From Byssovorax sp. (GTDB lineage: Bacteria > Myxococcota_A > Polyangia > Polyangiales > Polyangiaceae), in contig JANYGI010000036.1 in the NCBI GenBank assembly GCA_025362495.1, positions 1 through 64,000 on the forward strand: a stretch of 64,000 bases of DNA, read 5' to 3'. The notes below the pieces were generated by a model, which had not been told where the DNA came from, made no database searches, and worked only from the letters and a program-made list of their open reading frames with translations. Within the stretch, counting starts at the first letter, position 1. Each line of letters starts with the position of its first letter. Below are positions 1 through 64,000 of the stretch, piece after piece. The translations under genes and the position numbers were made by a program.

Positions 1-508
1 TCAGACTGGAGCTCTCCCGCGCGGCGTTGAGGAAGCGGGTCATTTCGTTTGCGAGCGACCCGGGCCGTGATGCTGGAGGCGTATCGTCGCCGGTGATCGG
101 GCGGAGCCATCCACCGCACGCGGCGAGCGTCTCTTTCGAGAGCGGTGCCCCACGAAGCTCTACCTCGCGGAGCAACTCGGCGGTCGCGGCGAGGTGCATC
201 TCCGCGGAGCCCAGATCCTGTACCGCGGTCTGGACCTCCAGATCGACGAAGGCGACAATTCGCCCCTCGGATCGAAGCCGATCGGCCACGCTCAAGAGGA
301 GCGTCGTCTTGCCGCAGCCCGGCTGCCCCGCGAGCAGCAGCTTGGCGTTATCGTTCAGCGCGAGCGAAGCCTCCAGGTACTTCCGAAATTCCTCGTGCAC
401 CTCGGGGACGTACGACGGGTCCGGGCCTCCGCTCTCCTTGGTGACGGGGCGATAAATCGGATCAAAAACCCGCGTCAACGCCCTGAATTTCGTCAGATCC
501 GAGGTCAC
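1..508 (-). CDS. P-loop NTPase, 3' part missing (runs off left edge)
   Basis: The minus frame is open from the window edge to about position 590. It contains a clear Walker A motif, LLLAGQPGCGKTT, about 60 residues after the proposed start. A Walker-B-like stretch, IVAFVDLEVQ, follows about 25 residues later. This identifies an ATP/GTP-binding domain of the AAA or STAND type; the effector part is outside the window. I chose the GTG at 508 because a GGAG sits 8 nt upstream of it and no ATG is available upstream. The gene faces away from the FHA-GGDEF gene across about 220 bp. The substrate and role cannot be told from this fragment. Confidence 0.72.
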   Translation of the reverse strand, partial: MTSDLTKFRALTRVFDPIYRPVTKESGGPDPSYVPEVHEEFRKYLEASLALNDNAKLLLAGQPGCGKTTLLLSVADRLRSEGRIVAFVDLEVQTAVQDLGSAEMHLAATAELLREVELRGAPLSKETLAACGGWLRPITGDDTPPASRPGSLANEMTRFLNAARESSSL

Positions 509-726
509 GGCGTTCTCCGCTGGCGGATCGAGGCGGCGCTGCAGGGCATGCTGATCACTTACCTCTGCGGAGCCTATGCGCCCACATTCTCGCCGGCAAG
601 CGGCGCACGTCGACGCCGTGCCGGGGTTTTACACCCGCCACCGATCGGGACAAAGCTGCTGGCGGCATGCCTTCCAACCGCGAGCGTGGCCGGCTGGACT
701 CGATTCCCCCGCCGTCCACGAGTCAG

Positions 727-1602
727 ATGAAGACCCAGATCGTCGACGCCGAGCCCCGGGCGACGCGGCGGAAAGGTGTCTTCACGGTCAGCGGCGGGCT
801 CGACGCCGGGCGGGTCTTGGCGCTGCCGCGGGAAGACGTGATCTCGCTCGGGCGCGCGTCGGAGTGCACCTACCCGTTCGACGACGTGAGCCTCTCGCGC
901 GAGCACGCGCAGATCATGTGCGTCGGACCGGACTACATCTTCAAGGACGCCGGCTCCACGAACGGTAGCTTCATCAACGACGAGCGCGTCACGAAGGTGG
1001 TCAAGCTCGGCGACGGCGACCGAGTGCGACTCGGCTCGACGATCACGCTCCGCTTCGCGCTCGTCGACGCCGAGGAAGAAGAGGCGCTGATCGGGGTGTA
1101 CGAGGCGGCGGTGCGCGACGGCCTCACCGGCATGTTCAACCGCAAGCACCTCGAAGAGCGCCTCTCGGTCGAGCTCGAGCATGCCAATCGGCACGGAGCG
1201 TCGCTCAGCGTCATCATCTTCGACATCGATCATTTCAAGCAGGTCAATGACACCTTTGGCCACCTCGGCGGCGACGCGGTGCTGGAGAACGTGGCCAGGC
1301 TGGTGAGCCAGGGTGTCCGCCACGAGGACATGCTCGGGCGCTACGGTGGGGAAGAGTTCGTCGTGGTCTGTCGCGGGACGGCGGTCGGCGAGGCGGCGGC
1401 GCTGGCCGATCGGCTGCGCTGGACGGTGTCGAACGCCCTCACGCCGTTCGAGAGCCACCAGATCCGGGTGACGGTGAGCGCGGGTGTCGCCTCGCTCCTG
1501 TGCGCCGACGAGCCGACGCGATCGGGCCTGCTCGGCGCGGCGGACGCGCGGCTCTACAAGGCCAAGCAGGCCGGCCGGAACCGCGTCGTCGGCCCGGGCT
1601 GA
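727..1602 (+). CDS. FHA domain-containing diguanylate cyclase (GGDEF)
   Basis: The N-terminal half (about residues 20-110) is a forkhead-associated domain with the typical GRASECTY, SREHA and STNGSFIN motifs, which bind phosphothreonine peptides. The C-terminal half is a GGDEF domain: FDIDHFKQVNDTFGH, then the active-site loop GGEEF. An RHED sequence lies five residues before the loop and fits the RxxD inhibitory site for product feedback. The protein should make c-di-GMP from two GTP under control of a Ser/Thr kinase; linking kinases to c-di-GMP this way is common in myxobacteria. There is no membrane segment. An ATG at 667 is an alternative start, but it adds sequence without FHA similarity. 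Neither start has a good ribosome site. Confidence 0.88.
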   Translation: MKTQIVDAEPRATRRKGVFTVSGGLDAGRVLALPREDVISLGRASECTYPFDDVSLSREHAQIMCVGPDYIFKDAGSTNGSFINDERVTKVVKLGDGDRVRLGSTITLRFALVDAEEEEALIGVYEAAVRDGLTGMFNRKHLEERLSVELEHANRHGASLSVIIFDIDHFKQVNDTFGHLGGDAVLENVARLVSQGVRHEDMLGRYGGEEFVVVCRGTAVGEAAALADRLRWTVSNALTPFESHQIRVTVSAGVASLLCADEPTRSGLLGAADARLYKAKQAGRNRVVGPG

Positions 1603-1691
1603 CAGCCGCGCTCCCCGGGCGACTGCCACTCTGGCCTCCGCCCGGTAAAGCGATCTTCAGATAATCAATCTCGATTCGCCTGGACCGAGCT

Positions 1692-4607
1692 TCAGGTGGC
1701 CGCCTTCTTCGCGGCCTTGCCGAGGGCCTTGGCGTCGTCGGTCGGCGGCAAGATGGCCAGGATGGCCTGGGCCACGGCGCGCCGCGAGTCGAGGTTCACC
1801 CCGGCGAGCTTGAGGTGGAGCATCGATTGCTCCAGGAAGCGGGGATCGCCCGCATTGGCCTGCACGCGGGCCACCAGCGCGGCCGTGAGATCGCGCTCCG
1901 GGAGCTGCTCCAGCACGCTGAGCGCGGCCTTGCGCTGGGCGATCTCGGGGCGCTGCTCGATCAGCGTGATCAGCGGATCGAGCGCCACCGGCCCGAGCGC
2001 GCGGATCGACTCGGCGATGATTTTCGGCTGGTAGCCCTCGGCGTAAGCCGCGAGCAGCTCGTGCAGGCCGCGCACGTCGCCGAGGTTGCCGAGCGCGTAG
2101 GCGCCGAGCTTGGCGTCGTTCTCGTTCGTCCCGCGCCGCCGCAGCATGTCGACGAAGCGATCGGCCATCTCGACGTCGCCGAGGAGGCCGAGCGCGAGCG
2201 CCGCTTCTTCGCGCACCCCGCGCGCCGCGTCGAAGAGGAACGCCTGCCGCAGCACGGGGATCGCGCCCACCGCGCCGAGGGTCGTTATCTGATGAATCGC
2301 CGCGATGCGGACCTCTTTCTGCGGCGCGATCTGCACCGCCTGGCAGAGCTCGTCGACGCGGTGACCGTCGGCGGCGCGGCGCGCGCGCACCACGTCGGCG
2401 AAGCCGCGCTGCAGCTCGACGGCGTCGCGTGCGTTGGCCGCGCGGGCGCGGAGGCCGACGTCGGGCGCGTTCATCGCGAGGTCGCGCAGGACGTCGAGCG
2501 CCGCGGCCGCGAGCGGCGACGACGCGAGCGAGGCCGCGGGCGTGACCGATGCATCGGGCATGGCCACGGCCTCGAGCACCCGGATGGCCGTGATCTTCGC
2601 GACGCGTCCGCGCGCGCTCGCGAGGGCTTTTTTCGCAGCGGTGATCGCGATCTCGCCCTTGCCAGCGAAGGCCCGCACCACGTACCGCAGCGCGCCGCCG
2701 TTGGCCCAGACCGGGTAGATGCGCTCGGCGAGCTCCTCCGCGGGGAGGCCCTCGTAGTGATGCGCGTAATGAACGGCCGCCTCGTAGCGGTTGATCTTCC
2801 CCTCACCGCGGAGCTTCTCCACGCGCTCGGGATCGATCCACGCCGCCGGCTGCGCCACGACGACGCTCTCGTACGTGGGCACGTGAACGAGCGACGCGCG
2901 ATCGACGGGCGTCGCTCCCGCGAGGCGCATAAGCGCGACGCCGAGCACCTGAAAAATGCGGATGAAATCGTCGATCCGGTCGGACGGCTCGGCCTTCTGC
3001 ACGACGCTCTCGAGCAGCGCCGCGGGCCGATCGAGGCCGAGATCGCGGAGGCGCGACGCCAGCGGATCGGTGGTGCGCGCCCCGAGCCCCGCGAGGCCCG
3101 AGACGAACGCGAACGCCAGCTCTTCGCGCACCTCGCCGAGGGTGATCGCCGCCTCCGACACGCCTGCCGCGCGCGCCGCCGCGACCCAGCCGCGCTCGTC
3201 GGGATCGACGCCAGAGACCTTGATCGCGGGCGCGGTCGCGTCGATCAGCGATCGCAGCTCGAGCCCGAGCGGCCCGCTGAGCACGAGCGCCATCGGCCAC
3301 AGCGTCGGCAGCGCGGCGTCGAGGCCGACGTCGCCGAGCAGCGCGACGAGGCGGCCCTCGTGCAGCGCCGTGCCCAGCCGATCTTCGAGGCCCTGATCGG
3401 GCGGCAGGTGCAGCGCGTTGCCCGTCGGATCCACGGCCTGCAGCCGATCGCCGCGCGCGAAGAGCGTGTCGATGCGCACCGTGACCGGCAGCAATTCGGG
3501 CGCGAACACGTCTTTCCGGTGCTCTTGCAGCGCCGCGAGCGCCGCGCCCACGTCGGGCAGCGCGTGCTCGACGAGCCGCGTGAGCGCGTCGTGATCGATG
3601 GGCTTCGGATCGCCGAGATCGGTGAAGCTGAGCCGGAGCGGCGCGAAGGTCGGGAACGTCGTGCCGCTCGCTCCCGCGAGCACCGCGCCGGCGCGCATGG
3701 CCTTGGGCTCGCGTGACGGCGCGGGCGGCGGCGGATCGATCTGCTTCTCGCTGTAGTGCGTGCCCGTCGCGAGATCGACGAAGCGGCTCTCGTAGATCTT
3801 GAAGTTGTCGCTCGTGCGCCGGATCAAGTACGCGTACTCGACGAGATCGAGGCCAGTCACCGGCGTGCGATCGGCCTTCTGCCAGGTCTTGCCGATCAGC
3901 TCTTCCACGTGGCGATCTTCGATCGGCTCGCCCGCGAGGTGCTTCTCCAGCTTGCGCGCGGTGAGGCGGAGATCGGTGAGCAGCTCGGTGTACGCCGTCG
4001 CCGGGACCGGGCCCTTGCGCGCGGCCGCGGCCTTGAGCATGACCGCGAGATCGAGCGTGCGCGCGCCGAGGCGGCGGAGCTTGTTCTCGCGCAGCGCCTC
4101 GCCGATGCGCTGGATCGCGTCGAGCTGATCGCCGCCGCCCGTGCCGACGCCGGCCACGCCGAGCTCGCGCACCAGGGTGCTCACCTGCTCGATGCCTTCG
4201 CGACGCTGCGCGCCGGTGTCGGCGGCGCCCTTCTTCACGGCCTTGGGCTTGGGCTCGCCCGGCATCCCCTCGATGGGTTTGTCGCTGACGACGAACGACT
4301 CGGGCGCGCGCGACCAGGCGATGAGCAGCGCCGCGGCGTGCTTGCAGAAGGCGCGGGTCCGCGCGGCGAAGCAGGTACAGTGGGCCTTGATCGCCGCCGA
4401 GCTCTCGCTGAACACGAGCGAGACGCGGTAGGGCGCGGGCCCGCTCCCCTTGACCTCGGCGTAGAGGCGGTTCTTGTGCCGCGCGAGGCTCTGCAGGCCC
4501 TTCTCGTCGAAGACCTTCGTGCCCTTGGCGAGCTCGTCCGAGTCGATGATCAGGCCGCGGAGATCGCTGACGTTCACCTTGCGCGCGCCTTCATCGGTAG
4601 TCGCCAT
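1692..4607 (-). CDS. SWIM zinc-finger protein with C-terminal HEAT-like repeats
   Basis: This protein of about 970 residues has an N-terminal SWIM zinc finger (CTCFAARTRAFCKH, pattern CxCxnCxH) at about residues 75-95, a motif thought to bind DNA or protein. The C-terminal 250 residues are helical repeats of the PBS-lyase/HEAT kind, for example RAANARDAVELQRG and EAALALGLLGD. I chose the ATG at 4607. An ATG at 4688 would add 27 residues of low-complexity sequence. SWIM proteins of this type (YehQ in E. coli) are encoded with a MoxR ATPase, a DUF5682 protein and a VWA protein, and all three are found here at 10.5-15.2 kb on the same strand. The sterol genes and an M23 gene lie between the two parts. 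A shared role is inferred from this context only. Confidence 0.8.
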   Translation of the reverse strand: MATTDEGARKVNVSDLRGLIIDSDELAKGTKVFDEKGLQSLARHKNRLYAEVKGSGPAPYRVSLVFSESSAAIKAHCTCFAARTRAFCKHAAALLIAWSRAPESFVVSDKPIEGMPGEPKPKAVKKGAADTGAQRREGIEQVSTLVRELGVAGVGTGGGDQLDAIQRIGEALRENKLRRLGARTLDLAVMLKAAAARKGPVPATAYTELLTDLRLTARKLEKHLAGEPIEDRHVEELIGKTWQKADRTPVTGLDLVEYAYLIRRTSDNFKIYESRFVDLATGTHYSEKQIDPPPPAPSREPKAMRAGAVLAGASGTTFPTFAPLRLSFTDLGDPKPIDHDALTRLVEHALPDVGAALAALQEHRKDVFAPELLPVTVRIDTLFARGDRLQAVDPTGNALHLPPDQGLEDRLGTALHEGRLVALLGDVGLDAALPTLWPMALVLSGPLGLELRSLIDATAPAIKVSGVDPDERGWVAAARAAGVSEAAITLGEVREELAFAFVSGLAGLGARTTDPLASRLRDLGLDRPAALLESVVQKAEPSDRIDDFIRIFQVLGVALMRLAGATPVDRASLVHVPTYESVVVAQPAAWIDPERVEKLRGEGKINRYEAAVHYAHHYEGLPAEELAERIYPVWANGGALRYVVRAFAGKGEIAITAAKKALASARGRVAKITAIRVLEAVAMPDASVTPAASLASSPLAAAALDVLRDLAMNAPDVGLRARAANARDAVELQRGFADVVRARRAADGHRVDELCQAVQIAPQKEVRIAAIHQITTLGAVGAIPVLRQAFLFDAARGVREEAALALGLLGDVEMADRFVDMLRRRGTNENDAKLGAYALGNLGDVRGLHELLAAYAEGYQPKIIAESIRALGPVALDPLITLIEQRPEIAQRKAALSVLEQLPERDLTAALVARVQANAGDPRFLEQSMLHLKLAGVNLDSRRAVAQAILAILPPTDDAKALGKAAKKAAT

Positions 4608-4833
4608 GTCGCTGCTCTTTCTCCGTCGTTCGCTTCCCCCCGGGATCGCTTCGGGGCGGGAGACTAGCCGAGGCGCGCCGCCGCGCAAAAATCAGCGCGA
4701 CGCGTGGTGGGGGATCTCTCTCCGTCGCACCCCGGGCAGCCCCGGAGGCACCCGCAGCGCATCTGCTCACAGGCGCGGCCGCCGATGCACCGCTCGAGCG
4801 AGCTCGACCCGCTGCGCAAACGGTCGCTCCCGC

Positions 4834-5862
4834 TCAATCGCCGGACACAGTGACCATGGGTGAGGCCCAGACGCCGCCCTGCCCAGGGCCGCAGTGGGTC
4901 ATGAAGGCCTGTCCAGAGCTCGTGAAGATCCACTCGGCAGCGTGGGCCTGGAGGCGGGCAATCGGCGGCTCGCTGAAGTGGAAGGGAGACCGAGAGCAGT
5001 AGACGAACGTCGCGTCGAACGCCACCGGATAGGACGTCACCGTCAGGTAGTACCAGCCATCGCGCTCGAAGACGAAGGGCGACTCGGTGTAGCCCGAGTT
5101 GGCCATCGTCGGCGTGCTCTCGAGGATGAGGGCCATCGCGGGCGCGCTCCAGGTGCGCAGATCGCGCGAGGTGCGGTAAGCGACGCCGCTCCTTCGATCC
5201 TGGTCGCTGCTGCAGCGCGTGTAGTAGAGCGTCCACGTCTCCCCGCTCCTGCGCAGCATCGGATCCCTGGCGACGCAGATGTCCTCGAAGAGCGCGTCGC
5301 TGCCGACGCGGGTCCAGCGCTGGAGATCGGTCGACTCGGCCAGCCGGATCTGGGAGCGATCGCCGTCGCCGCCGCCGCTCTGAAAGACCATGACGTACCG
5401 ATCGTCGGCGCGGACGACGTGCGGCGCCCACAGGTGCGTCTCGCCGAGGTCCGCCCGGAGGCTGAGCGCGACTCCGCCGGCCAAAGGCGAGAGATGGAAG
5501 CTGCTGGCATCCCAGTCGGCGGGATCGCGAACCTCGGAGATGGCGTGAACGAAGTCGTGCTCGGCCTCTCCGGCAAAGGGCTCCTGGTGGAAAATACCGA
5601 AGAGGTGCCACCGCTGGTCGGCGCCGAAGATCAGCGTGTGATCGTTGACGTAATCGGGTCCTCCCGCCAGGTGCGCCGCGTCGAAGACGCGCTTTCTCGC
5701 GGCTCGCGCGACGAGGCGAGGGCAAGCGCTGGAGTCGTCGCGCCGGGTCGGGAGGGGCGGCTGCGGATCGCCGGAGAGTCGAGGCATCCAGGAACGATGC
5801 GTGATCGCCCCGAAGACCAGGCCCGCCAGCGAGGCGACCGTCAGCGCGATCCACCGGAGCAT
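4834..5862 (-). CDS. Membrane-anchored five-bladed beta-propeller glycosidase-like protein (GH43/GH32 type)
   Basis: The N-terminus has a hydrophobic anchor or signal (residues 1-20, IALTVASLAGLVFGA), so the protein is probably exported or tethered. The body carries landmarks of the GH43/GH32/GH68 propeller clan: NDHTLIFGADQRWHLFGI early, an RDPML motif at mid-length (compare RDP of GH32) and TESPFVFERDGWYYL later, where the glutamate would be the acid catalyst. Blade-like repeats of the form W-x-L-Y/F are visible throughout. It probably acts on a plant or microbial glycan, but the substrate is not readable. It diverges from the sterol genes across about 150 bp. Active-site assignment is by motif, not by alignment. 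Confidence 0.65.
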   Translation of the reverse strand: MLRWIALTVASLAGLVFGAITHRSWMPRLSGDPQPPLPTRRDDSSACPRLVARAARKRVFDAAHLAGGPDYVNDHTLIFGADQRWHLFGIFHQEPFAGEAEHDFVHAISEVRDPADWDASSFHLSPLAGGVALSLRADLGETHLWAPHVVRADDRYVMVFQSGGGDGDRSQIRLAESTDLQRWTRVGSDALFEDICVARDPMLRRSGETWTLYYTRCSSDQDRRSGVAYRTSRDLRTWSAPAMALILESTPTMANSGYTESPFVFERDGWYYLTVTSYPVAFDATFVYCSRSPFHFSEPPIARLQAHAAEWIFTSSGQAFMTHCGPGQGGVWASPMVTVSGD

Positions 5863-6014
5863 CCATGGATGGATAGGTCGCCAGCCCCTCGGCCAGCCAG
5901 GCGGGCCGCGTCGGCGAAGAGGCTATTTGTACCCGGCTGGAACGAAAACTCGGATCGTCGTCACGACGGCTCACCCGGGCTCGCGTTCGACCGACGTCGG
6001 TCGGTGATACGACA

Positions 6015-6866
6015 ATGCGATTGATCCGCCTCCGCGGCCCCGCGCTCGACCGCAAGCGCTTGACAGCAGCGCGGCGTCCGGGTGACTACCTCGCCATGCT
6101 CCTCTCGCTCCTGGCGCCCGCGAGCGTTCCGGGCAGCTTCGCTGTCCTGTTCGTGGGTGGCGTGCTCTTCTATCTGTTCACCTCGGGGACGAGCTACCTC
6201 TATTACTGCGTCTGGCGGCGAGAGCGCTTCTTTCCCGGGTGGTATCCCTCGACGCCGGCCGAGCACGCGCAGCGACGCGCCGAGTGGACGTGGGCTGTCT
6301 ACAACCTCCTCGGCAATGCCGTCCTGACCGCGCCGATCCATCACGCCATCGTCACCGGTCGGACCAGGATCTACTTTCATTTCCAGGATCACGGGTGGCC
6401 GTGGTACGCGGCGAGCTTCGCCGTCGTGCTGCTGTTCACCGAGCCGCTCGTCTACTGGGCGCACCGGTTCCTTCACCACCCGTTCCTCTATCGCCACATC
6501 CACGTTCACCACCACAAATTCCGCACCCCCTCGCCGTGGACGAGCATGGCGTTTCACCCGCTCGACTCGTTTGCTCAGGCGGCGCCCCATCACCTGCTCA
6601 TCTTCCTGATCCCGATGCACGTGAGCGTCTACGGGTTCTTCCTGATGTTCTTGCAGGTGTGGTCCACGTTCATCCACGAGCGGGTGACCTGGGTGCGCTG
6701 GAGCGCGATCAACTACACCGCGCATCACACGCTCCATCACAAGATCAACAAGTCCAACTACGGACAGTTCTTCACCTTCTGCGATCGCCTCTTCGGCAGC
6801 TACAAGAGCCCTGAAGGCATCGTGTACGACGGCGCGGAACAGCGGCTGCCCGTCGCGGCCGAGTGA
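6015..6866 (+). CDS. Sterol desaturase / fatty acid hydroxylase superfamily protein, ERG3-like (probable sterol C5-desaturase)
   Basis: This integral membrane di-iron enzyme has the three histidine clusters of the family: HRFLHH, then HIHVHHHKF, then HHTLHHKINKSNYGQF near the C-terminus. These hold the two irons. Several hydrophobic helices precede and separate them. The pattern and length (283 aa) fit ERG3/SC5D sterol C5-desaturases, which use O2 to turn a delta7 sterol into a delta5,7 diene. The gene is followed 13 bp later by an ERG2-type isomerase gene and then a DHCR7-type reductase gene, which supports a sterol rather than a lipid substrate. The start is uncertain: ATG 6015 and ATG 6096 both lack a clear ribosome site, and the shorter form begins right before the first hydrophobic stretch. 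Hydroxylation at another carbon cannot be excluded. Confidence 0.8.
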   Translation: MRLIRLRGPALDRKRLTAARRPGDYLAMLLSLLAPASVPGSFAVLFVGGVLFYLFTSGTSYLYYCVWRRERFFPGWYPSTPAEHAQRRAEWTWAVYNLLGNAVLTAPIHHAIVTGRTRIYFHFQDHGWPWYAASFAVVLLFTEPLVYWAHRFLHHPFLYRHIHVHHHKFRTPSPWTSMAFHPLDSFAQAAPHHLLIFLIPMHVSVYGFFLMFLQVWSTFIHERVTWVRWSAINYTAHHTLHHKINKSNYGQFFTFCDRLFGSYKSPEGIVYDGAEQRLPVAAE

Positions 6867-6879
6867 CGAAAGGAACCTC

Positions 6880-7443
6880 GTGGGATACATCTTTCAGCCT
6901 GAAATTCTCCACGATGCGGCGAAGCGCGCCGTCGCGACCGGCGGCTCGCTCCACGACAAGGTCGCCCGCATTCGCGGCGAGCTCTCGCGGCTCTACCCGG
7001 GCCACATCCGCCCCGAGACGGAGTGGGTGTTCAACATCGCCGGCGGCGCGCTCGGCCACATGACGATCCTGCACGCCTCGATCACCGAGTACGTGATCGC
7101 CTTCGGCACGCCGATCGGCACCGAGGGATATTCCGGGCGCTTCAGCTCCGACGATTACTTCATGATCCTCGAAGGCGAGCAGTGGGCCTTCGGCGAGGGC
7201 CAGGAAGACCGGCTGGTGTTCCGGCCGGGCGACATTCACCACATGCCGCGGGGCGAGGCGCGCGGCTACCGGATGCCGGACCGCTGCTATGCCCTGGAGT
7301 ACGCTCGTGGCTTCATCCCGAGCATGCTCCCCTTCGGCCTCGCCGACTCGTTCACGAGCACGGTCGACTACAAGCCAGTCGTCAAGACGATGCGCATCTA
7401 CGCGCGCGCCGTGATCGGCGAGCTGCTGAAGGGCAAGATCTGA
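6880..7443 (+). CDS. ERG2 / sigma-1-receptor family sterol C8 isomerase
   Basis: This 187-residue protein matches fungal ERG2 and the animal sigma-1 receptor along nearly its whole length. Landmarks are RLYPGHIRPETEWVFN, HASITEYVIAFGTPIG, YSGRFSSDDYFMILEGEQW, FRPGDIHHMPRGEA, and LEYARGFIPSMLPFGLAD. ERG2 moves the sterol double bond from C8 to C7. Glu140 in LEYARG corresponds to the ligand-binding glutamate (E172) of the sigma-1 receptor. The DDYF segment looks more like fungal ERG2 than like the receptor. The N-terminal membrane anchor of the eukaryotic proteins is missing. GTG 6880 is chosen because AGGA lies 6 nt upstream. It follows the desaturase gene by 13 bp, and the reductase gene starts one base after its stop, so the three are probably one operon. 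Confidence 0.88.
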   Translation: MGYIFQPEILHDAAKRAVATGGSLHDKVARIRGELSRLYPGHIRPETEWVFNIAGGALGHMTILHASITEYVIAFGTPIGTEGYSGRFSSDDYFMILEGEQWAFGEGQEDRLVFRPGDIHHMPRGEARGYRMPDRCYALEYARGFIPSMLPFGLADSFTSTVDYKPVVKTMRIYARAVIGELLKGKI

Positions 7444-7444
7444 C

Positions 7445-8779
7445 ATGTCCACCAGAGCACCTTCCCCCGCGCCGACGTGGTCCGGCCGCCGCCAGAGCCG
7501 CGCAGCCGAGGTGTTTCGCACCACGGTGGTCCCGCTGCTGCTGGTGATCGTCACGCCGCCGGCGGTGGTGCTGTTCTGGATCGCGTGCACCTATCTCGAC
7601 GGCTCCCTCCTTCGCCTGCTCACCGCCGAGGGTCTCGCCGCGCTGGTCGACCACTTCCCGAGGCCGAGCCTCGCCGCGATCGAGATCATCGTCGCCTTCG
7701 CCGTCTTCGAGCTCGGCTTGCTCAAGCTGCTCCCCGGCAAGACCTACGATGGACCGGTGACGCCCACGGGCAACCAGCCGCGGTACAAGCTCAATGGCAT
7801 CCTGGCGTGGGTGGTCTCGCACGGAGCCTTCCTCGGCGCCTCGTACGGCCTCGGGTGGTTCTCGCCGGCCATCGTGTTCGATCATTTCGGCGAGCTCCTG
7901 ATCACCCTGAGCGCGTCGTGCTTTCTGTTCTGCTGGTTCCTCTATTTCAAGGGGATCCACGCGCCCTCCACGACCGACGCCGGCGCGTCCGGCAACGTTG
8001 TCATGGATTACTTCTGGGGCGTCGAGCTCCACCCGACGCTCTTCGGGGTGAACCTGAAGCAGCTCTTCAATTGCCGGATCAGCATGATGGGCTGGAGCCT
8101 GACGGTGATCTCGTTCGCCGCGCGCCAGCGCCTCGACATCGGCCACGTGTCGACGTCGATGCTGGTCTGCTCGGTGCTCCTGGTGGCGTATCTCTTCAAG
8201 TTCTTCTACTGGGAGAGCGGCTATTTCACCAGCCTCGACATCATGCACGATCGCTTCGGCTACTACATCTGCTGGGGCGTGATCTCGTGGGTGCCAGGGG
8301 TGTATTCGATCACCGCGCAGTACCTCGTCAAGCACCCGCGCGAGCTCGGGACGCCGCTGACGATCGGCCTGCTCGCCCTTGGTTTCGGGGCAATCTGGAT
8401 CAACTACGCGGCCGATGCGCAGCGGCAGCGCGTCCGCGCGACGGGCGGGCAAACGACGGTGTGGGGCAAGCCTCCCGAGCTGATCCACGCCGAGTACACG
8501 ACGGCAGACGGGAAGACGCACAAGAGCCTCCTCCTCGTCTCGGGCTACTGGGGCATCGCCCGGCACTTCCACTACGTGCCCGAGCTGACTCTGGCCCTCG
8601 CCTGGAGCCTGCCCGCCGGCTTCAGCCATTTCTTGCCGTACTTCTACCTGATGTTCTTGACCATCTTGCTCACCGATCGCGCCGGCCGCGACGACCAGCG
8701 GTGCCGCACCAAGTACGGCCCGTTCTGGGAGGAGTACTGCAAGAAGGTGCCTTACAAGATCGTACCGGGGGTCTACTGA
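7445..8779 (+). CDS. Delta7-sterol reductase, DHCR7-like (ERG4/ERG24 family)
   Basis: This 444-residue polytopic membrane protein belongs to the ERG4/ERG24 sterol reductase family. The closest motif match is 7-dehydrocholesterol reductase: YFWGVELHP, FFYWESGYFTSLDIMHDRFG, LLVSGYWGIARHFHYVPEL, HFLPYFYLMFLTILLTDRAG, then RCRTKYGPFWEEYCKKVPY and a short terminal PGVY. The last block binds NADPH in the family. The reaction expected is reduction of the 7,8 double bond of a delta5,7 sterol, giving a delta5 sterol of cholesterol type. About nine hydrophobic helices are visible. The ATG at 7445 overlaps the context of the ERG2 stop, so translation is probably coupled. C14 reduction is the main alternative function; the FxxSLDIMHDRFG segment argues for DHCR7. 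Confidence 0.88.
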   Translation: MSTRAPSPAPTWSGRRQSRAAEVFRTTVVPLLLVIVTPPAVVLFWIACTYLDGSLLRLLTAEGLAALVDHFPRPSLAAIEIIVAFAVFELGLLKLLPGKTYDGPVTPTGNQPRYKLNGILAWVVSHGAFLGASYGLGWFSPAIVFDHFGELLITLSASCFLFCWFLYFKGIHAPSTTDAGASGNVVMDYFWGVELHPTLFGVNLKQLFNCRISMMGWSLTVISFAARQRLDIGHVSTSMLVCSVLLVAYLFKFFYWESGYFTSLDIMHDRFGYYICWGVISWVPGVYSITAQYLVKHPRELGTPLTIGLLALGFGAIWINYAADAQRQRVRATGGQTTVWGKPPELIHAEYTTADGKTHKSLLLVSGYWGIARHFHYVPELTLALAWSLPAGFSHFLPYFYLMFLTILLTDRAGRDDQRCRTKYGPFWEEYCKKVPYKIVPGVY

Positions 8780-8799
8780 ACCTGAATGGCCCAAACGAT

Positions 8800-8821
8800 C
8801 CTCCCGGCACGAGCCGGGAGG
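8800..8821. terminator. Hairpin between convergent genes, probable bidirectional terminator
   Basis: A perfect 9-bp stem (CCTCCCGGC / GCCGGGAGG) closes a 4-base ACGA loop. It lies 21 bp after the reductase stop and 16 bp before the end of the opposing M23 gene. Read on the minus strand, it is followed by a short T-containing stretch (ATCGTTTGGG). There is no strong U tract on either side. Placement between convergent genes is the main support. Confidence 0.6.
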
Positions 8822-8836
8822 GCCAGTTCGCCGCCG

Positions 8837-9802
8837 CTACTTCGCGGGCATCGGGGGCGCGAGGAGCTCGGGATCGATCCGCACCTCGAGGTAGTTCATG
8901 CGCCAGTCGAGGTGAGCGCCGGTGGCGCGGCCGGTGTCGCCCGACTTCGCGATCACGTCGCCTTGCTTCACCTCGTCACCGACCTTCTTGCTGAAGCCGG
9001 AGAGGTGCAGGAACGTCGAGGTCACCCCGTGGCCGTGGTCGAGCACCAGAGTCGTCCCGCTCAACGGATCTCCCGTCTCGGCGAAGACGATCGTCCCGCA
9101 CGCCGGCGCCTTGATGGCAGTCCCGGTGGGCACCGCGATGTCGACGCCCCAGTGGACACCGCCATCGCTGCCGTTGAGCACGCGCGTGAGCCCGTAGTGC
9201 GAGGTGATCTTGCCGGTGGCGGGCCAGTGGAAACCATCCTTCCAGCAGGTCTTGTCGGTGGCCTTCATCCGCACCGCGTCGATGCGCCCCTCGGCCGAGT
9301 TGTTGGCCTTGGCGGCCTTCGGATCGAGCTTCACCTCGTCCTCGGGCAAGCCGTCGATCTTCTCCGTCGCGTAGGTGCGTTGCTCGACGTTGAACACGTG
9401 CTCGAGGACCGAGCCGTCCTGGAAGTGAATGACCATCTTCTCGGTCGCGGGCGCGTTGCGGAAGAAGGCGATCGGGAAATCGCCTTCGTTGCTCACCGTG
9501 GCGCGGTGCCCCGGGAAATCGATCCGCGCGACCTTGCCTTCGACCTTGGCGACCAGGAGGGCGCCCTGGATCGGCTTTCCCGTCAGGACGAGGTGACTCG
9601 GATCGGCCTGCACGGGGGCCGCGGACGCGGGCGCGGCGGGCGTGGAGGCGAGCGGCGTGGCGCTCGCCCCACCGCTGGTCGCGCCCGCCGTGGAAGTGGC
9701 CAGAGGCGCTGAAGCGGGGACCACGGCGGCGTCGGCCGAAGCGCTCTTGTTATCGCATCCACAGGCGAGCAGGAGCGCGAATCCGATCGGGAGATATTTC
9801 AT
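8837..9802 (-). CDS. M23 family metallopeptidase lipoprotein
   Basis: The first 20 residues (MKYLPIGFALLLACGCDN) form a lipoprotein signal with cysteine in a lipobox. An Ala/Ser/Thr-rich linker follows. The C-terminal 120 residues are a peptidase M23 (LytM) domain: HWGVDIAVPTGTAI with the HxxxD zinc ligands, HGHGVTSTFLHLSGF, and a final HLDW where active LytM enzymes normally have HxH. The family cuts peptidoglycan cross-links. The H-to-D change at the last ligand may lower activity or alter metal binding, though HLDW variants are known in proteobacterial M23 proteins. ATG 9802 is chosen because AGGA precedes it by 7 nt and it begins the signal peptide. Confidence 0.82.
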   Translation of the reverse strand: MKYLPIGFALLLACGCDNKSASADAAVVPASAPLATSTAGATSGGASATPLASTPAAPASAAPVQADPSHLVLTGKPIQGALLVAKVEGKVARIDFPGHRATVSNEGDFPIAFFRNAPATEKMVIHFQDGSVLEHVFNVEQRTYATEKIDGLPEDEVKLDPKAAKANNSAEGRIDAVRMKATDKTCWKDGFHWPATGKITSHYGLTRVLNGSDGGVHWGVDIAVPTGTAIKAPACGTIVFAETGDPLSGTTLVLDHGHGVTSTFLHLSGFSKKVGDEVKQGDVIAKSGDTGRATGAHLDWRMNYLEVRIDPELLAPPMPAK

Positions 9803-9940
9803 CGCGCATCCTGAGCCCGGCGCCGGACGAGGCGGTCGTCGAAGCAGGATCGTGACGTTGTCGCGCACGAAATCGCGCGCGGATGCGCCCCGGTGGGGCG
9901 ATCTTGCGTCGCTCACTCGCCGCGTCGAGAGGCCTTGGCG

Positions 9941-10441
9941 TCAGCTCCGCGGGAGCAGCGCGAGGAGGGCCTGGGCGCCGAACGTCTTGTCATGGACAAG
10001 CACGCTCCGGATGAGCTTCGAGCTACCGTGAACGGCGTTCCCGAGCTCTTCGCCCGTCACGTCGAGCTTGCAGGCCATGAGGCGCTGCGCGTAGCGGACG
10101 AGCAGCGCGTCGCAGTCGCGGTAGAAGCGCGGGCTCCCGTCGTTCGCGAGGAAGAGGATCCGCGAGGCGCGCGCGTTCTGCGGGCTCTCGGGCGTCTTCT
10201 TGCTGGCCGCGTCGAGGCCTTTCTGCTCGTTCGCCAGCTTGTCGGTGATGAGCTCGAGGCCCTGACAGGCGTGCCCCGCGACGAGGGCGCCGCGGAGCGT
10301 GGAGCTCAGCGCCTCGGTCATCGGGAGAGTCGCTACCTGGACACGGCCGCCCTCCCACAGCACGCCCGCATGCTTCGACAGGAGACTAACGACCTCGTCG
10401 TGGCGGGGATCGGCGACGACGTCTTTCGGCAATTTGAGCAC
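9941..10441 (-). CDS. Uncharacterised small protein at the end of the MoxR-VWA operon (5' end disrupted)
   Basis: The 166 residues starting at GTG 10441 (VLKLPKDVVADPRHDEVV...) are not assignable to a named family. They look like a soluble alpha/beta protein. The frame continues upstream without an ATG to a stop near 10511. Meanwhile the preceding VWA gene's stop overlaps an ATG (10535) in ATGA fashion, exactly like the two other junctions of this operon. That ATG opens a 27-codon frame, MSDDLLLVIASQATRSARP..., which ends in TAG at 10452. The simplest reading is one gene from 10535 to 9941 broken by a frameshift near 10450-10470. If real, the protein may be translated only from GTG 10441 or not at all. 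Confidence 0.5.
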   Translation of the reverse strand: MLKLPKDVVADPRHDEVVSLLSKHAGVLWEGGRVQVATLPMTEALSSTLRGALVAGHACQGLELITDKLANEQKGLDAASKKTPESPQNARASRILFLANDGSPRFYRDCDALLVRYAQRLMACKLDVTGEELGNAVHGSSKLIRSVLVHDKTFGAQALLALLPRS

Positions 10442-10451
10442 GCGCGTGCCT

Positions 10452-10535
10452 CTACCAGATCCGGGGCGGGCTGGCGATCGGGCGCGCTGATCGCGTCGCC
10501 TGCGACGCGATCACGAGGAGAAGATCGTCGCTCAT
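10452..10535 (-). other. Coupled start and first 27 codons of the disrupted downstream gene
   Basis: ATG 10535 overlaps the TGA of the VWA gene (ATGA). It encodes 27 residues beginning MSDDLLLVIASQ before TAG at 10452. Its sequence looks like the normal hydrophobic beta-strand start of a folded protein and is followed, one frame away, by the 166-residue frame at 9941-10441. It is probably the N-terminus of that protein. Confidence 0.5.
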
Positions 10536-11743
10536 TTTTTGCGCTCTGCCGCGGCGAGCAGCGGTCCGAGGTCTTGACCCTTCATCACGTGACTGACCAC
10601 CTCGGCGAGCAGCGCCGGCGTGCAGCCGAAGCACGGTATCCCGAGGTCGGCCAGCGTCCGCGCGAGCTCGTGATCGTAGGAGGGCTTCCCGCCGTCCGAG
10701 AGCGCGAGGAGGCACATGGCCTTCACCCTGGCGTCGACGAGCTGGCGCATCCGGCCGACCAGCTCGTCGCGATTACCACCCTCGTAGAGATCGCTTATCA
10801 GTAAAAATAGCGTTTTGTCGGGCCGCACGACGAAGTTTTGCTGCGCGTAGGCCACGGCTCGGTTGATGTCGGTGCCGCCGCCGAGCTGCGCCGTGAAGAG
10901 CACGTCGACCGGATCTTCCAGGAGGGGAGTCACGTCGACGACCTCGGTGTCGAAGAAGAGCAGCTTGGTTTGCAGTACGTCGATCGAGGCGAAGATCGCC
11001 GCCATGATCGAGCTGTACACGACGCTTTCGGCCATCGATCCCGACTGGTCGACGAGAATGCACACGTCCCACTCGTGGCGCCGCCGCTGGTTCTGCCAGA
11101 AGTGGAAGCGGTCGGGTACGAGGCGGCGCCGATCGACGTCCCAGCCCTTCAAATTCGAGCGGATCGTGCGCTTCCAGTCGATGTTGCGGATCAGCTTGAG
11201 CGGGCTCGATCGGTCGCGGCGGACGGCGCCGAGGATCGAGGTGCGCATCTCGGTCTCGAGGCGCTTGCGCACGTCCTCGACCACCTCGCGGACGATCTGC
11301 CGCGCGGCCTCGCGGGCCCGATCGGGGATGAGCCCTTTCGCGCTGAGGAGGGTGGCCACCAGCTCGACGTTCTTCTCCAGGAGGGGCAGAGTCTCGGGCT
11401 CGAAAAGGAGCTGCGTCAGCCCTTTGCGCTCGATGGCGTCTTTCTGGACGAGGGCGATGACGTCTTGACGGAAGAAGTCGCGGAGCGACGATAGCCACTT
11501 CGGGATGTACGGCCGCGACTTCGCGAGGCTGGTGGTCTTCGCCGCGCCCTCGTAGACGAAGGAGAGCGCGTCATCGAGCTCGCCGAGCCGGCCCTTGTCG
11601 AGATCGAGCTCGCCCGCGCCGCTGCCGAGGTGGCCGAGGCCGAAGTCGGGACTGACGTTCTCAGCGCGCGGGCCGAGGGCGAGGCGCCAGCGCAGGAGGG
11701 CGTCGCGGTCGGCGTCGCTGAGGTCGTGCGGATCGTCGCTCAT
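10532..11743 (-). CDS. VWA domain protein, CoxE/YehP-like
   Basis: The C-terminal half (about residues 220-390) is a von Willebrand factor A domain of the CoxE type. It has an intact metal-ion site: DQSGSMAES (DxSxS), a threonine in GGGTDINRA and the aspartate in LISDLYEGG. The N-terminal half is helical and precedes the strand VCILVDQSGS, as in YehP of E. coli. MoxR ATPases and VWA proteins work together as metal-dependent assembly or remodelling factors. The start ATG 11743 overlaps the DUF5682 stop by ATGA, and the gene's own stop does the same with the next start. Its place in the operon is MoxR, DUF5682, VWA, small protein. The target of the complex is unknown. Confidence 0.85.
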   Translation of the reverse strand: MSDDPHDLSDADRDALLRWRLALGPRAENVSPDFGLGHLGSGAGELDLDKGRLGELDDALSFVYEGAAKTTSLAKSRPYIPKWLSSLRDFFRQDVIALVQKDAIERKGLTQLLFEPETLPLLEKNVELVATLLSAKGLIPDRAREAARQIVREVVEDVRKRLETEMRTSILGAVRRDRSSPLKLIRNIDWKRTIRSNLKGWDVDRRRLVPDRFHFWQNQRRRHEWDVCILVDQSGSMAESVVYSSIMAAIFASIDVLQTKLLFFDTEVVDVTPLLEDPVDVLFTAQLGGGTDINRAVAYAQQNFVVRPDKTLFLLISDLYEGGNRDELVGRMRQLVDARVKAMCLLALSDGGKPSYDHELARTLADLGIPCFGCTPALLAEVVSHVMKGQDLGPLLAAAERKK

Positions 11744-14148
11744 AGCAGGTCGTCCAGGTCGTCCATGACCGACGAGAGGCCGGCGTTCATGGCCTTGAGC
11801 TTGTCCTTGTCGCGCTCGAGCACGAGCGCCGAGGCCTCGCGGGCCTTCTCGTCGCCGATCGCCCGCACGCCGATCACGTTCTCGAGCAGGTAGCGGCGCT
11901 CGGTCGTTTCGAGCGACGCGAAGGCGCGCCGCAGCACCGGGAGCAGGTCGCGGAAGCGCTCCTTGTCGATGGCGACGAGGTACGCGTCGAGCGCGGCGAC
12001 CACGGGCCGACTCTTCACCAGGGCGAGCGCGTTGACCTCGAAGAAGCCCTGGAGAAAGCCGGCCGCGGCCTCGGGATCGTGCGCGCTGGAGAGGCGCTGT
12101 TCGACCAGAATGCCAATCTCGTCGTCGTCGATCACCTGGGCGAGATAGAGCAGCCCCGAGGCCACGCCCGCGGCGCCGGGGTTGACGGTGTAGCTCGCCG
12201 AGAGGCGGCGGGCGGCCGCGAACCAGCCCTGGCGGTCGACCGTCTTCTGCGCGAGGGCGATGATGTTGAGCGTCTTCAAAGCCTTCTTTGCGAGCGCGAC
12301 GCCTTCATCGCTGCCAGTGCAGGCGTCGTCGAGGCGGAGGATGGCGCGAGCGAACGTCTTCTCGCCCAGCGCGGCGATCGCCAGATCGCCGTGGAGCGAG
12401 CGGGTGCGCGAGGTGCCATAAGAGACGAGGTCGGCGAGCACCTTTGCGGCCTCCGCGAGCGAGGGTAAATCGTCGTCGTGCGGGGCCAGCCGTTCGCAGG
12501 TGGCGAGCGCCGCGGTCACGGTCTTCGCGCTGCTCGTCACCACCGCTTCGAGGAGCACCTCGGCGGCGCTCCCGGTGGTGCGCGCTCTGGCGAGCTGCTC
12601 TTCGAGCACCCGCGCGGTGACCTGCTCCAGCGTGTTGCCAAGCACGATCTTCTCGACCAGCGCGACCTCGGTCGAAGGCGTCCAGCGCGCCTCCCACTTC
12701 TCGCTGATGCGCTGGAGCGCCTCGACCGCGCCGGGCTGCTCCACCGGCGCGTCTTTCCCGGTGCCGAGCTTCCTGCCGATGAACGAAGCGTAGGATACGC
12801 CGGCGACGCGGAGGCGGTGCAGGAACACGCTGGCTCCGACCTGCACCGGATCGTTGAGCTTGAGCGTGAACGATTCGATCGAGTCGGTCGACGGCAGGCG
12901 CCGCTCGCGCACCTCGCGCGCGAACTCTTCTTGGAGCGAGTTCTTCCCGATCCGGTCCGCCACGCGCCCGATGTTGCGCCCGATCACGCTGGGCCAGAGG
13001 AACCCGTCGACGTGCGTGGCGTCGCCGCGGCACATCGTGGCGATGGTCGCCTCGCGCACCTCGTCGAGGCCGGGCTCGGCCTTGCCGCGGATGTCGGCGA
13101 GCGTGAGCGCGAGGCGATACGCCTCGATGGTGTCAGACAGTGATGCCATGAAACCGCGGAGGCGGAGGTGCTCGGTGAACTCGACCAGCACCTCCAGCGT
13201 GGCCCGGCGGTAGTCGCATCCCGCGTCGTGCGCGCGCTGGTAATACTGCGGCGCGCGGTTGCCCGCCCCGTACCCGAGCTGCTCGGCGAGCCTGGGAAAG
13301 CTGAAGGGGATCAGCGTCACCGCGCTCGCCACCGGCGCCGGCAACACCCGATCGAAATCGAGATCGACGTCGCCCGCGGCGAACGCCGCCGCGTGCGCCG
13401 CGCCGACGATGACAGCCACCTTGCCCGGCGCGATCCCGCCCTCGCCGATCCGCGCCAGGATCTTCTTCGCCATGTACGCGTCGCGCGCGCGATGAAGCGG
13501 CCGCCGATCCGCCGCGCGCACCAGATCGGCATACGCCATCAGCGCCTCTCGAAACGCCACAGGCTCGTACTTCGGCGCCTCGAAAGAGGCCTCCCAGAAC
13601 TCCTCGAACGACCGAAACCCCCGCGCCCGCGCGCAGGCGAGGTGAACGTCGAACCCGACGAGCCCCCGCGCAGCCGACTCCGGACTCCCCTCGTCCTCGT
13701 CCCCCGTCTCCCGATCTCCGTCCTCGTCCTCGTCCCCGTGCGCGTGCGCGCTCCCACTCCCACTCTCGTTCTCCTCCTCGATATCGACGCTCCCGGTCTC
13801 CCCGGCATACGAGGCCAGCGCGCACCCCGTCGAAACATCGATGAACGCGGCCTCCCGTCCATTCTTCCGCGCCCACGCGAGCGCCACGTACTCCGGCGAG
13901 TACGCCGCGAAGGGCCAGAGCGACGAGCCCTGGACTCCATCGGTCCGATAGCCGAGCACCGCGACGGGAGGCTTCGTTTCCCGATCGACGAGCACGTCGA
14001 TGATCGCCGTCGCGTCCTCGGGCCCCTCGACGAGCACGAGCTCCGGGCTCACCTCGTCGAGGAACGCCGCGAGCACCGCGCTCGTGCGCGGCGAGTGATG
14101 GCGCACGGGGAAGACGTGCACCCCGGCGAGGAGGCGGAGATCGATCAT
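11740..14148 (-). CDS. DUF5682 family protein (YehM-like)
   Basis: This 802-residue protein starts MIDLRLLAGVHVFPVRHHSPRT and continues LVEGPEDATAIID, features of the DUF5682/YehM family, which has no known activity. The N-terminal domain resembles TraB/ChaN-like folds (HHSP, EGP, VIVGAAHAAAF). The rest is helical. An acidic insertion at about residues 130-170 is rich in Glu, Asp, Ser and Gly. The ATG at 14148 overlaps the MoxR stop by ATGA. The frame stays open upstream to 15399, but that part is antisense-like shadow over the MoxR gene, so the long form is rejected. Genomic pairing with MoxR and VWA proteins is its best functional clue. Confidence 0.8.
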   Translation of the reverse strand: MIDLRLLAGVHVFPVRHHSPRTSAVLAAFLDEVSPELVLVEGPEDATAIIDVLVDRETKPPVAVLGYRTDGVQGSSLWPFAAYSPEYVALAWARKNGREAAFIDVSTGCALASYAGETGSVDIEEENESGSGSAHAHGDEDEDGDRETGDEDEGSPESAARGLVGFDVHLACARARGFRSFEEFWEASFEAPKYEPVAFREALMAYADLVRAADRRPLHRARDAYMAKKILARIGEGGIAPGKVAVIVGAAHAAAFAAGDVDLDFDRVLPAPVASAVTLIPFSFPRLAEQLGYGAGNRAPQYYQRAHDAGCDYRRATLEVLVEFTEHLRLRGFMASLSDTIEAYRLALTLADIRGKAEPGLDEVREATIATMCRGDATHVDGFLWPSVIGRNIGRVADRIGKNSLQEEFAREVRERRLPSTDSIESFTLKLNDPVQVGASVFLHRLRVAGVSYASFIGRKLGTGKDAPVEQPGAVEALQRISEKWEARWTPSTEVALVEKIVLGNTLEQVTARVLEEQLARARTTGSAAEVLLEAVVTSSAKTVTAALATCERLAPHDDDLPSLAEAAKVLADLVSYGTSRTRSLHGDLAIAALGEKTFARAILRLDDACTGSDEGVALAKKALKTLNIIALAQKTVDRQGWFAAARRLSASYTVNPGAAGVASGLLYLAQVIDDDEIGILVEQRLSSAHDPEAAAGFLQGFFEVNALALVKSRPVVAALDAYLVAIDKERFRDLLPVLRRAFASLETTERRYLLENVIGVRAIGDEKAREASALVLERDKDKLKAMNAGLSSVMDDLDDLL

Positions 14149-15227
14149 GTGAGCTTCGTCTTCGTCGCGGCGTAGAACTCTTTCCAGAGGCCGCTCCGCG
14201 TCTTCGCGACCGTCTCGCAGTACTCGCGCACGGCCTTGAGATCCTCGCCGCCCTCCTTGGCGACGGCGCCCGCGAGCGAGCGCGACAGATCCTCCGGCGT
14301 GACGATCCCGGTGCCGAAGTGCTGCGCGAGGATGCCGCTGTTGAAGAGCACGCTGATGGCCTCGGCCGTCGAGAGCACCGCGCTCGGCGATTTCACCTTG
14401 GTCTTGCCGTCCTTGGTCACGCCGGCGCGCAGCTCCTGGAACAGCGTGATCAACAGCCGCGCGAGGTCGGCCGGCGCCTCGGTCCCGACCTGGTAATCGG
14501 AGCGCAGCTCGGACTCGCGCTTGGTGACGATGCGGATCTCTTGCTCCAGATCTTCCACGACAGGCACGGTGACGAAGTTGAAGCGCCGCTTCAGGGCCGC
14601 GCTCATCTCGTTCACTCCGCGGTCGCGGGTGTTGGCCGTGGCGATGATGTTGAAGCCGCGCTGCGCGCTCACCATCTCGTTGAGCTCGGGCACGGCGATC
14701 TGCTTCTCCGAGAGGATCGAGATCAAGGCGTCCTGGATCTCCGGCGCGGTGCGGGTGATCTCTTCCACGCGAGCGAACGTGCCCTCGCGCATGGCGCGCA
14801 GGATCGGCGACGGGACGAGCGCCTTCTGCGAGGGCCCCTCGGCGAGCAAAAGTGCGTAATTCCAGCCGTATTTGAGGTGTTCTTCGCTGGTGCCCGCGGT
14901 GCCCTGCACCACCTGCGCCGAGGTGCCGCTCACCGCCGCGGCGAGGTGCTCGGAGAGCCAGCTCTTCGCCGTCCCGGGTTCGCCCACGAGCATCAGCGCG
15001 CGATCCGACGCGAGCGTGGCGATCGCCACCTGCACCAGCGATCGATCGCCGATGTACTTGGGCGTGATGGCGACGCCGGCCACGGGTTTGTCGCTCCCCA
15101 TGACGTAGGTCTCGACGGCGCGCGGCGAGAGGCGCCACCCCGGCGGCCTCGGGGAGGCGTCGTTTCCGGCGAGAGCTTCGAGCTCGGCTTGGTATTTGAC
15201 CTCGGCAGGCAGGCGGATCTCGGGCAT
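14145..15227 (-). CDS. MoxR-family AAA+ ATPase (YehL-like)
   Basis: This 360-residue AAA+ ATPase has Walker A GEPGTAKS, a Walker B region FARVEEITRTAPEIQDAL, sensor 1 in FNIIATANTRDRGVNEM, and an arginine-rich ALKRRFNF segment. It is of the MoxR type, whose members work with VWA proteins to insert cofactors or remodel complexes. Start ATG 15227 (MPEIRLPAEV) is preferred over ATG 15263, which adds 12 residues with no family match. It is the first gene of a minus-strand operon with DUF5682, VWA and a small protein, all joined by 4-base overlaps. It diverges from the Ser/Thr kinase gene across about 135 bp. Confidence 0.85.
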   Translation of the reverse strand: MPEIRLPAEVKYQAELEALAGNDASPRPPGWRLSPRAVETYVMGSDKPVAGVAITPKYIGDRSLVQVAIATLASDRALMLVGEPGTAKSWLSEHLAAAVSGTSAQVVQGTAGTSEEHLKYGWNYALLLAEGPSQKALVPSPILRAMREGTFARVEEITRTAPEIQDALISILSEKQIAVPELNEMVSAQRGFNIIATANTRDRGVNEMSAALKRRFNFVTVPVVEDLEQEIRIVTKRESELRSDYQVGTEAPADLARLLITLFQELRAGVTKDGKTKVKSPSAVLSTAEAISVLFNSGILAQHFGTGIVTPEDLSRSLAGAVAKEGGEDLKAVREYCETVAKTRSGLWKEFYAATKTKLT

Positions 15228-15361
15228 GGAAGTGCCGTACTTTACCCGCGTTGGCGGGTCCATCGAGGCCTCGCGTGGCGCTTGTCTTCGAGGCCGCGGG
15301 GCGATCCCGTCCGGCGTTGCTTGACCCGCACGCCCTCGCCCGCTCAGATCGCGCCTGCTTG

Positions 15362-17080
15362 ATGGATCTCGACACCCTCGCCGCCGCTCGCGTCGGCACG
15401 ACGCTGTGCCAGAAATGGACGCTGGAGAAGCTTCTCGGCGTCGGCGGGATGGCCGCGGTCTACGTTGCCAATCACAAGATCGGGCGGCGCGACGCCATCA
15501 AGATCCTGCACCGCGAGGTGGCCGAGCAGCCCGACATGCTCGCGCGCTTCGAGCAGGAGGCGCACGCGGTGAACCGCTTCCATCACCCGGGCGCGGTGGA
15601 GATCCGCGACATCGACGTGGCCGAGGACGGCTCGCCGTTCCTGGTGATGGAGCTGCTCACCGGCGAGTCGCTGGGCGAGCGAGCGCAGCGCCTCGGCGGC
15701 CTCCCGCTCGGCGAGGTCCTGCGCCTCACGGACGAGCTGCTCGACGTGCTGGCGGCGGCGCACGCGCGCGGGATCATCCACCGCGACATCAAGCTCGACA
15801 ACCTCTTCGTGCAGACCGACGGCAGCCTGAAAGTGCTGGATTTCGGCATCGCGCGCATCCGCGACGGCATGCCTCTCAAGATGCGGACGCGAGCGGGCGC
15901 GACGCTCGGGACCGCGCCGTACATGCCGCCCGAGCAGATCAAGGGGACCGAGATCGACGCGCGCGCGGATCTCTTCGCGGTGGGCGCGACGATGTTCCGG
16001 CTGATCGCCAGGCGCCGGATCCACGAGGCGAAGAACGAGACCGAGATGCTGCTGAAGATGGCGAGCCAGCCGGCGCCGCCGCTGCTCTCGGTCGCGCCCG
16101 ACGCGCCCATCGGCGTGGGCCTCGTGGTCGATCGCGCGCTGCGCTTCGACCGCGATCTGCGCTACCCCGACGCGCTGACGATGCAGGCCGACGTGCGCGC
16201 CGTGCGAGCCGGTCTGCCGCCGCCCGACGCGACGGCGCACCTGCCCTCGCCCGACGCCGCGGTGTTCTCCGACGCGGCGACGATCCGACCCACGGTCGCC
16301 GCCGTCGATCCGCGCACGTCGGCCGCCTCGCCCGGCGCGATCGCCACGCCGTCCGGCCCCGCGATCACTCCGCCGGTCGGCTCCGAGCTGAGCCTGGGGA
16401 GCTACGGTGCTTTGCCCTCCGCCCAGCTCTTCACCGGCGCGAGCAGGGCAGTCGCCGACGTGGCGTCGCGGCGAGCTCGGGTGTCGGCCGTGACGGTGAC
16501 GCCCGCGCTGAACGACTCCGATTCTTCGACGCAGAGCCGTCCCGTCGCCCAGCAGCTCGGCCCGGAGCGGACGTTGAAGTCGGCGCAGACGCTGGAGACC
16601 CCGGTCCGGCCTCCCGTCGCGATGGTCGAGGCCGCCCCGGTGACGCTGCCGACGCGCGGGCTCCCGCCGATCGAGGCTGGATCGATGTCGGCGCCGAGCT
16701 CGCGAGGCTCGGTGTCGGCGCCGAGCTCGCGAGGACCGATGTCGGCGCCCGTCGTCTCCATCGTGGAGCCCTCGCCCCCGCCGCCGAAGAGCGGTATCGA
16801 CAAGAACTTCCTGATTGGCATTCTCATCGGGGTGATCTTCCTGCTCCTCGGCGTCGGGATCACGCTGGCCATCGCTCTCCGGCGCTCCGGCCCCGCGGCG
16901 GTCGACGACAGCGATGCTTCGGTGCCAGCCGAGGTGGCCGATCCAGGGCCGGCCGACAGCTCGTCAATCGGCGGCGCGAAGCTCACGCCGCCCTCGAAAA
17001 AGGCTGTCGCACCGCCGACTCCCCACCTCCCGGGGCCGTCGGCGCCGCCCCCCGGCAAGGGCAAGGGCAAGGGGCGTTGA
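15362..17080 (+). CDS. Membrane-anchored serine/threonine protein kinase (Hanks type)
   Basis: The kinase domain (about residues 20-280) is complete: Gly-rich loop GVGGMAAVY at 26-34, Lys47 in DAIKIL, catalytic loop HRDIKLDN, DFGIARI, and MPPEQIKGTEIDARADLF. It is followed by a Pro/Ala/Ser-rich linker with two and a half copies of a SAPSSRG-type repeat encoded by a near-perfect 30-bp DNA repeat around 16685-16750. One membrane helix (LIGILIGVIFLLLGVGITLA) lies near the C-terminus, and a short Pro/Lys-rich tail follows, presumably periplasmic. ATG 15362 starts just before the kinase fold. The upstream in-frame ATG 15251 would lie inside the divergent promoter region. It is active by sequence, unlike the degenerate kinase at 45.8 kb. 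Confidence 0.88.
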   Translation: MDLDTLAAARVGTTLCQKWTLEKLLGVGGMAAVYVANHKIGRRDAIKILHREVAEQPDMLARFEQEAHAVNRFHHPGAVEIRDIDVAEDGSPFLVMELLTGESLGERAQRLGGLPLGEVLRLTDELLDVLAAAHARGIIHRDIKLDNLFVQTDGSLKVLDFGIARIRDGMPLKMRTRAGATLGTAPYMPPEQIKGTEIDARADLFAVGATMFRLIARRRIHEAKNETEMLLKMASQPAPPLLSVAPDAPIGVGLVVDRALRFDRDLRYPDALTMQADVRAVRAGLPPPDATAHLPSPDAAVFSDAATIRPTVAAVDPRTSAASPGAIATPSGPAITPPVGSELSLGSYGALPSAQLFTGASRAVADVASRRARVSAVTVTPALNDSDSSTQSRPVAQQLGPERTLKSAQTLETPVRPPVAMVEAAPVTLPTRGLPPIEAGSMSAPSSRGSVSAPSSRGPMSAPVVSIVEPSPPPPKSGIDKNFLIGILIGVIFLLLGVGITLAIALRRSGPAAVDDSDASVPAEVADPGPADSSSIGGAKLTPPSKKAVAPPTPHLPGPSAPPPGKGKGKGR

Positions 17081-17261
17081 CGCCTCGACTGGCTGGTGTC
17101 TGAATCCACGCGGGGCATGGCCGAGAATGGCCATGTCGGCGATCAAACGACGCTCGCTGCGGTCCATTCGACCCGTCAAATTTTCACCCCGATCACGCGC
17201 GGACATTCCCCGTCCGGTCGCCCCATTGTCACCGCGCCTGAGCCCCATCATGGTCGGGCCG

Positions 17262-17630
17262 ATGAGCGACGCCTTTCTCCACGCCTCCCCCGCCGATATC
17301 CTCGCTCGCCTGGAAGCCGTCGGGCGGGAGGCCGCCGCCGGATCCTTCGTCGTCCGCGTCGGCGCGGACCAGAATGGTTATTGCAACATCGGGGTCGATT
17401 TACCGCGGGCGCGGCGCACCGCGCAGGCGAATCGCGAGCTGCGCTTGCGCCTGCGCGAGGGGCTGGAGCGGGCCGGCGTCATGCTCGCCGAGGACGCGCT
17501 GGCGCCGAAGGTCGGCGGAGATCTCCGCGGTACGGTGCTGGTGCGCAAGATGACTGTCCGGTCGACGGGCGCGCTCCACCGGACTCAGCCGGACCGGATC
17601 GACCGAGGGGTCGAGTCGCTCGGCGGGTGA
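17262..17630 (+). CDS. Small hypothetical protein
   Basis: This 122-residue frame starts MSDAFLHASPADILARLEAVG. The middle segment, FVVRVGADQNGYCNIGVD followed by a basic amphipathic helix (RTAQANRELRLRLREGLERAGV), faintly recalls the C-terminal alpha/beta domain of MscS-type channels, but no membrane helix is present. I do not recognise the family. Codon usage looks coding (G/C at third positions). An in-frame ATG at 17250 is an alternative start. It lies between the kinase and TerB genes, 39 bp before the latter. Confidence 0.45.
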   Translation: MSDAFLHASPADILARLEAVGREAAAGSFVVRVGADQNGYCNIGVDLPRARRTAQANRELRLRLREGLERAGVMLAEDALAPKVGGDLRGTVLVRKMTVRSTGALHRTQPDRIDRGVESLGG

Positions 17631-17669
17631 CGACGCGGCCGCGGCGCGCCTCTGGTAGGCTCCTGCGCC

Positions 17670-17999
17670 ATGAAGAAGCTCACGTCCGAGGACCGTCTCC
17701 GCCTGATGAAATTCGTCTGCTCGTTCGTGTGGGCGGATCTCGAGGTCAAGGACTCGGAGCGGAAGTTCGTCACCCGGATGGCCAAGAAGCTCCACCTCGA
17801 GGGGGCCGAAGCCAAGCTGGTCCAGGCCTGGCTCGAGGTCCCGCCGCGCGCCGAAGACGTCGATCCGACGACGATCCCGCGCGAGCACCGGCAGCTCTTC
17901 CTCGACACGATCCGCGACGCGATCACCGCCGACGGCGAGGTCGCGCAGGACGAGTGGGAGAACCTGGCGCTCTTCGAGCAGCTGCTCGGAAAGCATTGA
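17670..17999 (+). CDS. TerB-like protein
   Basis: This 109-residue all-helical protein has two copies of the acidic motif seen in TerB/DjlA-type domains: WADLEVKDSE and TADGEVAQDEW, pattern DxEVxxxE. TerB domains bind metal ions and are found in stress and envelope systems. This one stands alone without TerC or TerD, so tellurite resistance should not be assumed. It is separated by 15 bp from the convergent membrane protein gene. Confidence 0.72.
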   Translation: MKKLTSEDRLRLMKFVCSFVWADLEVKDSERKFVTRMAKKLHLEGAEAKLVQAWLEVPPRAEDVDPTTIPREHRQLFLDTIRDAITADGEVAQDEWENLALFEQLLGKH

Positions 18000-18014
18000 T
18001 CGTCGACGCGCGGC

Positions 18015-20204
18015 CTAGCGATCGGATCGCGGGGCGACGAGCGCCCGGGATTTCGGCTCGACGATCCACACGTGGCAGTCGAGCCAGTCGCCGCCGGTCG
18101 GCATCAGATCGAGCTGGAAATACGGGCTCGTTTGCGGCGGCAGATCGAGCGACGACTCTGTCCACCCGTTGACCGGATCGAGGGTGAGCTGCCCGATCGC
18201 GTTGCCCGCCGCGCGGACCTGGATCGTGATGTGGTGCCCGACGACGCTTCGCACCACGAGGCGACCGCCGGCCTGGGGCGCGCGCATCACCGCGAGCTCG
18301 TGCTGGTCGGGCGCGATCACCCGGCCGGCGTCGAAGAGATCGCGCGTCGGCTGCACGGGATCGGCGAGCACGCGGAAGTCGACGAAGCCCATCGCCGGGT
18401 GGGGGAACACGTAGCTGTGGGCCTTCTCGCTCACGAGATCGGCGACGTCGAGCTCGTCGACGAGGACCTCGCTCGGCCGCATCGTGCGCGGCGTCGGCGT
18501 CGCGTCGAGCGTGCTCCAGTCGGCGCGGTAGATCACCTTCTCCGAGCCGCCGCAGATGACGTTGCCGACGACGGGCACCTGGGTGAGGCGCTCGCCGAAG
18601 AGCGTCGGCAGATCGCCCCACCACGACGGATAGATCGCCATCACGTCGGGTCGCTCGGCGACGGGCATGCGCTCGATCAGCTCGAGCGAGGCGCCGAGGC
18701 CGTGCACGCCGGCGCGCGCGAAGGGGAGGTCGTGGTAGCCGCCGAGGCCGATGATATCGAGGCCCGATCGATCCGAGGCGTACATCAGCGCGCCCGCGTC
18801 GCCGACGAGGACGCGGTGCGCGCCGAGCTCGGCGAGCACCTTGCCCGCGACGAGGTGCTGATCGCGGATGTTGCGGCTGGCGCGGCCGAAGAACCAGATC
18901 TGGTCGCGCATGTTGGGGATCTGGTGCACCCAGAAGATCGCGACGATGGCGATCGCCACGAACGCGCGCGCCGGCATCACGAAGCGGCGGAAGCGCGGAT
19001 CGTCGAGAAACGAAGGTTTTTTCTTCTCTTCGCTCGTCGTCGCAGCGCTCGGCGCGCCGAGGATCGTGGCGAGCCCGAGCGCCGCGAGCACGAGCAGCCA
19101 CGCCACCGCGGCCATCGTGTAGCGCTCGTTCTGCCAGCGGACCTGGCCGTTGAGAGCGACGAGCGCGAGCCACCCGATCACCTGCGCCCAGAGGAGGATC
19201 GCCACGCCGCGGAGCCGCCGCGACAGGAGCGGGATCACCGCGACGAGGGGCACGAGCCAGCCCCACGGGAGCACGTCGGAAAAATGGTGCTGCGTGTTGC
19301 GGAGGACCACGTATTTGAGCAGATCGACGTACTGCGCGACCTTGTCGTCGGCCGTGAGGTACGGGTTGTTGATCGCCAGCTTGGCGATGGCGCCGTTGGC
19401 CGACCACTCGCCCGTGAAGGCGTGGTTGACGAGGGCCTGCGCGACGACCGCGAGCACGCCGGGGACGCCGATGCGCAGCACCGTGAGCGCCGCGGGGCGA
19501 TTGCCCGAGGCGCGACGCACCGCGATCGCCGCGAAGATCGCGAACGACGCGACGCACACGACCGACTCGGGGCGCGTGGCGTAGAGCAGCGCGCCGGCGA
19601 GGCCTGAAATCCAGCCGATCTGCGCGATGCGGCGATCCCGCGCGGGCGATGGATGGAGCTTGGTCTCGCGCACGAGGCGGAGCACCGGCACGAGCGCGAG
19701 GCCCCACACGCCGAGGTGAAACGCGTTCTCCATCCCGCTGAAGAGCGACCAGTCGAGGGCGCCGAGCGAGAGCACGGCGGGCGGGATCAAGTACTTCGCC
19801 CAGCGCCCCATCGGCTCGGCGAGCCGGCCCGCGGCGAGGAAGAAGGCGAGGCACGAGATGCACGCGACGATCGCCGCCCAGTGCATGATCGAGAGGCCGC
19901 GGAAGCCCGCCCAGTAGCCGAGCGCGAGCGCGAACGGGTAGCTCAGGCTGGTGTTGCCGCTGGAGAAGCCGTTGCCCTCCGACCACTGAAACGGGTAGCC
20001 GCGCGCCGTGGCGCGGGCGTAGTCGAAGTGGATGAAGACGTCGTCGAGCGGCGCGGACCACGCGCCGTGCGTCTGGCGATGGAGCGATCCGTAGAAGAAC
20101 AGCGCCGCGTACAGCGTGCAGAGCGCGGCGAAGACGGGGTAGACGACGCCGTCGATCCGGGGCCAGCGCGCAGCGAGGCGGTCGAGCCAGTTCGGAGGCG
20201 TCAC
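18015..20204 (-). CDS. Multi-pass membrane protein, GT-C glycosyltransferase-like
   Basis: This 729-residue protein has about ten hydrophobic helices in its first 430 residues. A LDDVFIHFDYARATARGYPF segment in the first external loop matches the Asp-containing loop of GT-C glycosyltransferases (PMT/ArnT-like), which use lipid-linked sugars. The C-terminal 300 residues are soluble and probably periplasmic. The start is GTG 20204, with no strong ribosome site. It diverges from the GAF gene. Another GT-C-like protein with a similar plan lies at 54.3 kb. Donor and acceptor are unknown. Confidence 0.65.
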   Translation of the reverse strand: MTPPNWLDRLAARWPRIDGVVYPVFAALCTLYAALFFYGSLHRQTHGAWSAPLDDVFIHFDYARATARGYPFQWSEGNGFSSGNTSLSYPFALALGYWAGFRGLSIMHWAAIVACISCLAFFLAAGRLAEPMGRWAKYLIPPAVLSLGALDWSLFSGMENAFHLGVWGLALVPVLRLVRETKLHPSPARDRRIAQIGWISGLAGALLYATRPESVVCVASFAIFAAIAVRRASGNRPAALTVLRIGVPGVLAVVAQALVNHAFTGEWSANGAIAKLAINNPYLTADDKVAQYVDLLKYVVLRNTQHHFSDVLPWGWLVPLVAVIPLLSRRLRGVAILLWAQVIGWLALVALNGQVRWQNERYTMAAVAWLLVLAALGLATILGAPSAATTSEEKKKPSFLDDPRFRRFVMPARAFVAIAIVAIFWVHQIPNMRDQIWFFGRASRNIRDQHLVAGKVLAELGAHRVLVGDAGALMYASDRSGLDIIGLGGYHDLPFARAGVHGLGASLELIERMPVAERPDVMAIYPSWWGDLPTLFGERLTQVPVVGNVICGGSEKVIYRADWSTLDATPTPRTMRPSEVLVDELDVADLVSEKAHSYVFPHPAMGFVDFRVLADPVQPTRDLFDAGRVIAPDQHELAVMRAPQAGGRLVVRSVVGHHITIQVRAAGNAIGQLTLDPVNGWTESSLDLPPQTSPYFQLDLMPTGGDWLDCHVWIVEPKSRALVAPRSDR

Positions 20205-20431
20205 CCCGCGCCTTTACCACGGCCTTTCGGCGGTCGGCTCGTCCCGGGCGGGAAAGATGCACTTCTCCAGGCCGTCCGCCGAGGCCGCGCCTCAGGCCCC
20301 GCAACTGTGCTCCGCAGCGATTAAATCGATCGCAGACAGACGCTGCGTTGACCCCCACCTCCGTGATCGCTAGAAAGGGTCCTCCGGGCGCTGGGCGTCG
20401 CTGCGGCGCGGGCGCGGATAGGACGCCATCA

Positions 20432-22450
20432 ATGCGTTGGTTCGTCGAGATATCCGCTCTCGGGCTGAAGCCCGGGGTAACTTCCACTCTTTGCGTGGAG
20501 GCACCGCAATGGCAGCCCGCGCTCCAGAAGGCCCGCGCGCTGCGTGGGGACGAAGGTCCGCTCGGTAATTTCTCGATCGAGCTCCTGGAAGACGGCTTCC
20601 GCGCCATCGATCCGGTGTCGAGGCTTCGCTACCTCGTCAGGCGCGCGCCGGACGACGCGGCGCTGACGACGAGCGCGCCGACCGGGGACGCGCCGCCGCC
20701 CTCGAAGGCCGAGCCGGAGCCCGCGTCAAAGGCCGCCGCGCCGCCCGGGAGAGCTGCGGCCGATGATCCGGCGATCCCGCCGCCGCCGCGCGCCCGCGCC
20801 CTCGCGCACACGATGGCGTTCTCGTCGCAAGGCTCGGCGATGGTCGCCGAAGCGGTGAAGCTCGCCGACGCGCTGACGAAGCCCGCGGCGACCGCGCCCG
20901 TCGCCGCTGCGCCGATCGCGGCCGCGCCTGCGCCCGTCGCGCCTCCTCCTGCGCCGCCCGCGCCCGAGGCGAAGCCGGAGCCCGTCCCCCCGCGTCGTCA
21001 GCCCGCGAAGACGATGGCGTTCTCGTCGGCCGGTGCCGCCGCGGTTCGCGACGCCGTCGCTGCGACCGAGGTCGCGCGCGCGGCGCCGGTGATCCCGCCC
21101 GAGCCCCTGCCGCCCCCGCCGTCCGCACCCGCGGCGCCGGCGTTGCCGAGCTTCACGCTGGTGAACACCCGCGAGGAGAACCCGTCGGAGCGCTCGCCGC
21201 TGAGCTACCGCGAGTACGTGTATGCCGTGGCCCTGGGCACGTCGTACGACGACGCCCATCGGCTGCTCCTCGAGCGCTTCGCGAGCGTGCAGCAGAGCCT
21301 CGAGCAGGCTCGCCCGGGCAAGCTCATCAACCTCGCGATCTTCGATCACGTCTTCCAGGGCAGGCCGCAGCGCCGCCCGCTCGCGACGCTCACGTGGAAG
21401 GACTGGAAGAACGAGACGCCCGAGGTGCAGTTCCCGGCGCGCGACGGCGTGTCGGTGCCGCCCCCCGCGTCCGCGGGGCCGACGCTCCCGTCGTCGGTGG
21501 CGCCGAACGCGCCGACGGCCTCGCCCGCGGCGGCCGTGTCGATCGTCGCCGCGCCGCCGCCGATCGCGTCGCCGCAACCAATCGCGTCACCCGAGCCTGT
21601 CGCGATTGCGGCGCCCGTCGCGATCGCGGCGCCCGTGCCCGTCGGATCGTTCCCCGCGCCGGTGCGCGCGTCGACGCCCGCGCCCGCGCTCGCGCCCGAA
21701 GCGAGCACGGCCGCGCCGCCGACGCCGGCGGTCGCGACGAAGCCCGCCGCCGCGACCGCGCCCACGCAATCCTCGGCGCCCGTGCGCAGCAGCGCGCCGC
21801 CGCCGCCGGAGTCGACGAAGGTCCCGCCGCCCCCGCGCCCCGCCGTCATCGCGCCGCCGCGCTCGGCCCCGACCAAGCGCCTCTCCGGCGACGATCTCCT
21901 CGCCGAGCTCTTCGAGGCGTTCAACGATCTCCATTTTCTCCGCGACTCGATCGAGGGCGCCGAGTTCGTCCTCGCGCTCACGCTCGAGAAGCTCCCGAGC
22001 GAGATCGGCCTCGTGTCGCTCTTCGACATCAACAAGCGCGAGTTCGTGATCGTGCGGCAGACCGGCGGAGCGCAGCGCGCCGTCGGGCAGCGTCAGCCCG
22101 AGAAGGCGCCGATCGCCAGCACCGCGATGCGCAAGCGGCACGCCGTGGTCATCAGCGATCCCGGCGGAGCGCAGCGCGCCGTCGACGATCGTTTCAAGCA
22201 CATCGGCGTCGAGATCCGCAGCCTCGTCTGCGCTCCGGTCGAGCTCGGCGGCCGCTATCTCGGCCTGATCGAGCTGGTGAACCCGCTCGACGGCGGCCTC
22301 TTCAACGAGGGCGACGGCAACGCGCTCACGTACATCGGCCAGCAGTTCGCCGAGTTCGCGGCTTCGCGCGGGGTGATGATCGATCCCGAGCAGCTCAAGG
22401 AAAGCGCGCCCGCGCCGCGCTCGATCCCCGCGCCCTCGAAGCGCCGCTGA
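20432..22450 (+). CDS. GAF domain protein with long Pro/Ala-rich linker
   Basis: A conserved N-terminal module of about 75 residues (MRWFVEISALGLKPG...) is followed by a very long Pro/Ala-rich linker. The linker holds two copies of a short TMAFSS-x-G motif, which may be a docking or phosphorylation site. A second folded region sits at about residues 240-310. The C-terminal 170 residues are a GAF domain (LLAELFEAFNDLHFL, then GVEIRSLVCAPVELGGRYLG and LIELVNPLDGG). In the GAF domain a GGAQRAV segment occurs twice 33 residues apart, encoded by a nearly identical DNA stretch at about 22062 and 22161. ATG 20432 is chosen; 20348 would add 28 unrelated residues. The histidine kinase gene begins 6 bp after the stop. 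Confidence 0.75.
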   Translation: MRWFVEISALGLKPGVTSTLCVEAPQWQPALQKARALRGDEGPLGNFSIELLEDGFRAIDPVSRLRYLVRRAPDDAALTTSAPTGDAPPPSKAEPEPASKAAAPPGRAAADDPAIPPPPRARALAHTMAFSSQGSAMVAEAVKLADALTKPAATAPVAAAPIAAAPAPVAPPPAPPAPEAKPEPVPPRRQPAKTMAFSSAGAAAVRDAVAATEVARAAPVIPPEPLPPPPSAPAAPALPSFTLVNTREENPSERSPLSYREYVYAVALGTSYDDAHRLLLERFASVQQSLEQARPGKLINLAIFDHVFQGRPQRRPLATLTWKDWKNETPEVQFPARDGVSVPPPASAGPTLPSSVAPNAPTASPAAAVSIVAAPPPIASPQPIASPEPVAIAAPVAIAAPVPVGSFPAPVRASTPAPALAPEASTAAPPTPAVATKPAAATAPTQSSAPVRSSAPPPPESTKVPPPPRPAVIAPPRSAPTKRLSGDDLLAELFEAFNDLHFLRDSIEGAEFVLALTLEKLPSEIGLVSLFDINKREFVIVRQTGGAQRAVGQRQPEKAPIASTAMRKRHAVVISDPGGAQRAVDDRFKHIGVEIRSLVCAPVELGGRYLGLIELVNPLDGGLFNEGDGNALTYIGQQFAEFAASRGVMIDPEQLKESAPAPRSIPAPSKRR

Positions 22451-22455
22451 CGCCG

Positions 22456-24093
22456 ATGCCGGCGCGCCGAGGCCTGCGCGAGCGCCTGCTCTATTTCGCG
22501 CTCGTGCCGGCGATCGTGCTCGCCGTCCTCGTGCTCGGCGGCGTCGCGCTCCGCACCACGCTCCAGATCGAAAAGTCCCGCCAGCAGACGGTATTCGACG
22601 CCACGCTCACGCTCGCCGACGAGCGCGTGGACCGGCTCGACAAGGCGATCATCGCCCAGGACAACGTCGTCGCCGCGCACGTCGATCTCGACAAGCTCGA
22701 CTCGATCGCGCGCCGCTGGATCCCCACGGCCGCGCGCGAGACGCCGACGGTGCGGGCGATCCTCGTGCTCGACATGGATCACGACGAGCACGACGTCCTG
22801 GCGTTCGCGTCGCGCGCGTCGGCGCCCGGAGGCCCCGAGGACGACTCGTTTCGCAGGCTATTTCTCACGCGGCTGTTCCCGCAGCTCAACTTCACCGGCA
22901 ACGTCGAGGAGCTCCGCCACCTCTACAGCGTCATCGATCGGCAGAGCGTGCTCGTCAGCTACTGGCAGCGCCCGCACCTCGGGCGGCGCTACCTCATCGT
23001 CGCCTGGCACGACGTGCCCCGCCTCGTGCACGACGTGCTGCCGCGCCTCTACCGCGACATCGACCGCGGAAACAGCCGGATGAACGTCATCGACGAGGAG
23101 GGCCGCATCGTCTTCGGTCCGCCGATCAAGGGCGGCGGCTTCACCGTCGGCAGGCCCTTCCCGACGACGCTCTACAACTGGCGGCTCCAGGTCGGCCTCA
23201 CCTCGGCCGAAGAGCTCGGGCAGAAGGTCGAGCGCCAGCGCCTGCTCGAGATCACGCTCGTGGCCTTCGCGGCGATCGTGGCCATCGCCGGCGTGGCCAT
23301 CGTCGTCATCGCCGCGGTGAAAGAGCGCCGCCTCGCCGCGCTGAAGAGCGACTTCGTGGCCAACGTCTCGCACGAGCTCAAGACGCCGCTCGCCCTGGTC
23401 CGCATGTTCGGCGAGATGCTCCTCACGGGCCGCGTGCCGAGCGAAGACAAGAAGAAGCAGTACCTCCAGATCATCGTCAGCGAGAGCGAGCGCCTCACCG
23501 CGCTGATCGAGAACGTGCTCGATTTCGCCAAGGTCGAGCGCGGCAAAGCGGCCTACGACTTCGCCCCGGGCCAGATCGAAGAGGTCGTCGCGCGCGCGGT
23601 CGAGGTCTTCCGTTATCGCGCCGAACGCGAGGGGATGGAGGTCGGTCTGCGCGTCGAGGAGAGCCTCCCGCCGACGTCGATCGACGACCGCGCGATCGAG
23701 CTCGCGGTGATAAACCTCCTCGACAACGCCTTCAAGTACGCGAAGGACGGCGGCCGGATCGACGTCGACGTCGCGCGCGCGGCGCGCTTCGTGAGCGTGC
23801 GCGTCAGCGATCGCGGCCCGGGCATCGACGCCGAGGATCGCGCGCGGATCTTCGAGCGCTTCGTGCGCGGCAGGGCCTCGGGCGAGACGCGGGTGCGCGG
23901 CAGCGGCATCGGCCTCTCGCTCGTCAAGCACATCGCGGAGAGCCACGGCGGGACGATCCGCGTGACGAGCCCGATCGCCGGCGAGCTGCGCGGCTGCGTG
24001 TTCGAGCTCTCGATCCCGGTCGACCGCGCCGCGCCGAAGGCTCCCGCGAGCCCCGCGCCGACGGCGCCAGAGGCCAGCCCGAAGGTGGCCTGA
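22456..24093 (+). CDS. Membrane sensor histidine kinase
   Basis: Two membrane helices (about residues 15-35 and 265-290) flank a periplasmic sensor domain. The H box, FVANVSHELKTPLALV, carries the phospho-accepting histidine. N box NLLDNAFKY, G1 DRGPGID, F box IFERFVRG and G2 GSGIGLSLVKH are all intact, so the enzyme should be active. No HAMP domain is obvious. It begins 6 bp after the GAF gene and is probably co-transcribed with it. No response regulator is nearby, so it is an orphan here. A Pro/Ala-rich tail closes the protein. Confidence 0.88.
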   Translation: MPARRGLRERLLYFALVPAIVLAVLVLGGVALRTTLQIEKSRQQTVFDATLTLADERVDRLDKAIIAQDNVVAAHVDLDKLDSIARRWIPTAARETPTVRAILVLDMDHDEHDVLAFASRASAPGGPEDDSFRRLFLTRLFPQLNFTGNVEELRHLYSVIDRQSVLVSYWQRPHLGRRYLIVAWHDVPRLVHDVLPRLYRDIDRGNSRMNVIDEEGRIVFGPPIKGGGFTVGRPFPTTLYNWRLQVGLTSAEELGQKVERQRLLEITLVAFAAIVAIAGVAIVVIAAVKERRLAALKSDFVANVSHELKTPLALVRMFGEMLLTGRVPSEDKKKQYLQIIVSESERLTALIENVLDFAKVERGKAAYDFAPGQIEEVVARAVEVFRYRAEREGMEVGLRVEESLPPTSIDDRAIELAVINLLDNAFKYAKDGGRIDVDVARAARFVSVRVSDRGPGIDAEDRARIFERFVRGRASGETRVRGSGIGLSLVKHIAESHGGTIRVTSPIAGELRGCVFELSIPVDRAAPKAPASPAPTAPEASPKVA

Positions 24094-24147
24094 CGCGCGC
24101 CGACGAGCGAGGGAGTCGAGCGCGCGCCCGACCGGTGCGTCATCGCC

Positions 24148-25647
24148 TCATCGTTGCGCGATGACCTCGAGGAAGTTACGGCCGATGGGGTTGTCCTGCG
24201 GATCTCGCGCCTCCACCCGGACGACCCAGGGCCCCGCGCTCCCGGCAGGGTGGTTGACGGTGGCGCGGAACAGGTTGCCTTCGCGCCTCCAGCGCACCGG
24301 GACCTCGTCGAGATTGACCATCACGCGGAGCTTGGGATCGAAGCCGGCCGCGCCGTCGTCCGACGGTTGCCGGCGGGTGCTCACGAGGCGAACCTCGACC
24401 TCGACGGGGTTCGCGGGCCAGACTGCCAGTCGAGGTCCGAGCGTGATCTCCGCGTGCACCGGGCTCGGGAGCAGCAAAAGCGGGACGAAGCCACGTTCGC
24501 CGGTGATCCGCACCAGCGCCGACGTGGGCTCGTGGTGAACGAGGCCGAGCTCCGCCGACGCCCGGATGAAGCCCGATCGCCCGACGGCGACCTCGAGATC
24601 AGCGGGATCGTCCCAGCGGAGGGCGTGATCGGCCGGCAGCTCGAAGCCGTCGCCACGGGCCGCTCCGCCCGGCGGCAAGGTCGCGAGGGCCACGCGCAGA
24701 GCGCGGGTGACGCTCCGGCCCCCGGGGAGCCCTTCGACCCCACGCGCCCGGAGCCGCGCGAAATAGCGGCCTGGCAGGAGCGGTGGAGTGGTGATCGTCG
24801 TGGTCGTGCCGGGGAGCTTCGCGCGCCACACCGGCGTGGAGAACGCCTCGTCGCGCGCCACCTCGACTTCGTAGCTCGCGGCGCCGTCGAGGGGCGTCAG
24901 CCGCAGAGTCAGCGCGGCGCTGGCCTCCTTGTCGGTCACGACGGCGAGCGGCCCCGTGGACTCGAGCCCTGCCTCGTGGTGCCATGTCGGGCTCCCGATG
25001 ATCGGGTGAGACAGCGCCGTCGGGCGGCCGTCGCGGAGCGCCGCCGCCTGTCCTTCCGGCAGCGCGTGGAAGCCGCCGCGAGATTCGAGCTCGACCGCTC
25101 CACGGGTCGCCGCGACGCCGAGGCCACCCTCGGGATCGCCGCGGCGACTGCCCATCTCGCGCACGAGCATCTCCCCGTCGAGGCAGATCGCCACCATCCC
25201 TGTATCGCCCTGCACGAGCACGGCCGTGAGGTCCCCTCTGGCGGAGGCCGGAGGAGTCGTCACCGTGATCTCCCCGCTCGCGAGATCGAGCCGAGCGGCG
25301 CTGATCTTTCCGCGCCCGGGGATTTGCATCTCGAGCTGCCCCGCCATCACCAGGGTGGATCCGGGCGTGAGATCGACAGTCGCCCCGCGCGCGAGCTGGA
25401 GGCGCAAAGGCTCGTCGACCGAGCGCACCTCTCCGCGATCGGGAAGCACCGAGCCCTCGTGAAGAGACGTCCAGGAGCCGTTGAGCGCCGGCCGTACTTG
25501 CCCACGACCGGCGAGGACCACCGGCGCGTGACGCTCGGTTGCGCGGGCCGCCGGCGCCGCCTTTCGCGCGGCTTCGGCGTGACCGGGAGTCGTCGACAGC
25601 GCCAGGGTGAGAGTCGCGACGATGGCCGTGGTGCTTCCGAGCCTCAT
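24148..25647 (-). CDS. Exported FecR-domain protein
   Basis: A signal peptide (residues 1-25, ending GHAEA) leads into a FecR-like domain: GRGQVRPALNGSW, VLPDRGEVRSVDEPLRLQLARG and DLASGEITVTTP. A fibronectin-type or beta-sandwich region follows (SYEVEVARDEAFSTPVWRA, PGRYFARLRARG). In myxobacteria such proteins are secreted and not part of iron-siderophore signalling; the FecR name describes only the fold. No membrane helix lies beyond the signal. It runs convergently to the histidine kinase gene, 54 bp apart, and its start faces the PIG-L gene. Confidence 0.72.
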   Translation of the reverse strand: MRLGSTTAIVATLTLALSTTPGHAEAARKAAPAARATERHAPVVLAGRGQVRPALNGSWTSLHEGSVLPDRGEVRSVDEPLRLQLARGATVDLTPGSTLVMAGQLEMQIPGRGKISAARLDLASGEITVTTPPASARGDLTAVLVQGDTGMVAICLDGEMLVREMGSRRGDPEGGLGVAATRGAVELESRGGFHALPEGQAAALRDGRPTALSHPIIGSPTWHHEAGLESTGPLAVVTDKEASAALTLRLTPLDGAASYEVEVARDEAFSTPVWRAKLPGTTTTITTPPLLPGRYFARLRARGVEGLPGGRSVTRALRVALATLPPGGAARGDGFELPADHALRWDDPADLEVAVGRSGFIRASAELGLVHHEPTSALVRITGERGFVPLLLLPSPVHAEITLGPRLAVWPANPVEVEVRLVSTRRQPSDDGAAGFDPKLRVMVNLDEVPVRWRREGNLFRATVNHPAGSAGPWVVRVEARDPQDNPIGRNFLEVIAQR

Positions 25648-25796
25648 TGTCCCGACAACGGTGCCGGCCGAGCTCGCTTGAAGGGATCTTGGCTATCACG
25701 TCGCCGGCCTCACCGCGCGGCGAGGAGAGATCCGGTCGGCCGCCCTCGGCCCGGCGATCGAACACGCTCGCGCCGACGCGAAGCTACGCTTCCGCC

Positions 25797-26567
25797 ATGC
25801 TCGATCCGGCGGCCATCACCCGCATCGTCCTCTCGCCGCACCTCGACGACGTGGCGCTCTCGATCGGGGGCGCGATCGCTCGCTTCACCCTGGAAAATCA
25901 GCGGATCCTGGTGGTGACGATCGCCGCCGGAGCGCCGCCGCCGGGCTCGCTGCCGAGCCCGTTCGCCGCGTCGCTGCACCGCGCGTGGGGGCTCGACGCG
26001 GTGGACGCCGTCGCGCGTCGGCGCCGCGAGGACGAGGCCGCGATGGCGCTGCTCGGCGCGGAGTCGTGGCGCCTCGATCTGCTCGACGCCGTGTATCGCC
26101 TGCCCGAGAGCTACGGCTCCGAGGCCGCCCTGCTGGGCGAGCCGGCGACGCACGATCGCCTTGAAATCGAGCTCATCGCGGCGCTCGCGCCGATCCTCGC
26201 CGCCTCGCCGCGCGCCCTCCTGCTGGCGCCGCTCGCGGTGGGCGGGCACGTGGACCATCGCCTCGTCCATCGCGCGGCGATCGAGCTCGCGCGCCAGGAT
26301 CGTGAGGTCGCCTTCTACGAGGACTTCCCCTACGCGGCCAGGCCTGGCGCCGTCGCAGAGCGCCTCGACGCGATCGGCGCGGCGCTCGAGCCCACCATCG
26401 TCGACATCACGGCGACGCTCGATCGAAAGATCGCGGCGATCCTCGCGTACACGAGCCAGATCGAGGCGCTCTTCGGCGACCGTGAACAGGCCCGCGCGGC
26501 GATCGCCGCGTACGCGCTCGCCGCTGGCTCCAGCGGGCCTGCCGAGCGGCTCTGGCACCCTCGCTAG
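25797..26567 (+). CDS. PIG-L / LmbE family deacetylase
   Basis: This 256-residue protein has the two zinc motifs of the LmbE/PIG-L family: PHLDDVALSIGG near the N-terminus (canonical PHPDDE/AHPDDE) and HVDHRLVH at mid-length. The family removes N-acetyl groups from GlcNAc-type sugars, as in GPI, mycothiol, bacillithiol or antibiotic precursors. ATG 25797 starts directly before the first strand; the longer frame from 25647 adds 50 low-complexity residues. It ends 5 bp from crtE on the opposite strand. A link to the sugar of the carotenoid is possible but not shown. Confidence 0.78.
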   Translation: MLDPAAITRIVLSPHLDDVALSIGGAIARFTLENQRILVVTIAAGAPPPGSLPSPFAASLHRAWGLDAVDAVARRRREDEAAMALLGAESWRLDLLDAVYRLPESYGSEAALLGEPATHDRLEIELIAALAPILAASPRALLLAPLAVGGHVDHRLVHRAAIELARQDREVAFYEDFPYAARPGAVAERLDAIGAALEPTIVDITATLDRKIAAILAYTSQIEALFGDREQARAAIAAYALAAGSSGPAERLWHPR

Positions 26568-26572
26568 CGCGG

Positions 26573-27484
26573 CTACGCCGACGACGCCTCGCGCTGCGCG
26601 GCCTCGTGCCGCTCTTTCCCTGCGAGCAGAAGCTTGCGCGCGGTGTCCCGCGTCCAGACCTCGAGCTCTTCGGGATGACGACAGCCGGGGACGGCCGCGA
26701 GCGCGTCACGCACGAGCTGCTCGACGAGGTGCTGCGAGCCGTGCACGCCGAGATCGTTCGCGGCGTTGGGGCGACCGAGTGTCACGTCTCTGCCCACCGC
26801 TTTGCCGAGCTCTTCCGGCTTTCCGGTGACATCGAGGATGTCGTCCGCGATCTGGTACGCCTCGCCGATGCGCTGGCCGAAGAGGCGGTAGGCCGCGCCG
26901 TTCTCGCCGGCTGCGGTGGCCCCGGCTGCTGCCGCGGCCTCGAAGAGCGCGGCCGTCTTCGCGCGACGGTACGTGACCACGGGGATCCGCGGCTCGGACT
27001 CCCAGGCTTGCCCGGCGATGATTCCGTGCGGGCTCCCCACGCCGCGAGCGACGATCTCGATCAGCCGCACGAGCCGATCCGGAGCCGCGACCGCGGCGCG
27101 CGCCAGGGTCTCGAAGGCGAGCACGATCATCGCATCGCCCGCGAGCACCGCGAGGGGCTCCCCGTAGGTGCGGTGCACGGTGGGCTGCCCGCGGCGCACG
27201 GCCGCGTCGTCGAAGCAGGGGAGATCGTCGTGAACGAGCGAGGCGCAATGAAGGAGCTCGATCGCCGTGGCCGCCGCGTCGGTGAGCGCCGGCAGCGGAT
27301 CACCGCAGGCCGCCGCGACGGCGAGGCAAAGGCGGGGACGGATGCGCGCGCCCGCCGGGAACACGGCGTGCTCCACCGCGGCGATGAGGCCTGTCGGCGC
27401 GTCGCCTTCTGCCAGAGTCTGCAAGGCACCTTCGAGGGCGCGCTCGATGCGGCGCTCGTGGCGGCGGCGGGTCGAGTCAATCAC
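26573..27484 (-). CDS. crtE: Geranylgeranyl diphosphate synthase (polyprenyl synthetase)
   Basis: This trans-prenyltransferase of 303 residues has the first aspartate-rich motif in LVHDDLPCFDD and the second in QIADDILDVTG, which hold Mg2+ and the allylic diphosphate. It makes C20 diphosphate for phytoene, and could also supply other prenyl needs. ORFs extend upstream but run into the operator; the GTG at 27484 (V-I-D-S-T-R-R-R) is the first reasonable start. It lacks a ribosome site. The proposed -10 box ends 8 bp upstream of it, so the mRNA may be leaderless. It is divergent from crtD across about 98 bp that hold a palindromic operator. Confidence 0.86.
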   Translation of the reverse strand: MIDSTRRRHERRIERALEGALQTLAEGDAPTGLIAAVEHAVFPAGARIRPRLCLAVAAACGDPLPALTDAAATAIELLHCASLVHDDLPCFDDAAVRRGQPTVHRTYGEPLAVLAGDAMIVLAFETLARAAVAAPDRLVRLIEIVARGVGSPHGIIAGQAWESEPRIPVVTYRRAKTAALFEAAAAAGATAAGENGAAYRLFGQRIGEAYQIADDILDVTGKPEELGKAVGRDVTLGRPNAANDLGVHGSQHLVEQLVRDALAAVPGCRHPEELEVWTRDTARKLLLAGKERHEAAQREASSA

Positions 27485-27491
27485 GACGGGC

Positions 27492-27520
27492 AGTTTCCGC
27501 CGCGCCACCCCGCTTGTCAA
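27492..27520 (-). promoter_or_regulatory. Proposed crtE promoter
   Basis: Minus-strand -35 TTGACA (27520-27515) is followed, after 17 bp, by -10 GAAACT (27497-27492), which is weak but placed correctly. The -35 box overlaps the left arm of the shared operator. The start codon lies 8 bp after the -10, consistent with a leaderless message. Confidence 0.45.
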
Positions 27521-27553
27521 TGGTTTGTATAATAATTGTACAAACCGTGGACA
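27515..27553. promoter_or_regulatory. Inverted-repeat operator between crtE and crtD (probable CarH site)
   Basis: The pattern is TGTC-N3-GGTTTGTA-N9-TACAAACC-N3-GACA, a perfect two-tier palindrome in an AT-rich island (TATAATAATT in the centre) of a GC-rich genome. The half-site GGTTTG/CAAACC also occurs between crtI and carH. The arms overlap the -35 boxes of both divergent promoters, so bound protein would block both. The TGTACA core agrees with the TnTACA-type elements known for Thermus CarH. Binding by the CarH encoded at 36.4 kb is inferred. Confidence 0.7.
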
Positions 27554-27576
27554 GATCCATTTTCGAATCCTATGAC
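27548..27576 (+). promoter_or_regulatory. Proposed crtD promoter
   Basis: -35 TGGACA (27548-27553), a 17-bp spacer and -10 TATGAC (27571-27576). The -35 box is inside the right arm of the operator. The crtD ATG is 7 bp after the -10, so transcription should start at or next to the start codon. Confidence 0.55.
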
Positions 27577-27582
27577 TGCGTG

Positions 27583-29157
27583 ATGCGGAGCGAGCGCGTC
27601 GTCGTCGTGGGCGGAGGAGTGGGTGGCCTGGTGACGGCCGCGCTCCTCGCGCACGCCGGAGCGGAAGTTCTCGTCCTGGAGCGGGCTGCACGGGTCGGCG
27701 GCAAGATGCGGCAAGTGCATCCTTCGGGCCGCGCCGTCGATGCCGGCCCGACCGTCCTGACCATGCGCTGGGTGTTCGAAGAGCTCTTCGAGGCGCTCGG
27801 GACAACGTTGGACAAGCATCTCCAGCTCACCCCCGCCAGCCTCCTCGCGCGCCACGCCTGGGCGACGCCTGGCGGCGCGCCGCAGCAGCTCGATCTGTTC
27901 GCCGATCTCGAGCGATCGGCCGAGGCGATCGGCGCCTTCGCGGGCCCGGGCGAGGCCGAGGGCTACCGGCGCTTCTGCGCGTACGCGCGCCGGATCTACG
28001 CGACGGTCGAGCAGCCGTTCCTGCGATCGCAGCGGCCCACGCTCGGGTCGACGCTGGCGATCGCGCGCGAGCTCGGCGTCTCGGCGCTGCTGGGCATCGA
28101 CGGTCACCGCACCGTGTGGAAGGCCCTCGGCGACTTCTTCCGCGACGCCCGGCTACGCCAGCTCTTCGGCCGCTACGCGACGTACTGCGGGTCGTCGCCG
28201 TTCCTCGCGCCGGCCACGCTCAACGTCATCGCCCATGTCGAGCGCGACGGCGTGTGGCTCGTCGAGGGCGGCATGTACCAGGTCGCCGCGGCGCTCGCGG
28301 GCCTCGTCGAGTCCGCGGGCGGGACCATCCGCGTCGGCGCCCATGTCGAGGAGATCTTGATCGATCGCGGCCGCGCGTCCGGCGTGCGCCTCGCCGATGG
28401 AGAGCGGATCGCCGCGGGCGCCGTGGTGCTCAACGGCGACGCCGAGGCGCTGGCTCGCGGCTTCTTCGGCGAGGCCGCCTCGAGCGCCGGCGCCGCGCCG
28501 AAGGAGCGATCGCTCTCGGCGATCACCTGGGCGCTCGCGGCCGAGACGCGCGGCTTCCCGCTCGCGCGCCACAACGTCTTCTTCTCCTCGAAGTACGAGC
28601 CCGAGTTCCGCCAGATCTTCGAAAAGGGCGAGGTCCCGACCGAGCCCACTGTCTACGTTTGCGCACAAGATCGTGACGATCACGGCGACTTTCCCGGGGG
28701 CGCCGAGCGCCTCCTCGTCCTCGTCAACGCCCCCGCACGAGGGGATCGAAACCCCCTCCGACCTGCCGAGGTTGCCGCATGCGAAACCCGTTGCTTCGAC
28801 TTGTTGAGCCGTTCGGGTCTGCACGTCTCCCGCGATCCGAGCACCACCGTGGTGACGACGCCGACCGACTTCTCGAGGCTCTTTCCGGCGACGGGCGGGG
28901 CGCTCTACGGAGCGGCGTCGCACGGAATGACGTCACCGTTCTCGAGGGCCGGATCGCGGACCAAGATCCCCGGCCTGTACCTGACGGGCGGCAGCGCGCA
29001 CCCGGGCGCGGGGGTGCCGATGGTGGCCCTCAGCGGGAAGCTCGCCGCGGCGAGCGCGCTCGCGGACCTCGCTTCGACCGGCCGATCGCGGACGGCGGCT
29101 ACGCCTGGTGGTACGCCGACGTCGTCAGCGACGACGGGCGCCACGCGCTCAGCCTGA
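27583..29157 (+). CDS. crtD: CrtD-type carotenoid 3,4-desaturase (CrtI/CrtD family oxidoreductase)
   Basis: The N-terminus is an FAD-binding Rossmann motif, VVVVGGGVGGLVTAALLAHAG, followed by RVGGKMRQVHPSG and DAGPTVLTM. The C-terminus has the family signature GLYLTGGSAHPGAGVPMV. The length and the MTSPFSR segment fit hydroxycarotenoid 3,4-desaturases (CrtD) better than phytoene desaturases. The true CrtI is at 34.8 kb. The enzyme would add the 3,4 double bond to the hydrated end produced by CrtC. ATG 27583 starts the Rossmann strand and has no ribosome site, consistent with a leaderless mRNA. The last 25-30 codons after SALADLA look like read-through into another frame, where crtC begins. 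Confidence 0.82.
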   Translation: MRSERVVVVGGGVGGLVTAALLAHAGAEVLVLERAARVGGKMRQVHPSGRAVDAGPTVLTMRWVFEELFEALGTTLDKHLQLTPASLLARHAWATPGGAPQQLDLFADLERSAEAIGAFAGPGEAEGYRRFCAYARRIYATVEQPFLRSQRPTLGSTLAIARELGVSALLGIDGHRTVWKALGDFFRDARLRQLFGRYATYCGSSPFLAPATLNVIAHVERDGVWLVEGGMYQVAAALAGLVESAGGTIRVGAHVEEILIDRGRASGVRLADGERIAAGAVVLNGDAEALARGFFGEAASSAGAAPKERSLSAITWALAAETRGFPLARHNVFFSSKYEPEFRQIFEKGEVPTEPTVYVCAQDRDDHGDFPGGAERLLVLVNAPARGDRNPLRPAEVAACETRCFDLLSRSGLHVSRDPSTTVVTTPTDFSRLFPATGGALYGAASHGMTSPFSRAGSRTKIPGLYLTGGSAHPGAGVPMVALSGKLAAASALADLASTGRSRTAATPGGTPTSSATTGATRSA

Positions 29158-29996
29158 TCGCCCTCCTGGGCAGCGTGTTTTCGCCGTATTACGCCGCGGC
29201 GCGCGCCCTGTCGCCGCGCGCGGATCCCCTGGCGCACTGCTCGATGAACGTCGCCCTCTACGGGCCCGCGCGTGATCACTGGGCCTTCACCGAGCGCGGG
29301 CGCGCCGCCGTGCAGCGCGACGAGCACGCGCTCGCGATCGGGCCCAGCGCAATGTGGTGGGAGGGCGGCGCGCTGGTGATCGAGTTCGACGAGACGACGG
29401 CGCCGTTCGGATCGCGCCTCGCGGGACGCGTGCGGATTTACCCGGAAGAACGCGATGGAACGCCGCTGTCGCTCGACGCCGAGGGCAAGCACTGCTGGTG
29501 GCCGATCGCGCCCGCCGCGCGCGCCGAGGTCGAGCTCACGCACCCGCGCCTGCGCTTCCGCGGGGCCGCGTACCACGACGCCAACGCCGGCGACGAGCCG
29601 CTCGAGCGCGCCTTCGAGAGCTGGACGTGGTCGCGCGTGGCCTGCCGCGAGCGGGCCGTCATCACCTACGACGTGATCCCTAAGGGCGGCGCAAGACGCT
29701 TGATTTCACGGTCATTCGAGCGCGGCGGCCAGGTCCACGACGACGTCCCGGTGGTGGAGCGCTCGCTCCCGCCGACGCGCTGGGGGCTCGATCGTCGGAT
29801 CCAGGTCGGTGCGGGGACGAAGCCCGAGCTCCTGCGCACGCTCGAGGACACGCCCTTTTATTCGCGGTCGATGGTGCGCGCGAGCTACCTCGGCAGCCCC
29901 GCCGTGGGCGTGCACGAGACGCTCTCGCTCGGCCGCTTCGCCAGCTCGTGGGTGCAGTTCCTCCTGCCGTTCCGCATGAAGAGGTCGCCCCGGTGA
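29064..29996 (+). CDS. crtC: CrtC-type carotenoid 1,2-hydratase, without a recognisable start codon
   Basis: The frame encodes conserved CrtC sequence from GPRFDRPIADGGYAWWYADV onward: GSVFSPYYA, NVALYG, WAFTERGR, HCWWPIAP and SWTWSRV. CrtC adds water across the terminal 1,2 double bond of neurosporene, lycopene or gamma-carotene derivatives. The given start is where similarity begins, not an initiation codon. In this frame there is no ATG, GTG or TTG between 28779 and the conserved GGYAWWY block. Either crtD and crtC are joined by a frameshift near 29040-29070, or a rare start is used, or the sequence has an error. The stop overlaps the next gene's GTG (GTGA). Confidence 0.72.
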   Translation, partial: GPRFDRPIADGGYAWWYADVVSDDGRHALSLIALLGSVFSPYYAAARALSPRADPLAHCSMNVALYGPARDHWAFTERGRAAVQRDEHALAIGPSAMWWEGGALVIEFDETTAPFGSRLAGRVRIYPEERDGTPLSLDAEGKHCWWPIAPAARAEVELTHPRLRFRGAAYHDANAGDEPLERAFESWTWSRVACRERAVITYDVIPKGGARRLISRSFERGGQVHDDVPVVERSLPPTRWGLDRRIQVGAGTKPELLRTLEDTPFYSRSMVRASYLGSPAVGVHETLSLGRFASSWVQFLLPFRMKRSPR

Positions 29997-31162
29997 TCGC
30001 GCCGCTGCTCGCCGTCGCCGTCGCCGCGCTCGGGTGGTCGAGCGTCGTCGCGTCGGTCGAGATCGAGGCGATTCGCCGCGCTCTCCTGCGCAGCACGGCG
30101 TCGTCGCCTCGCCCCGACGGCGTTCGCGTGCTGGTGATCCGCCCCTGCGCGGGGCTCGAGCCCGAGCTCGATCGCACCCTCGCCTCGCTGGCCGAGGCGT
30201 CGCGATCGTTCGAGGTGCGCTGTCGTTTCGCCGTCGAAAATGCGAGCGATCCTGCGCTCCCCGCCGCGGAGCGGTCCGTCGCCAGCCTCGCCCTGCGAGG
30301 GATCGAGGCCAGCGTGGTGCTCACGTCGGCCGCGGCGCCGAACCGCAAGGCGGCGCAGCTCGCGGCGGTGATCGCCCGCGAAATCGAGCCTTTCGACGTG
30401 ATCCTCATCGCCGACAGCGACGTCGATCTCGCCGGCACCGACCTCGACGCGCTCGTGGCGCCGCTGGCGATCGCCGGTGGACCGGACGCCGCGTGGGCGC
30501 CCCCGGTGGAGCTGGGGACCCCGCAAACCACCGCAGATCGCGCCTCGGCCGCGCTGCTCGGCGCCTCGCTCCACGCCTTCCCGCTGCTCGCGGGGCTCGA
30601 CCCGCGCGGGCTCGTGGGCAAGCTCTTCGCCGTGCGACGGAGCGCCCTCGCGGCGATCGGCGGCTTCGACGCGTTCACCGCGCACCTCGGCGAGGACATG
30701 GAGATCGCGCGGCGCCTGCTCGCCCGCGGCGGGGCGATCGTCGCGGCGCCGGTGATCGCGCGATCGATGGCGGGCGGGCGGAGCTGGGACGAGGCCGTGG
30801 GACGCTTCGCGCGCTGGCTCGGCGTCATCCGCGCGCAGCGCCCGCTGCTCTTGCCGAGCTACCCGGCGCTGTTCTTCGCGACGCCGATGATCCTGGCGAT
30901 CGCAATGATCGCCGCGCCCGGCGCCCCCGCGATCGCCTTCGCTGCGGCGGTGATCGCCGTCGCCGCGCGCCTCGCGGTGGCGCTCGTCGCGGCGCGCGCG
31001 TCGGGTCGTCCCGTCGGGCTCGGGCGCGCCCTCGTCGAGTCCGCGCTCGCCGACGCGCTGCTCGCCGCGGCGTTCGCGCGCTGCCTGCGCACGCGCCACG
31101 TCGTCTGGCGAAAGGGCGTGCTCACGATCGAGAGGACCGGCCTGGTCCGGGAGGGGCGGTGA
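29993..31162 (+). CDS. Family 2/21 glycosyltransferase (ceramide glucosyltransferase-like), probable carotenoid glycosyltransferase
   Basis: The protein has an N-terminal hydrophobic segment, a GT-A domain and C-terminal membrane helices. Motifs are RPCAGLEPEL, ILIADSDVDL (DxD-like), GEDMEIARRL and a GRFARWLGVIR segment (the (Q/R)xxRW-type site). This is the layout of GT21 ceramide glucosyltransferases and HpnI. Placement directly after crtC with a GTGA overlap suggests it transfers a sugar to the 1'-hydroxyl made by CrtC. Its last 41 bp overlap the end of the acyltransferase gene on the other strand. Confidence 0.78.
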   Translation: MIAPLLAVAVAALGWSSVVASVEIEAIRRALLRSTASSPRPDGVRVLVIRPCAGLEPELDRTLASLAEASRSFEVRCRFAVENASDPALPAAERSVASLALRGIEASVVLTSAAAPNRKAAQLAAVIAREIEPFDVILIADSDVDLAGTDLDALVAPLAIAGGPDAAWAPPVELGTPQTTADRASAALLGASLHAFPLLAGLDPRGLVGKLFAVRRSALAAIGGFDAFTAHLGEDMEIARRLLARGGAIVAAPVIARSMAGGRSWDEAVGRFARWLGVIRAQRPLLLPSYPALFFATPMILAIAMIAAPGAPAIAFAAAVIAVAARLAVALVAARASGRPVGLGRALVESALADALLAAAFARCLRTRHVVWRKGVLTIERTGLVREGR

Positions 31163-31907
31163 GCTCGTGCGATCCCGAGCTCGATCCCCCGGCAAAGCGC
31201 GCGAGCAGCCCCGTGGCCGCGGCGCCGAACCACGACTCGGTGGCGCTATGAACGATCTCGAAATCGTCGCCTTCGCCGCGGACCGCCCGCTCGATCCGCG
31301 CGAGCTCGGCCTCGACCGCGCTCTCGTGGGTGCCGAGCGCCCTGGTGACGTCGCGCTCGGGCGGCAGCGGCGCGCCCAGCGAGATGTAGAGCGAGGGCTT
31401 CTCGTTCGCGCCGAACTCGTAGCGAATGCCCACAGGCACCGCGCGCGAGCGCCGCGCGACGCGGGCGATCTCGGCCGATCCGGGCCGGAACGCCAGCGGC
31501 TTCTCGGTGATCGGGCGCTCGCGCCCCTGCGGGAAGATCCACACTGCGCGCCCGGCGCGATCGAGCAGGCGCGCCGTGTACTTGATCGCCGCGGCGCCGT
31601 CGGCGGGGCGATCGAGATCGACGCCGAACGCGCCGACGAGGCCGAAGAAGGGCAAGCGTCGCAGGTTCTTCGCGTCCATCATCGCGTAGCCGTCGACGTC
31701 GAGGAGGTGCTGCGAGACATGGAGCGCGACGAGCGGATCCCACCACGCGGAGTGGTTGGCGACGAGGAGCACGGGCGCCTCGGCGCAGAGCGCGCGCGCG
31801 CGAGCGAGGCCATGAACGAGCGTGACGCCGAAGGTGGCGCGCAGGCGATCCCGGGCGTGGCCCGCGAACCAGGCGTTGAAAAATCGGCCTTTGCGGGCGG
31901 GAATCAA
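31122..31907 (-). CDS. PlsC-family acyltransferase
   Basis: The acyltransferase has block I NHSAWWDP (HX4D), block III FPQGRERP and a following hydrophobic P-V-G-I strand, which mark the PlsC/LPAAT family. It could acylate lysophosphatidate. Beside a glycosyltransferase in a carotenoid cluster it may instead esterify the carotenoid sugar, as myxobacterial carotenoids often carry a fatty-acylated glucose. The start is TTG 31907, supported by GGAG 8 nt upstream; the ATG in that region is out of frame and stops at once. Only 26 bp separate it from the divergent crtZ start. About 50 tail residues are Ser/Gly-rich. Confidence 0.78.
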   Translation of the reverse strand: MIPARKGRFFNAWFAGHARDRLRATFGVTLVHGLARARALCAEAPVLLVANHSAWWDPLVALHVSQHLLDVDGYAMMDAKNLRRLPFFGLVGAFGVDLDRPADGAAAIKYTARLLDRAGRAVWIFPQGRERPITEKPLAFRPGSAEIARVARRSRAVPVGIRYEFGANEKPSLYISLGAPLPPERDVTRALGTHESAVEAELARIERAVRGEGDDFEIVHSATESWFGAAATGLLARFAGGSSSGSHELTAPPGPGRSSRS

Positions 31908-31933
31908 GGCATTTTCTCCGATGCGAGGGTGGC

Positions 31934-32491
31934 GTGATCGCGGCCGCGGCCATCTGGGTCCCGGTGGCCCTCTCCGTCGCTGCGGCGATGGAGCTCTGGG
32001 CCGGGCTGCTCCACGGGCGCTTCTGGCACGGCGTGCTCTACCCGGTTCACCGCTCGCATCATCGCAAGCGGCACGGCCGGTTCGAGGCCAACGACGCGCT
32101 CTCCGCGCTCCACGCGCCGATCGCCATCGCGATGATCCTCTACGGCTGCGTCGCCGCGCCGGGCCCGCTGCGCGAGGTGGTCTTCGGCGTGGGGATCGGG
32201 ATGACGCTCTTCGGCGTCGCGTACCTCGTGTTTCACGACGGCTTCGTCCACGGTCGGCTCCCGGTGCGCTGGCTCGGCAAGGTCGCCCTCTTCGCGCGGA
32301 TCCGCGACGCGCACCGCGTTCACCACGGCCGTGGAGCCGCGCCTTACGGCTTCTTTCTCGGCCCTCAAGAGCTCGCGGCGGCGCGCGCTCGGGATCGCGA
32401 CCGCGATCATGATCGAGGCGACGGCGTCAGCGCGCACGCCAGAGCTCGCGCGCGATCCCCGCGCCCCAGCGGCCGACTTCGCCGGGGCTGA
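31934..32491 (+). CDS. crtZ: CrtZ-type beta-carotene 3-hydroxylase
   Basis: This small di-iron membrane hydroxylase has the CrtZ histidine boxes: HRSHHRKR, VFHDGFVHGR and RDAHRVHHGR, with FEANDALS between the first two. Four hydrophobic helices surround them. It hydroxylates C3 of a beta-ring, which in this cluster would be the ring made by the CruA-like cyclase. GTG 31934 has GAGGG 4 nt upstream. Family similarity ends near GPQEL (about 32370). The last 40 residues are Arg/Asp-rich and overlap the end of the cyclase gene, so the C-terminus may be non-essential. Confidence 0.8.
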   Translation: MIAAAAIWVPVALSVAAAMELWAGLLHGRFWHGVLYPVHRSHHRKRHGRFEANDALSALHAPIAIAMILYGCVAAPGPLREVVFGVGIGMTLFGVAYLVFHDGFVHGRLPVRWLGKVALFARIRDAHRVHHGRGAAPYGFFLGPQELAAARARDRDRDHDRGDGVSAHARARARSPRPSGRLRRG

Positions 32492-33866
32492 GCGAACCCC
32501 AGACGTCGCGGTACACGCGCGGCCGCAGCGTCGAGGTCGAGTACAGGAAGCGAAGAAAATCGGCGGGCGCCATCTCGTCGCGCAGCAGCGAGGCGTAGGC
32601 GTCGTTGCCCATGGCGTGGAGCGTGTGGAACGCGGCGTCGAGCAGATCGTTGAGCTCGCCCTTGCGCCGCGGATCGCGCGACGGCGTGGCCATCATCCGC
32701 GCGAGGGCGCCGGTGCCGGCGTGGATCGCGTCGTCGCTGACCACGCCGCCCGCGATCGACGCGCCGCCCGAGAGCGCCTCGGCGATGGCGTTCGCCGTGT
32801 GGCGCAGCGATCGCGCCGTCGCGCCGAAGCCGCAGAACGTGAGCGGCGAGTGGCGCGCTGCCGCGTCGCCGACGAGCGCGATACGCGGCCCCGGCGAGGA
32901 CGGCGCGGGCCCGAGCCGCGACCACCCGGGGATGTACCCGAACGTCGGTCGCACGAGCCGCGCCGCGCCGCGCTTGTAGCGCGGGAGCCGCGCGAAGAAG
33001 CGCCCGTAGAGGTCCAGCAGCGAGCCCGCCGGCACGTCGCTGGAGCGCGCGTAATAGAAAAGGTAGACGGCGACCTCGCCGGATCGCCCTGGGAACGCCT
33101 CCCAGATGTGCTGCACGCCGTCCTCGATCCCCTCGGTGGTCGCGAGGATGTCGCCCGTGTCGCGCTGGATCTGATCGTCACCGGGGCCTTCTTCCAGGCC
33201 CGAAACGACGCCGCCGACGGTGGGGCAGATCAAGTCGGCCGTCGCGTACGGGCTCGACGCGCCGCGCGCGTCCACGAGGAGGCGCGCCGTCACCACCCGT
33301 GGCGCGCCGTCAACGACGTGGAACGAGAGGGCGATCGCGTCGGGCCCCGCGGCCTCGCCGAGCAGCGCGTGGCCGTCGAAGATCGCGACGCCGCGCTGCT
33401 CGGCGCGCGCGCGGGCCGCGGCGAGCAGCGCGCCGGCGTCGAAGGCGTGATCGAGCACGCCGGTGACGGGGTACGAGCCGCCGCCGTGCCAGCGGCAGAT
33501 CCCCTGCGCGTACCTCGCGACGATCAGCCCATCGATCTCGGCGCGCGTGAAGAGGCCGGTCTCGACGAGCGCCGTCAGCTCGCGGGCGCCCGCGTTCCAC
33601 TCGCGGTGGGCGAAGCCGACGCGGGCGCGATCGAACACCGCGACGCGGAGGCCGCGATCGGCGAGGAGCGGCGCCAGCAGGAGCGAGAGGCCCCCGCCCG
33701 CGAGGACGACGTCGTACTCGGCGTGCGCGCCGCGATCCGGCGCGGCGATCGGGGCGGGCGGGCGTGATCGTTCGCCGCGCGCGGCGTCGAGGTGCAGGAG
33801 GCGCTCGACCAGCTCGTCGCCGCCGGCCTCGCGCACGCGCTCGCGAGCGTCGTCCGGCGCGCTCAC
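32427..33866 (-). CDS. CruA/CruP-type lycopene cyclase-like flavoprotein
   Basis: An N-terminal FAD-binding motif VVLAGGGLSLLLAPLLADRG is followed by features of the CruA/CruP cyclases of green sulfur bacteria and cyanobacteria: HREWNAGARELTAL, CRWHGGGSYPVTGVLDHA, EAFPGRSGEVAVYLFYY, PTFGYIPGWSRL, and IALVGDAAARHSPLTFCGFG. CruA closes one end of lycopene to a beta-ring, which fits the presence of crtC and crtD for the other end. It starts at GTG 33866, whose bases overlap the crtB stop (GTGA), as the third gene of a crtI-crtB-cruA operon. Motif similarity cannot separate CruA from CruP. Its place in the crt operon favours an active cyclase. No CrtY, CrtYc or CrtYd is present. Confidence 0.8.
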   Translation of the reverse strand: MSAPDDARERVREAGGDELVERLLHLDAARGERSRPPAPIAAPDRGAHAEYDVVLAGGGLSLLLAPLLADRGLRVAVFDRARVGFAHREWNAGARELTALVETGLFTRAEIDGLIVARYAQGICRWHGGGSYPVTGVLDHAFDAGALLAAARARAEQRGVAIFDGHALLGEAAGPDAIALSFHVVDGAPRVVTARLLVDARGASSPYATADLICPTVGGVVSGLEEGPGDDQIQRDTGDILATTEGIEDGVQHIWEAFPGRSGEVAVYLFYYARSSDVPAGSLLDLYGRFFARLPRYKRGAARLVRPTFGYIPGWSRLGPAPSSPGPRIALVGDAAARHSPLTFCGFGATARSLRHTANAIAEALSGGASIAGGVVSDDAIHAGTGALARMMATPSRDPRRKGELNDLLDAAFHTLHAMGNDAYASLLRDEMAPADFLRFLYSTSTLRPRVYRDVWGSLSPGEVGRWGAGIARELWRAR

Positions 33867-34834
33867 GACGCGGCCTTGTGCAGCAGCGGCGCCTCGCGCA
33901 TCGTCCGCGCGACGGCCATCACCAGGAACCGCGTCTCCGGCAGCGGCGGCGCCGAGCGCAGCTCGGGCGCGTGCTCGCCCTCGCGCGCGAACAGCGATCG
34001 CAGCACCAGCCAGAGCTTGCGCCGCGTCGACACCACCGCGCGGCGCGACACCGAGTCGAAGCGCGCGGTGGTGATCTCGCGCCCGATGTCGGCGTAGATC
34101 AGCCGCGCCGCCCGGATCGCCGCGCGGCAGTCGGGCGGCAGCATCGCGATGCCGACGTCCGATCGCGTGTAGAGGCAGCTCGCGTAGCGCAGGAGTCGCT
34201 CGATCACCGATCCGATTTTCTCGTCGAAGACCGGCTGGCGCAGGAAGGCGTGCGCGTCGACGCGCGCGTCCTCGAGCCACGCCGAGGGCAGGTAGATCCG
34301 CCCGTTGCGCGCGTCCTCGCCCACGTCGCGCGCGATGTTGGTCAGCTGCATGGCGACGCCGAGGTCGCACGCGCGCGCCAGCGTGTCGGGATCGCGCGGG
34401 CCCATCAGCGCGGTCATCATCGCGCCCACGGTCGCGGCGACGCGGGCCCCGTAGGCGCAGAGCTCGGCGATGGTCGCGTAGCGGCGCCCCTCGGCGTCCC
34501 ACGCGAAGCCCTCGATCAGCGCGTCCATCAGCTCGCGCGGCATGTCCTGCTCGGCGGCGACACGCGAGAAGGCGCGATCGATCGGGGAGTCGAAAGGCCG
34601 CCCCTCGTAGGCCAGATCGAGCCTCCGGCGCAGCTCGTCGACGGCGCCGGGATCGTCGGCCTCGTCGATGGCGTCGTCGGCCATGCGACAGAACGCGTAG
34701 AGCGCCGCGGCCGGCCGCCGCACGCGCGCCGGCAGGAGGAGCGACGCCGCCGCGAAGCTCTTCGAGCCCGCGCGCAGCATCGCCCGGCAGGCGGCAAAAT
34801 CGGCCTCGCTGGCCTCAGGTAAGAGCAGCGGCAT
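33863..34834 (-). CDS. crtB: Phytoene synthase
   Basis: The 323-residue enzyme shows both aspartate-rich motifs of squalene/phytoene synthases, RMADDAIDEADD and QLTNIARDVGEDARNGRIYLP. The start segment SKSFAAASLLLPARVRRP is also typical. It joins two geranylgeranyl diphosphates to phytoene, taking its substrate from CrtE. Its start lies 20 bp inside the end of crtI, and its stop overlaps the cyclase start, so the three genes are translationally linked. Confidence 0.92.
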   Translation of the reverse strand: MPLLLPEASEADFAACRAMLRAGSKSFAAASLLLPARVRRPAAALYAFCRMADDAIDEADDPGAVDELRRRLDLAYEGRPFDSPIDRAFSRVAAEQDMPRELMDALIEGFAWDAEGRRYATIAELCAYGARVAATVGAMMTALMGPRDPDTLARACDLGVAMQLTNIARDVGEDARNGRIYLPSAWLEDARVDAHAFLRQPVFDEKIGSVIERLLRYASCLYTRSDVGIAMLPPDCRAAIRAARLIYADIGREITTARFDSVSRRAVVSTRRKLWLVLRSLFAREGEHAPELRSAPPLPETRFLVMAVARTMREAPLLHKAAS

Positions 34835-36323
34835 CTGGCACCACCCGATCGAGCACGCGGGCCGAAGAGAGGACCCCGGGGAGGCCCGCGCCCGGGTGCG
34901 TTCCGGCGCCGACGAGGTAGAGGCGCTCGACGTCCTCGCTCGCGTTGTGCGGCCGGAAATACGCGCTCTGCATCAGCACCGGCTCCATCCCGAACGCGGC
35001 GCCGCGGAACGAGAGCAGCCGATCCTGGAAGTCTTGCGGCGTGAGCAGCCGCTCGCTCACGATCGACGCGCCGAGCTCCGGCATCACGGTGCGCTCGAGC
35101 AGAGCCTGGATCTTCTTCTTGTAGACCTCGGCGTGCGCCTTCCAGTCCGTCGTGCCGAGCAGGTTGGGCACGGGCGAGAGCACGTAGAACGCGTCGCAGC
35201 CGTCCGGCGCGAGCGAGGGATCCGTCGCCGTCGGGCGGTGGAGGTAAAGGCTGAAGTCATCGGCGAGCACCTTGTGATCGAAGATGTCTTCGAGCAGCTC
35301 CTTGTAGCGAGGGCCGAGCATGATCGTGTGGTGCGCGATCCCCGGATATTGCCGCTTGGTCCCGAAATACCAGACAAACAGGCTCATCGAGTAGCGCTGC
35401 TTATCGACGCGCGCGTCGGTCCAGCGCTTGCGGTGCTCGGGCGCGATCAGGTGGCGGTACGTCCACGCCGAGTCGGCGTTGGAGACGACCACGTCGGCCT
35501 CGATGCGCTCGCCGTTCGCGAGCAGCACGCCGCGGGCGCGCTTGCCCTCGACGATGATCCGCTGCACCTCGGCTCCGCAGCGGACAGAGCCGCCTTGCCC
35601 CTCGATCAGCGAGACCAGGCCGCTCACCAGCGCGCCGGTGCCGCCGATGGGAAAGTGCACGCCCCAGTTGCGCTCGAGGAAGGCGATGAGCGCGTAGATC
35701 GACGTCGTCGAGAACGGGTTTCCGCCGACGAGCAGCGGATGAAAGCTCAGCACCTGGCGGAGCCGATCGTTCTTCACGTACGACTGCACCAGGCCGTACA
35801 CGGTGCGGTAACTCTCGAGCTTGATCATCTTCGGGATGATCTTCGCCATGTCCATCCACGAGCCGAAGGGCACGTCGCCGAGCTCCTCGAAGCCGACGCG
35901 AAAGATCTCCTCGCTCTTGGCGACGAAGCGCTCGTACCCGGCCACGTCGTTCGGCTCGAACTTCGCGATCTCGCGGCGCATCGACGCGGCGTCGCCGGTG
36001 TAATCAAACTCGGCGCCGTCGGGAAATCGGATCCGGTAAAACGGCGTCACGGGGCGCATGTCGATGGTGTCGGCCATGCGCTTCCCGCACAGCGCCCAGA
36101 GCTCTTCGAGCAGGAACGGCGCGGTGATGACGGTGGGCCCCGCGTCGAAGGTGAACCCGTCTTGCTTGTGCACGTACGCACGCCCGCCCGGCGCATCCAG
36201 CTTGTCAAGCACGGTCACGCGGTAGCCGCGAGCGCCGAGACGGATCGCCGCGGCGAGCCCGCCGAAGCCACTGCCAATCACGACGGCGTGCGGCTGAGCG
36301 CGAGGAGAAGAGCCATTCGACAT
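34815..36323 (-). CDS. crtI: Phytoene desaturase
   Basis: The Rossmann FAD motif VVIGSGFGGLAAAIRLGARG lies at residues 14-33, and RAYVHKQDGFTFDAGPTVI follows. The C-terminal signature is LYLVGAGTHPGAGLPGVL. At 502 residues it has the normal length for bacterial CrtI, which turns phytoene stepwise into lycopene or neurosporene. It is the first gene of a minus-strand operon with crtB and the cyclase. ATG 36323 has no ribosome site and lies 8 bp after a proposed -10 box, so the message may be leaderless. Control is probably by CarH, encoded divergently. Confidence 0.92.
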   Translation of the reverse strand: MSNGSSPRAQPHAVVIGSGFGGLAAAIRLGARGYRVTVLDKLDAPGGRAYVHKQDGFTFDAGPTVITAPFLLEELWALCGKRMADTIDMRPVTPFYRIRFPDGAEFDYTGDAASMRREIAKFEPNDVAGYERFVAKSEEIFRVGFEELGDVPFGSWMDMAKIIPKMIKLESYRTVYGLVQSYVKNDRLRQVLSFHPLLVGGNPFSTTSIYALIAFLERNWGVHFPIGGTGALVSGLVSLIEGQGGSVRCGAEVQRIIVEGKRARGVLLANGERIEADVVVSNADSAWTYRHLIAPEHRKRWTDARVDKQRYSMSLFVWYFGTKRQYPGIAHHTIMLGPRYKELLEDIFDHKVLADDFSLYLHRPTATDPSLAPDGCDAFYVLSPVPNLLGTTDWKAHAEVYKKKIQALLERTVMPELGASIVSERLLTPQDFQDRLLSFRGAAFGMEPVLMQSAYFRPHNASEDVERLYLVGAGTHPGAGLPGVLSSARVLDRVVPDAAALT

Positions 36324-36330
36324 GCGGGTG

Positions 36331-36358
36331 AGTGTAATGGCTGTTCATGGTTTGACAA
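36331..36358 (-). promoter_or_regulatory. Proposed crtI promoter
   Basis: Minus-strand -35 TTGTCA (36358-36353), a 16-bp spacer and -10 TACACT (36336-36331). The -35 lies in the centre of the operator palindrome. The crtI ATG begins 8 bp after the -10. Confidence 0.55.
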
Positions 36359-36369
36359 ACCTTTTACAG
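36341..36369. promoter_or_regulatory. Inverted-repeat operator between crtI and carH
   Basis: The pattern is CTGT-N4-GGTTTG-A-CAAACC-N4-ACAG, a perfect 29-bp two-tier palindrome. The GGTTTG/CAAACC half-sites are the same as in the crtE-crtD operator, but with 1 bp instead of 13 bp between them. It covers the -35 boxes of both divergent promoters, so CarH would repress crtI and its own gene together in the dark. Binding is inferred. Confidence 0.7.
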
Positions 36370-36380
36370 TGCGATAAATC
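36352..36380 (+). promoter_or_regulatory. Proposed carH promoter
   Basis: -35 TTGACA (36352-36357), a 17-bp spacer and -10 TAAATC (36375-36380, weak). The -35 overlaps the operator centre. The expected leader before GTG 36423 is about 36 nt, too short for a riboswitch. Confidence 0.5.
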
Positions 36381-36422
36381 CACGACTTACCGAGTGTTAT
36401 TCCGCACACCGAAAGTGCCAGC

Positions 36423-37358
36423 GTGAGCGCGTACAGGATCAGGACGGTCTCTCAGCTCACGGGCGTGACCACCGCCACGCTCCGCGCCTGGGAGCGTCGC
36501 TACGGGGTCCCCACGCCGGCGCGCACGGCGTCCGCGTACCGCTTGTACAGCGAGGCCGACGTCGCGCTGATCCGTCGCATGAGCGACCTCGTGAAGCAGG
36601 GCATCGCCGCCGCCGAGGCCGCGCGCTCCGTGCTCACGAGCAGCGCTCGCGAGGTGCCGGTCGCGGCGGGCGACCTCGATCCCTTCGCGTCGGCGTGCGC
36701 GCGGCTCATCGACGCCGCCGTGCGCTTCGACCCCGACGCCCTCGAGCTCGAGGCCAAGCGCGTGCTCGCGCTCGGGCCCGGGCTGATGATCTTCGAACGC
36801 GTGATCGGCCCGGCGTTCCGTCGCATCGGCGAGCTCTGGCACGAGGGCATCATCACCATCGCGCAGGAGCACCTCGCCTCGCAGGTCATCCTCGGCACGC
36901 TGATCGATCTGCTCCGCCTCTCGCAGCCGGCGGACTCGTCGCGTCGCGTCGCGCTCGCGTGCTTCGCCGAAGAGGACCACGTGCTCGGGCTCTACGGCGC
37001 GGCGCTGCGCTTCGCTTCGTGGGGATTTCGTACGATGATCATCGGCGCGCGCACGCCGCCCTCGGCGATCGCCCGCGTCGTGCAGTCGCTCGATCCCGAC
37101 GTGGTCGCGCTCTCGGTGACGATCGCGCCGGCGCCCTCGCACGCGCGCGAGCTCATCGATGGGTACGCCGACGCCTGCCGCGGCACGCCGTGGATCGTCG
37201 GCGGCGACGCGGCCGAGGGGCTGCGCGCGTGGGTCGAGGCTCGCGGCGGCCTCGTCGGCAACGTCGATCAGCAGGACATGCGCCGCGGCCTCGATCGCGC
37301 CATGGCCGAGCGGCGCCGTCGCCTCGCGGGCAAGGGCAACGCGGGCGAGCCCTCCTGA
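36423..37358 (+). CDS. carH: CarH-type MerR-family B12-dependent photoreceptor repressor
   Basis: Residues 1-70 form a MerR winged helix (TVSQLTGVTTATLRAWERRYG). Residues about 85-165 are the four-helix B12-capping domain, with W139 and E149-H150 in the W-x9-EH motif of CarH. The cobalamin-binding domain has the E184-x-H186-x-x-G189 motif. H140, next to W139, lines up with Thermus CarH H132, the residue that forms the bis-histidine light product. The protein should bind adenosylcobalamin, form a tetramer on DNA in the dark and let go in light, switching on crt genes. GTG 36423 is the start. It is divergent from crtI across about 100 bp with the operator. Confidence 0.9.
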   Translation: MSAYRIRTVSQLTGVTTATLRAWERRYGVPTPARTASAYRLYSEADVALIRRMSDLVKQGIAAAEAARSVLTSSAREVPVAAGDLDPFASACARLIDAAVRFDPDALELEAKRVLALGPGLMIFERVIGPAFRRIGELWHEGIITIAQEHLASQVILGTLIDLLRLSQPADSSRRVALACFAEEDHVLGLYGAALRFASWGFRTMIIGARTPPSAIARVVQSLDPDVVALSVTIAPAPSHARELIDGYADACRGTPWIVGGDAAEGLRAWVEARGGLVGNVDQQDMRRGLDRAMAERRRRLAGKGNAGEPS

Positions 37359-37367
37359 AAAAACGGC

Positions 37368-39530
37368 TCAGGGATCGACGACGCGCACGTCGAGGAACCA
37401 GGCACCCGAGTCGAGCGCGAGGCCGTCGATTTGCAGGTAGTACGTGCCCGCGCCGAGCAGCACGTCGAGGTAGCTCCGGCCCGGCGGGTAGCCCACGGCG
37501 CAGGCCATCGGGACCTCGGTGCCAGGGCAGCTCGGGCCCTCGCGCACGTCGAGCACGGTGGTGTAGGCCGAGCCGGCCATGTCCATCACCACGCGCTGCG
37601 GCGTGGTCAGCGTCAGCTTGAGGAGCTGATCCGGCGCGCCGCCGGGCGGGACGCCGCCTTGATCGCAGCCGGCGCTGAAGTCGGCGCTCGCGTTGGCGGT
37701 GTTGCCCTGGAAGAGGCCGCCGGTGGGCGGGATGGTGATCGCGTCGGCGCACGCGTCGGCGAACGGGATGAGCTTCGGCGCGACGGCCGGTCGCACGAAC
37801 GCGGTGACCTGCGTGTCTTGCCCGTTGAAGCTCTCCGTGACGACGCGGTAGCTGCCCGCGGGCACGTTGTGCTTCGCGGTGCGCACCGGCGAGATCCCCC
37901 CTGTTCCACAGGCGATCTGATCCGTCGGCGCGGCGCACGCGGGCGCCGCGAGCTCGATCGCGCCGCTGTCGCCGGACCCGATCCGCTGGACCAGGAGCAC
38001 GTCGGACGCGGTCGCGAGATCGAGCTCGTACGCGGCGTCGACCGCGCCGGGGAAGCAGCCGAGGTTGACGTCGTCCTGGTGGCCGGCGAGCACGACGGGC
38101 GTCGTCTTGTTGGGCTGGAGCACGGGTGATCCGACGCAGGTCTCGTCGCTGGACGGCGGCGTCGGCGGCGAGGCTTCGATCGTCACGTTGGCCACGGTCG
38201 GCGCGCTGGCCGAGACGGCGACGTAGTACGTGCCCGCCGCGAGCGCGTGCCGGAAGACATGCGCCGAAGACGCGGTTTGACAGGCGATCTCGTCGGTCGG
38301 GAGCGCGCAGGCGGCGTCGCGGAGCGAGATGGAGGGCAGCCCGTCGCCGTCGGCCGATGAGGCGTAGACGTCGACGTCCGACGTCGCGGCGAGCGTGAAG
38401 CTGTACACGAGCTCGCCGAGCAGCGTCGGGCAGGCGCCCGCGAGATCCTTGGTCGCGTCGAGGATCGGCGCCGCGAACGGCATCCCGATCACGACGGCGT
38501 CGGCGGTGCCGCACGTCTCGTTGGCGTGCTTGGGCTGCGGCGGCAGGATCTGCACGTCGAGGGTGATCGCCGACGCTTGCCCGGTGGCGACGTAGATCGG
38601 CAGCGCCGTCATCTGCGTCGCGCTCCCGACCATCCGCGCGCGCACCTTCGCGAGCTGCCCGCCCTGCGCCGCGGGGAACGACGCGCCGCAAGCGATCTCG
38701 CTCGTCGGATCGCCGCACTGCCCGGCCATCGCCACGGACACGGGCGCGAACTGCGTGCGCGCGGTGATCTCGACGTCGACCGGCGCTCCCATCGGGAGCA
38801 GGAGCGCGGCGACCACATCGGCCGCGCCGGGCTGGTTGCCGGGGCCGCACGAGGTCGCGTAGTCGAAGTGCGCGCCCGACGTGTCGAGCGCGTACGAGCC
38901 GGCGGCGCTGATCTCGAGCGGCTCGGTGCAGGTGTCGTTCATCGGCGAGGTGCACGACGCCTCGTCGACGACACCGTTGCAGTTGTCGTCCTTCTGGTTC
39001 TTGCAGATCTCGGGCAGCTTCGACGAGACGGTGGGATCGGTGTCGTCGCAGTCGCCGCCGCCGGTGCAGTGGAAGTCGGGATCGCCGTCGCCGTCCGCGT
39101 CGCGCGGCGCGTGGACGCACGCGTGCGTCGGCTCGTCGCACGAGTCGATGGTGCACGGGTCCTGATCGCCGCAGCCGATCGGCGTGCCGGCGACGCAGCC
39201 GAGCTTGTTGTCGCAGCGCTCGACGCCGTCGCAGTAGAATGCGTTCTGGCAGGTCGAGTCGTCGGGGGTGAACCGACAGCGGCCCAGCGCGACCTCACAT
39301 CGGTCCATCGTGCACGCGAGCGTGTCGTCGCATTGCCCGTCGTCCACGCAGGGGCCGCCGAGCGTCGGATCGGCGTCGGGGCCCGCGTCCGCCGGCTCCT
39401 GGAACCCGCCGCTTCCCCCTGATCCACCGGTCGATCCTGCGTCGGGAAGGAACGGGTTCGGCACGCCGTCGTTGCATCCCGCCCACAGGAACAGGCCGAG
39501 CGGCGCGAGGAATACGAAGGATTTCAGCAC
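37368..39530 (-). CDS. Large Cys-rich surface lipoprotein with MopE-type motif
   Basis: A signal peptide with a lipobox (LFLWAGCND) anchors the protein. After a Gly/Ser linker comes a Cys-rich segment with several C-x5-6-C repeats, then an Asp-rich motif of the MopE type (DADGDGDPDFHC...GGGDCDDTDPTV...DDNCNGVVDE), a class associated with metal binding. The remaining 500 residues hold about five beta-sandwich repeats, each with a YYVxV/YRVVT strand and an AC-x3-x-DQIACG-like loop. GTG 39530 starts the signal; ATG 39599 would precede it by 23 residues. It runs convergently to carH, 9 bp away. Function unknown. Confidence 0.72.
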   Translation of the reverse strand: MLKSFVFLAPLGLFLWAGCNDGVPNPFLPDAGSTGGSGGSGGFQEPADAGPDADPTLGGPCVDDGQCDDTLACTMDRCEVALGRCRFTPDDSTCQNAFYCDGVERCDNKLGCVAGTPIGCGDQDPCTIDSCDEPTHACVHAPRDADGDGDPDFHCTGGGDCDDTDPTVSSKLPEICKNQKDDNCNGVVDEASCTSPMNDTCTEPLEISAAGSYALDTSGAHFDYATSCGPGNQPGAADVVAALLLPMGAPVDVEITARTQFAPVSVAMAGQCGDPTSEIACGASFPAAQGGQLAKVRARMVGSATQMTALPIYVATGQASAITLDVQILPPQPKHANETCGTADAVVIGMPFAAPILDATKDLAGACPTLLGELVYSFTLAATSDVDVYASSADGDGLPSISLRDAACALPTDEIACQTASSAHVFRHALAAGTYYVAVSASAPTVANVTIEASPPTPPSSDETCVGSPVLQPNKTTPVVLAGHQDDVNLGCFPGAVDAAYELDLATASDVLLVQRIGSGDSGAIELAAPACAAPTDQIACGTGGISPVRTAKHNVPAGSYRVVTESFNGQDTQVTAFVRPAVAPKLIPFADACADAITIPPTGGLFQGNTANASADFSAGCDQGGVPPGGAPDQLLKLTLTTPQRVVMDMAGSAYTTVLDVREGPSCPGTEVPMACAVGYPPGRSYLDVLLGAGTYYLQIDGLALDSGAWFLDVRVVDP

Positions 39531-39643
39531 GGGTCTCGTCAAGGCGCCTCGCTTTGAGCGTAGCAGGGTAGCCCGCGCTCTGGCATCATCGCGCGGCACT
39601 CAGCAGCAGCAGCGCGGCTACCACGCGGGCAGGATGAATACCG

Positions 39644-41086
39644 GTGACATCCGATCGACTTACCCGAAATGAGCTGACGTGGCTCCTGGCGCAGGAAGCT
39701 CGCAGCGCGGCGCAGAAGCTCCGGCAAGGCGTGGGGATGCCCACCGGCCTCGAGATCTCGCCTCCTCCGGTGACCATCGAGGAAGGCAGCGGCGGCGTCG
39801 AGAGCACGCTGAACCGCCTCGACGACGCGGTGAACATGCTCGCGTCGCTGCACGGGCACGCGACGACGCGCGGTCGCCGCGGCAAGATCGATCTCGCGGC
39901 CCTGGTGTGGGAGGTCGCCCCCGAGGCCCGCGTACAGCTCGAAATGGGCGAGGGAACGGCCGTGTTCGGCGACGAGGCCGAGCTGCGCCGCATGCTCCAC
40001 GTGCTCATCGGCATGAGCGGCGATCCGAGCACCAGCGGCGGCACGCCGGGCGTCACCATCCGCCGCAACGGCGACGAGGTCCGCGTCGGCATCAGCCTCG
40101 GCCCCGACACCTCGACGAGCTTCGAGACCGAGCGCGTGTGGCTCTCCCGCATGGCCGTGCGTTACGGCGGCCGCCTCGAGCTCGATGGCTCGACGCGCAC
40201 GCTGATCCTCGGCGCCGACGTCGACACCCACCGGCGCGAGCTCGAGAGCTTGAAGCGCGAGCTCGCCGCCGCGCAGGCCCAGGGCGAAGCCTACGCGCGC
40301 GAGCTCGCTGTGCTCTTCAACCGCGAGGTCTCGACGATCCCGGGATCGATCCCCGGCCCGCCGCCGATGCCCGGCTCCATCTCGGCGATCCCGCCGCTCT
40401 CCTCGCGCTTTCCCACCAGCAGCGGCGACGGCCTCGCCGTCCTCGTGGCCTCGATGCGATCGCTCGGCGCCGATCTTCGCGGCATCCTCGCGGCGATCGG
40501 GCGCGACATCGCCCCGCTCCGCGATCGCGAGGGCGAGGCCGGCGAAATCGCGGCGTCCGTGGGCCGCCACGTCACCGGCGCCTCCGAGGTCGTGGCCGAT
40601 CTCGCGCGCCTCGGCGCCTGCCCGATCGGCGAGCTCCACCGCTCGTCGGACCTCGCCGACATCGTGCGCGAGGTCGTGCAGAGCGATCAGGTCCGCGCGG
40701 CCCGCCACGAGGTCCGCGTCGTCGTCAACGCCCCGGATCACCTGGAAGACAACGTGCCCGCGGCGTCGCTCGCGGTGCTGCTCCACGCGCTCCTCGACCA
40801 CGCGATCAACGCTTCTCCTCCGGGAACCGAGGCGATCGTCACCCTCACCGACGAGTCGACGGGCGCGATCATCACCTTCGACGACGCCGGCCCGGCGCTG
40901 TCGCCCTCGGCCCGCAGCGGCCTCTTGAGCCGCGATTTCGAGGCGATCGCCCTCGGTCGGCCCCGCGCCCTCTCGCTCATCGCCGCCTACGCCATCGCGG
41001 CGCACCTGCGGCTCGCCCTCGAGATCGAGGACGCGCCCCGCGGCGGCACCCGCGTTCGCCTCACGCTGCCTCGCAGCGTGTTCTGA
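39644..41086 (+). CDS. Degenerate two-module histidine-kinase-like protein
   Basis: This soluble protein of 480 residues has two halves that each resemble a helical dimerisation segment plus a GHKL ATPase fold. The first has EAELRRMLHVLIGM where an N box would be. The second has LAVLLHALLDHAINASPPG, FDDAGPALSPSAR (G1-like) and a final AIAAHLRLALEIEDAPRGGTRV strand. The N-box asparagine is D or absent, and no phospho-accepting H box is obvious. It is probably a scaffold or pseudokinase. The halves are joined by a coiled-coil-like segment (about residues 185-220) and a Pro-rich loop. GTG 39644 is the start. Confidence 0.55.
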   Translation: MTSDRLTRNELTWLLAQEARSAAQKLRQGVGMPTGLEISPPPVTIEEGSGGVESTLNRLDDAVNMLASLHGHATTRGRRGKIDLAALVWEVAPEARVQLEMGEGTAVFGDEAELRRMLHVLIGMSGDPSTSGGTPGVTIRRNGDEVRVGISLGPDTSTSFETERVWLSRMAVRYGGRLELDGSTRTLILGADVDTHRRELESLKRELAAAQAQGEAYARELAVLFNREVSTIPGSIPGPPPMPGSISAIPPLSSRFPTSSGDGLAVLVASMRSLGADLRGILAAIGRDIAPLRDREGEAGEIAASVGRHVTGASEVVADLARLGACPIGELHRSSDLADIVREVVQSDQVRAARHEVRVVVNAPDHLEDNVPAASLAVLLHALLDHAINASPPGTEAIVTLTDESTGAIITFDDAGPALSPSARSGLLSRDFEAIALGRPRALSLIAAYAIAAHLRLALEIEDAPRGGTRVRLTLPRSVF

Positions 41087-41555
41087 CGCCGCCTCGGCGC
41101 GCGAATCACCTTTTCTCCCGCACACCGGGCGTCGCCGTGGCGGCGCTGGTCGCGAAACGGCTCTCGCTCACGAGGGCCGTTCGCCGTGCATGGCTATCCC
41201 GGCCACGGGGGCCGGAGAACATCGATGGTCGCAACGTGGTTTGAAGCATCGAAGGTGCGGTGTGGCGATTCCGGGATGGAATCCGTGAGCCGGCGTCGCT
41301 CCCTGGAGACTCCACGCCAGCCGCCCTGCTCGGTGGTCATTCCCCGAGGCCTCGTCGGGGTAGGGTGGCCAGCTCATGCTCGCCAGCGGCCGAATCAGCA
41401 CGTCAGTCACCACGCCGCGTGTTCGACGTCCCGAAGGGCTGATTCCGCGAGAATCGCCAGGACGGTGAACGTCCGCTCAGGCTTGACGATTTCTGTTTTG
41501 CCCGTTCATCCGAGCGGCTAGCTTGCAAGAAAGCTTCAACATCACGAGGGTGGCT
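41087..41555. other. Intergenic region of about 470 bp
   Basis: No convincing gene is seen; the short ORFs here have poor codon bias and no family match. A TTGACG box near 41483 could be a -35 for the downstream lipoprotein gene, but the matching -10 is poor. No tRNA-like fold or strong hairpin was recognised. Confidence 0.5.
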
Positions 41556-43127
41556 ATGCTTGGTCGGCTTTGTTTGGGCGCGGGAGCGCTGTTTTTGACG
41601 GCGCTCGGGGTCGGCTGCGCCACGGCGGTCTCGGTCACCACGACCGGCGGCGACGGTGGCGCCGGCATGGGCGGCTCACCCGGGGTCGGCGGCGCGATGA
41701 TGGTCGATGCCGGCATCGACGTGATGGTCGACTCCGGCCCGCAGGGGCCCTGCGTCACCGCGGAGGACTGCGCCTTCGAGAGCGACACGTGCAATGTCGG
41801 CACGTGCATCAACGGCGCTTGCGAGAAGACCGCCATCAACGAGTTTGGCGGCTGCAGCGATGGGCTGTTCTGCACCGAGAACGACGTTTGCCAGAGCGGG
41901 AAATGCGTCGGCGGCCCGATGAAGTCCTGCCCGGGGGCCGGGTCCTGCAGCGTCGGCACCTGCGACGAGGCCGCGAAGGCCTGCAAGACCGCGCCTGGCA
42001 ACGACGGTAGCCAGTGCGACGACAACGATCCTTGCACCCTCGCCGGCGTCTGCGTCGGCGGCATGTGCACCAAGGGTAGCCCGATCGACTGCTCGGTCTT
42101 CAACGGGCCTTGCAGCGTCGGCACCTGCGATCCGATGCTCGGCTGCAAGCCGGGTCCCAAGAACGACGGGAGCGCCTGCGACGACGGCATGGGGAACCCC
42201 TGCTCGACGGGCCAGTGCGCGCAAGGTAGCTGCCAGTCCGTCGCGGCGAACGAGGGCGGCCCGTGCACGGACAACCTGTTCTGCACCGTTAACGATCATT
42301 GCCAGAACAAGGTCTGCGTCGGCGGCGGGCCGAACCCCTGCGCCCCTCCGGGCGGCTGCTACATCGCCTCGTGCGACGAGCTCAACCAGGCTTGCACGGC
42401 CGTCCCTGGCAACAACGGCGCTGCCTGCGACGACTTCAACACCTGCACCAAGAACACCACGTGCCTCAACGGCGCGTGCATCAACGGTACTCCCGCCAAC
42501 GATGGTGTGATGTGCGACGACAGCAGCACCTGCACCAGCGCCACGACGTGCTCGGCGGGCGTGTGCGGCGGCGGAGTCGGGCCCACGGTCTACTTCGCGG
42601 ACGACTTCCACGATAACTCCAAGGGCTGGCTGCTCGGCCCCGAGTGGCAGATCGGGCCCGCGATGGCCTCGCAGGGAGGCGTGTTCGGCGCGGATCCGGC
42701 GACGGATCACTCGCCCTCGTCCGACAACGGCGTCGCCGGCGTCGTCATCGGCGGCAACGAGAGCCCGGTCGTCCACGGCTATTATTACATCGAGAGCCCG
42801 CCCTTCGATACGTCGACGGCGACCGGCTCGGTGATCCTCGGATTCCAGCGCTGGCTCAACAGCGATTACGATCCGTTCATGCACAATCGAGTCGAGGTCT
42901 ACAACGGCTCGCAGTGGATCGTGCTCTGGACGAGCGGCATGTCCCCCGGCATCCAGGACTCGCCGCCCACCGGAACGGGATGGACGTTCCAGCAGTTCGA
43001 TCTCACGGCCTACAAGAGCACCGCGATGAAGGTGCGTTTCGGCTACGACATCGCCCAGACCGGCGTCTACACCATCGGATCGTGGAACCTCGACGACGTG
43101 CTCGTCGCGAGCGGCGCCTGCCCCTGA
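41556..43127 (+). CDS. Cys-rich repeat lipoprotein with C-terminal jelly-roll domain
   Basis: A signal peptide ending in the lipobox LTALGVGC is followed by a Gly-rich linker, then about nine short Cys-rich repeats with alternating CSVGTCD, GACDD- and GLFCTENDVC-like cores (about residues 65-340). The last 180 residues form one beta-sandwich (YFADDFHDNSKGWLLG ... GSWNLDDVLVASGACP), similar in outline to MAM/laminin-G type adhesion modules. ATG 41556 follows GAGGG by 5 nt. Three hairpins follow its stop. It is probably a surface adhesion or sensing protein; no specific function can be read. Confidence 0.7.
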   Translation: MLGRLCLGAGALFLTALGVGCATAVSVTTTGGDGGAGMGGSPGVGGAMMVDAGIDVMVDSGPQGPCVTAEDCAFESDTCNVGTCINGACEKTAINEFGGCSDGLFCTENDVCQSGKCVGGPMKSCPGAGSCSVGTCDEAAKACKTAPGNDGSQCDDNDPCTLAGVCVGGMCTKGSPIDCSVFNGPCSVGTCDPMLGCKPGPKNDGSACDDGMGNPCSTGQCAQGSCQSVAANEGGPCTDNLFCTVNDHCQNKVCVGGGPNPCAPPGGCYIASCDELNQACTAVPGNNGAACDDFNTCTKNTTCLNGACINGTPANDGVMCDDSSTCTSATTCSAGVCGGGVGPTVYFADDFHDNSKGWLLGPEWQIGPAMASQGGVFGADPATDHSPSSDNGVAGVVIGGNESPVVHGYYYIESPPFDTSTATGSVILGFQRWLNSDYDPFMHNRVEVYNGSQWIVLWTSGMSPGIQDSPPTGTGWTFQQFDLTAYKSTAMKVRFGYDIAQTGVYTIGSWNLDDVLVASGACP

Positions 43128-43154
43128 GAGAGTGGCCGTTCATCGGCCACTCTC
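43128..43154. terminator. Strong hairpin directly after the stop codon
   Basis: A perfect 11-bp stem (GAGAGTGGCCG / CGGCCACTCTC) with loop TTCAT begins right after the stop of the Cys-rich gene. No T tract follows. It probably ends or stabilises that transcript. Confidence 0.65.
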
Positions 43155-43173
43155 GAAACGGGGGTGGGGTGGG

Positions 43174-43200
43174 GCCCCGCGGAAGTTGCTTCCGCGGGGC
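43174..43200. terminator. Second tandem hairpin in the convergent gap
   Basis: A 12-bp perfect stem (GCCCCGCGGAAG / CTTCCGCGGGGC) closes a 3-base TTG loop. It lies 20 bp after the first hairpin. Confidence 0.6.
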
Positions 43201-43221
43201 GGGGAGGCAACTTGCCTCCCC
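43201..43221. terminator. Third tandem hairpin in the convergent gap
   Basis: An 8-bp stem (GGGGAGGC / GCCTCCCC) with loop AACTT begins right where the second ends. Its GCAACTT is complementary to AAGTTGC around the loop of the second hairpin. It probably terminates the opposing exported-protein operon. Confidence 0.55.
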
Positions 43222-43239
43222 GTGTGACTCTGAAGGGGC

Positions 43240-44232
43240 TCACTTCAACGACAGGTTGAACGAGAGGCCGAGGCTCACCCGCACTTCGTGGGTGAGCCCG
43301 ACTTCTCTCGTAGCCGGCGACAGCCGATAGCCCCCCTCGAACACCGCGGCGATCGGCTCGTCGTTCACGGCGAGCACGATCCGCTCGAGCCGCGCGCTGC
43401 CGGCCGCCGCCACACGCCAGATCGACTCGCTCGTCCAGTGCGGGACGACCTCGCCGCGCACGTCGACGAGCCACAGGCCATCATCGCTCTGCGTGCGAAA
43501 GCGCAGCGACGTCGCCGTCATCGGCGCGACGCGGTGGAGCGCCTTCGCCGTGTGGAGCGTGGGGCTCCCGTAGTAGTCAACGTCGTAACGCGCGCCGACG
43601 GCGATCTCCAGGCTGCGGCCGACGACGCCGGAGCGCCAGGGATCGAGGATCATCGCCGCGTGCGCGACCCCGATCCGCACCAGCGGCAGGCGCGCGTCAT
43701 CCGCTCTGGAGACTGGCAATCTTTCGGGGACGCTCACCTCACCGAGCTGCGTCTCGAAGCCCACGTCGAAGGGGAACGCCACGCTCATGGGCGGCGACGC
43801 CGGCAAGACGATGCTCGGCAGCTCGTCGTGGCGCAGCGCCGAGACGCTGTAGAGCGTGGCGTCGAACGCGCGAAGTGGCTGCGACGGGCGGCGATAGGGG
43901 TGAATCCAGCCCGAGACCCAGCGATGATCGACCTGCCAGGTGATGCGGTCCCGACCGACTCCCTTGCTCTCCAGCTGCCGGTACGAGATCCCCGCCGTCA
44001 CCTCGGGCGCCTGCGACAGGGCTCCATCGCGCGCGCCGCCGAGCCCCAGCGACTCGCTGAAACCGAGCCGGATCCGGCTCTCGGGATCGAAGCGCACCCG
44101 GAACGCATGGCCCTCGGGGCTCCTCTGGTAATCCTGCTGGGCCACGGCGTACCCGGACGTCAACGATGTCACCAGGACAGCCGCCGCGACGAGGAGAGCG
44201 CGTCGCCCGCGGATCGATCCCATGACGCTCAC
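43240..44232 (-). CDS. Exported protein of unknown function, paralogue of the upstream gene
   Basis: The N-terminal signal peptide ends in GYAVAQQ. The rest (about 300 residues) is rich in alternating beta-strands ending LSFNLSLK, which suggests an outer-membrane or beta-rich periplasmic protein. A motif near the N-terminus, RSPEGHAFRVRFDPESRIRLG, is matched in the upstream protein by RSERGRAYQVKFDLLNRVYVG. Both also share DPWRS/DPWQS and VNDEPI/VNDQPF segments, so they are duplicates. The start ATG 44232 overlaps the upstream stop by ATGA. No known family was recognised. Confidence 0.6.
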   Translation of the reverse strand: MSVMGSIRGRRALLVAAAVLVTSLTSGYAVAQQDYQRSPEGHAFRVRFDPESRIRLGFSESLGLGGARDGALSQAPEVTAGISYRQLESKGVGRDRITWQVDHRWVSGWIHPYRRPSQPLRAFDATLYSVSALRHDELPSIVLPASPPMSVAFPFDVGFETQLGEVSVPERLPVSRADDARLPLVRIGVAHAAMILDPWRSGVVGRSLEIAVGARYDVDYYGSPTLHTAKALHRVAPMTATSLRFRTQSDDGLWLVDVRGEVVPHWTSESIWRVAAAGSARLERIVLAVNDEPIAAVFEGGYRLSPATREVGLTHEVRVSLGLSFNLSLK

Positions 44233-45488
44233 GGGTCCTCGACCTCTTGCATCGGCTCGAAGACCCGCGGGGGCGCCCAGAACGAGAACCGCAGCCCGGC
44301 GCTGAACCCGAGCTCGAAGCTGCGCGCGCCCGCCGCCGGATCGTCGCGCGAGCTGCCCGTCGCCGCGAGCCGCACCGAGAAGGGCTGATCGTTCACGGCG
44401 ATCAGCACCCCTTCATAGGCGAACGTGGCGTTGACGCGGTTGATGGAAGAGCCGATGTTGTCGCCGGCGAGCAGCGTGGGGCGCCGGTAGGTCACGTCCA
44501 TCTGAATCGAGTGGAGCCCGCCCTCACCGAGGCTGAAGCGCGAGCGGAGCGCCCCCGAGAACCCCGCGTAGCCGACGCCGGTCTTGAAGCCGCGCGCCAG
44601 CCTGGAGCGGTCCTCCCAGAACTCGCCCACGTCGCCGCCGGCCTCGACGCGAACATGGCTGTAGAGATCCGTCGATTGCCAGGGATCCCAGGCGGCGTGC
44701 ACCTCGGCGTACTCGATGTCGAGCGTGTCGCGGAAGGCCGGCGGACGATCGTTGATGGCCAGCACGCGGAAGCCCCAGCCGAGCGGAGGCGAGATGGGGT
44801 GAACCTTCGCGGGGCCGATGAAGGTGGTGAGCCAGTAGGCCGGCCTCCGGTGGAGGTGCTGATAATCGTACGCGAAGAGGAGCCCGTTGACCTCCAGATC
44901 CTTGAAGGTGGCAGTCCCCTCCAGGATGCGAAGATCGTGGCGCGCGCGCCCGTGCGTGGACAGAGCGCTGATGTGCAGCCCCATCTCGGCCTGACCGCGC
45001 CCGAGGCCGAACGGGGAGCCCTCGGTGGGAGAGGGGACGGCCGACGAGAGCCTCTGGAAGCTAGGGATCCAGCTCGCCCCGACGTAAACGCGGTTGAGGA
45101 GATCGAACTTGACCTGGTACGCGCGGCCGCGCTCGGAGCGGGAATAGCCCGGCGGCGTCTCGGCGAGGGCCGGCTCGATCTTCGCGCCCGAGCTCATCAG
45201 CGCTTGATAGATGGGTATATCCTCGATCGTCGGGCACTCCTGCACATGAAGGAGCTCGCCGCCGCCCTCCATCTCGCTGGGCGCGACGAGGCAATGGCGC
45301 TGCTCGGGCGGGCCGTCGCACTGCACGCGCACGATATCGCCCTTGGTCGTCCGCATGCAGTGAATGGGATCACTCCAGCGCAGCGTGGGGCGCTCGTCGG
45401 CGCGCGCGACGAGAGGCACGCTCGCGCCTCCGAGGCCGACAGCGAGGCACACCGCGGGCGTCAGCGCCCGTTTCGAATATCGACGCAC
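44229..45488 (-). CDS. Exported protein of unknown function with an extra N-terminal Cys domain
   Basis: The signal peptide runs to about residue 30 (VARADE). Residues 35-95 hold four cysteines (HCMRTT, QCDG, HCLVAP, QECP), absent from the downstream paralogue. The C-terminal 300 residues share motifs with that paralogue: SERGRAYQVKFD, DPWQSTDLYSHV and VNDQPFSVRL. The strand pattern and repeated aromatic ends suggest a small outer-membrane barrel. First gene of a two-gene operon; it diverges from the pseudokinase gene over about 260 bp, where no clear operator was seen. Confidence 0.6.
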   Translation of the reverse strand: MRRYSKRALTPAVCLAVGLGGASVPLVARADERPTLRWSDPIHCMRTTKGDIVRVQCDGPPEQRHCLVAPSEMEGGGELLHVQECPTIEDIPIYQALMSSGAKIEPALAETPPGYSRSERGRAYQVKFDLLNRVYVGASWIPSFQRLSSAVPSPTEGSPFGLGRGQAEMGLHISALSTHGRARHDLRILEGTATFKDLEVNGLLFAYDYQHLHRRPAYWLTTFIGPAKVHPISPPLGWGFRVLAINDRPPAFRDTLDIEYAEVHAAWDPWQSTDLYSHVRVEAGGDVGEFWEDRSRLARGFKTGVGYAGFSGALRSRFSLGEGGLHSIQMDVTYRRPTLLAGDNIGSSINRVNATFAYEGVLIAVNDQPFSVRLAATGSSRDDPAAGARSFELGFSAGLRFSFWAPPRVFEPMQEVEDP

Positions 45489-45751
45489 ATACCCTCCAAG
45501 GGGTGGTTCGAGGACTGATGTGCGCCGCCCAGGAGCATGCGGCGTGCCGTCGATTGGAACCGTCGAGTTTCCGGGCGTTCTACGTTTTCAGAACAAACAG
45601 TGCGTAGTCGGCCACGCGGATCGCGACGCTTTGCGGCGTTCGCGCTTCGCGGGGGCGTGAACGGCGCGTTGCAGCAGAAGCGTCCGCACCGGAGCGACGC
45701 AGATCCGATACAGTGTCCGGGGAGATACGCGATCAAGTGTCGTCGGGGGAA

Positions 45752-47491
45752 ATGACGGTGGACGAGGTCGGCGCCGATCACAACGTCGGTGAGCCTCTCG
45801 ACGCGCGCCTCGCGCGAGGCCCGCTGTCCGTGGCGGAGACGCTCGCGCTCGCGAGGCGGCTCGCGGCGGAGGTCGCGCCGGTTCACGCGCGCGGCGCCGT
45901 ACACGGACGGATCGGGCCGCACCGCGTGCTGGTGCCAGGCGGCGTCCTCGCGCGCGCGCGGCTGCTCACGCCGGACGAAGGCGGGGCAGGGGAGCCGGAG
46001 TACTTCGCGCCCGAGCAAGCCCGCGGCGACGTCGCCGGGCCCGGCGCTGACGTGTTCGCGCTCGGGGCGCTGCTCTTCACATGCCTCACGGGCCGCAGCG
46101 CCTTCGAGGCCAACCAGGTGACGGCGGTGCTCGCGCGCGTGCTGCTCGAGGACGCGCCTCGCGTGTCGGTGCACCGCAACGACGTGCCCGACGCGCTCGA
46201 CACGCTGGTGGCGCGGATGCTGTCGAAGAGCGCGCTGGATCGGCCGCGCGACGGGGCCGAGCTCGCGTTCGAGCTCGCCGTGCTCGACCCGACGGAGGCC
46301 GACTACGGCGTGTCGGAGCCGACGGTCCCCGAGACGGTCGCGGAGCGCGAGCGGCCGCGCCTCTATGTCGTCCTCGCGGCGGCGGGACCGGAGCTCACGG
46401 AGCCCGCCCACGACCGCGGCGCACGCTTCGCGGCCGCGGTCGCCTCGCTCGGAGCGCGGGTGTCGCTGCTCGTCGACGGCGCGGCGCTGGCGCTCCTCTC
46501 GGGGCGCGGCGTCGACGCAGATCAGGCCGCGAAGGCCGCGCGGACGGCGCTGGCGATGCGCGCGGCGCTGCCCGGCACGTCGGTCGCGGCGGTGACCGGC
46601 GCGGGCGTTCGCGTCGCCGAGGTCCCGCTCGGCGAGATGGTCGAGCGCGCCGCGCGGATGCTCGCGGTGACGTCGACGGCGCCGGGGATCATGATCGACG
46701 AAGACCTGGCGGGCCTGCTCGATCGGCATTTCGTGATCGGCGGCGACGCCCGGGGCTTGCTGCTCGAAGGCGAGATCGAGCCCGGGCCCGCGTCGCGACC
46801 GCTCGGCGACGGGCCCGGCGCGCTCGTCGGTCACGAGCGGGAGATCAGCGCGCTCGAGGCCCTGTTCCGCGCCGCGGCCGACGAGGAGATCGGGGGCGCG
46901 GCGGTGATCCTCGGCGCCGCGGGGGCCGGAAAATCGCGCCTCGTGCGCGAGCTCGTCGATCGGATCGAGCGCCGGGGCGAGCCGCTGTCGCTGGGCTTCG
47001 TGCGCGCCGATCCCGCCCGCGGCGAGGCTCCGTTCGCGCTCGCGGGCGATCTCGTCCGTAGCCTCGCGGGGATCCGCGCCGGCGAGCCTCTTGCAATCCA
47101 GTTGCAGAAGCTACGCGGTCGCGTCCGGCGCCACGTGGCGGCCCGGCACGCGGCGCGGGTGACGGAGCAGCTCGGGATCCTCGCGGGGATCGTCGCCGCC
47201 GGAGCCGACGACGCGCGGCCCGAGGAGGCGCCTCGCGGCGGCGCGTCGGCGCGAGCGCTCGGCGATTTTCTCTCGGCCGAGTGCGACGCGCGCCCGGTGC
47301 TCCTCGTCCTGGAAGACGCTCACGCGTCCGATCGCGCCAGCGTCGCGCTGCTCGCCGAGGTCGCCGCAGCGCTGGCGGAGCGGAGGTTCCTCGTCGTCGC
47401 GCTCGCGCGGCCCGAGGCGCGCGAGCGCTTCGCCGAGCTGTGGGGCGCGGAGGGCGCGCAGGTGATCGCCCTCGACCCGCCTCCGCCGTGA
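45752..47491 (+). CDS. Truncated pseudokinase - cyclase-like - AAA ATPase protein
   Basis: The first 200 residues match only the C-lobe of a Ser/Thr kinase. HGRIGPHRVL replaces the HRDxKPxN loop, DFG is missing, the N-lobe with the Gly loop and Lys is missing, but YFAPEQARG and ADVFALGALLF are kept. Next is a degenerate class III cyclase-like region (about 205-340), then an ATPase domain with Walker A ILGAAGAGKSRLV and VLLVLEDAHASD. Proteins of this kind usually continue with a long TPR region; here the frame stops at IALDPPPP. ATG 45752 follows GGGGGA closely. It is catalytically dead as a kinase by sequence. It lies 57 bp before the PP2C-like gene. Confidence 0.68.
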   Translation: MTVDEVGADHNVGEPLDARLARGPLSVAETLALARRLAAEVAPVHARGAVHGRIGPHRVLVPGGVLARARLLTPDEGGAGEPEYFAPEQARGDVAGPGADVFALGALLFTCLTGRSAFEANQVTAVLARVLLEDAPRVSVHRNDVPDALDTLVARMLSKSALDRPRDGAELAFELAVLDPTEADYGVSEPTVPETVAERERPRLYVVLAAAGPELTEPAHDRGARFAAAVASLGARVSLLVDGAALALLSGRGVDADQAAKAARTALAMRAALPGTSVAAVTGAGVRVAEVPLGEMVERAARMLAVTSTAPGIMIDEDLAGLLDRHFVIGGDARGLLLEGEIEPGPASRPLGDGPGALVGHEREISALEALFRAAADEEIGGAAVILGAAGAGKSRLVRELVDRIERRGEPLSLGFVRADPARGEAPFALAGDLVRSLAGIRAGEPLAIQLQKLRGRVRRHVAARHAARVTEQLGILAGIVAAGADDARPEEAPRGGASARALGDFLSAECDARPVLLVLEDAHASDRASVALLAEVAAALAERRFLVVALARPEARERFAELWGAEGAQVIALDPPPP

Positions 47492-47548
47492 TGCGCGCGG
47501 CGGTGACCGGCCGCGCGCGATCCGATATCCTCTCGGTCAGGTCACCTG

Positions 47549-48412
47549 ATGTACCGCAGCGCCCCCTCCCCGACCCGCCTTCACATCGCCGCGCGGACCG
47601 CCGCGGGGCGCAAGCTCAAGGGCAACCTCGACGCCTACGTCGTCACCGATTTCGATCGGTGCGTCGCGCGCGATCCGCTCGCCGCGGGCGAGGCGATCTC
47701 CGGCCTCGCCGGCGTCGGACTGGCCATCTTCAGCGGTCATTTCCTCGACTGGTCGCGGAACCCCTCCGAGTCCGAGCGCGCCGCTGCGCAGGGCTTTCGC
47801 ATCGCCAACGTCGCCTCGGGGGCGGTCTTCGACGGCCTCACGCAGCAGGGCGCGCCGCGCGGTGACGGCGAGATGCGCAGGCGCCTCGGCGAGATCCTCT
47901 GGGCCGCGCACAACACCATCCAGGCGGCCGCGCGCGACCGCCGCTTCGTCGACACCGCCGCGTCGGCGACGGTCGCCGTCATCCAGCGCGAGCGCGTCGA
48001 GATCGCCCAGGCCGGCGACACCCATGCGTACCTCCGCCGCGGAAACCGCCTCGTCCAGGTCTCGCGCGGCGATCGCATCGAGGACAATTCGCGCTACTCC
48101 GTCAACGCGCCGAACGTCGCCCCGGTGAACACCGTCGTGCGCGCGCTCGGCGTCCCGGTGCCGATCGAGCCGAGCTACTTCACGGTCGACATGCGCCCGG
48201 GCGACATGCTGCTCCTCTGCACGCGCGGCCTCACCGAGGTGCTCGGCGACAGCGACATCCTCGACCTCATCCGCCGCAACGAGGATCCGATCGCCGCGTG
48301 CAGCGCCCTGATGAGGGCCGCCGTCGACAAGCGCGGCGAGCACAACATCACCGTCGTCGCGGCGACTCCGATCGTCGTCGCCGACGAGCAGCAGCAGGGC
48401 CCCTGGCGCTGA
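47549..48412 (+). CDS. PP2C-like protein, probable pseudophosphatase
   Basis: The 287-residue fold follows bacterial PP2C phosphatases: GNLDAYVVTDFD (RNEDA-like), VGLAIFSGHF, ASATVAV (GTT-like), AQAGDTHAYLRRGNRL, LLLCTRGLTEVL and HNITVVAA. The metal-binding aspartates are changed: DGMGGH is FSGHF, SDGL is TRGL, and the final DN is HN. With three metal ligands lost it probably cannot hydrolyse phosphate and may bind phosphoproteins instead. It follows the pseudokinase-ATPase gene and ends one base before the convergent lipoprotein gene. Confidence 0.72.
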   Translation: MYRSAPSPTRLHIAARTAAGRKLKGNLDAYVVTDFDRCVARDPLAAGEAISGLAGVGLAIFSGHFLDWSRNPSESERAAAQGFRIANVASGAVFDGLTQQGAPRGDGEMRRRLGEILWAAHNTIQAAARDRRFVDTAASATVAVIQRERVEIAQAGDTHAYLRRGNRLVQVSRGDRIEDNSRYSVNAPNVAPVNTVVRALGVPVPIEPSYFTVDMRPGDMLLLCTRGLTEVLGDSDILDLIRRNEDPIAACSALMRAAVDKRGEHNITVVAATPIVVADEQQQGPWR

Positions 48413-50449
48413 TCACGGCACGAAGCCGAGAGTGACAGTCGTGTACGTCATCCCGCTCGGGGCCGCCTTCGCGGTCACGAGCGAGCCGAAGACGGTGTCC
48501 CACGGCTTCGAGCGCGCCATCACCCAGCGGCCGAACACCTCGCGTGAAGGGCCCTCCAGGTAACGCCAGCTCAGATCACCGGTCTTGCGGCTCCGCGCCT
48601 CGAAGCGGAACGGCGTCATGTCGCCGCTGCCGGACGCGAAGATCAAGAGATCATCAACCTCGATCGCGCCGAGGACCTTCTCGCCCGGGAACGTCGCCGA
48701 CCAGGCCGTCTTTCCGCCGGCGTCGACGAGCACGTTGGTGATCGTCTGCGCGCCGGCGTCGGGCGCCGACGTCAGGACCGAGCCGTCCGAGAGCATCTGC
48801 AGCGTGGCGTTCGAGTCGCCGGGCAGCTTGGTCGACCAGGCGATCGTGCCGTCGGCGCCGAGGCGCGTCGCGCTCAGCGTCGAGGTCGTGGTGTTGAAGC
48901 GGCTCACCAGCAGATCGGTCGAGCCGGGCGCCTCGCCAAGGAGGTAGTCGGCCTCGTCGAGAGTGCCAGTCCAGAGGGGCGTTTGCCCCGATTTCCCCAG
49001 CACGGTGAGGCTCGACGGCTCGCCCACGCCGGCTCCGAACAGATAGGCCAGCACGTCGCCGTTCGGCAAGCGCCGCACGAGCTGCGGATAGGTCTCGTTC
49101 ACCAGCGCGTCCCACTGCGGCACGCCCGCCGGGTTGAACGAGGCGACGTGGATCGTCGGCGTCCCGTAGGTTTGCGTCGTGTAATAGAGCAGGACGACGC
49201 CCTGCCCGTCGACGAGGACGATCTGCCCCCCGGGCGGCGCCCAGGCCGGCAACGCCGCGCCGGTGGTGCCGTCGAACGGCTGCACGTGGCTCGCCACCGC
49301 GTCGGGCGAAGCCATCGTCACCAGGTGACCCTCGGGCGTCTCGGCGATTTGATCGAGCAGCGGCGCGGCCGGGAGGAGCGTATCGAAATCGAGCTTCCCG
49401 TCCGGTCCATAGCCGAGAACGTGGCTATCGAGCGTGGCAGTGCTCACCCACGAAGCGACGACGTGCCCGTTCTTGCGGAGGAAGGGATCGAAGGCCGTCG
49501 ACTGGTCCGCGAGCGAGAGATCGAACAGCGACGTCATCTTCCCGTTCAGATCGGAGAACATCAGGGTCTCCTTGGTCTGCGCGGCGTCGTGCGTGGTGAA
49601 GAACAGGCTCTCTCCGCTCCGCACCAGGGCGTCGACGTTATCGAGCGTGAGGCTCGGCTTTTCGGTGAGCGAGGGCTGCGGCAGCAGGTAATACGAGCCC
49701 GCGAAGCCGATGAGCGGCCGCCCGTCGCTCAGGATATCGAGCGATCGGACCGGGGCGACGGCGCCGCCCGTGTCCTGCTCGAAGCGGGATTTCACGTTCG
49801 AGGGCACCACCTTGACCGTCACCGTGGACTCGGCCCCGGTCGCGTCGCGGGCGTGGATCTTCAGCTTCACGGCGGCCTGCGGGAAGTCGGTGCCGACGCC
49901 GTCGAGGGGCACGGGGATCGACCCATCGCCCTTGCCGAGATCGACGTTGCCGCTTGCCGTCTCGGCCCACACCTCGGCGATGGTGTTGCCGTCGAGGGCG
50001 CTGACGACGGGGCTCACCGTGAAGCCGCGCGACGGCGAGCCGATCACGGTCGCGCCGTCGACCGGCGAGATCACCGCGAGCTTCGGCGGCGTATTGGACA
50101 GCTCCACCTCGAGCGAGGCCTTCGCGTTCGCGCCGGATCCGGCGAGGATCACCTTGGCCGTGAGCTCGGCCGCGCCGTCGGCGAACGCCGCCGAGTCGAC
50201 CGTGAACGTGAAGGGCGCCGTCGCGGCGACGCCGATCTGCTGGCCGCGGAGATCGAGCTCGACGTGGCTCACCGAGCCCTTCGGCGCGTCGAAGAGCACG
50301 TCCACCTTGCCGGTGAGGTACTCGGGATCGCCCACCACGCTGAGCTTCAGCGACGAGGCCGCCGCCGTGGGCGCCAGCGCCTCATCGCCGCCGCAGCCCG
50401 ACGTCGCGACCAGGACCAGCAAGCCAGTCAACCAGCGGGTGCTTCGCAT
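48413..50449 (-). CDS. Ig-like / beta-propeller lipoprotein
   Basis: The lipoprotein signal MRSTRWLTGLLVLVATSGCG has the lipobox ATSGC. Residues about 35-220 are two Ig-like modules (KVDVLFDAPKGSVSHVELDL, PPKLAVISPVDGATV). The remaining 450 residues are propeller-type repeats with W-x-T/A strands (TPLWTGTLDEAD, TIAWSTKLPG, KTAWSATFPG) of the PQQ kind. ATG 50449 begins the signal; the frame continues to ATG 50515, where it meets the DUF4139 stop by ATGA, so either start keeps an operon-like arrangement. Probably a surface or periplasmic protein of unknown ligand. Confidence 0.68.
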   Translation of the reverse strand: MRSTRWLTGLLVLVATSGCGGDEALAPTAAASSLKLSVVGDPEYLTGKVDVLFDAPKGSVSHVELDLRGQQIGVAATAPFTFTVDSAAFADGAAELTAKVILAGSGANAKASLEVELSNTPPKLAVISPVDGATVIGSPSRGFTVSPVVSALDGNTIAEVWAETASGNVDLGKGDGSIPVPLDGVGTDFPQAAVKLKIHARDATGAESTVTVKVVPSNVKSRFEQDTGGAVAPVRSLDILSDGRPLIGFAGSYYLLPQPSLTEKPSLTLDNVDALVRSGESLFFTTHDAAQTKETLMFSDLNGKMTSLFDLSLADQSTAFDPFLRKNGHVVASWVSTATLDSHVLGYGPDGKLDFDTLLPAAPLLDQIAETPEGHLVTMASPDAVASHVQPFDGTTGAALPAWAPPGGQIVLVDGQGVVLLYYTTQTYGTPTIHVASFNPAGVPQWDALVNETYPQLVRRLPNGDVLAYLFGAGVGEPSSLTVLGKSGQTPLWTGTLDEADYLLGEAPGSTDLLVSRFNTTTSTLSATRLGADGTIAWSTKLPGDSNATLQMLSDGSVLTSAPDAGAQTITNVLVDAGGKTAWSATFPGEKVLGAIEVDDLLIFASGSGDMTPFRFEARSRKTGDLSWRYLEGPSREVFGRWVMARSKPWDTVFGSLVTAKAAPSGMTYTTVTLGFVP

Positions 50450-50511
50450 GACCGCTTCTTTACGCCATCCCCGAGCGGGCGTCCCGCGGCGATCGCGCGC
50501 GACACGATCGT

Positions 50512-52098
50512 TCACATGGGCAGCACGACCTTCGACGAGGCGCGCAGCTCGTAGGCGATTTCAAGCGTTTGCGTCGCGTTGGCGGCCAGATCCACCTCGC
50601 GATGGAGGAAGCCATCCTTCCCGTCCCTCCGGAAGCCGCCTGCCGTCGTGAGCGTGATTTCCACGTCGTCGATCTCGCTGACCGGGATGCGCTCCGTCAC
50701 CACGACCCGACGCGCCTCGCTCGACAGGTTCGACAGGTAGACCTTCACCGCGCGCTTGATCTTCTGCGTCCCGGTCACGGGCGTGGTCTCGCGTTGATCG
50801 GTCTGCGCGCGGCGCACGCGCACCGCGTCGTCGGTGCCGAGGCCGACCTCGAAGGGCTCGCCTTTCCCCACGAAATCGAGGCGCGCGCGGCCCACGAGGC
50901 TCTGCCCGCGCGCGATGCGCACCGGCCCGGCGAGGAGCGGCCCACCGCGGGTCAGCGTCGCGGTCGCGCGCAGGTGCGCGACGCGAGCGATCTCCGGGAA
51001 GAGCACGCGATCGATCGTCGCCTCGACCGTGACGCGCCCGACCTCGATCCGTAGCGGCCTCCCGTCGGAGGCGATCGACACTTTTTCGGCCGGAGAAAGC
51101 AGCAGCGGCTCGCCCCCGTCGTCGACGCCGGGCATCTCGTCGACGGCGTGGCCGCCGCGATCGAGGCCCGCGACCATCACCGCTTGCTCGCGCAGATCGA
51201 CCTCGATCCGGCTGCGCTCCTGATCGGTCTTGCGGCGCTGCGTGAGCACGTCGTCGGTGATCGGGGGCGGCGTCGCGTCGCGGGCCGGGCGCGCCGTGGA
51301 GAAGCGGATCGCCACGTCGTCCCAGGCCTCGCCGGTGCGCTGCCAGGCCGTCGCGAAGGTCACGATCTCGAGGGGCGCCTTGGCGGAGATCGCCGGCGTA
51401 GCGGACGCGACGCGCACCAGGTGCTCGGGCCGCCAGAGCGCGCAAGGCACCCGGTACGTCAGCTCGAGCGGCACCGCGCGCGGCGCGTCGCTCGTGAGCT
51501 GGACCTCGATCCACGCCTCGTGACGCGGGTGCTCGACGCGGCCCTCGGCGAGGCGGGCCCGCGCGCGCTGTAGATCGTCGTTCGCCGCGAGCTGGCCTTC
51601 CCGCGCCGCGGCGCCGTCGCGCAAGGCCCCGGCCGCGCTGGCGTCGACGGCCTCGATCGCGGCGCGCAGCGAGGCGATCGTCGCCTCGGCCCCGGACCCT
51701 CGCGGCGCCTCCGACACCAGCTTGCAGAAGCTGGCGCCGAGCGCCTGGGCCCGCTGCAGCGCCTGGCTCGCGCGCTCGATCGCTTTGCCCATCGCCGCGT
51801 GGCGGTCGCGCGCCGCGCGCTCCTCGACCTCCAGCGCCTCGATCGCCTCGCGCCCCAGCGACCGCTCCTGGTGGGTGTGGAAGCGGACCCGCGCCGAGAG
51901 CACGCGCACGCCGTCGCCCGCGGCCTTGACCTGCACGCTGCGCTCATCGACGAACGGCGACACGCCGCCGATCGCGATCCAGCTCGCGCCGGCGGCGATC
52001 GCCACCTCGGCAGCGCGCGTCACCTCGGCGCGATCTTCGAACAGCGTCACCCGCGCAGCGCGGCTCGGGGCGGGCACCAGATCCTGGTCGTCACTCAC
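50512..52098 (-). CDS. DUF4139 family protein
   Basis: The 528-residue protein has an N-terminal DUF4140-like strand region (VTLFEDRAEVTRAAEVAIAAG), a coiled-coil segment (about 85-180) and a C-terminal DUF4139 beta domain (VKVYLSNLSSEARRVVVTERIPVSE, then LEIAYELRASSKVVLPM). The family is sometimes called mucoidy inhibitor A-like; its activity is unknown. No signal peptide is visible. Its start overlaps the end of the upstream DUF4139 gene by 8 bp, so the two may act together. Confidence 0.8.
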   Translation of the reverse strand: MSDDQDLVPAPSRAARVTLFEDRAEVTRAAEVAIAAGASWIAIGGVSPFVDERSVQVKAAGDGVRVLSARVRFHTHQERSLGREAIEALEVEERAARDRHAAMGKAIERASQALQRAQALGASFCKLVSEAPRGSGAEATIASLRAAIEAVDASAAGALRDGAAAREGQLAANDDLQRARARLAEGRVEHPRHEAWIEVQLTSDAPRAVPLELTYRVPCALWRPEHLVRVASATPAISAKAPLEIVTFATAWQRTGEAWDDVAIRFSTARPARDATPPPITDDVLTQRRKTDQERSRIEVDLREQAVMVAGLDRGGHAVDEMPGVDDGGEPLLLSPAEKVSIASDGRPLRIEVGRVTVEATIDRVLFPEIARVAHLRATATLTRGGPLLAGPVRIARGQSLVGRARLDFVGKGEPFEVGLGTDDAVRVRRAQTDQRETTPVTGTQKIKRAVKVYLSNLSSEARRVVVTERIPVSEIDDVEITLTTAGGFRRDGKDGFLHREVDLAANATQTLEIAYELRASSKVVLPM

Positions 52099-54238
52099 GG
52101 CGGTTGCCTCCGACGAGCTCGTTCTTCGTGGGCAGCGTCACCCGGTAGGTGATCTCGATTCGCTGCTTTCCCCCGGGGGGAACACTGATTTTCCAGGTGA
52201 GCCCGCCGCGCACCGGCTCGTCGTGATCGGTCGGCGGAAGCTTCGTCGCCGCCGGCTTGGCCGACACCAGCTTGATCTCGATGTCCTTGTCGCTCGTCAC
52301 CGGGATCCGATCGATCACGTCGATCGTGACCAGGTGCCCGAGCGACGACGCGACGTCGATCGTCACGTGGTGATCGACGGTCGTCGAGCCGCCGAGCAGG
52401 CCCGCGCTGCCCTCCTCGACGCGCGCGTTGCGGGCCACGCGGAGGCGCTCCTCCACGCCGAGGCCCAGACGCAGGAGGCCGCCGCGGTCCACGAAATCGA
52501 GCTTCGACGTCGTCAGCAGCGCGCCGTCGAGGAACACCTCCACCGGCCCCGAGAGCAGCGGCGCGGCGAACGGGTTGGGCACCTCGGCCTCGCGGTACAC
52601 CTCGGCCGCCTCGCGCGGCACGGCGACGAAGCGCGGCCGGGCCTCGCCCTCGGCCGCGGCGATCGCCACCCGATGCGCGACCCCGTTCGACGGCACGTCG
52701 GCCGTCCCTTCGGCGTCGTAGCGATGATCGAAAAGGCCGCGCGTTTCCAGGGGATCGCGCGCCTCGACCGGCGCCCCGAGCGCCTCGATCGCGCGGCGCG
52801 CGGCGGCGATGCGCGCGCTCGTCGCCCCCGCCGACCCTCGCGCGAGGCGACCGCGCTGCCCGCGATTGCCGGGATCGAGCGCGTCGGCGATCGTGAGCGC
52901 GTCGAAGTCGAGCCACGCTTCGTCGGGCTCGATCGCGGCGGGCGGCGGCTCCGGCTCGGCGCGCTCCATCGTGCTCCCGCGCAGGAGAGCGCCTTCCGCC
53001 ATCGGCTCTCGCGCGGCGCTCTTCCCCAGGCGCGCCTTCAGATCGATCTTTGCCGACCTCGCCGGCATCGGCGCGGACATCGACGCGCTCGCCGCTCCTC
53101 CGGACATGGAAGAGGACATTCCGTGCCCGGGGAAGGGCGGAGCTGGAGGTGGACCGAACCCCGGTGGCGGACCACCGTAGCTGGGCGGCGGCGGAGGTGC
53201 GCTGCCGAGCATCGGCGGCCCGTAGCCGGAGGGCGCGTGGCTCGCGGCACCCTCGGGCGCTGCGAACGCCGGGCTCCTCGTGACGACCCCGGTGTCCGTT
53301 CCCGATGCTCGCTCCAGATCGCCTTGATTCACCGCGCGATCGTGACCTTCGAACATCGCCTCGAGCCCCGCGGGCGGCGGCCGGTAACCCTTGCGCGGCG
53401 CGGCCTGCGTCCTCCCGATGCGCAGCGAGCGCAGCTCGGGCAGGCGCACATCGCTCGCCAGATCGGCCGTGGAGACCGCGAGCTTCACCCCGGACCACGC
53501 CTCGCCCGACGCCTGCGCGACGAACGCTTCGATGCCGAAGCTGGCCCGCGTCGCGGCCGCCGAGAGCCGCGCCGTGTACCCCGGCCACCACCGCGCCGCC
53601 GTCACCACGTAGTCGATCTCCAGCGCCGCGAGCGCGCCCGCGCCGCCGCCGAGCAGCACGCTCACGCCGAGCTCGGCGCGCTGATCGCCGTGGCGATCGC
53701 CGCTCGTGCCTTGCCTCGCGGCCAGCTCGGCCGCGGCGAGCCGCCGCTGGTTCTCCTCGCTCGCGGCCTCGATCGCGCGGAGCCGCTCGTCGAGCGCCTC
53801 GGTCTGATCGCCGACCAGCGCGCCGAGCGCCAGCGCGTCGCCGAAGCGCGCCGCCGGATCGGCGTGCGGCGCCCACCGCGCGAAGCGAGGCTCCGGGTTG
53901 ATCTTGCCGAGCCAGTCGCGTCGCCAGCTCAGGTACGCGGCCTCGCGCGCCAGCCGCTCTTTCTCGAGCTCGAGGGCGCGCACTTGCTCGCGCAATCGGC
54001 CGGTCTTCACGGGGGCGCGCGGGATCACCACCCGCGCCTTCACGGCCGTCACCTCGCGCTCTCCCTTCGCGAGGGCGCGCAAGCTCCCGGGCTCCGCGAG
54101 CGCGGTGATCCCCGCGATCCGGAGCTCCACCGCTTCTCCTGGCAACGCCTCGGGCAGCGTCACGCGGCGGGTCACGACGGCGCCGCGCGCGTACACGACC
54201 ACGCGCTCGATCCGGCTCTCGCAGGTGATCTCGTTCAT
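52091..54238 (-). CDS. DUF4139 family protein with Pro/Gly-rich middle
   Basis: The N-terminus, ITCESRIERVVVYARGAVVTRRVTL, and the C-terminus, VTIDVIDRIPVTSDKDIEI...GGKQRIEITYRVTLP, mark the DUF4140-DUF4139 family. A coiled coil (about 80-165) follows the first domain. A Pro/Gly/Ser-rich low-complexity segment (about 320-400) splits the middle and is absent from the downstream paralogue. ATG 54238 (MNEITCES) is preferred to ATG 54247. It is first in the DUF4139-DUF4139-lipoprotein run and diverges from the GT-C-like gene. Confidence 0.8.
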   Translation of the reverse strand: MNEITCESRIERVVVYARGAVVTRRVTLPEALPGEAVELRIAGITALAEPGSLRALAKGEREVTAVKARVVIPRAPVKTGRLREQVRALELEKERLAREAAYLSWRRDWLGKINPEPRFARWAPHADPAARFGDALALGALVGDQTEALDERLRAIEAASEENQRRLAAAELAARQGTSGDRHGDQRAELGVSVLLGGGAGALAALEIDYVVTAARWWPGYTARLSAAATRASFGIEAFVAQASGEAWSGVKLAVSTADLASDVRLPELRSLRIGRTQAAPRKGYRPPPAGLEAMFEGHDRAVNQGDLERASGTDTGVVTRSPAFAAPEGAASHAPSGYGPPMLGSAPPPPPSYGGPPPGFGPPPAPPFPGHGMSSSMSGGAASASMSAPMPARSAKIDLKARLGKSAAREPMAEGALLRGSTMERAEPEPPPAAIEPDEAWLDFDALTIADALDPGNRGQRGRLARGSAGATSARIAAARRAIEALGAPVEARDPLETRGLFDHRYDAEGTADVPSNGVAHRVAIAAAEGEARPRFVAVPREAAEVYREAEVPNPFAAPLLSGPVEVFLDGALLTTSKLDFVDRGGLLRLGLGVEERLRVARNARVEEGSAGLLGGSTTVDHHVTIDVASSLGHLVTIDVIDRIPVTSDKDIEIKLVSAKPAATKLPPTDHDEPVRGGLTWKISVPPGGKQRIEITYRVTLPTKNELVGGNRRE

Positions 54239-54325
54239 CGGGTGCAAGCCAGCCTATCACCGCGCGCCGCGCCGCAGCGCGCCTGCGCCATTGTCGGCCG
54301 CGCCGCGGAGAAGTAGACGCCGCCG

Positions 54326-56476
54326 ATGCCGCCGTACGGTCCTCCGCGCGATCTCGCCCAGTGGATCGCCCTCGCGCTCGGCCTCGCGGCGATCGCGGCC
54401 GGACCCCGCCTCGTGCGCCCCGCCGCCCGCCGCGGCGTCTTCGTCGCGCTCGCGGCGCTGGCGTCGGCGGCGCTCTCGGCCGCGTACATCGTGGCGTACC
54501 TCCGCGGCGGCCCGCGGATCATCGACGCCACGAGCTACTGGCTCGAAGCGCGCGCGCTCGCCCACGGCTCCTTCAGCTGGCCACTCGCGACGCCGGAGAC
54601 AGCGGTCATGGGCCGCTTCCTGGTCCGCGCGAGCGGCCCGGAAGGCGCGCACGCCGCGGTGATCTTCCCCCCGGGCTACCCGCTCCTGCTCGCGCTGGGC
54701 TTTCTTCTGCGGGCTCCGCTCGCGATAGGGCCTCTCCTCGCCGCCGCGATCACCGTCGCCACCCACGACCTCGCCGAGCGCGTCACCCGCGTCGTCGCCC
54801 CGCGCGAGGCGCCGAAGCCGCGGCTCGGCGTCCCCGAGATCGCCACGCTCCTGTCGGTCGTCTGCGCCGCGCTCCGCTACCACACGGCCGATACCATGTC
54901 GCACGGGCTCGCGGCCCTCTGCGCCACGAGCGCGCTCACCCTTGCTTTCCGGGCCGTTGACGCCGTCAACGACGGCGCCCATCGTCGCGCCGTCGCCCTC
55001 GCGGCGGGCGCCGGCCTCGCCCTCGGCTGGCTCGCGGCGACGCGGCCGGTGAGCGCCGTCGCTACCGGCTTCATCCTCGCCCTCGTGATCGTCACCGCGT
55101 CATCGCTCGATCGCCGCGCGCGCCTTCGGCTCGTCGGCCTCCTCGCGCTCGGCGCCGTCCCGGGGCTGCTGCTCCTCTTCGCCCACCAGCAGGCCGCGAC
55201 GGGCTCGAGCGGCCTCTCCGCGCAGCGCGCGTACTACGCCGCCGCCGACGGCCCGCCGGGCTGCTTTCGCTACGGATTCGGCGCGGGGATTGGCTGCGTC
55301 GGTGAGCACGGCGATTTCGTCGCGGCCCACCTCGCGCGGGGGTACGGCGCGCCCGAGGCCGTCGGCACCACGCTGCGTCGCCTCGAGCAACACCTCGTCG
55401 ATCCCCTCAATTTCGAGCCCCTCGCGCTCCTCGTGATCGTCGGCGCCGTCGTCGCCTTTCGCTCGTCGGGGCCGCGCCCGCGCCTCCTCGCCCTCGCCGT
55501 GCTCGCGCAGATCGCGGCCTATTCGCCCTTCTACTTCGACGGCAATTACCCGGGCGGCGGCGCGCGCTTCTTCGCCGACGTGCTCCCGATCGAGCACGTC
55601 CTCGCGGCGATCGCCGTGGTCGCGCTGGCCTCGCGCGCGCGCTCCCCCGAGCGCTGGGCGGCCCTCGCGCCGGCCCTCGCGCTCGTCGGCTTCGCGGTCC
55701 GCGCCGGCTTCGATCACGCTCAGCTCCGTGATCGCGAGGGCGGACGACCGATGTTCGAACCGCGCCTCCTCGCGGCGGCCGGCGTCGATCATGGCCTGGT
55801 CTTCTTCGACACCGATCACGGCTTCAACCTGGCCTTCGATCCGGCCGCCTCGGCCGCCGAGATCGCCGTCGTGCGCTTCCATGGCGACGACGTCGATCGC
55901 CTGGCCTGGGAGGCGCATGGCCGCCCGCCGGCCCACCGCTATCGCTATGCCTTCCAGCCCGACAACGCCCCCGCGATCGTGACGATCGAGCCGCTCTCGT
56001 TCGCGCCGCCGGGCCTAGATCCGCTGGTGATCGAGGGCGAATCGCTCTGGCCGCCGCACGCGCAGCAGGATGGTTGGGCCTTCGCCGAGTACGCCTCCGG
56101 CACCTGCGCCTCGGCCGGTCGCTGGCTCGCTCTCCACCCCGCGACCCGCGAAAAAGCGGCCTCGGTGCGGCTCGGAATGCCCGCCATGCCCGGCGGAGGC
56201 ACGGTGGCGCCCCGCGTCGCGCTCGGCCAGGGCGCCCGCGGCGAGCTGACGCTGGAGGCCGACGGGGGCGTGATTCACCGCTGGAACGTGGGCGATCCGT
56301 CGATTTCGGCCGGCGCTCTCCGCTGCTTCGATCTGCCCGCTGCGGCCTTTCCCGCGGGGATCCGCGCCCTCGTGCTCGTCCTTTCCAGCGACGCGCCGGC
56401 GTCCTCGGCCGGCGATCCACCCCTGATCGCGCTCGACCGGGTCGACCTCATGGGGCCGAAAACGATTGACCACTGA
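54326..56476 (+). CDS. Multi-pass membrane protein, GT-C glycosyltransferase-like
   Basis: About ten hydrophobic helices fill the first 450 residues. The first external loop has DATSYWLEARALAHG and later FPPGYPLLLALGF, the PMT/ArnT pattern of GT-C enzymes. The last 260 residues are soluble beta-rich sequence, with LVFFDTDHGFNLAFD and a final jelly-roll-like part. Family members move sugars from polyprenyl phosphates onto proteins or lipids outside the membrane. Same layout as the protein at 18.0 kb. Substrate unknown. Confidence 0.65.
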   Translation: MPPYGPPRDLAQWIALALGLAAIAAGPRLVRPAARRGVFVALAALASAALSAAYIVAYLRGGPRIIDATSYWLEARALAHGSFSWPLATPETAVMGRFLVRASGPEGAHAAVIFPPGYPLLLALGFLLRAPLAIGPLLAAAITVATHDLAERVTRVVAPREAPKPRLGVPEIATLLSVVCAALRYHTADTMSHGLAALCATSALTLAFRAVDAVNDGAHRRAVALAAGAGLALGWLAATRPVSAVATGFILALVIVTASSLDRRARLRLVGLLALGAVPGLLLLFAHQQAATGSSGLSAQRAYYAAADGPPGCFRYGFGAGIGCVGEHGDFVAAHLARGYGAPEAVGTTLRRLEQHLVDPLNFEPLALLVIVGAVVAFRSSGPRPRLLALAVLAQIAAYSPFYFDGNYPGGGARFFADVLPIEHVLAAIAVVALASRARSPERWAALAPALALVGFAVRAGFDHAQLRDREGGRPMFEPRLLAAAGVDHGLVFFDTDHGFNLAFDPAASAAEIAVVRFHGDDVDRLAWEAHGRPPAHRYRYAFQPDNAPAIVTIEPLSFAPPGLDPLVIEGESLWPPHAQQDGWAFAEYASGTCASAGRWLALHPATREKAASVRLGMPAMPGGGTVAPRVALGQGARGELTLEADGGVIHRWNVGDPSISAGALRCFDLPAAAFPAGIRALVLVLSSDAPASSAGDPPLIALDRVDLMGPKTIDH

Positions 56477-56610
56477 CGACGCAACATGCGAGCTTCACAC
56501 AGGATTCATGGAAATGCTCATGAGTCCTCGGCGCCGCGGCCCTCCCGGGCTCACGCCCCGTCGCAGCGGGGGAGGCATCGATACATCCAGCTAGGGGGTC
56601 CGTAGCTGAC

Positions 56611-56934
56611 ATGACGAAGAGCGAGCTGATCGACGCAATCTCGGGACGAGGCGAGCTGACCAAGGCGCGGGCCGAGCTCGTGGTCAACTGCGTCTTCGAC
56701 GCCATGTCCGAGGCCTTGCAGCAGGGCGAGGGCATCGAGATCCGGGGCTTCGGGAGCTTCACGGTGCGCCCGTACAAGCCCTACAACGGCCGCAACCCGC
56801 GCACGGGCCAGCCGGTGCCCGTCCCGGCCAAGCGCCTGCCCTTCTTCAAGGTCGGCAAAGATCTGAAAGACCTCGTCAACAGCAGCCGTGGCTTCGCCAT
56901 CTCCGGCGGCGACGACGACGACGACGACGACTGA
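56611..56934 (+). CDS. HU/IHF family DNA-binding protein with poly-Asp tail
   Basis: The 107-residue protein has the HU/IHF fold: MTKSELIDAISGRGELTKA, IEIRGFGSFTVRPYKPYNGRNPRTG (the DNA-bending arm with NPRTG) and KRLPFFKVGKDLKDLVN. It ends in GGDDDDDDD, encoded by seven GAC repeats. Acidic tails are unusual for HU, which is normally basic at the end. It could tune DNA affinity. It stands alone with about 150 bp on each side. Confidence 0.9.
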   Translation: MTKSELIDAISGRGELTKARAELVVNCVFDAMSEALQQGEGIEIRGFGSFTVRPYKPYNGRNPRTGQPVPVPAKRLPFFKVGKDLKDLVNSSRGFAISGGDDDDDDD

Positions 56935-57085
56935 CGTTTCCCTCGGCGAAAGTCCTCGTTTTCGCGCGCACAGGCCCTCTCGACGAGCGGCGCGGAGCGT
57001 CCCGCGCGGGAAGGGCGCGCGCATCGCGGGGGGAAACCCGCCGCGGGCCTTGCGATCCTGGCCGCATAGCGGATAAGGGCAAGGC

Positions 57086-58312
57086 ATGCGCTCCGCCGAA
57101 GACCAGCTCGAAATCCTCTGCCGCGGCGTCGTCGATCTCCACGTGCGCGCCGAGCTCGAGGCGAGGATCCGCACCGGGCGCCCGCTCCGCGTCAAGGCGG
57201 GCTTCGATCCGACGCGCCCCGATCTCCACCTCGGTCACACCGTGTTGATGGAGAAAATGCGTCAATTCCAGGAGCTTGGGCACCAGGTCATCTTCCTCGT
57301 CGGCGACTTCACGGCCATGATCGGCGATCCGACGGGGCGCAACGATCTGCGCCCGCGCCTCACCCGCGAAGAGGTCATGGCCGCCGCCGAGACGTACCAG
57401 ACGCAGGCCTTCAAGGTCCTCGACAAGCAGAAGACCGAGGTCCGCTACAACTCCGAGTGGCTCGGCAAGCTCGATCCCGCGCAGCTCATCGATCTCTGCG
57501 CGAAGTACACCGTGGCCCGCATGCTCGAGCGCGACGACTTCTCCAAGCGTTTCGCCGAGCAGCGCCCGATCTTCGTGCACGAGTTCCTCTACCCGCTGGT
57601 CCAGGCCTACGACTCGGTCGCGCTCGAGGCCGACGTCGAGCTCGGCGGGACCGATCAGCTCTTCAACCTTCTGGTGGGCCGCGACATCATGCCTCGCTAC
57701 GGCAAGGTCGCGCAGATCGTGATGACGACGCCGATCCTCGAAGGCACCAACGCCCGCGTCGAGAATGGCAAGGTCGTCGGCGCCAAGATGTCGAAGAGCG
57801 CGGACAACTACGTCGGTATCGACGAGCCGCCGTTCGAGATGCTCCAGAAGCTGCTCCTCGTCGATGACGGCGTGATCTGGCGCTACATGGAGCTGCTCTC
57901 GGCGCGCACCAGCGCCGAGATCGCCGCCCTCCGCGCCGAGGTCGCGGCCGGTCGCAGCGTGGTCGAGGTGAAAGAGCTCTTCGCCCAGGAGACCGTCACT
58001 CGCTTCCACTCGGCCGACGCGGCAAAGGCAGCTCTGGAGCGTCGCCGCGGCGTCGCGGCCGGCGGACTCCCCGACGTGATCGAGGAGCTCTCCTTCGACG
58101 CCGATGGCGACGCCATCGGCATTGGCAAGGTCCTGGCCCTCGCCGGCCTCGCGAAGTCCAACGGCGAGGGGATGCGCCTCGTCAAGGGCGGCGCCGTGCA
58201 CCTCGACGGCGAGGTGGTCAAGGACGAGAAGGCCAGGCTCCTCAAGGGGGCGACTCACCTCCTCCGCGTCGGCTCGAAGAACCGTCGCTTCCTTCGTGTC
58301 ACCATCAAGTGA
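57086..58312 (+). CDS. tyrS: Tyrosine--tRNA ligase (TyrZ type)
   Basis: The class I synthetase signature HLGHT ([13 protein letters not shown]) is near residue 50 and the KMSKS loop ([12 protein letters not shown]) near 235. [14 protein letters not shown] between them binds tyrosine. The C-terminal 65 residues are an S4 RNA-binding domain ([21 protein letters not shown]). At 408 residues this is the TyrZ subtype. It charges tRNA-Tyr. A T-box leader was not seen. The next gene starts 2 bp after its stop. Confidence 0.95.
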
Positions 58313-58313
58313 C

Positions 58314-59339
58314 GTGAAATTGTCTGGCACCTCGCGGCGGGGATTCATCGGGGGCGCCCTCGCGGCGCTCTCGGCCGCGGCGTGCGGCGCGCCCGCGAAG
58401 ACGCCCTTGAGAGCGAGCGATCTCGCGTTCAAACCGCTCTCGGTCCACGCCCTCACCGATCTCTTGCCGCTGGCCGATCTGCGCTGGCTCGTGCTCGCGC
58501 GGCCGCGGGAGATCGCCTCGATTCCCTGGCTCATCCCCGAGATTGGCCGCTTCGCCCGCGAGCCGGATCTCGACCGATTCGCGGCGGCGGTGGGCTTCGA
58601 CGTCCGGCAGATCACCGAGGCGGCGATCGCCGTCTACGCCGGGGAAGGTGGGGAGTCGACGTTCTGGTTGGCGCGCCACAACGGCGATCCGACGGCGATC
58701 GAGCGCGCCTATCGCAAGCGCCTCACCACCGGCGAGAAGCGCACGCTCGAGCGCCCCGATCTCGTGCGCGTGTCCGGGAAGATCGGGCTCGCGTCGAGCG
58801 CGCTGACGCTGATTGGCCCCGACGTGATCGGCCTCCAGCAAGGGGGGAATCCCGCCCGCGGCCCGGCGCGGATAGCGGGCCTCTACGCCGAAGATCGCCT
58901 GAAGAAATCTCCCACGGTGCTCGCGGAAGATCCCTTGAAATCGCTGGCGGCGCGGTTCGGATCCGCGCCGGTGATCGCGCTCTCGCCGGGCCCCTTCGAG
59001 GGAGAGCTCGCCCGCGGGGCGCGCGGGCTCCTCGAGGGCGCGACGGCGATCGGGGCCTCGGCGCGGCCGAGCGCGCGCGAGGGCCTGGCCATCAGCGTGG
59101 CAGTCGCGGGCAATTTCTCCAAGAGCGGGGCGGCGGCCTCGAAGGCGCTCGTCGCGGCCTGGAACGATCTCGCGAACGCGGCGCTCGGGCACCTGCTCGG
59201 CCTCGATCAACCGGTCGAGCCGCCACTCCCGACCTTCAGCGAGAGCGCCGTGGCCATCGCGGTGGAGCTCGATCCAAGGCGCTTTGCGAGCGGGCTCGCC
59301 GAGGCGATGGGAGAGCGGGTGAGGGCGATCTTGCCCTGA
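58314..59339 (+). CDS. Tat-type lipoprotein, unknown function
   Basis: The N-terminus SGTSRRGFIGGALAALSAAAC combines a twin-arginine motif with a lipobox cysteine, so the folded protein should be exported by Tat and lipidated. The body (about 310 residues) is not recognised; it is alternating alpha/beta with FWLARHNGDPTAIERAYRK. GTG 58314 is the first start after tyrS and is only 2 bp away. The longer frame from 58104 overlaps tyrS and was rejected. Confidence 0.65.
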   Translation: MKLSGTSRRGFIGGALAALSAAACGAPAKTPLRASDLAFKPLSVHALTDLLPLADLRWLVLARPREIASIPWLIPEIGRFAREPDLDRFAAAVGFDVRQITEAAIAVYAGEGGESTFWLARHNGDPTAIERAYRKRLTTGEKRTLERPDLVRVSGKIGLASSALTLIGPDVIGLQQGGNPARGPARIAGLYAEDRLKKSPTVLAEDPLKSLAARFGSAPVIALSPGPFEGELARGARGLLEGATAIGASARPSAREGLAISVAVAGNFSKSGAAASKALVAAWNDLANAALGHLLGLDQPVEPPLPTFSESAVAIAVELDPRRFASGLAEAMGERVRAILP

Positions 59340-59547
59340 TTCGCCAGGTAATCGCGCTCGCGGCCCGGCGGCTCACCTTCTGTTCGAGAGCTCGCGGCGC
59401 CGAGAAGAATCCACGCGCCACGCGGCGTCGGCGCTACGCCGAGGCGTCGGCGCCACGTAGCGTTGCGCAGGATTCGCGGCTTTTCCCGGGCGATCCGCGT
59501 GGCCCCGCCCTTGCTCAAGGGCTCGGTCAGCACCGAGGGACAAGCCG

Positions 59548-60828
59548 ATGGGAAACGAATCGAAGTCGAGGGATCGAGCGGACCGCCCAGCCCTGCGCGG
59601 GTGGGCGCCGCTGCTCTCGTTCGCGCTGACGGCCGTCTCGGCCTGCACGCCGGCCGAGACCGGCTCCACGACCGATCCGGTGGTAAAGAAGATCGAGGGC
59701 GCTCCGGCCGCCGCGGCGATGCCGGTGACGCGCGCCGAGCTCGCGAGCGACAAGCCTGCTGCCCTGTCGTCGCTGCACGGGGCGATTGCCCTCGGCACCT
59801 CGACTGGCCTCTTCGCTGGCTCGCTCGCCGACGATCCGCCGACGGCGGTGCTGCTCGTCCCCGACGATGGCGGCCCGACCACGACGGGCGCCGTGGATGT
59901 CATGGCGCGCCGCGGCGGCGGTGGCCTGCTGGTCCACGGCGCCAGCGGCCTCTTTCACGACACCGAGGGTTTCCTCGTCCCCTCACCGCTCGAGAAGAGC
60001 CTCGCGGGTAAATCGATCGTCGCGATTGACGCCTTCGGCGAGGACGCCGCGGAAGAGCTCTGGATCGCCACGACCGCGTCGGCCATCCACGTGGGCGCCG
60101 GGAAAATCGACGACTTCGACGTCGAGGGGGCCTCTGCGCCCGCCGACGCGGCGATCGGCGTCGGGCCTGGACAGGCGGTCGTCAGCGCCGGTGGAGAGGC
60201 CTTCTTCGTCGATCTCGCGGCGAGCAAGGTGACGCTCCTGGCGACGGGGCTCGGCAAGGTTCATGGCCACGATCGCGGCGAGGACGACACCGTCTATCTC
60301 GCCACCGACGCGGGGCTCCTGTCGCGCGACAAGACAGGCGCGGTCTCGCTCCGCACCCTCGCGGCAGCGGGTCAGACGGCGACTCCGGTGCTCGGCGTCG
60401 CGGCCTCGTTCGGCGCCGTGATGGTGGTGACGGCGTCGTCGCTCGTGCGGATAGATGCCACGGGCGCCACGACGCTCGGCGATCTCCCGGGCGCGTCCGG
60501 CGCCCTCGCCGTCGACGCCAACGGCGATGTATGGGCGGCGACGGCCACCAAGCTCACGCGCTTTGCCACGGGCGCGAAGGTCACCTTCGCGGACGACGTG
60601 AAGCCGTTCTTCTCGAAGCACTGCTCCTCGTGCCATGACGCGGGCCTCAACAACGCCCCCAAGGACGACTTTCTAGATTATGCGACCGCGAAAGACCGGT
60701 CGGCGACGATTCTCAAGCGACTCGCGGGCGATGGCATTTCGGCCATGCCGCCCGCGACCACCGAAGTGCTCACCCCCTCGGACTACGCCGTAGTCACGCG
60801 GTGGGTCGGCGGAGGGCTCCAGCCGTGA
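59548..60828 (+). CDS. Propeller lipoprotein with C-terminal c-type haem
   Basis: A signal with lipobox (ALTAVSAC) is followed by about 300 residues of propeller-type repeats (LWIATTASAIHVG, VWAATATKLTRFA). The last 70 residues are a cytochrome-c-like domain, VKPFFSKHCSSCHDAG with the CxxCH haem site, then AMPPAT, where Met would be the sixth ligand. The stop overlaps the next ATG as TGATG, so it is co-translated with the following haem protein. It probably passes or senses electrons outside the cell membrane. Confidence 0.72.
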   Translation: MGNESKSRDRADRPALRGWAPLLSFALTAVSACTPAETGSTTDPVVKKIEGAPAAAAMPVTRAELASDKPAALSSLHGAIALGTSTGLFAGSLADDPPTAVLLVPDDGGPTTTGAVDVMARRGGGGLLVHGASGLFHDTEGFLVPSPLEKSLAGKSIVAIDAFGEDAAEELWIATTASAIHVGAGKIDDFDVEGASAPADAAIGVGPGQAVVSAGGEAFFVDLAASKVTLLATGLGKVHGHDRGEDDTVYLATDAGLLSRDKTGAVSLRTLAAAGQTATPVLGVAASFGAVMVVTASSLVRIDATGATTLGDLPGASGALAVDANGDVWAATATKLTRFATGAKVTFADDVKPFFSKHCSSCHDAGLNNAPKDDFLDYATAKDRSATILKRLAGDGISAMPPATTEVLTPSDYAVVTRWVGGGLQP

Positions 60829-62453
60829 TGACTACATGGAACCAGCGGAGGGCGGGCCGCCTGCTCGGGCTCGGACTCGCGACAGCGACGCTCACGAGCG
60901 CAGGCGCGGTGTTGGCGGACGATCTCGCGGTCTGCGAGGCCCCGCACGAGCTCGACAAGTACGAGCTGCTGCGGCGATTGTCGCTCGATCTGCGCGGCAA
61001 GCCGCCCTCGATCGAGGAGTACAACGCCCTTGACGCCGTCGACAGCGTGCCCGCTGCGGCGGTGCAGGAGTACGTCGAGAGCCCTGATTTCAAGGGCACG
61101 ATGCGCCGTTACCACGAGGCGATGTTCTGGCCCAACGTGACGCCGATCAAGCTCCGTCCCACCAGCATCGTGCTCGGCAAATCGAAGACCGAGACGGCGT
61201 GGCGCGTCTCCGCGGCGGGGCGCAACAACGGCTATCGTGGCAACGCCGACATCGACTGCGGCAGCTTCGAGCAGAAGTTCTTCGATCCGGCGTTCCCCGG
61301 CGAGTTTCGCCCCGATCCGGCCCACATCCAGGTCGACGCGCAGGGCAACAAGCAGGAGGGGTGGCGCATGGTCGCCCCCTACTGGGACCCTCAGAACCCC
61401 ATCCCCGTCTGCGCCTTCGACGCGCAGGAGGTGGTGAGCGCCAAGGTGAAGGGCAACGTCGCCATGTGCAACACCCCGCTCGGCGTCTCGTCGCCGGAGT
61501 GCGGCTGCGGCAAGGATCTCGCGTACTGTTTTCCCGTCGGCACGGCCGTCGACGGCGTACTCAAGAGCTCGATGCGCGAGCAGCTCGATCTGCTCGTCGA
61601 CGACGCGGCGACCGGCGCTCTGCCGTATACCGATCTGCTCTTGACCACCAAGGCCAAGGAGAACGGGCCGCTCGCGTTCTGGAAGAAGAACCTCGCGACG
61701 AACTACAGCACCAGCCTGACGTTCAACGCGCCCGATCCGCAGGAGCCGATCCTCGACAAGGCCTTCACGGACGCGACGTGGACCGAGGTCGACCGCGGCG
61801 GCAAGCACGCCGGCGTGCTCACGTTGCCGGCGTATCTCCTCCGCTTCCAGACGAACAAGGCGCGCGCCAACCGCTTCCGTATCGACTTCACGTGCCAGTA
61901 CTTCGTGCCGCCCGAGAAGCTCAGCCCCGCGCCGGGCTGCGATCCGGTCGCCGAGGACATCACCCAGCGCTGCAACTGCCAGTATTGTCACCAGACGCTG
62001 GAGCCTCTGGCGTCCTACTTCGGCGGATTCGCCGAGGCGGGCACGACGATTATGTCGGACACGGCGCTCTTTCCCATCACCGACTCCAAGTGCAACAGCG
62101 CCAAGCCGAGCGGCTTTTGCGGGCGCTTCTACGCGACCCAGCCCGACTCGCACAACGCGGGGACGCTCCTCCCGTACCAGTTCGCCGACACCCACCCCGA
62201 GTACGAGCCCAGGATCAAGGCCGGTCCTCGCGAGCTCGCCCAGAGCATCATCGACGACGGCACCTTCGCGCAGTGCACCGTGAAGAACCTCTTTTACCAC
62301 TTCGCCGGGCGCGACATCCGCGTCGAGGGCGCCGAGACCGACGAGCTCGAGCTCATGGGACAGCTCGCCTCGGGCTTCGCCAAGAATGGATACGACATGC
62401 GCTGGCTCGTGCAGCAGATCGTCTCGCTTCCCCAGTACCGGAGGGTCCGCTGA
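60828..62453 (+). CDS. Exported DUF1592/DUF1585-like cytochrome protein
   Basis: A signal peptide (residues 8-35, ending AVLADD) leads into a helical domain, KYELLRRLSLDLRGKPPSIEEY, typical of DUF1549/DUF1592 proteins of planctomycetes and myxobacteria. CNCQYCHQTLEPLASYFGGF at about 380-400 holds a CxxCH haem motif, and the C-terminus, YDMRWLVQQIVSLPQYR, is the DUF1585 end. Partners of such proteins are usually DUF1501 proteins, one of which is encoded 0.7 kb downstream. ATG 60828 uses the last base of the previous stop. Confidence 0.72.
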   Translation: MTTWNQRRAGRLLGLGLATATLTSAGAVLADDLAVCEAPHELDKYELLRRLSLDLRGKPPSIEEYNALDAVDSVPAAAVQEYVESPDFKGTMRRYHEAMFWPNVTPIKLRPTSIVLGKSKTETAWRVSAAGRNNGYRGNADIDCGSFEQKFFDPAFPGEFRPDPAHIQVDAQGNKQEGWRMVAPYWDPQNPIPVCAFDAQEVVSAKVKGNVAMCNTPLGVSSPECGCGKDLAYCFPVGTAVDGVLKSSMREQLDLLVDDAATGALPYTDLLLTTKAKENGPLAFWKKNLATNYSTSLTFNAPDPQEPILDKAFTDATWTEVDRGGKHAGVLTLPAYLLRFQTNKARANRFRIDFTCQYFVPPEKLSPAPGCDPVAEDITQRCNCQYCHQTLEPLASYFGGFAEAGTTIMSDTALFPITDSKCNSAKPSGFCGRFYATQPDSHNAGTLLPYQFADTHPEYEPRIKAGPRELAQSIIDDGTFAQCTVKNLFYHFAGRDIRVEGAETDELELMGQLASGFAKNGYDMRWLVQQIVSLPQYRRVR

Positions 62454-63154
62454 TGAAACGCGCGCTACCGCTCTTCTTCGCGGCGCTCGCCGCCTGCAGC
62501 TCCGGCGCCCCGTCGGAGACCTCGGGGCCGGTGCTCAACGAGACGCCGATCGGCACGGCTCCGCCGACCGATCACCCGCCGATCGATCCGGCGAAGAAGC
62601 CCGTCACCTCGGCTGTCTCCCAGCGGATCTCGGTCGCGCAGCTCCGCGGCGCCTTCCCGGTGATCCTGGGCACTGACGTCAACGGCAAGGACATCACCTG
62701 GATGAGCGGCTCGACTCCGGCCCTCGACAAGATGGCCGACGTCCTCGGCGAGGCCGACTATGCCTTCGTGACCCAGGACAACCGCGCTCCCTCGGCGCTC
62801 TACCTGAAGTTCATGGACGACGCCGCGCGCGACGTCTGCGATCGCGCGCTGAAGGCCGACGCCGCGCGGCCGCAAGCGACTGACCGCGTCCTCCTTCGCT
62901 ACGTCGGGCCGACCGACACGGTGACCACGAACGCGGCCGGGGTCGATCAGAACCTCGGCTATCTCACGCTCCGCTTCCACGGGATCAAGGTCAAGGACGG
63001 TGACGCCGCGCGCCTCGCGCCGCTGCGCAAGGTCTTCTCCGACTCGGTCACCGCGGCGGCCGCGGGGCAATCGGTGACAGCAGCACATGTCACCGAAGGC
63101 TGGCGCGCGGTCTGCGTGGGCCTGGTCACCGCCCCCGAATTTCACCTGTACTAG
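62453..63154 (+). CDS. Small lipoprotein of the haem-protein operon
   Basis: A 233-residue protein with a lipoprotein signal (LPLFFAALAACSSG) and no recognised domain. Its helical C-terminal half, including VTEGWRAVCVGLVTAPEFHLY, resembles the end of DUF1592/DUF1553-type proteins. The ATG overlaps the previous TGA (TGATG). It is followed 9 bp later by the DUF1501-type gene. Confidence 0.65.
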   Translation: MKRALPLFFAALAACSSGAPSETSGPVLNETPIGTAPPTDHPPIDPAKKPVTSAVSQRISVAQLRGAFPVILGTDVNGKDITWMSGSTPALDKMADVLGEADYAFVTQDNRAPSALYLKFMDDAARDVCDRALKADAARPQATDRVLLRYVGPTDTVTTNAAGVDQNLGYLTLRFHGIKVKDGDAARLAPLRKVFSDSVTAAAAGQSVTAAHVTEGWRAVCVGLVTAPEFHLY

Positions 63155-63163
63155 GAGCGCATC

Positions 63164-64000
63164 ATGAGCCTCTCGCGTCGTCGATTCCTCGAGATTGCCG
63201 GGCTGGCCGGGGGCGCTGTCGCCCTCCGCTCCATCGTCTCTCCCCGGCTCGCGCAAGCGTCGCCGGACAACCCGCAGCTCCTCCTCGCGTGCTACCTCGG
63301 CGGCGGCGCCGATCAGATGCTCAGCTTCGATCCACGCGACGCGAGCCTCGCCAAGTTCCAGGCGCCAGCGGCCTACGCCGCCGGCGGGACTGGCATCCAT
63401 CCCGCGTACGATCTCGTGGTCGACGCGCGCGTGAAGGCCGTCCTCGCGGCGACGGGCGGCAGCGGCCTCCAGAAGAAGGGACCGATCACCTTTGGCCCCG
63501 CCACGCCCGCTTCGTTCATGAGCCACAGCACCGATCTCGCCGTGCTCCGCGGCGTTTACATGGGCACCCTCACGCACGAGGTCGGGCGCCGGTATTTCAC
63601 CACGGGCAAGTTCCCTCGCGGCCTCTCCGCCGCGGGCAGCTCGCTCGGGACGGCGGTCGCCGCGGCCGACGGCAAGGACACGTTGATTCCCAACCTCGCG
63701 ATCAGCGCCGAGACCTACAACGAGACGTTCCCCACCTACGCTTCGGGCATCGGAGTCAACAGCTTCGACGACGTGCTCAGCCTGCTCAAGCCGCTCGGGA
63801 CCGCGCTCCCGACCGGCAGCGACAAGGCCCTCTCGGCCTACGAGGCCGACAGCGACGACTGCACCGAGCGCGAGCTCGACGGAGCTGGTCTCGTCGACAC
63901 CTTCAAGCAGAGCCGGATCAAGGCCCGAACGATGGTCAGCGCCTCGGCCTCGACGCTGTTCAACTTCAAGGTGCCTGCGCCCCCCGCGCTCGACGACCTC
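63164..64000 (+). CDS. Tat-exported DUF1501-type protein (3' part outside window)
   Basis: Translation from ATG 63164, with AGGAG 6 nt upstream, gives MSLSRRRFLEIAGLAGGAV, a twin-arginine signal, then LLACYLGGGADQMLSFDPRD and later FMSHSTDLAVLRGVYMG, as in DUF1501 proteins of the alkaline-phosphatase-like type. The frame is open to the window edge (279 codons). DUF1501 genes are regular neighbours of DUF1592/DUF1549 haem proteins; the shared reaction is unknown. It is the last gene seen of a TGATG-linked operon. Confidence 0.72.
   Translation, partial: MSLSRRRFLEIAGLAGGAVALRSIVSPRLAQASPDNPQLLLACYLGGGADQMLSFDPRDASLAKFQAPAAYAAGGTGIHPAYDLVVDARVKAVLAATGGSGLQKKGPITFGPATPASFMSHSTDLAVLRGVYMGTLTHEVGRRYFTTGKFPRGLSAAGSSLGTAVAAADGKDTLIPNLAISAETYNETFPTYASGIGVNSFDDVLSLLKPLGTALPTGSDKALSAYEADSDDCTERELDGAGLVDTFKQSRIKARTMVSASASTLFNFKVPAPPALDDL

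Follow-up and report, generated by a model that had tools for sequence, protein, structure and literature searches.

The window, by which we mean the whole 64,000-nucleotide stretch of Byssovorax sp. DNA that was analysed, is the start of contig C166 in genome G000 (10.84 Mb in 240 contigs, 96.6% complete). Near its beginning, three adjacent plus-strand genes of sterol-enzyme families are separated by intergenic gaps of 13 bp (genes 1 and 2) and 1 bp (genes 2 and 3). The features of the locus are as follows:

6096–6866, plus strand: gene 1, putative ERG3-type sterol C5(6)-desaturase of the fatty-acid hydroxylase superfamily, in an open reading frame that is open from 6015
6880–7443, plus strand: gene 2, putative ERG2-type sterol C8-to-C7 isomerase, anchor-less, with a GTG start and AAGGA upstream
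7445–8779, plus strand: gene 3, putative sterol C7(8) reductase of the DHCR7 clade (ERG4/ERG24 family), 444 amino acids
8800–8821: perfect GC-rich inverted repeat CCTCCCGGC-ACGA-GCCGGGAGG without a T run, between the trio and a convergent M23 peptidase gene

The third-position GC of the trio is 0.88–0.92, which fits genuine coding sequence. A first, sequence-only reading of this DNA had reported the three adjacent open reading frames with these gaps, and its coordinates stand, with only the start of gene 1 shifting from 6015 to about 6096. Sequence similarity of gene 1 to other proteins sets in near 6096, and a start at or close to this position is more likely than one at 6015, which probably lies too far upstream; no obvious ribosome-binding site is seen at 6096 or at 6015. 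The neighbours of the trio, a GH43-like protein upstream and the M23 peptidase downstream, are both encoded on the opposite strand. The inverted repeat is a possible transcription end of the trio; terminator prediction did not call it. Because the genome holds so few sterol-family genes, the adjacency of these three is not due to chance, and we infer that they are co-transcribed as one unit. Elsewhere in the window, at 27514–37358, there is a carotenoid-type group containing two Amino_oxidase proteins (phytoene desaturase-like), a CrtZ-like FA_hydroxylase, an acyltransferase and a phytoene synthase (237 bits), together with a MerR regulator that carries B12-binding domains, an arrangement known from CarH light control.

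The product of gene 1 matches the Pfam family FA_hydroxylase (PF04116) with 91 bits, far above the cut-off, and is 34% identical over 232 amino acids (E 6e-36) to the published ERG3 of Candida glabrata, the reference sequence being taken from PMC11277825. It carries the three histidine clusters expected of ERG3/SC5D enzymes (HxxxH, HxxHH and HxxHH), with HRFLH, HVHHH and HTLHH aligning to HRWLH, HKPHH and HTVHH of the C. glabrata protein. Close homologues (at least 190 bits) are found in 18 genomes of the phylum, and the next score drops to 106 bits. We considered whether gene 1 could be some other member of the superfamily, such as a hydroxylase of sterols or fatty acids, as Pfam and NCBIfam yield the broad superfamily only, NCBIfam offers no specific family and there is no relative among solved structures. 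However, gene 1 and its orthologues, with two MAG loci, cluster with the real ERG3 against the other Myxococcota hydroxylases with SH-aLRT support of 99, in a tree where C. glabrata ERG3 is the single eukaryotic reference, sits on a long branch and has an insecure exact place. The ERG3-type stretch around the histidine clusters is also common to gene 1 and the C. glabrata protein. A different hydroxylase is thus very improbable, and the earlier assignment of gene 1 as an ERG3-like C5-desaturase is the one we keep.

Gene 2 encodes a full-length ERG2/sigma-1 core, matching the Pfam family ERG2_Sigma1R (PF04622) with 237 bits over profile positions 22–210 of 210. It scores 116 bits against the sigma-1 receptor structure 5hk1 and is 40% identical to the human sigma-1 core. 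Its Glu140, the equivalent of the ligand-binding Glu172 of sigma-1, does not vary among 31 aligned sequences. The pattern DDYFMILEGEQW of the bacterial proteins is presumably closer to yeast ERG2 than to sigma-1. In sigma-1, an N-terminal membrane helix occupies the region that is missing from the bacterial ERG2 proteins. Indeed, the N-terminal transmembrane helix of eukaryotic ERG2/sigma-1 is absent from gene 2, which begins at profile position 22, and most of its homologues start at the same point, about 35 residues later than the eukaryotic forms. Because the whole bacterial group lacks the helix that defines the eukaryotic forms, we file gene 2 and its bacterial kin as a predicted anchor-less bacterial branch of the ERG2/sigma-1 family. 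In the tree, gene 2 falls into a 15-row clade (support 98/91) together with isomerases that are located inside sterol clusters. A search of G000 for EBP found none, so EBP was rejected as a second C8 isomerase, and the putative ERG2 protein is the sole C8 isomerase recognised in this genome. Both results agree with the first reading, which had called an ERG2/sigma-1-like isomerase and not EBP.

Gene 3 matches the Pfam family ERG4_ERG24 (PF01222) with 251 bits, which like the Pfam scores of genes 1 and 2 is far above the cut-off, and is one of three ERG4/ERG24 proteins in G000. This family contains both C14 and C7 activities, and gene 3 could be a C14 (delta-14) sterol reductase, in which case the operon would be without its last step. 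Its best solved match is the delta-14 sterol reductase MaSR1 of a methanotroph (PDB 4quv; 241 bits, 35% identity), and a MaSR1-type reductase (about 57% identical to MaSR1) adjoins ERG2 in three genomes. The tree, in contrast, places gene 3 in a fully supported clade of 22 sequences, apart from MaSR1 and fungal ERG24 (both from the PDB) and also separate from a CYP51-linked clade that holds the second G000 reductase; the nearest Myxococcota kin of MaSR1 are other genes. The orthogroup of gene 3 comprises 22 genomes, all scoring at least 434 bits, and the next group reaches at most 262 bits. Human DHCR7 joins the gene 3 clade with support of 98/95, which we treat as a lead only. Most of the clade also has a C-terminal PGxY/PGxF ending, which DHCR7 has as well. 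Furthermore, natural candidates for the C14 enzyme lie elsewhere: the second reductase adjoins CYP51 in G000, and its orthologue adjoins the cyclase in the sterol cluster of genome G178. Genome G324 has a MaSR1-type and a gene 3-type reductase together. A C14 role for gene 3 is therefore quite improbable, and we retain the DHCR7-like delta-7 reductase that had been proposed, our mark for such an enzyme being a position outside the delta-14 reductase clade.

The AlphaFold model of gene 3 is confident (pLDDT 89.6). There was no DHCR7 among the PDB and BFVD matches of gene 3, BFVD (a viral structure library) gave no real match for either reductase model, and the viral contigs held no giant-virus DHCR7 for use as an independent reference. 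A different two-gene pairing, in which a MaSR1-type delta-14 reductase comes immediately after ERG2, occurs in three genomes of family f11 (loci L093, L094 and L096).

The first reading had placed the genes for the sterol precursor elsewhere in the genome and had named the absence of a sterol cyclase, together with a lack of sterols in the cells, as a result that would count against it. A cyclase is in fact encoded on contig C31, in a cluster with a squalene synthase-like gene, a squalene epoxidase, an SdmB-like dehydrogenase and the Rieske protein SdmA. It is of the lanosterol type, scoring 430 bits against lanosterol synthase and 152 bits against squalene-hopene cyclase, and its motif PVSDCTAE is of the V453 type, which is taken as lanosterol-forming (PMC10152446). 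The SdmA is 56% identical to that of genome G357, and the SdmB-like protein was called by a 3Beta_HSD/Epimerase match and its place beside SdmA. On contig C190, CYP51, which scores 467 bits against a solved CYP51, lies directly before the second ERG4/ERG24 reductase, which is called a C14 reductase by position and clade. All the components by which we recognised a de novo pathway (oxidosqualene cyclase, squalene epoxidase, CYP51, C14 reductase and SdmAB) are present in G000.

The proposed search for upstream genes thus recovered the cyclase, squalene epoxidase, CYP51, SdmA and an SdmB-like protein; the part that did not hold up was the C24 reductase. The whole of G000 contains no orthologue of Bsr, which reduces C24 in Sandaracinus amylolyticus and Minicystis rosea (PMC12004948), the best match (28%) being squalene epoxidase itself. 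For DHCR24, the seven FAD_binding_4 proteins of G000 include weak candidates and none that is convincing, so this genome, at 96.6% completeness, yielded neither form of the enzyme. The third ERG4/ERG24 reductase (C231, 61208–62341, minus strand; 208–1341 of locus L015) lies near a polyprenyl synthase and has similar proteins in relatives without a cyclase; on these grounds it was set aside as a C24 reductase.

From the families, clades, gene order and upstream genes we infer the activities, reaction order and end product of the pathway. Squalene would be converted to its epoxide and then to lanosterol by the C31 cluster enzymes. CYP51 and the adjacent reductase on C190 would eliminate the methyl group at C14 and the double bond that its loss creates there, and SdmA with the SdmB-like protein of C31 would take off the C4 methyls. 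Gene 2 would shift the C8(9) double bond to C7(8), gene 1 would introduce the C5(6) double bond, and gene 3 would remove the one at C7(8) to leave a delta-5 sterol. Since the searches recovered no C24 reductase, the C24 double bond may persist and a desmosterol-like product is predicted, the likely end product being desmosterol. Saturation of C24 by an unrecognised enzyme would give cholesterol instead, an outcome that is not assured because neither DHCR24 nor a bacterial substitute was found. Overall, we hold it to be highly likely that the trio is transcribed as a single unit and handles the ring double bonds in a cholesterol-type sterol pathway that runs de novo.

We surveyed 379 Myxococcota genomes for these families. 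The ERG2 family is present in 34 genomes and EBP over the cut-off in 59, and an oxidosqualene cyclase was detected in 63, which divide into 13 with ERG2 only, 7 with EBP only, 14 with both and 29 with neither. The first reading had called a compact trio with an ERG2-type isomerase unusual; the isomerase type itself is common in this phylum, occurring in 27 of the 63 cyclase-bearing genomes. Conversely, a cyclase is present in 27 of the 34 ERG2 genomes (p 8.5e-18, not corrected for relatedness). In the 14 cyclase-bearing genomes where ERG2 and EBP coexist, both may act as C8 isomerases. All three families of the trio are found in five genomes (G000, G178, G355, G357 and G369), each of which also has a cyclase. 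Across the searched genomes the full trio was seen side by side only in the window, and the ERG3–ERG2 adjacency recurs only in two MAG loci (L006 and L007); the DHCR7-like genes fetched elsewhere had no sterol-pathway probe gene beside them. In locus L069 (genome G290), positions 5671–11127 carry SdmB, ERG2, SdmA and CYP51 as a compact run in that order, and the opposite strand encodes a C14-type reductase.

The other two families are distributed differently from ERG2. Because no cyclase was detected in 9 of the 18 genomes with an ERG3-like protein, nor in 14 of the 22 with a DHCR7-like reductase, neither family is tied solely to de novo sterol synthesis. Myxobacteria are predators, and these many carriers without a detected cyclase could suggest that the trio remodels sterols from eukaryotic prey. 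G000 itself, however, encodes the cyclase, epoxidase, CYP51, SdmA and SdmB-like protein, and the occurrence of ERG2 follows that of the cyclase throughout the phylum, which makes prey-sterol remodelling improbable for this locus; we therefore continue to favour de novo synthesis. In the 14 genomes with a DHCR7-like reductase and no detected cyclase (G020, G031, G058, G065, G097, G140, G195, G196, G230, G234, G253, G262, G314 and G325), the reductase may act on prey sterols or on something else.

Bacterial cholesterol synthesis has already been published for Enhygromyxa (PMC10202945) and for Sandaracinus and Minicystis (PMC12004948), and the myxococcal ERG2 isomerase is not rare; what is new here is the three-gene unit. 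The organism is very probably one more example, and an unusually tidy one, of a bacterium with the means to make eukaryote-like sterols, and adds a probable sterol maker to the myxobacterial phylum. Its three late enzymes lie in one small unit that lends itself to cloning and expression in one piece. The ERG2-type isomerase, better known from fungi and the sigma-1 receptor, emerges as a usual component of sterol clusters in myxobacteria, and this bears on the question, raised in PMC12004948, of whether eukaryotes received, gave or shared sterol steps with Myxococcota. The anchor-less ERG2 proteins could also serve studies of structure and ligand binding in the sigma-1/ERG2 fold. We can only speculate, and think it on the whole unlikely, that two further things both hold: that the anchor-less ERG2, which is widespread among sterol-making Myxococcota, resembles the ancestor of the ERG2/sigma-1 family more closely than the membrane-anchored form of eukaryotes does, and that this lineage runs an EBP-free late pathway from one operon, stopping at desmosterol without a C24 reductase of either known kind.

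Compared with the eukaryotic ERG2/sigma-1 family, the bacterial gene 2 shares the ERG2_Sigma1R domain and the invariant equivalent of Glu172, and differs in the N-terminal membrane helix, which is missing from the bacterial proteins. The pathway of Enhygromyxa salina (PMC10202945) is also bacterial and de novo; its loci are scattered across the genome, and desmosterol and zymosterol accumulate. It differs in using SdmABC and a canonical C24 reductase, and its genes are unclustered; PMC10202945 does not name its isomerase type. The pathway of Sandaracinus amylolyticus and Minicystis rosea (PMC12004948) comes from the same phylum and has the same SdmA plus SdmB type of C4 demethylation, and an isomerase type for Sandaracinus or Minicystis was not found named in the literature text. 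S. amylolyticus, a demonstrated cholesterol producer (PMC12004948), is probably our genome G178. The G178 cluster runs SdmB-SdmA-Bsr-epoxidase-cyclase-C14-type reductase-epoxidase-squalene synthase-CYP51-ERG2, and the sterol cluster of G357 also ends in CYP51 and ERG2. G178 has the same three families as the trio, including an ERG2-type isomerase and no EBP. However, its ERG2 lies in the main sterol cluster, with the C5-desaturase and C7 reductase elsewhere, whereas in G000 the three form one unit apart from the cyclase cluster.
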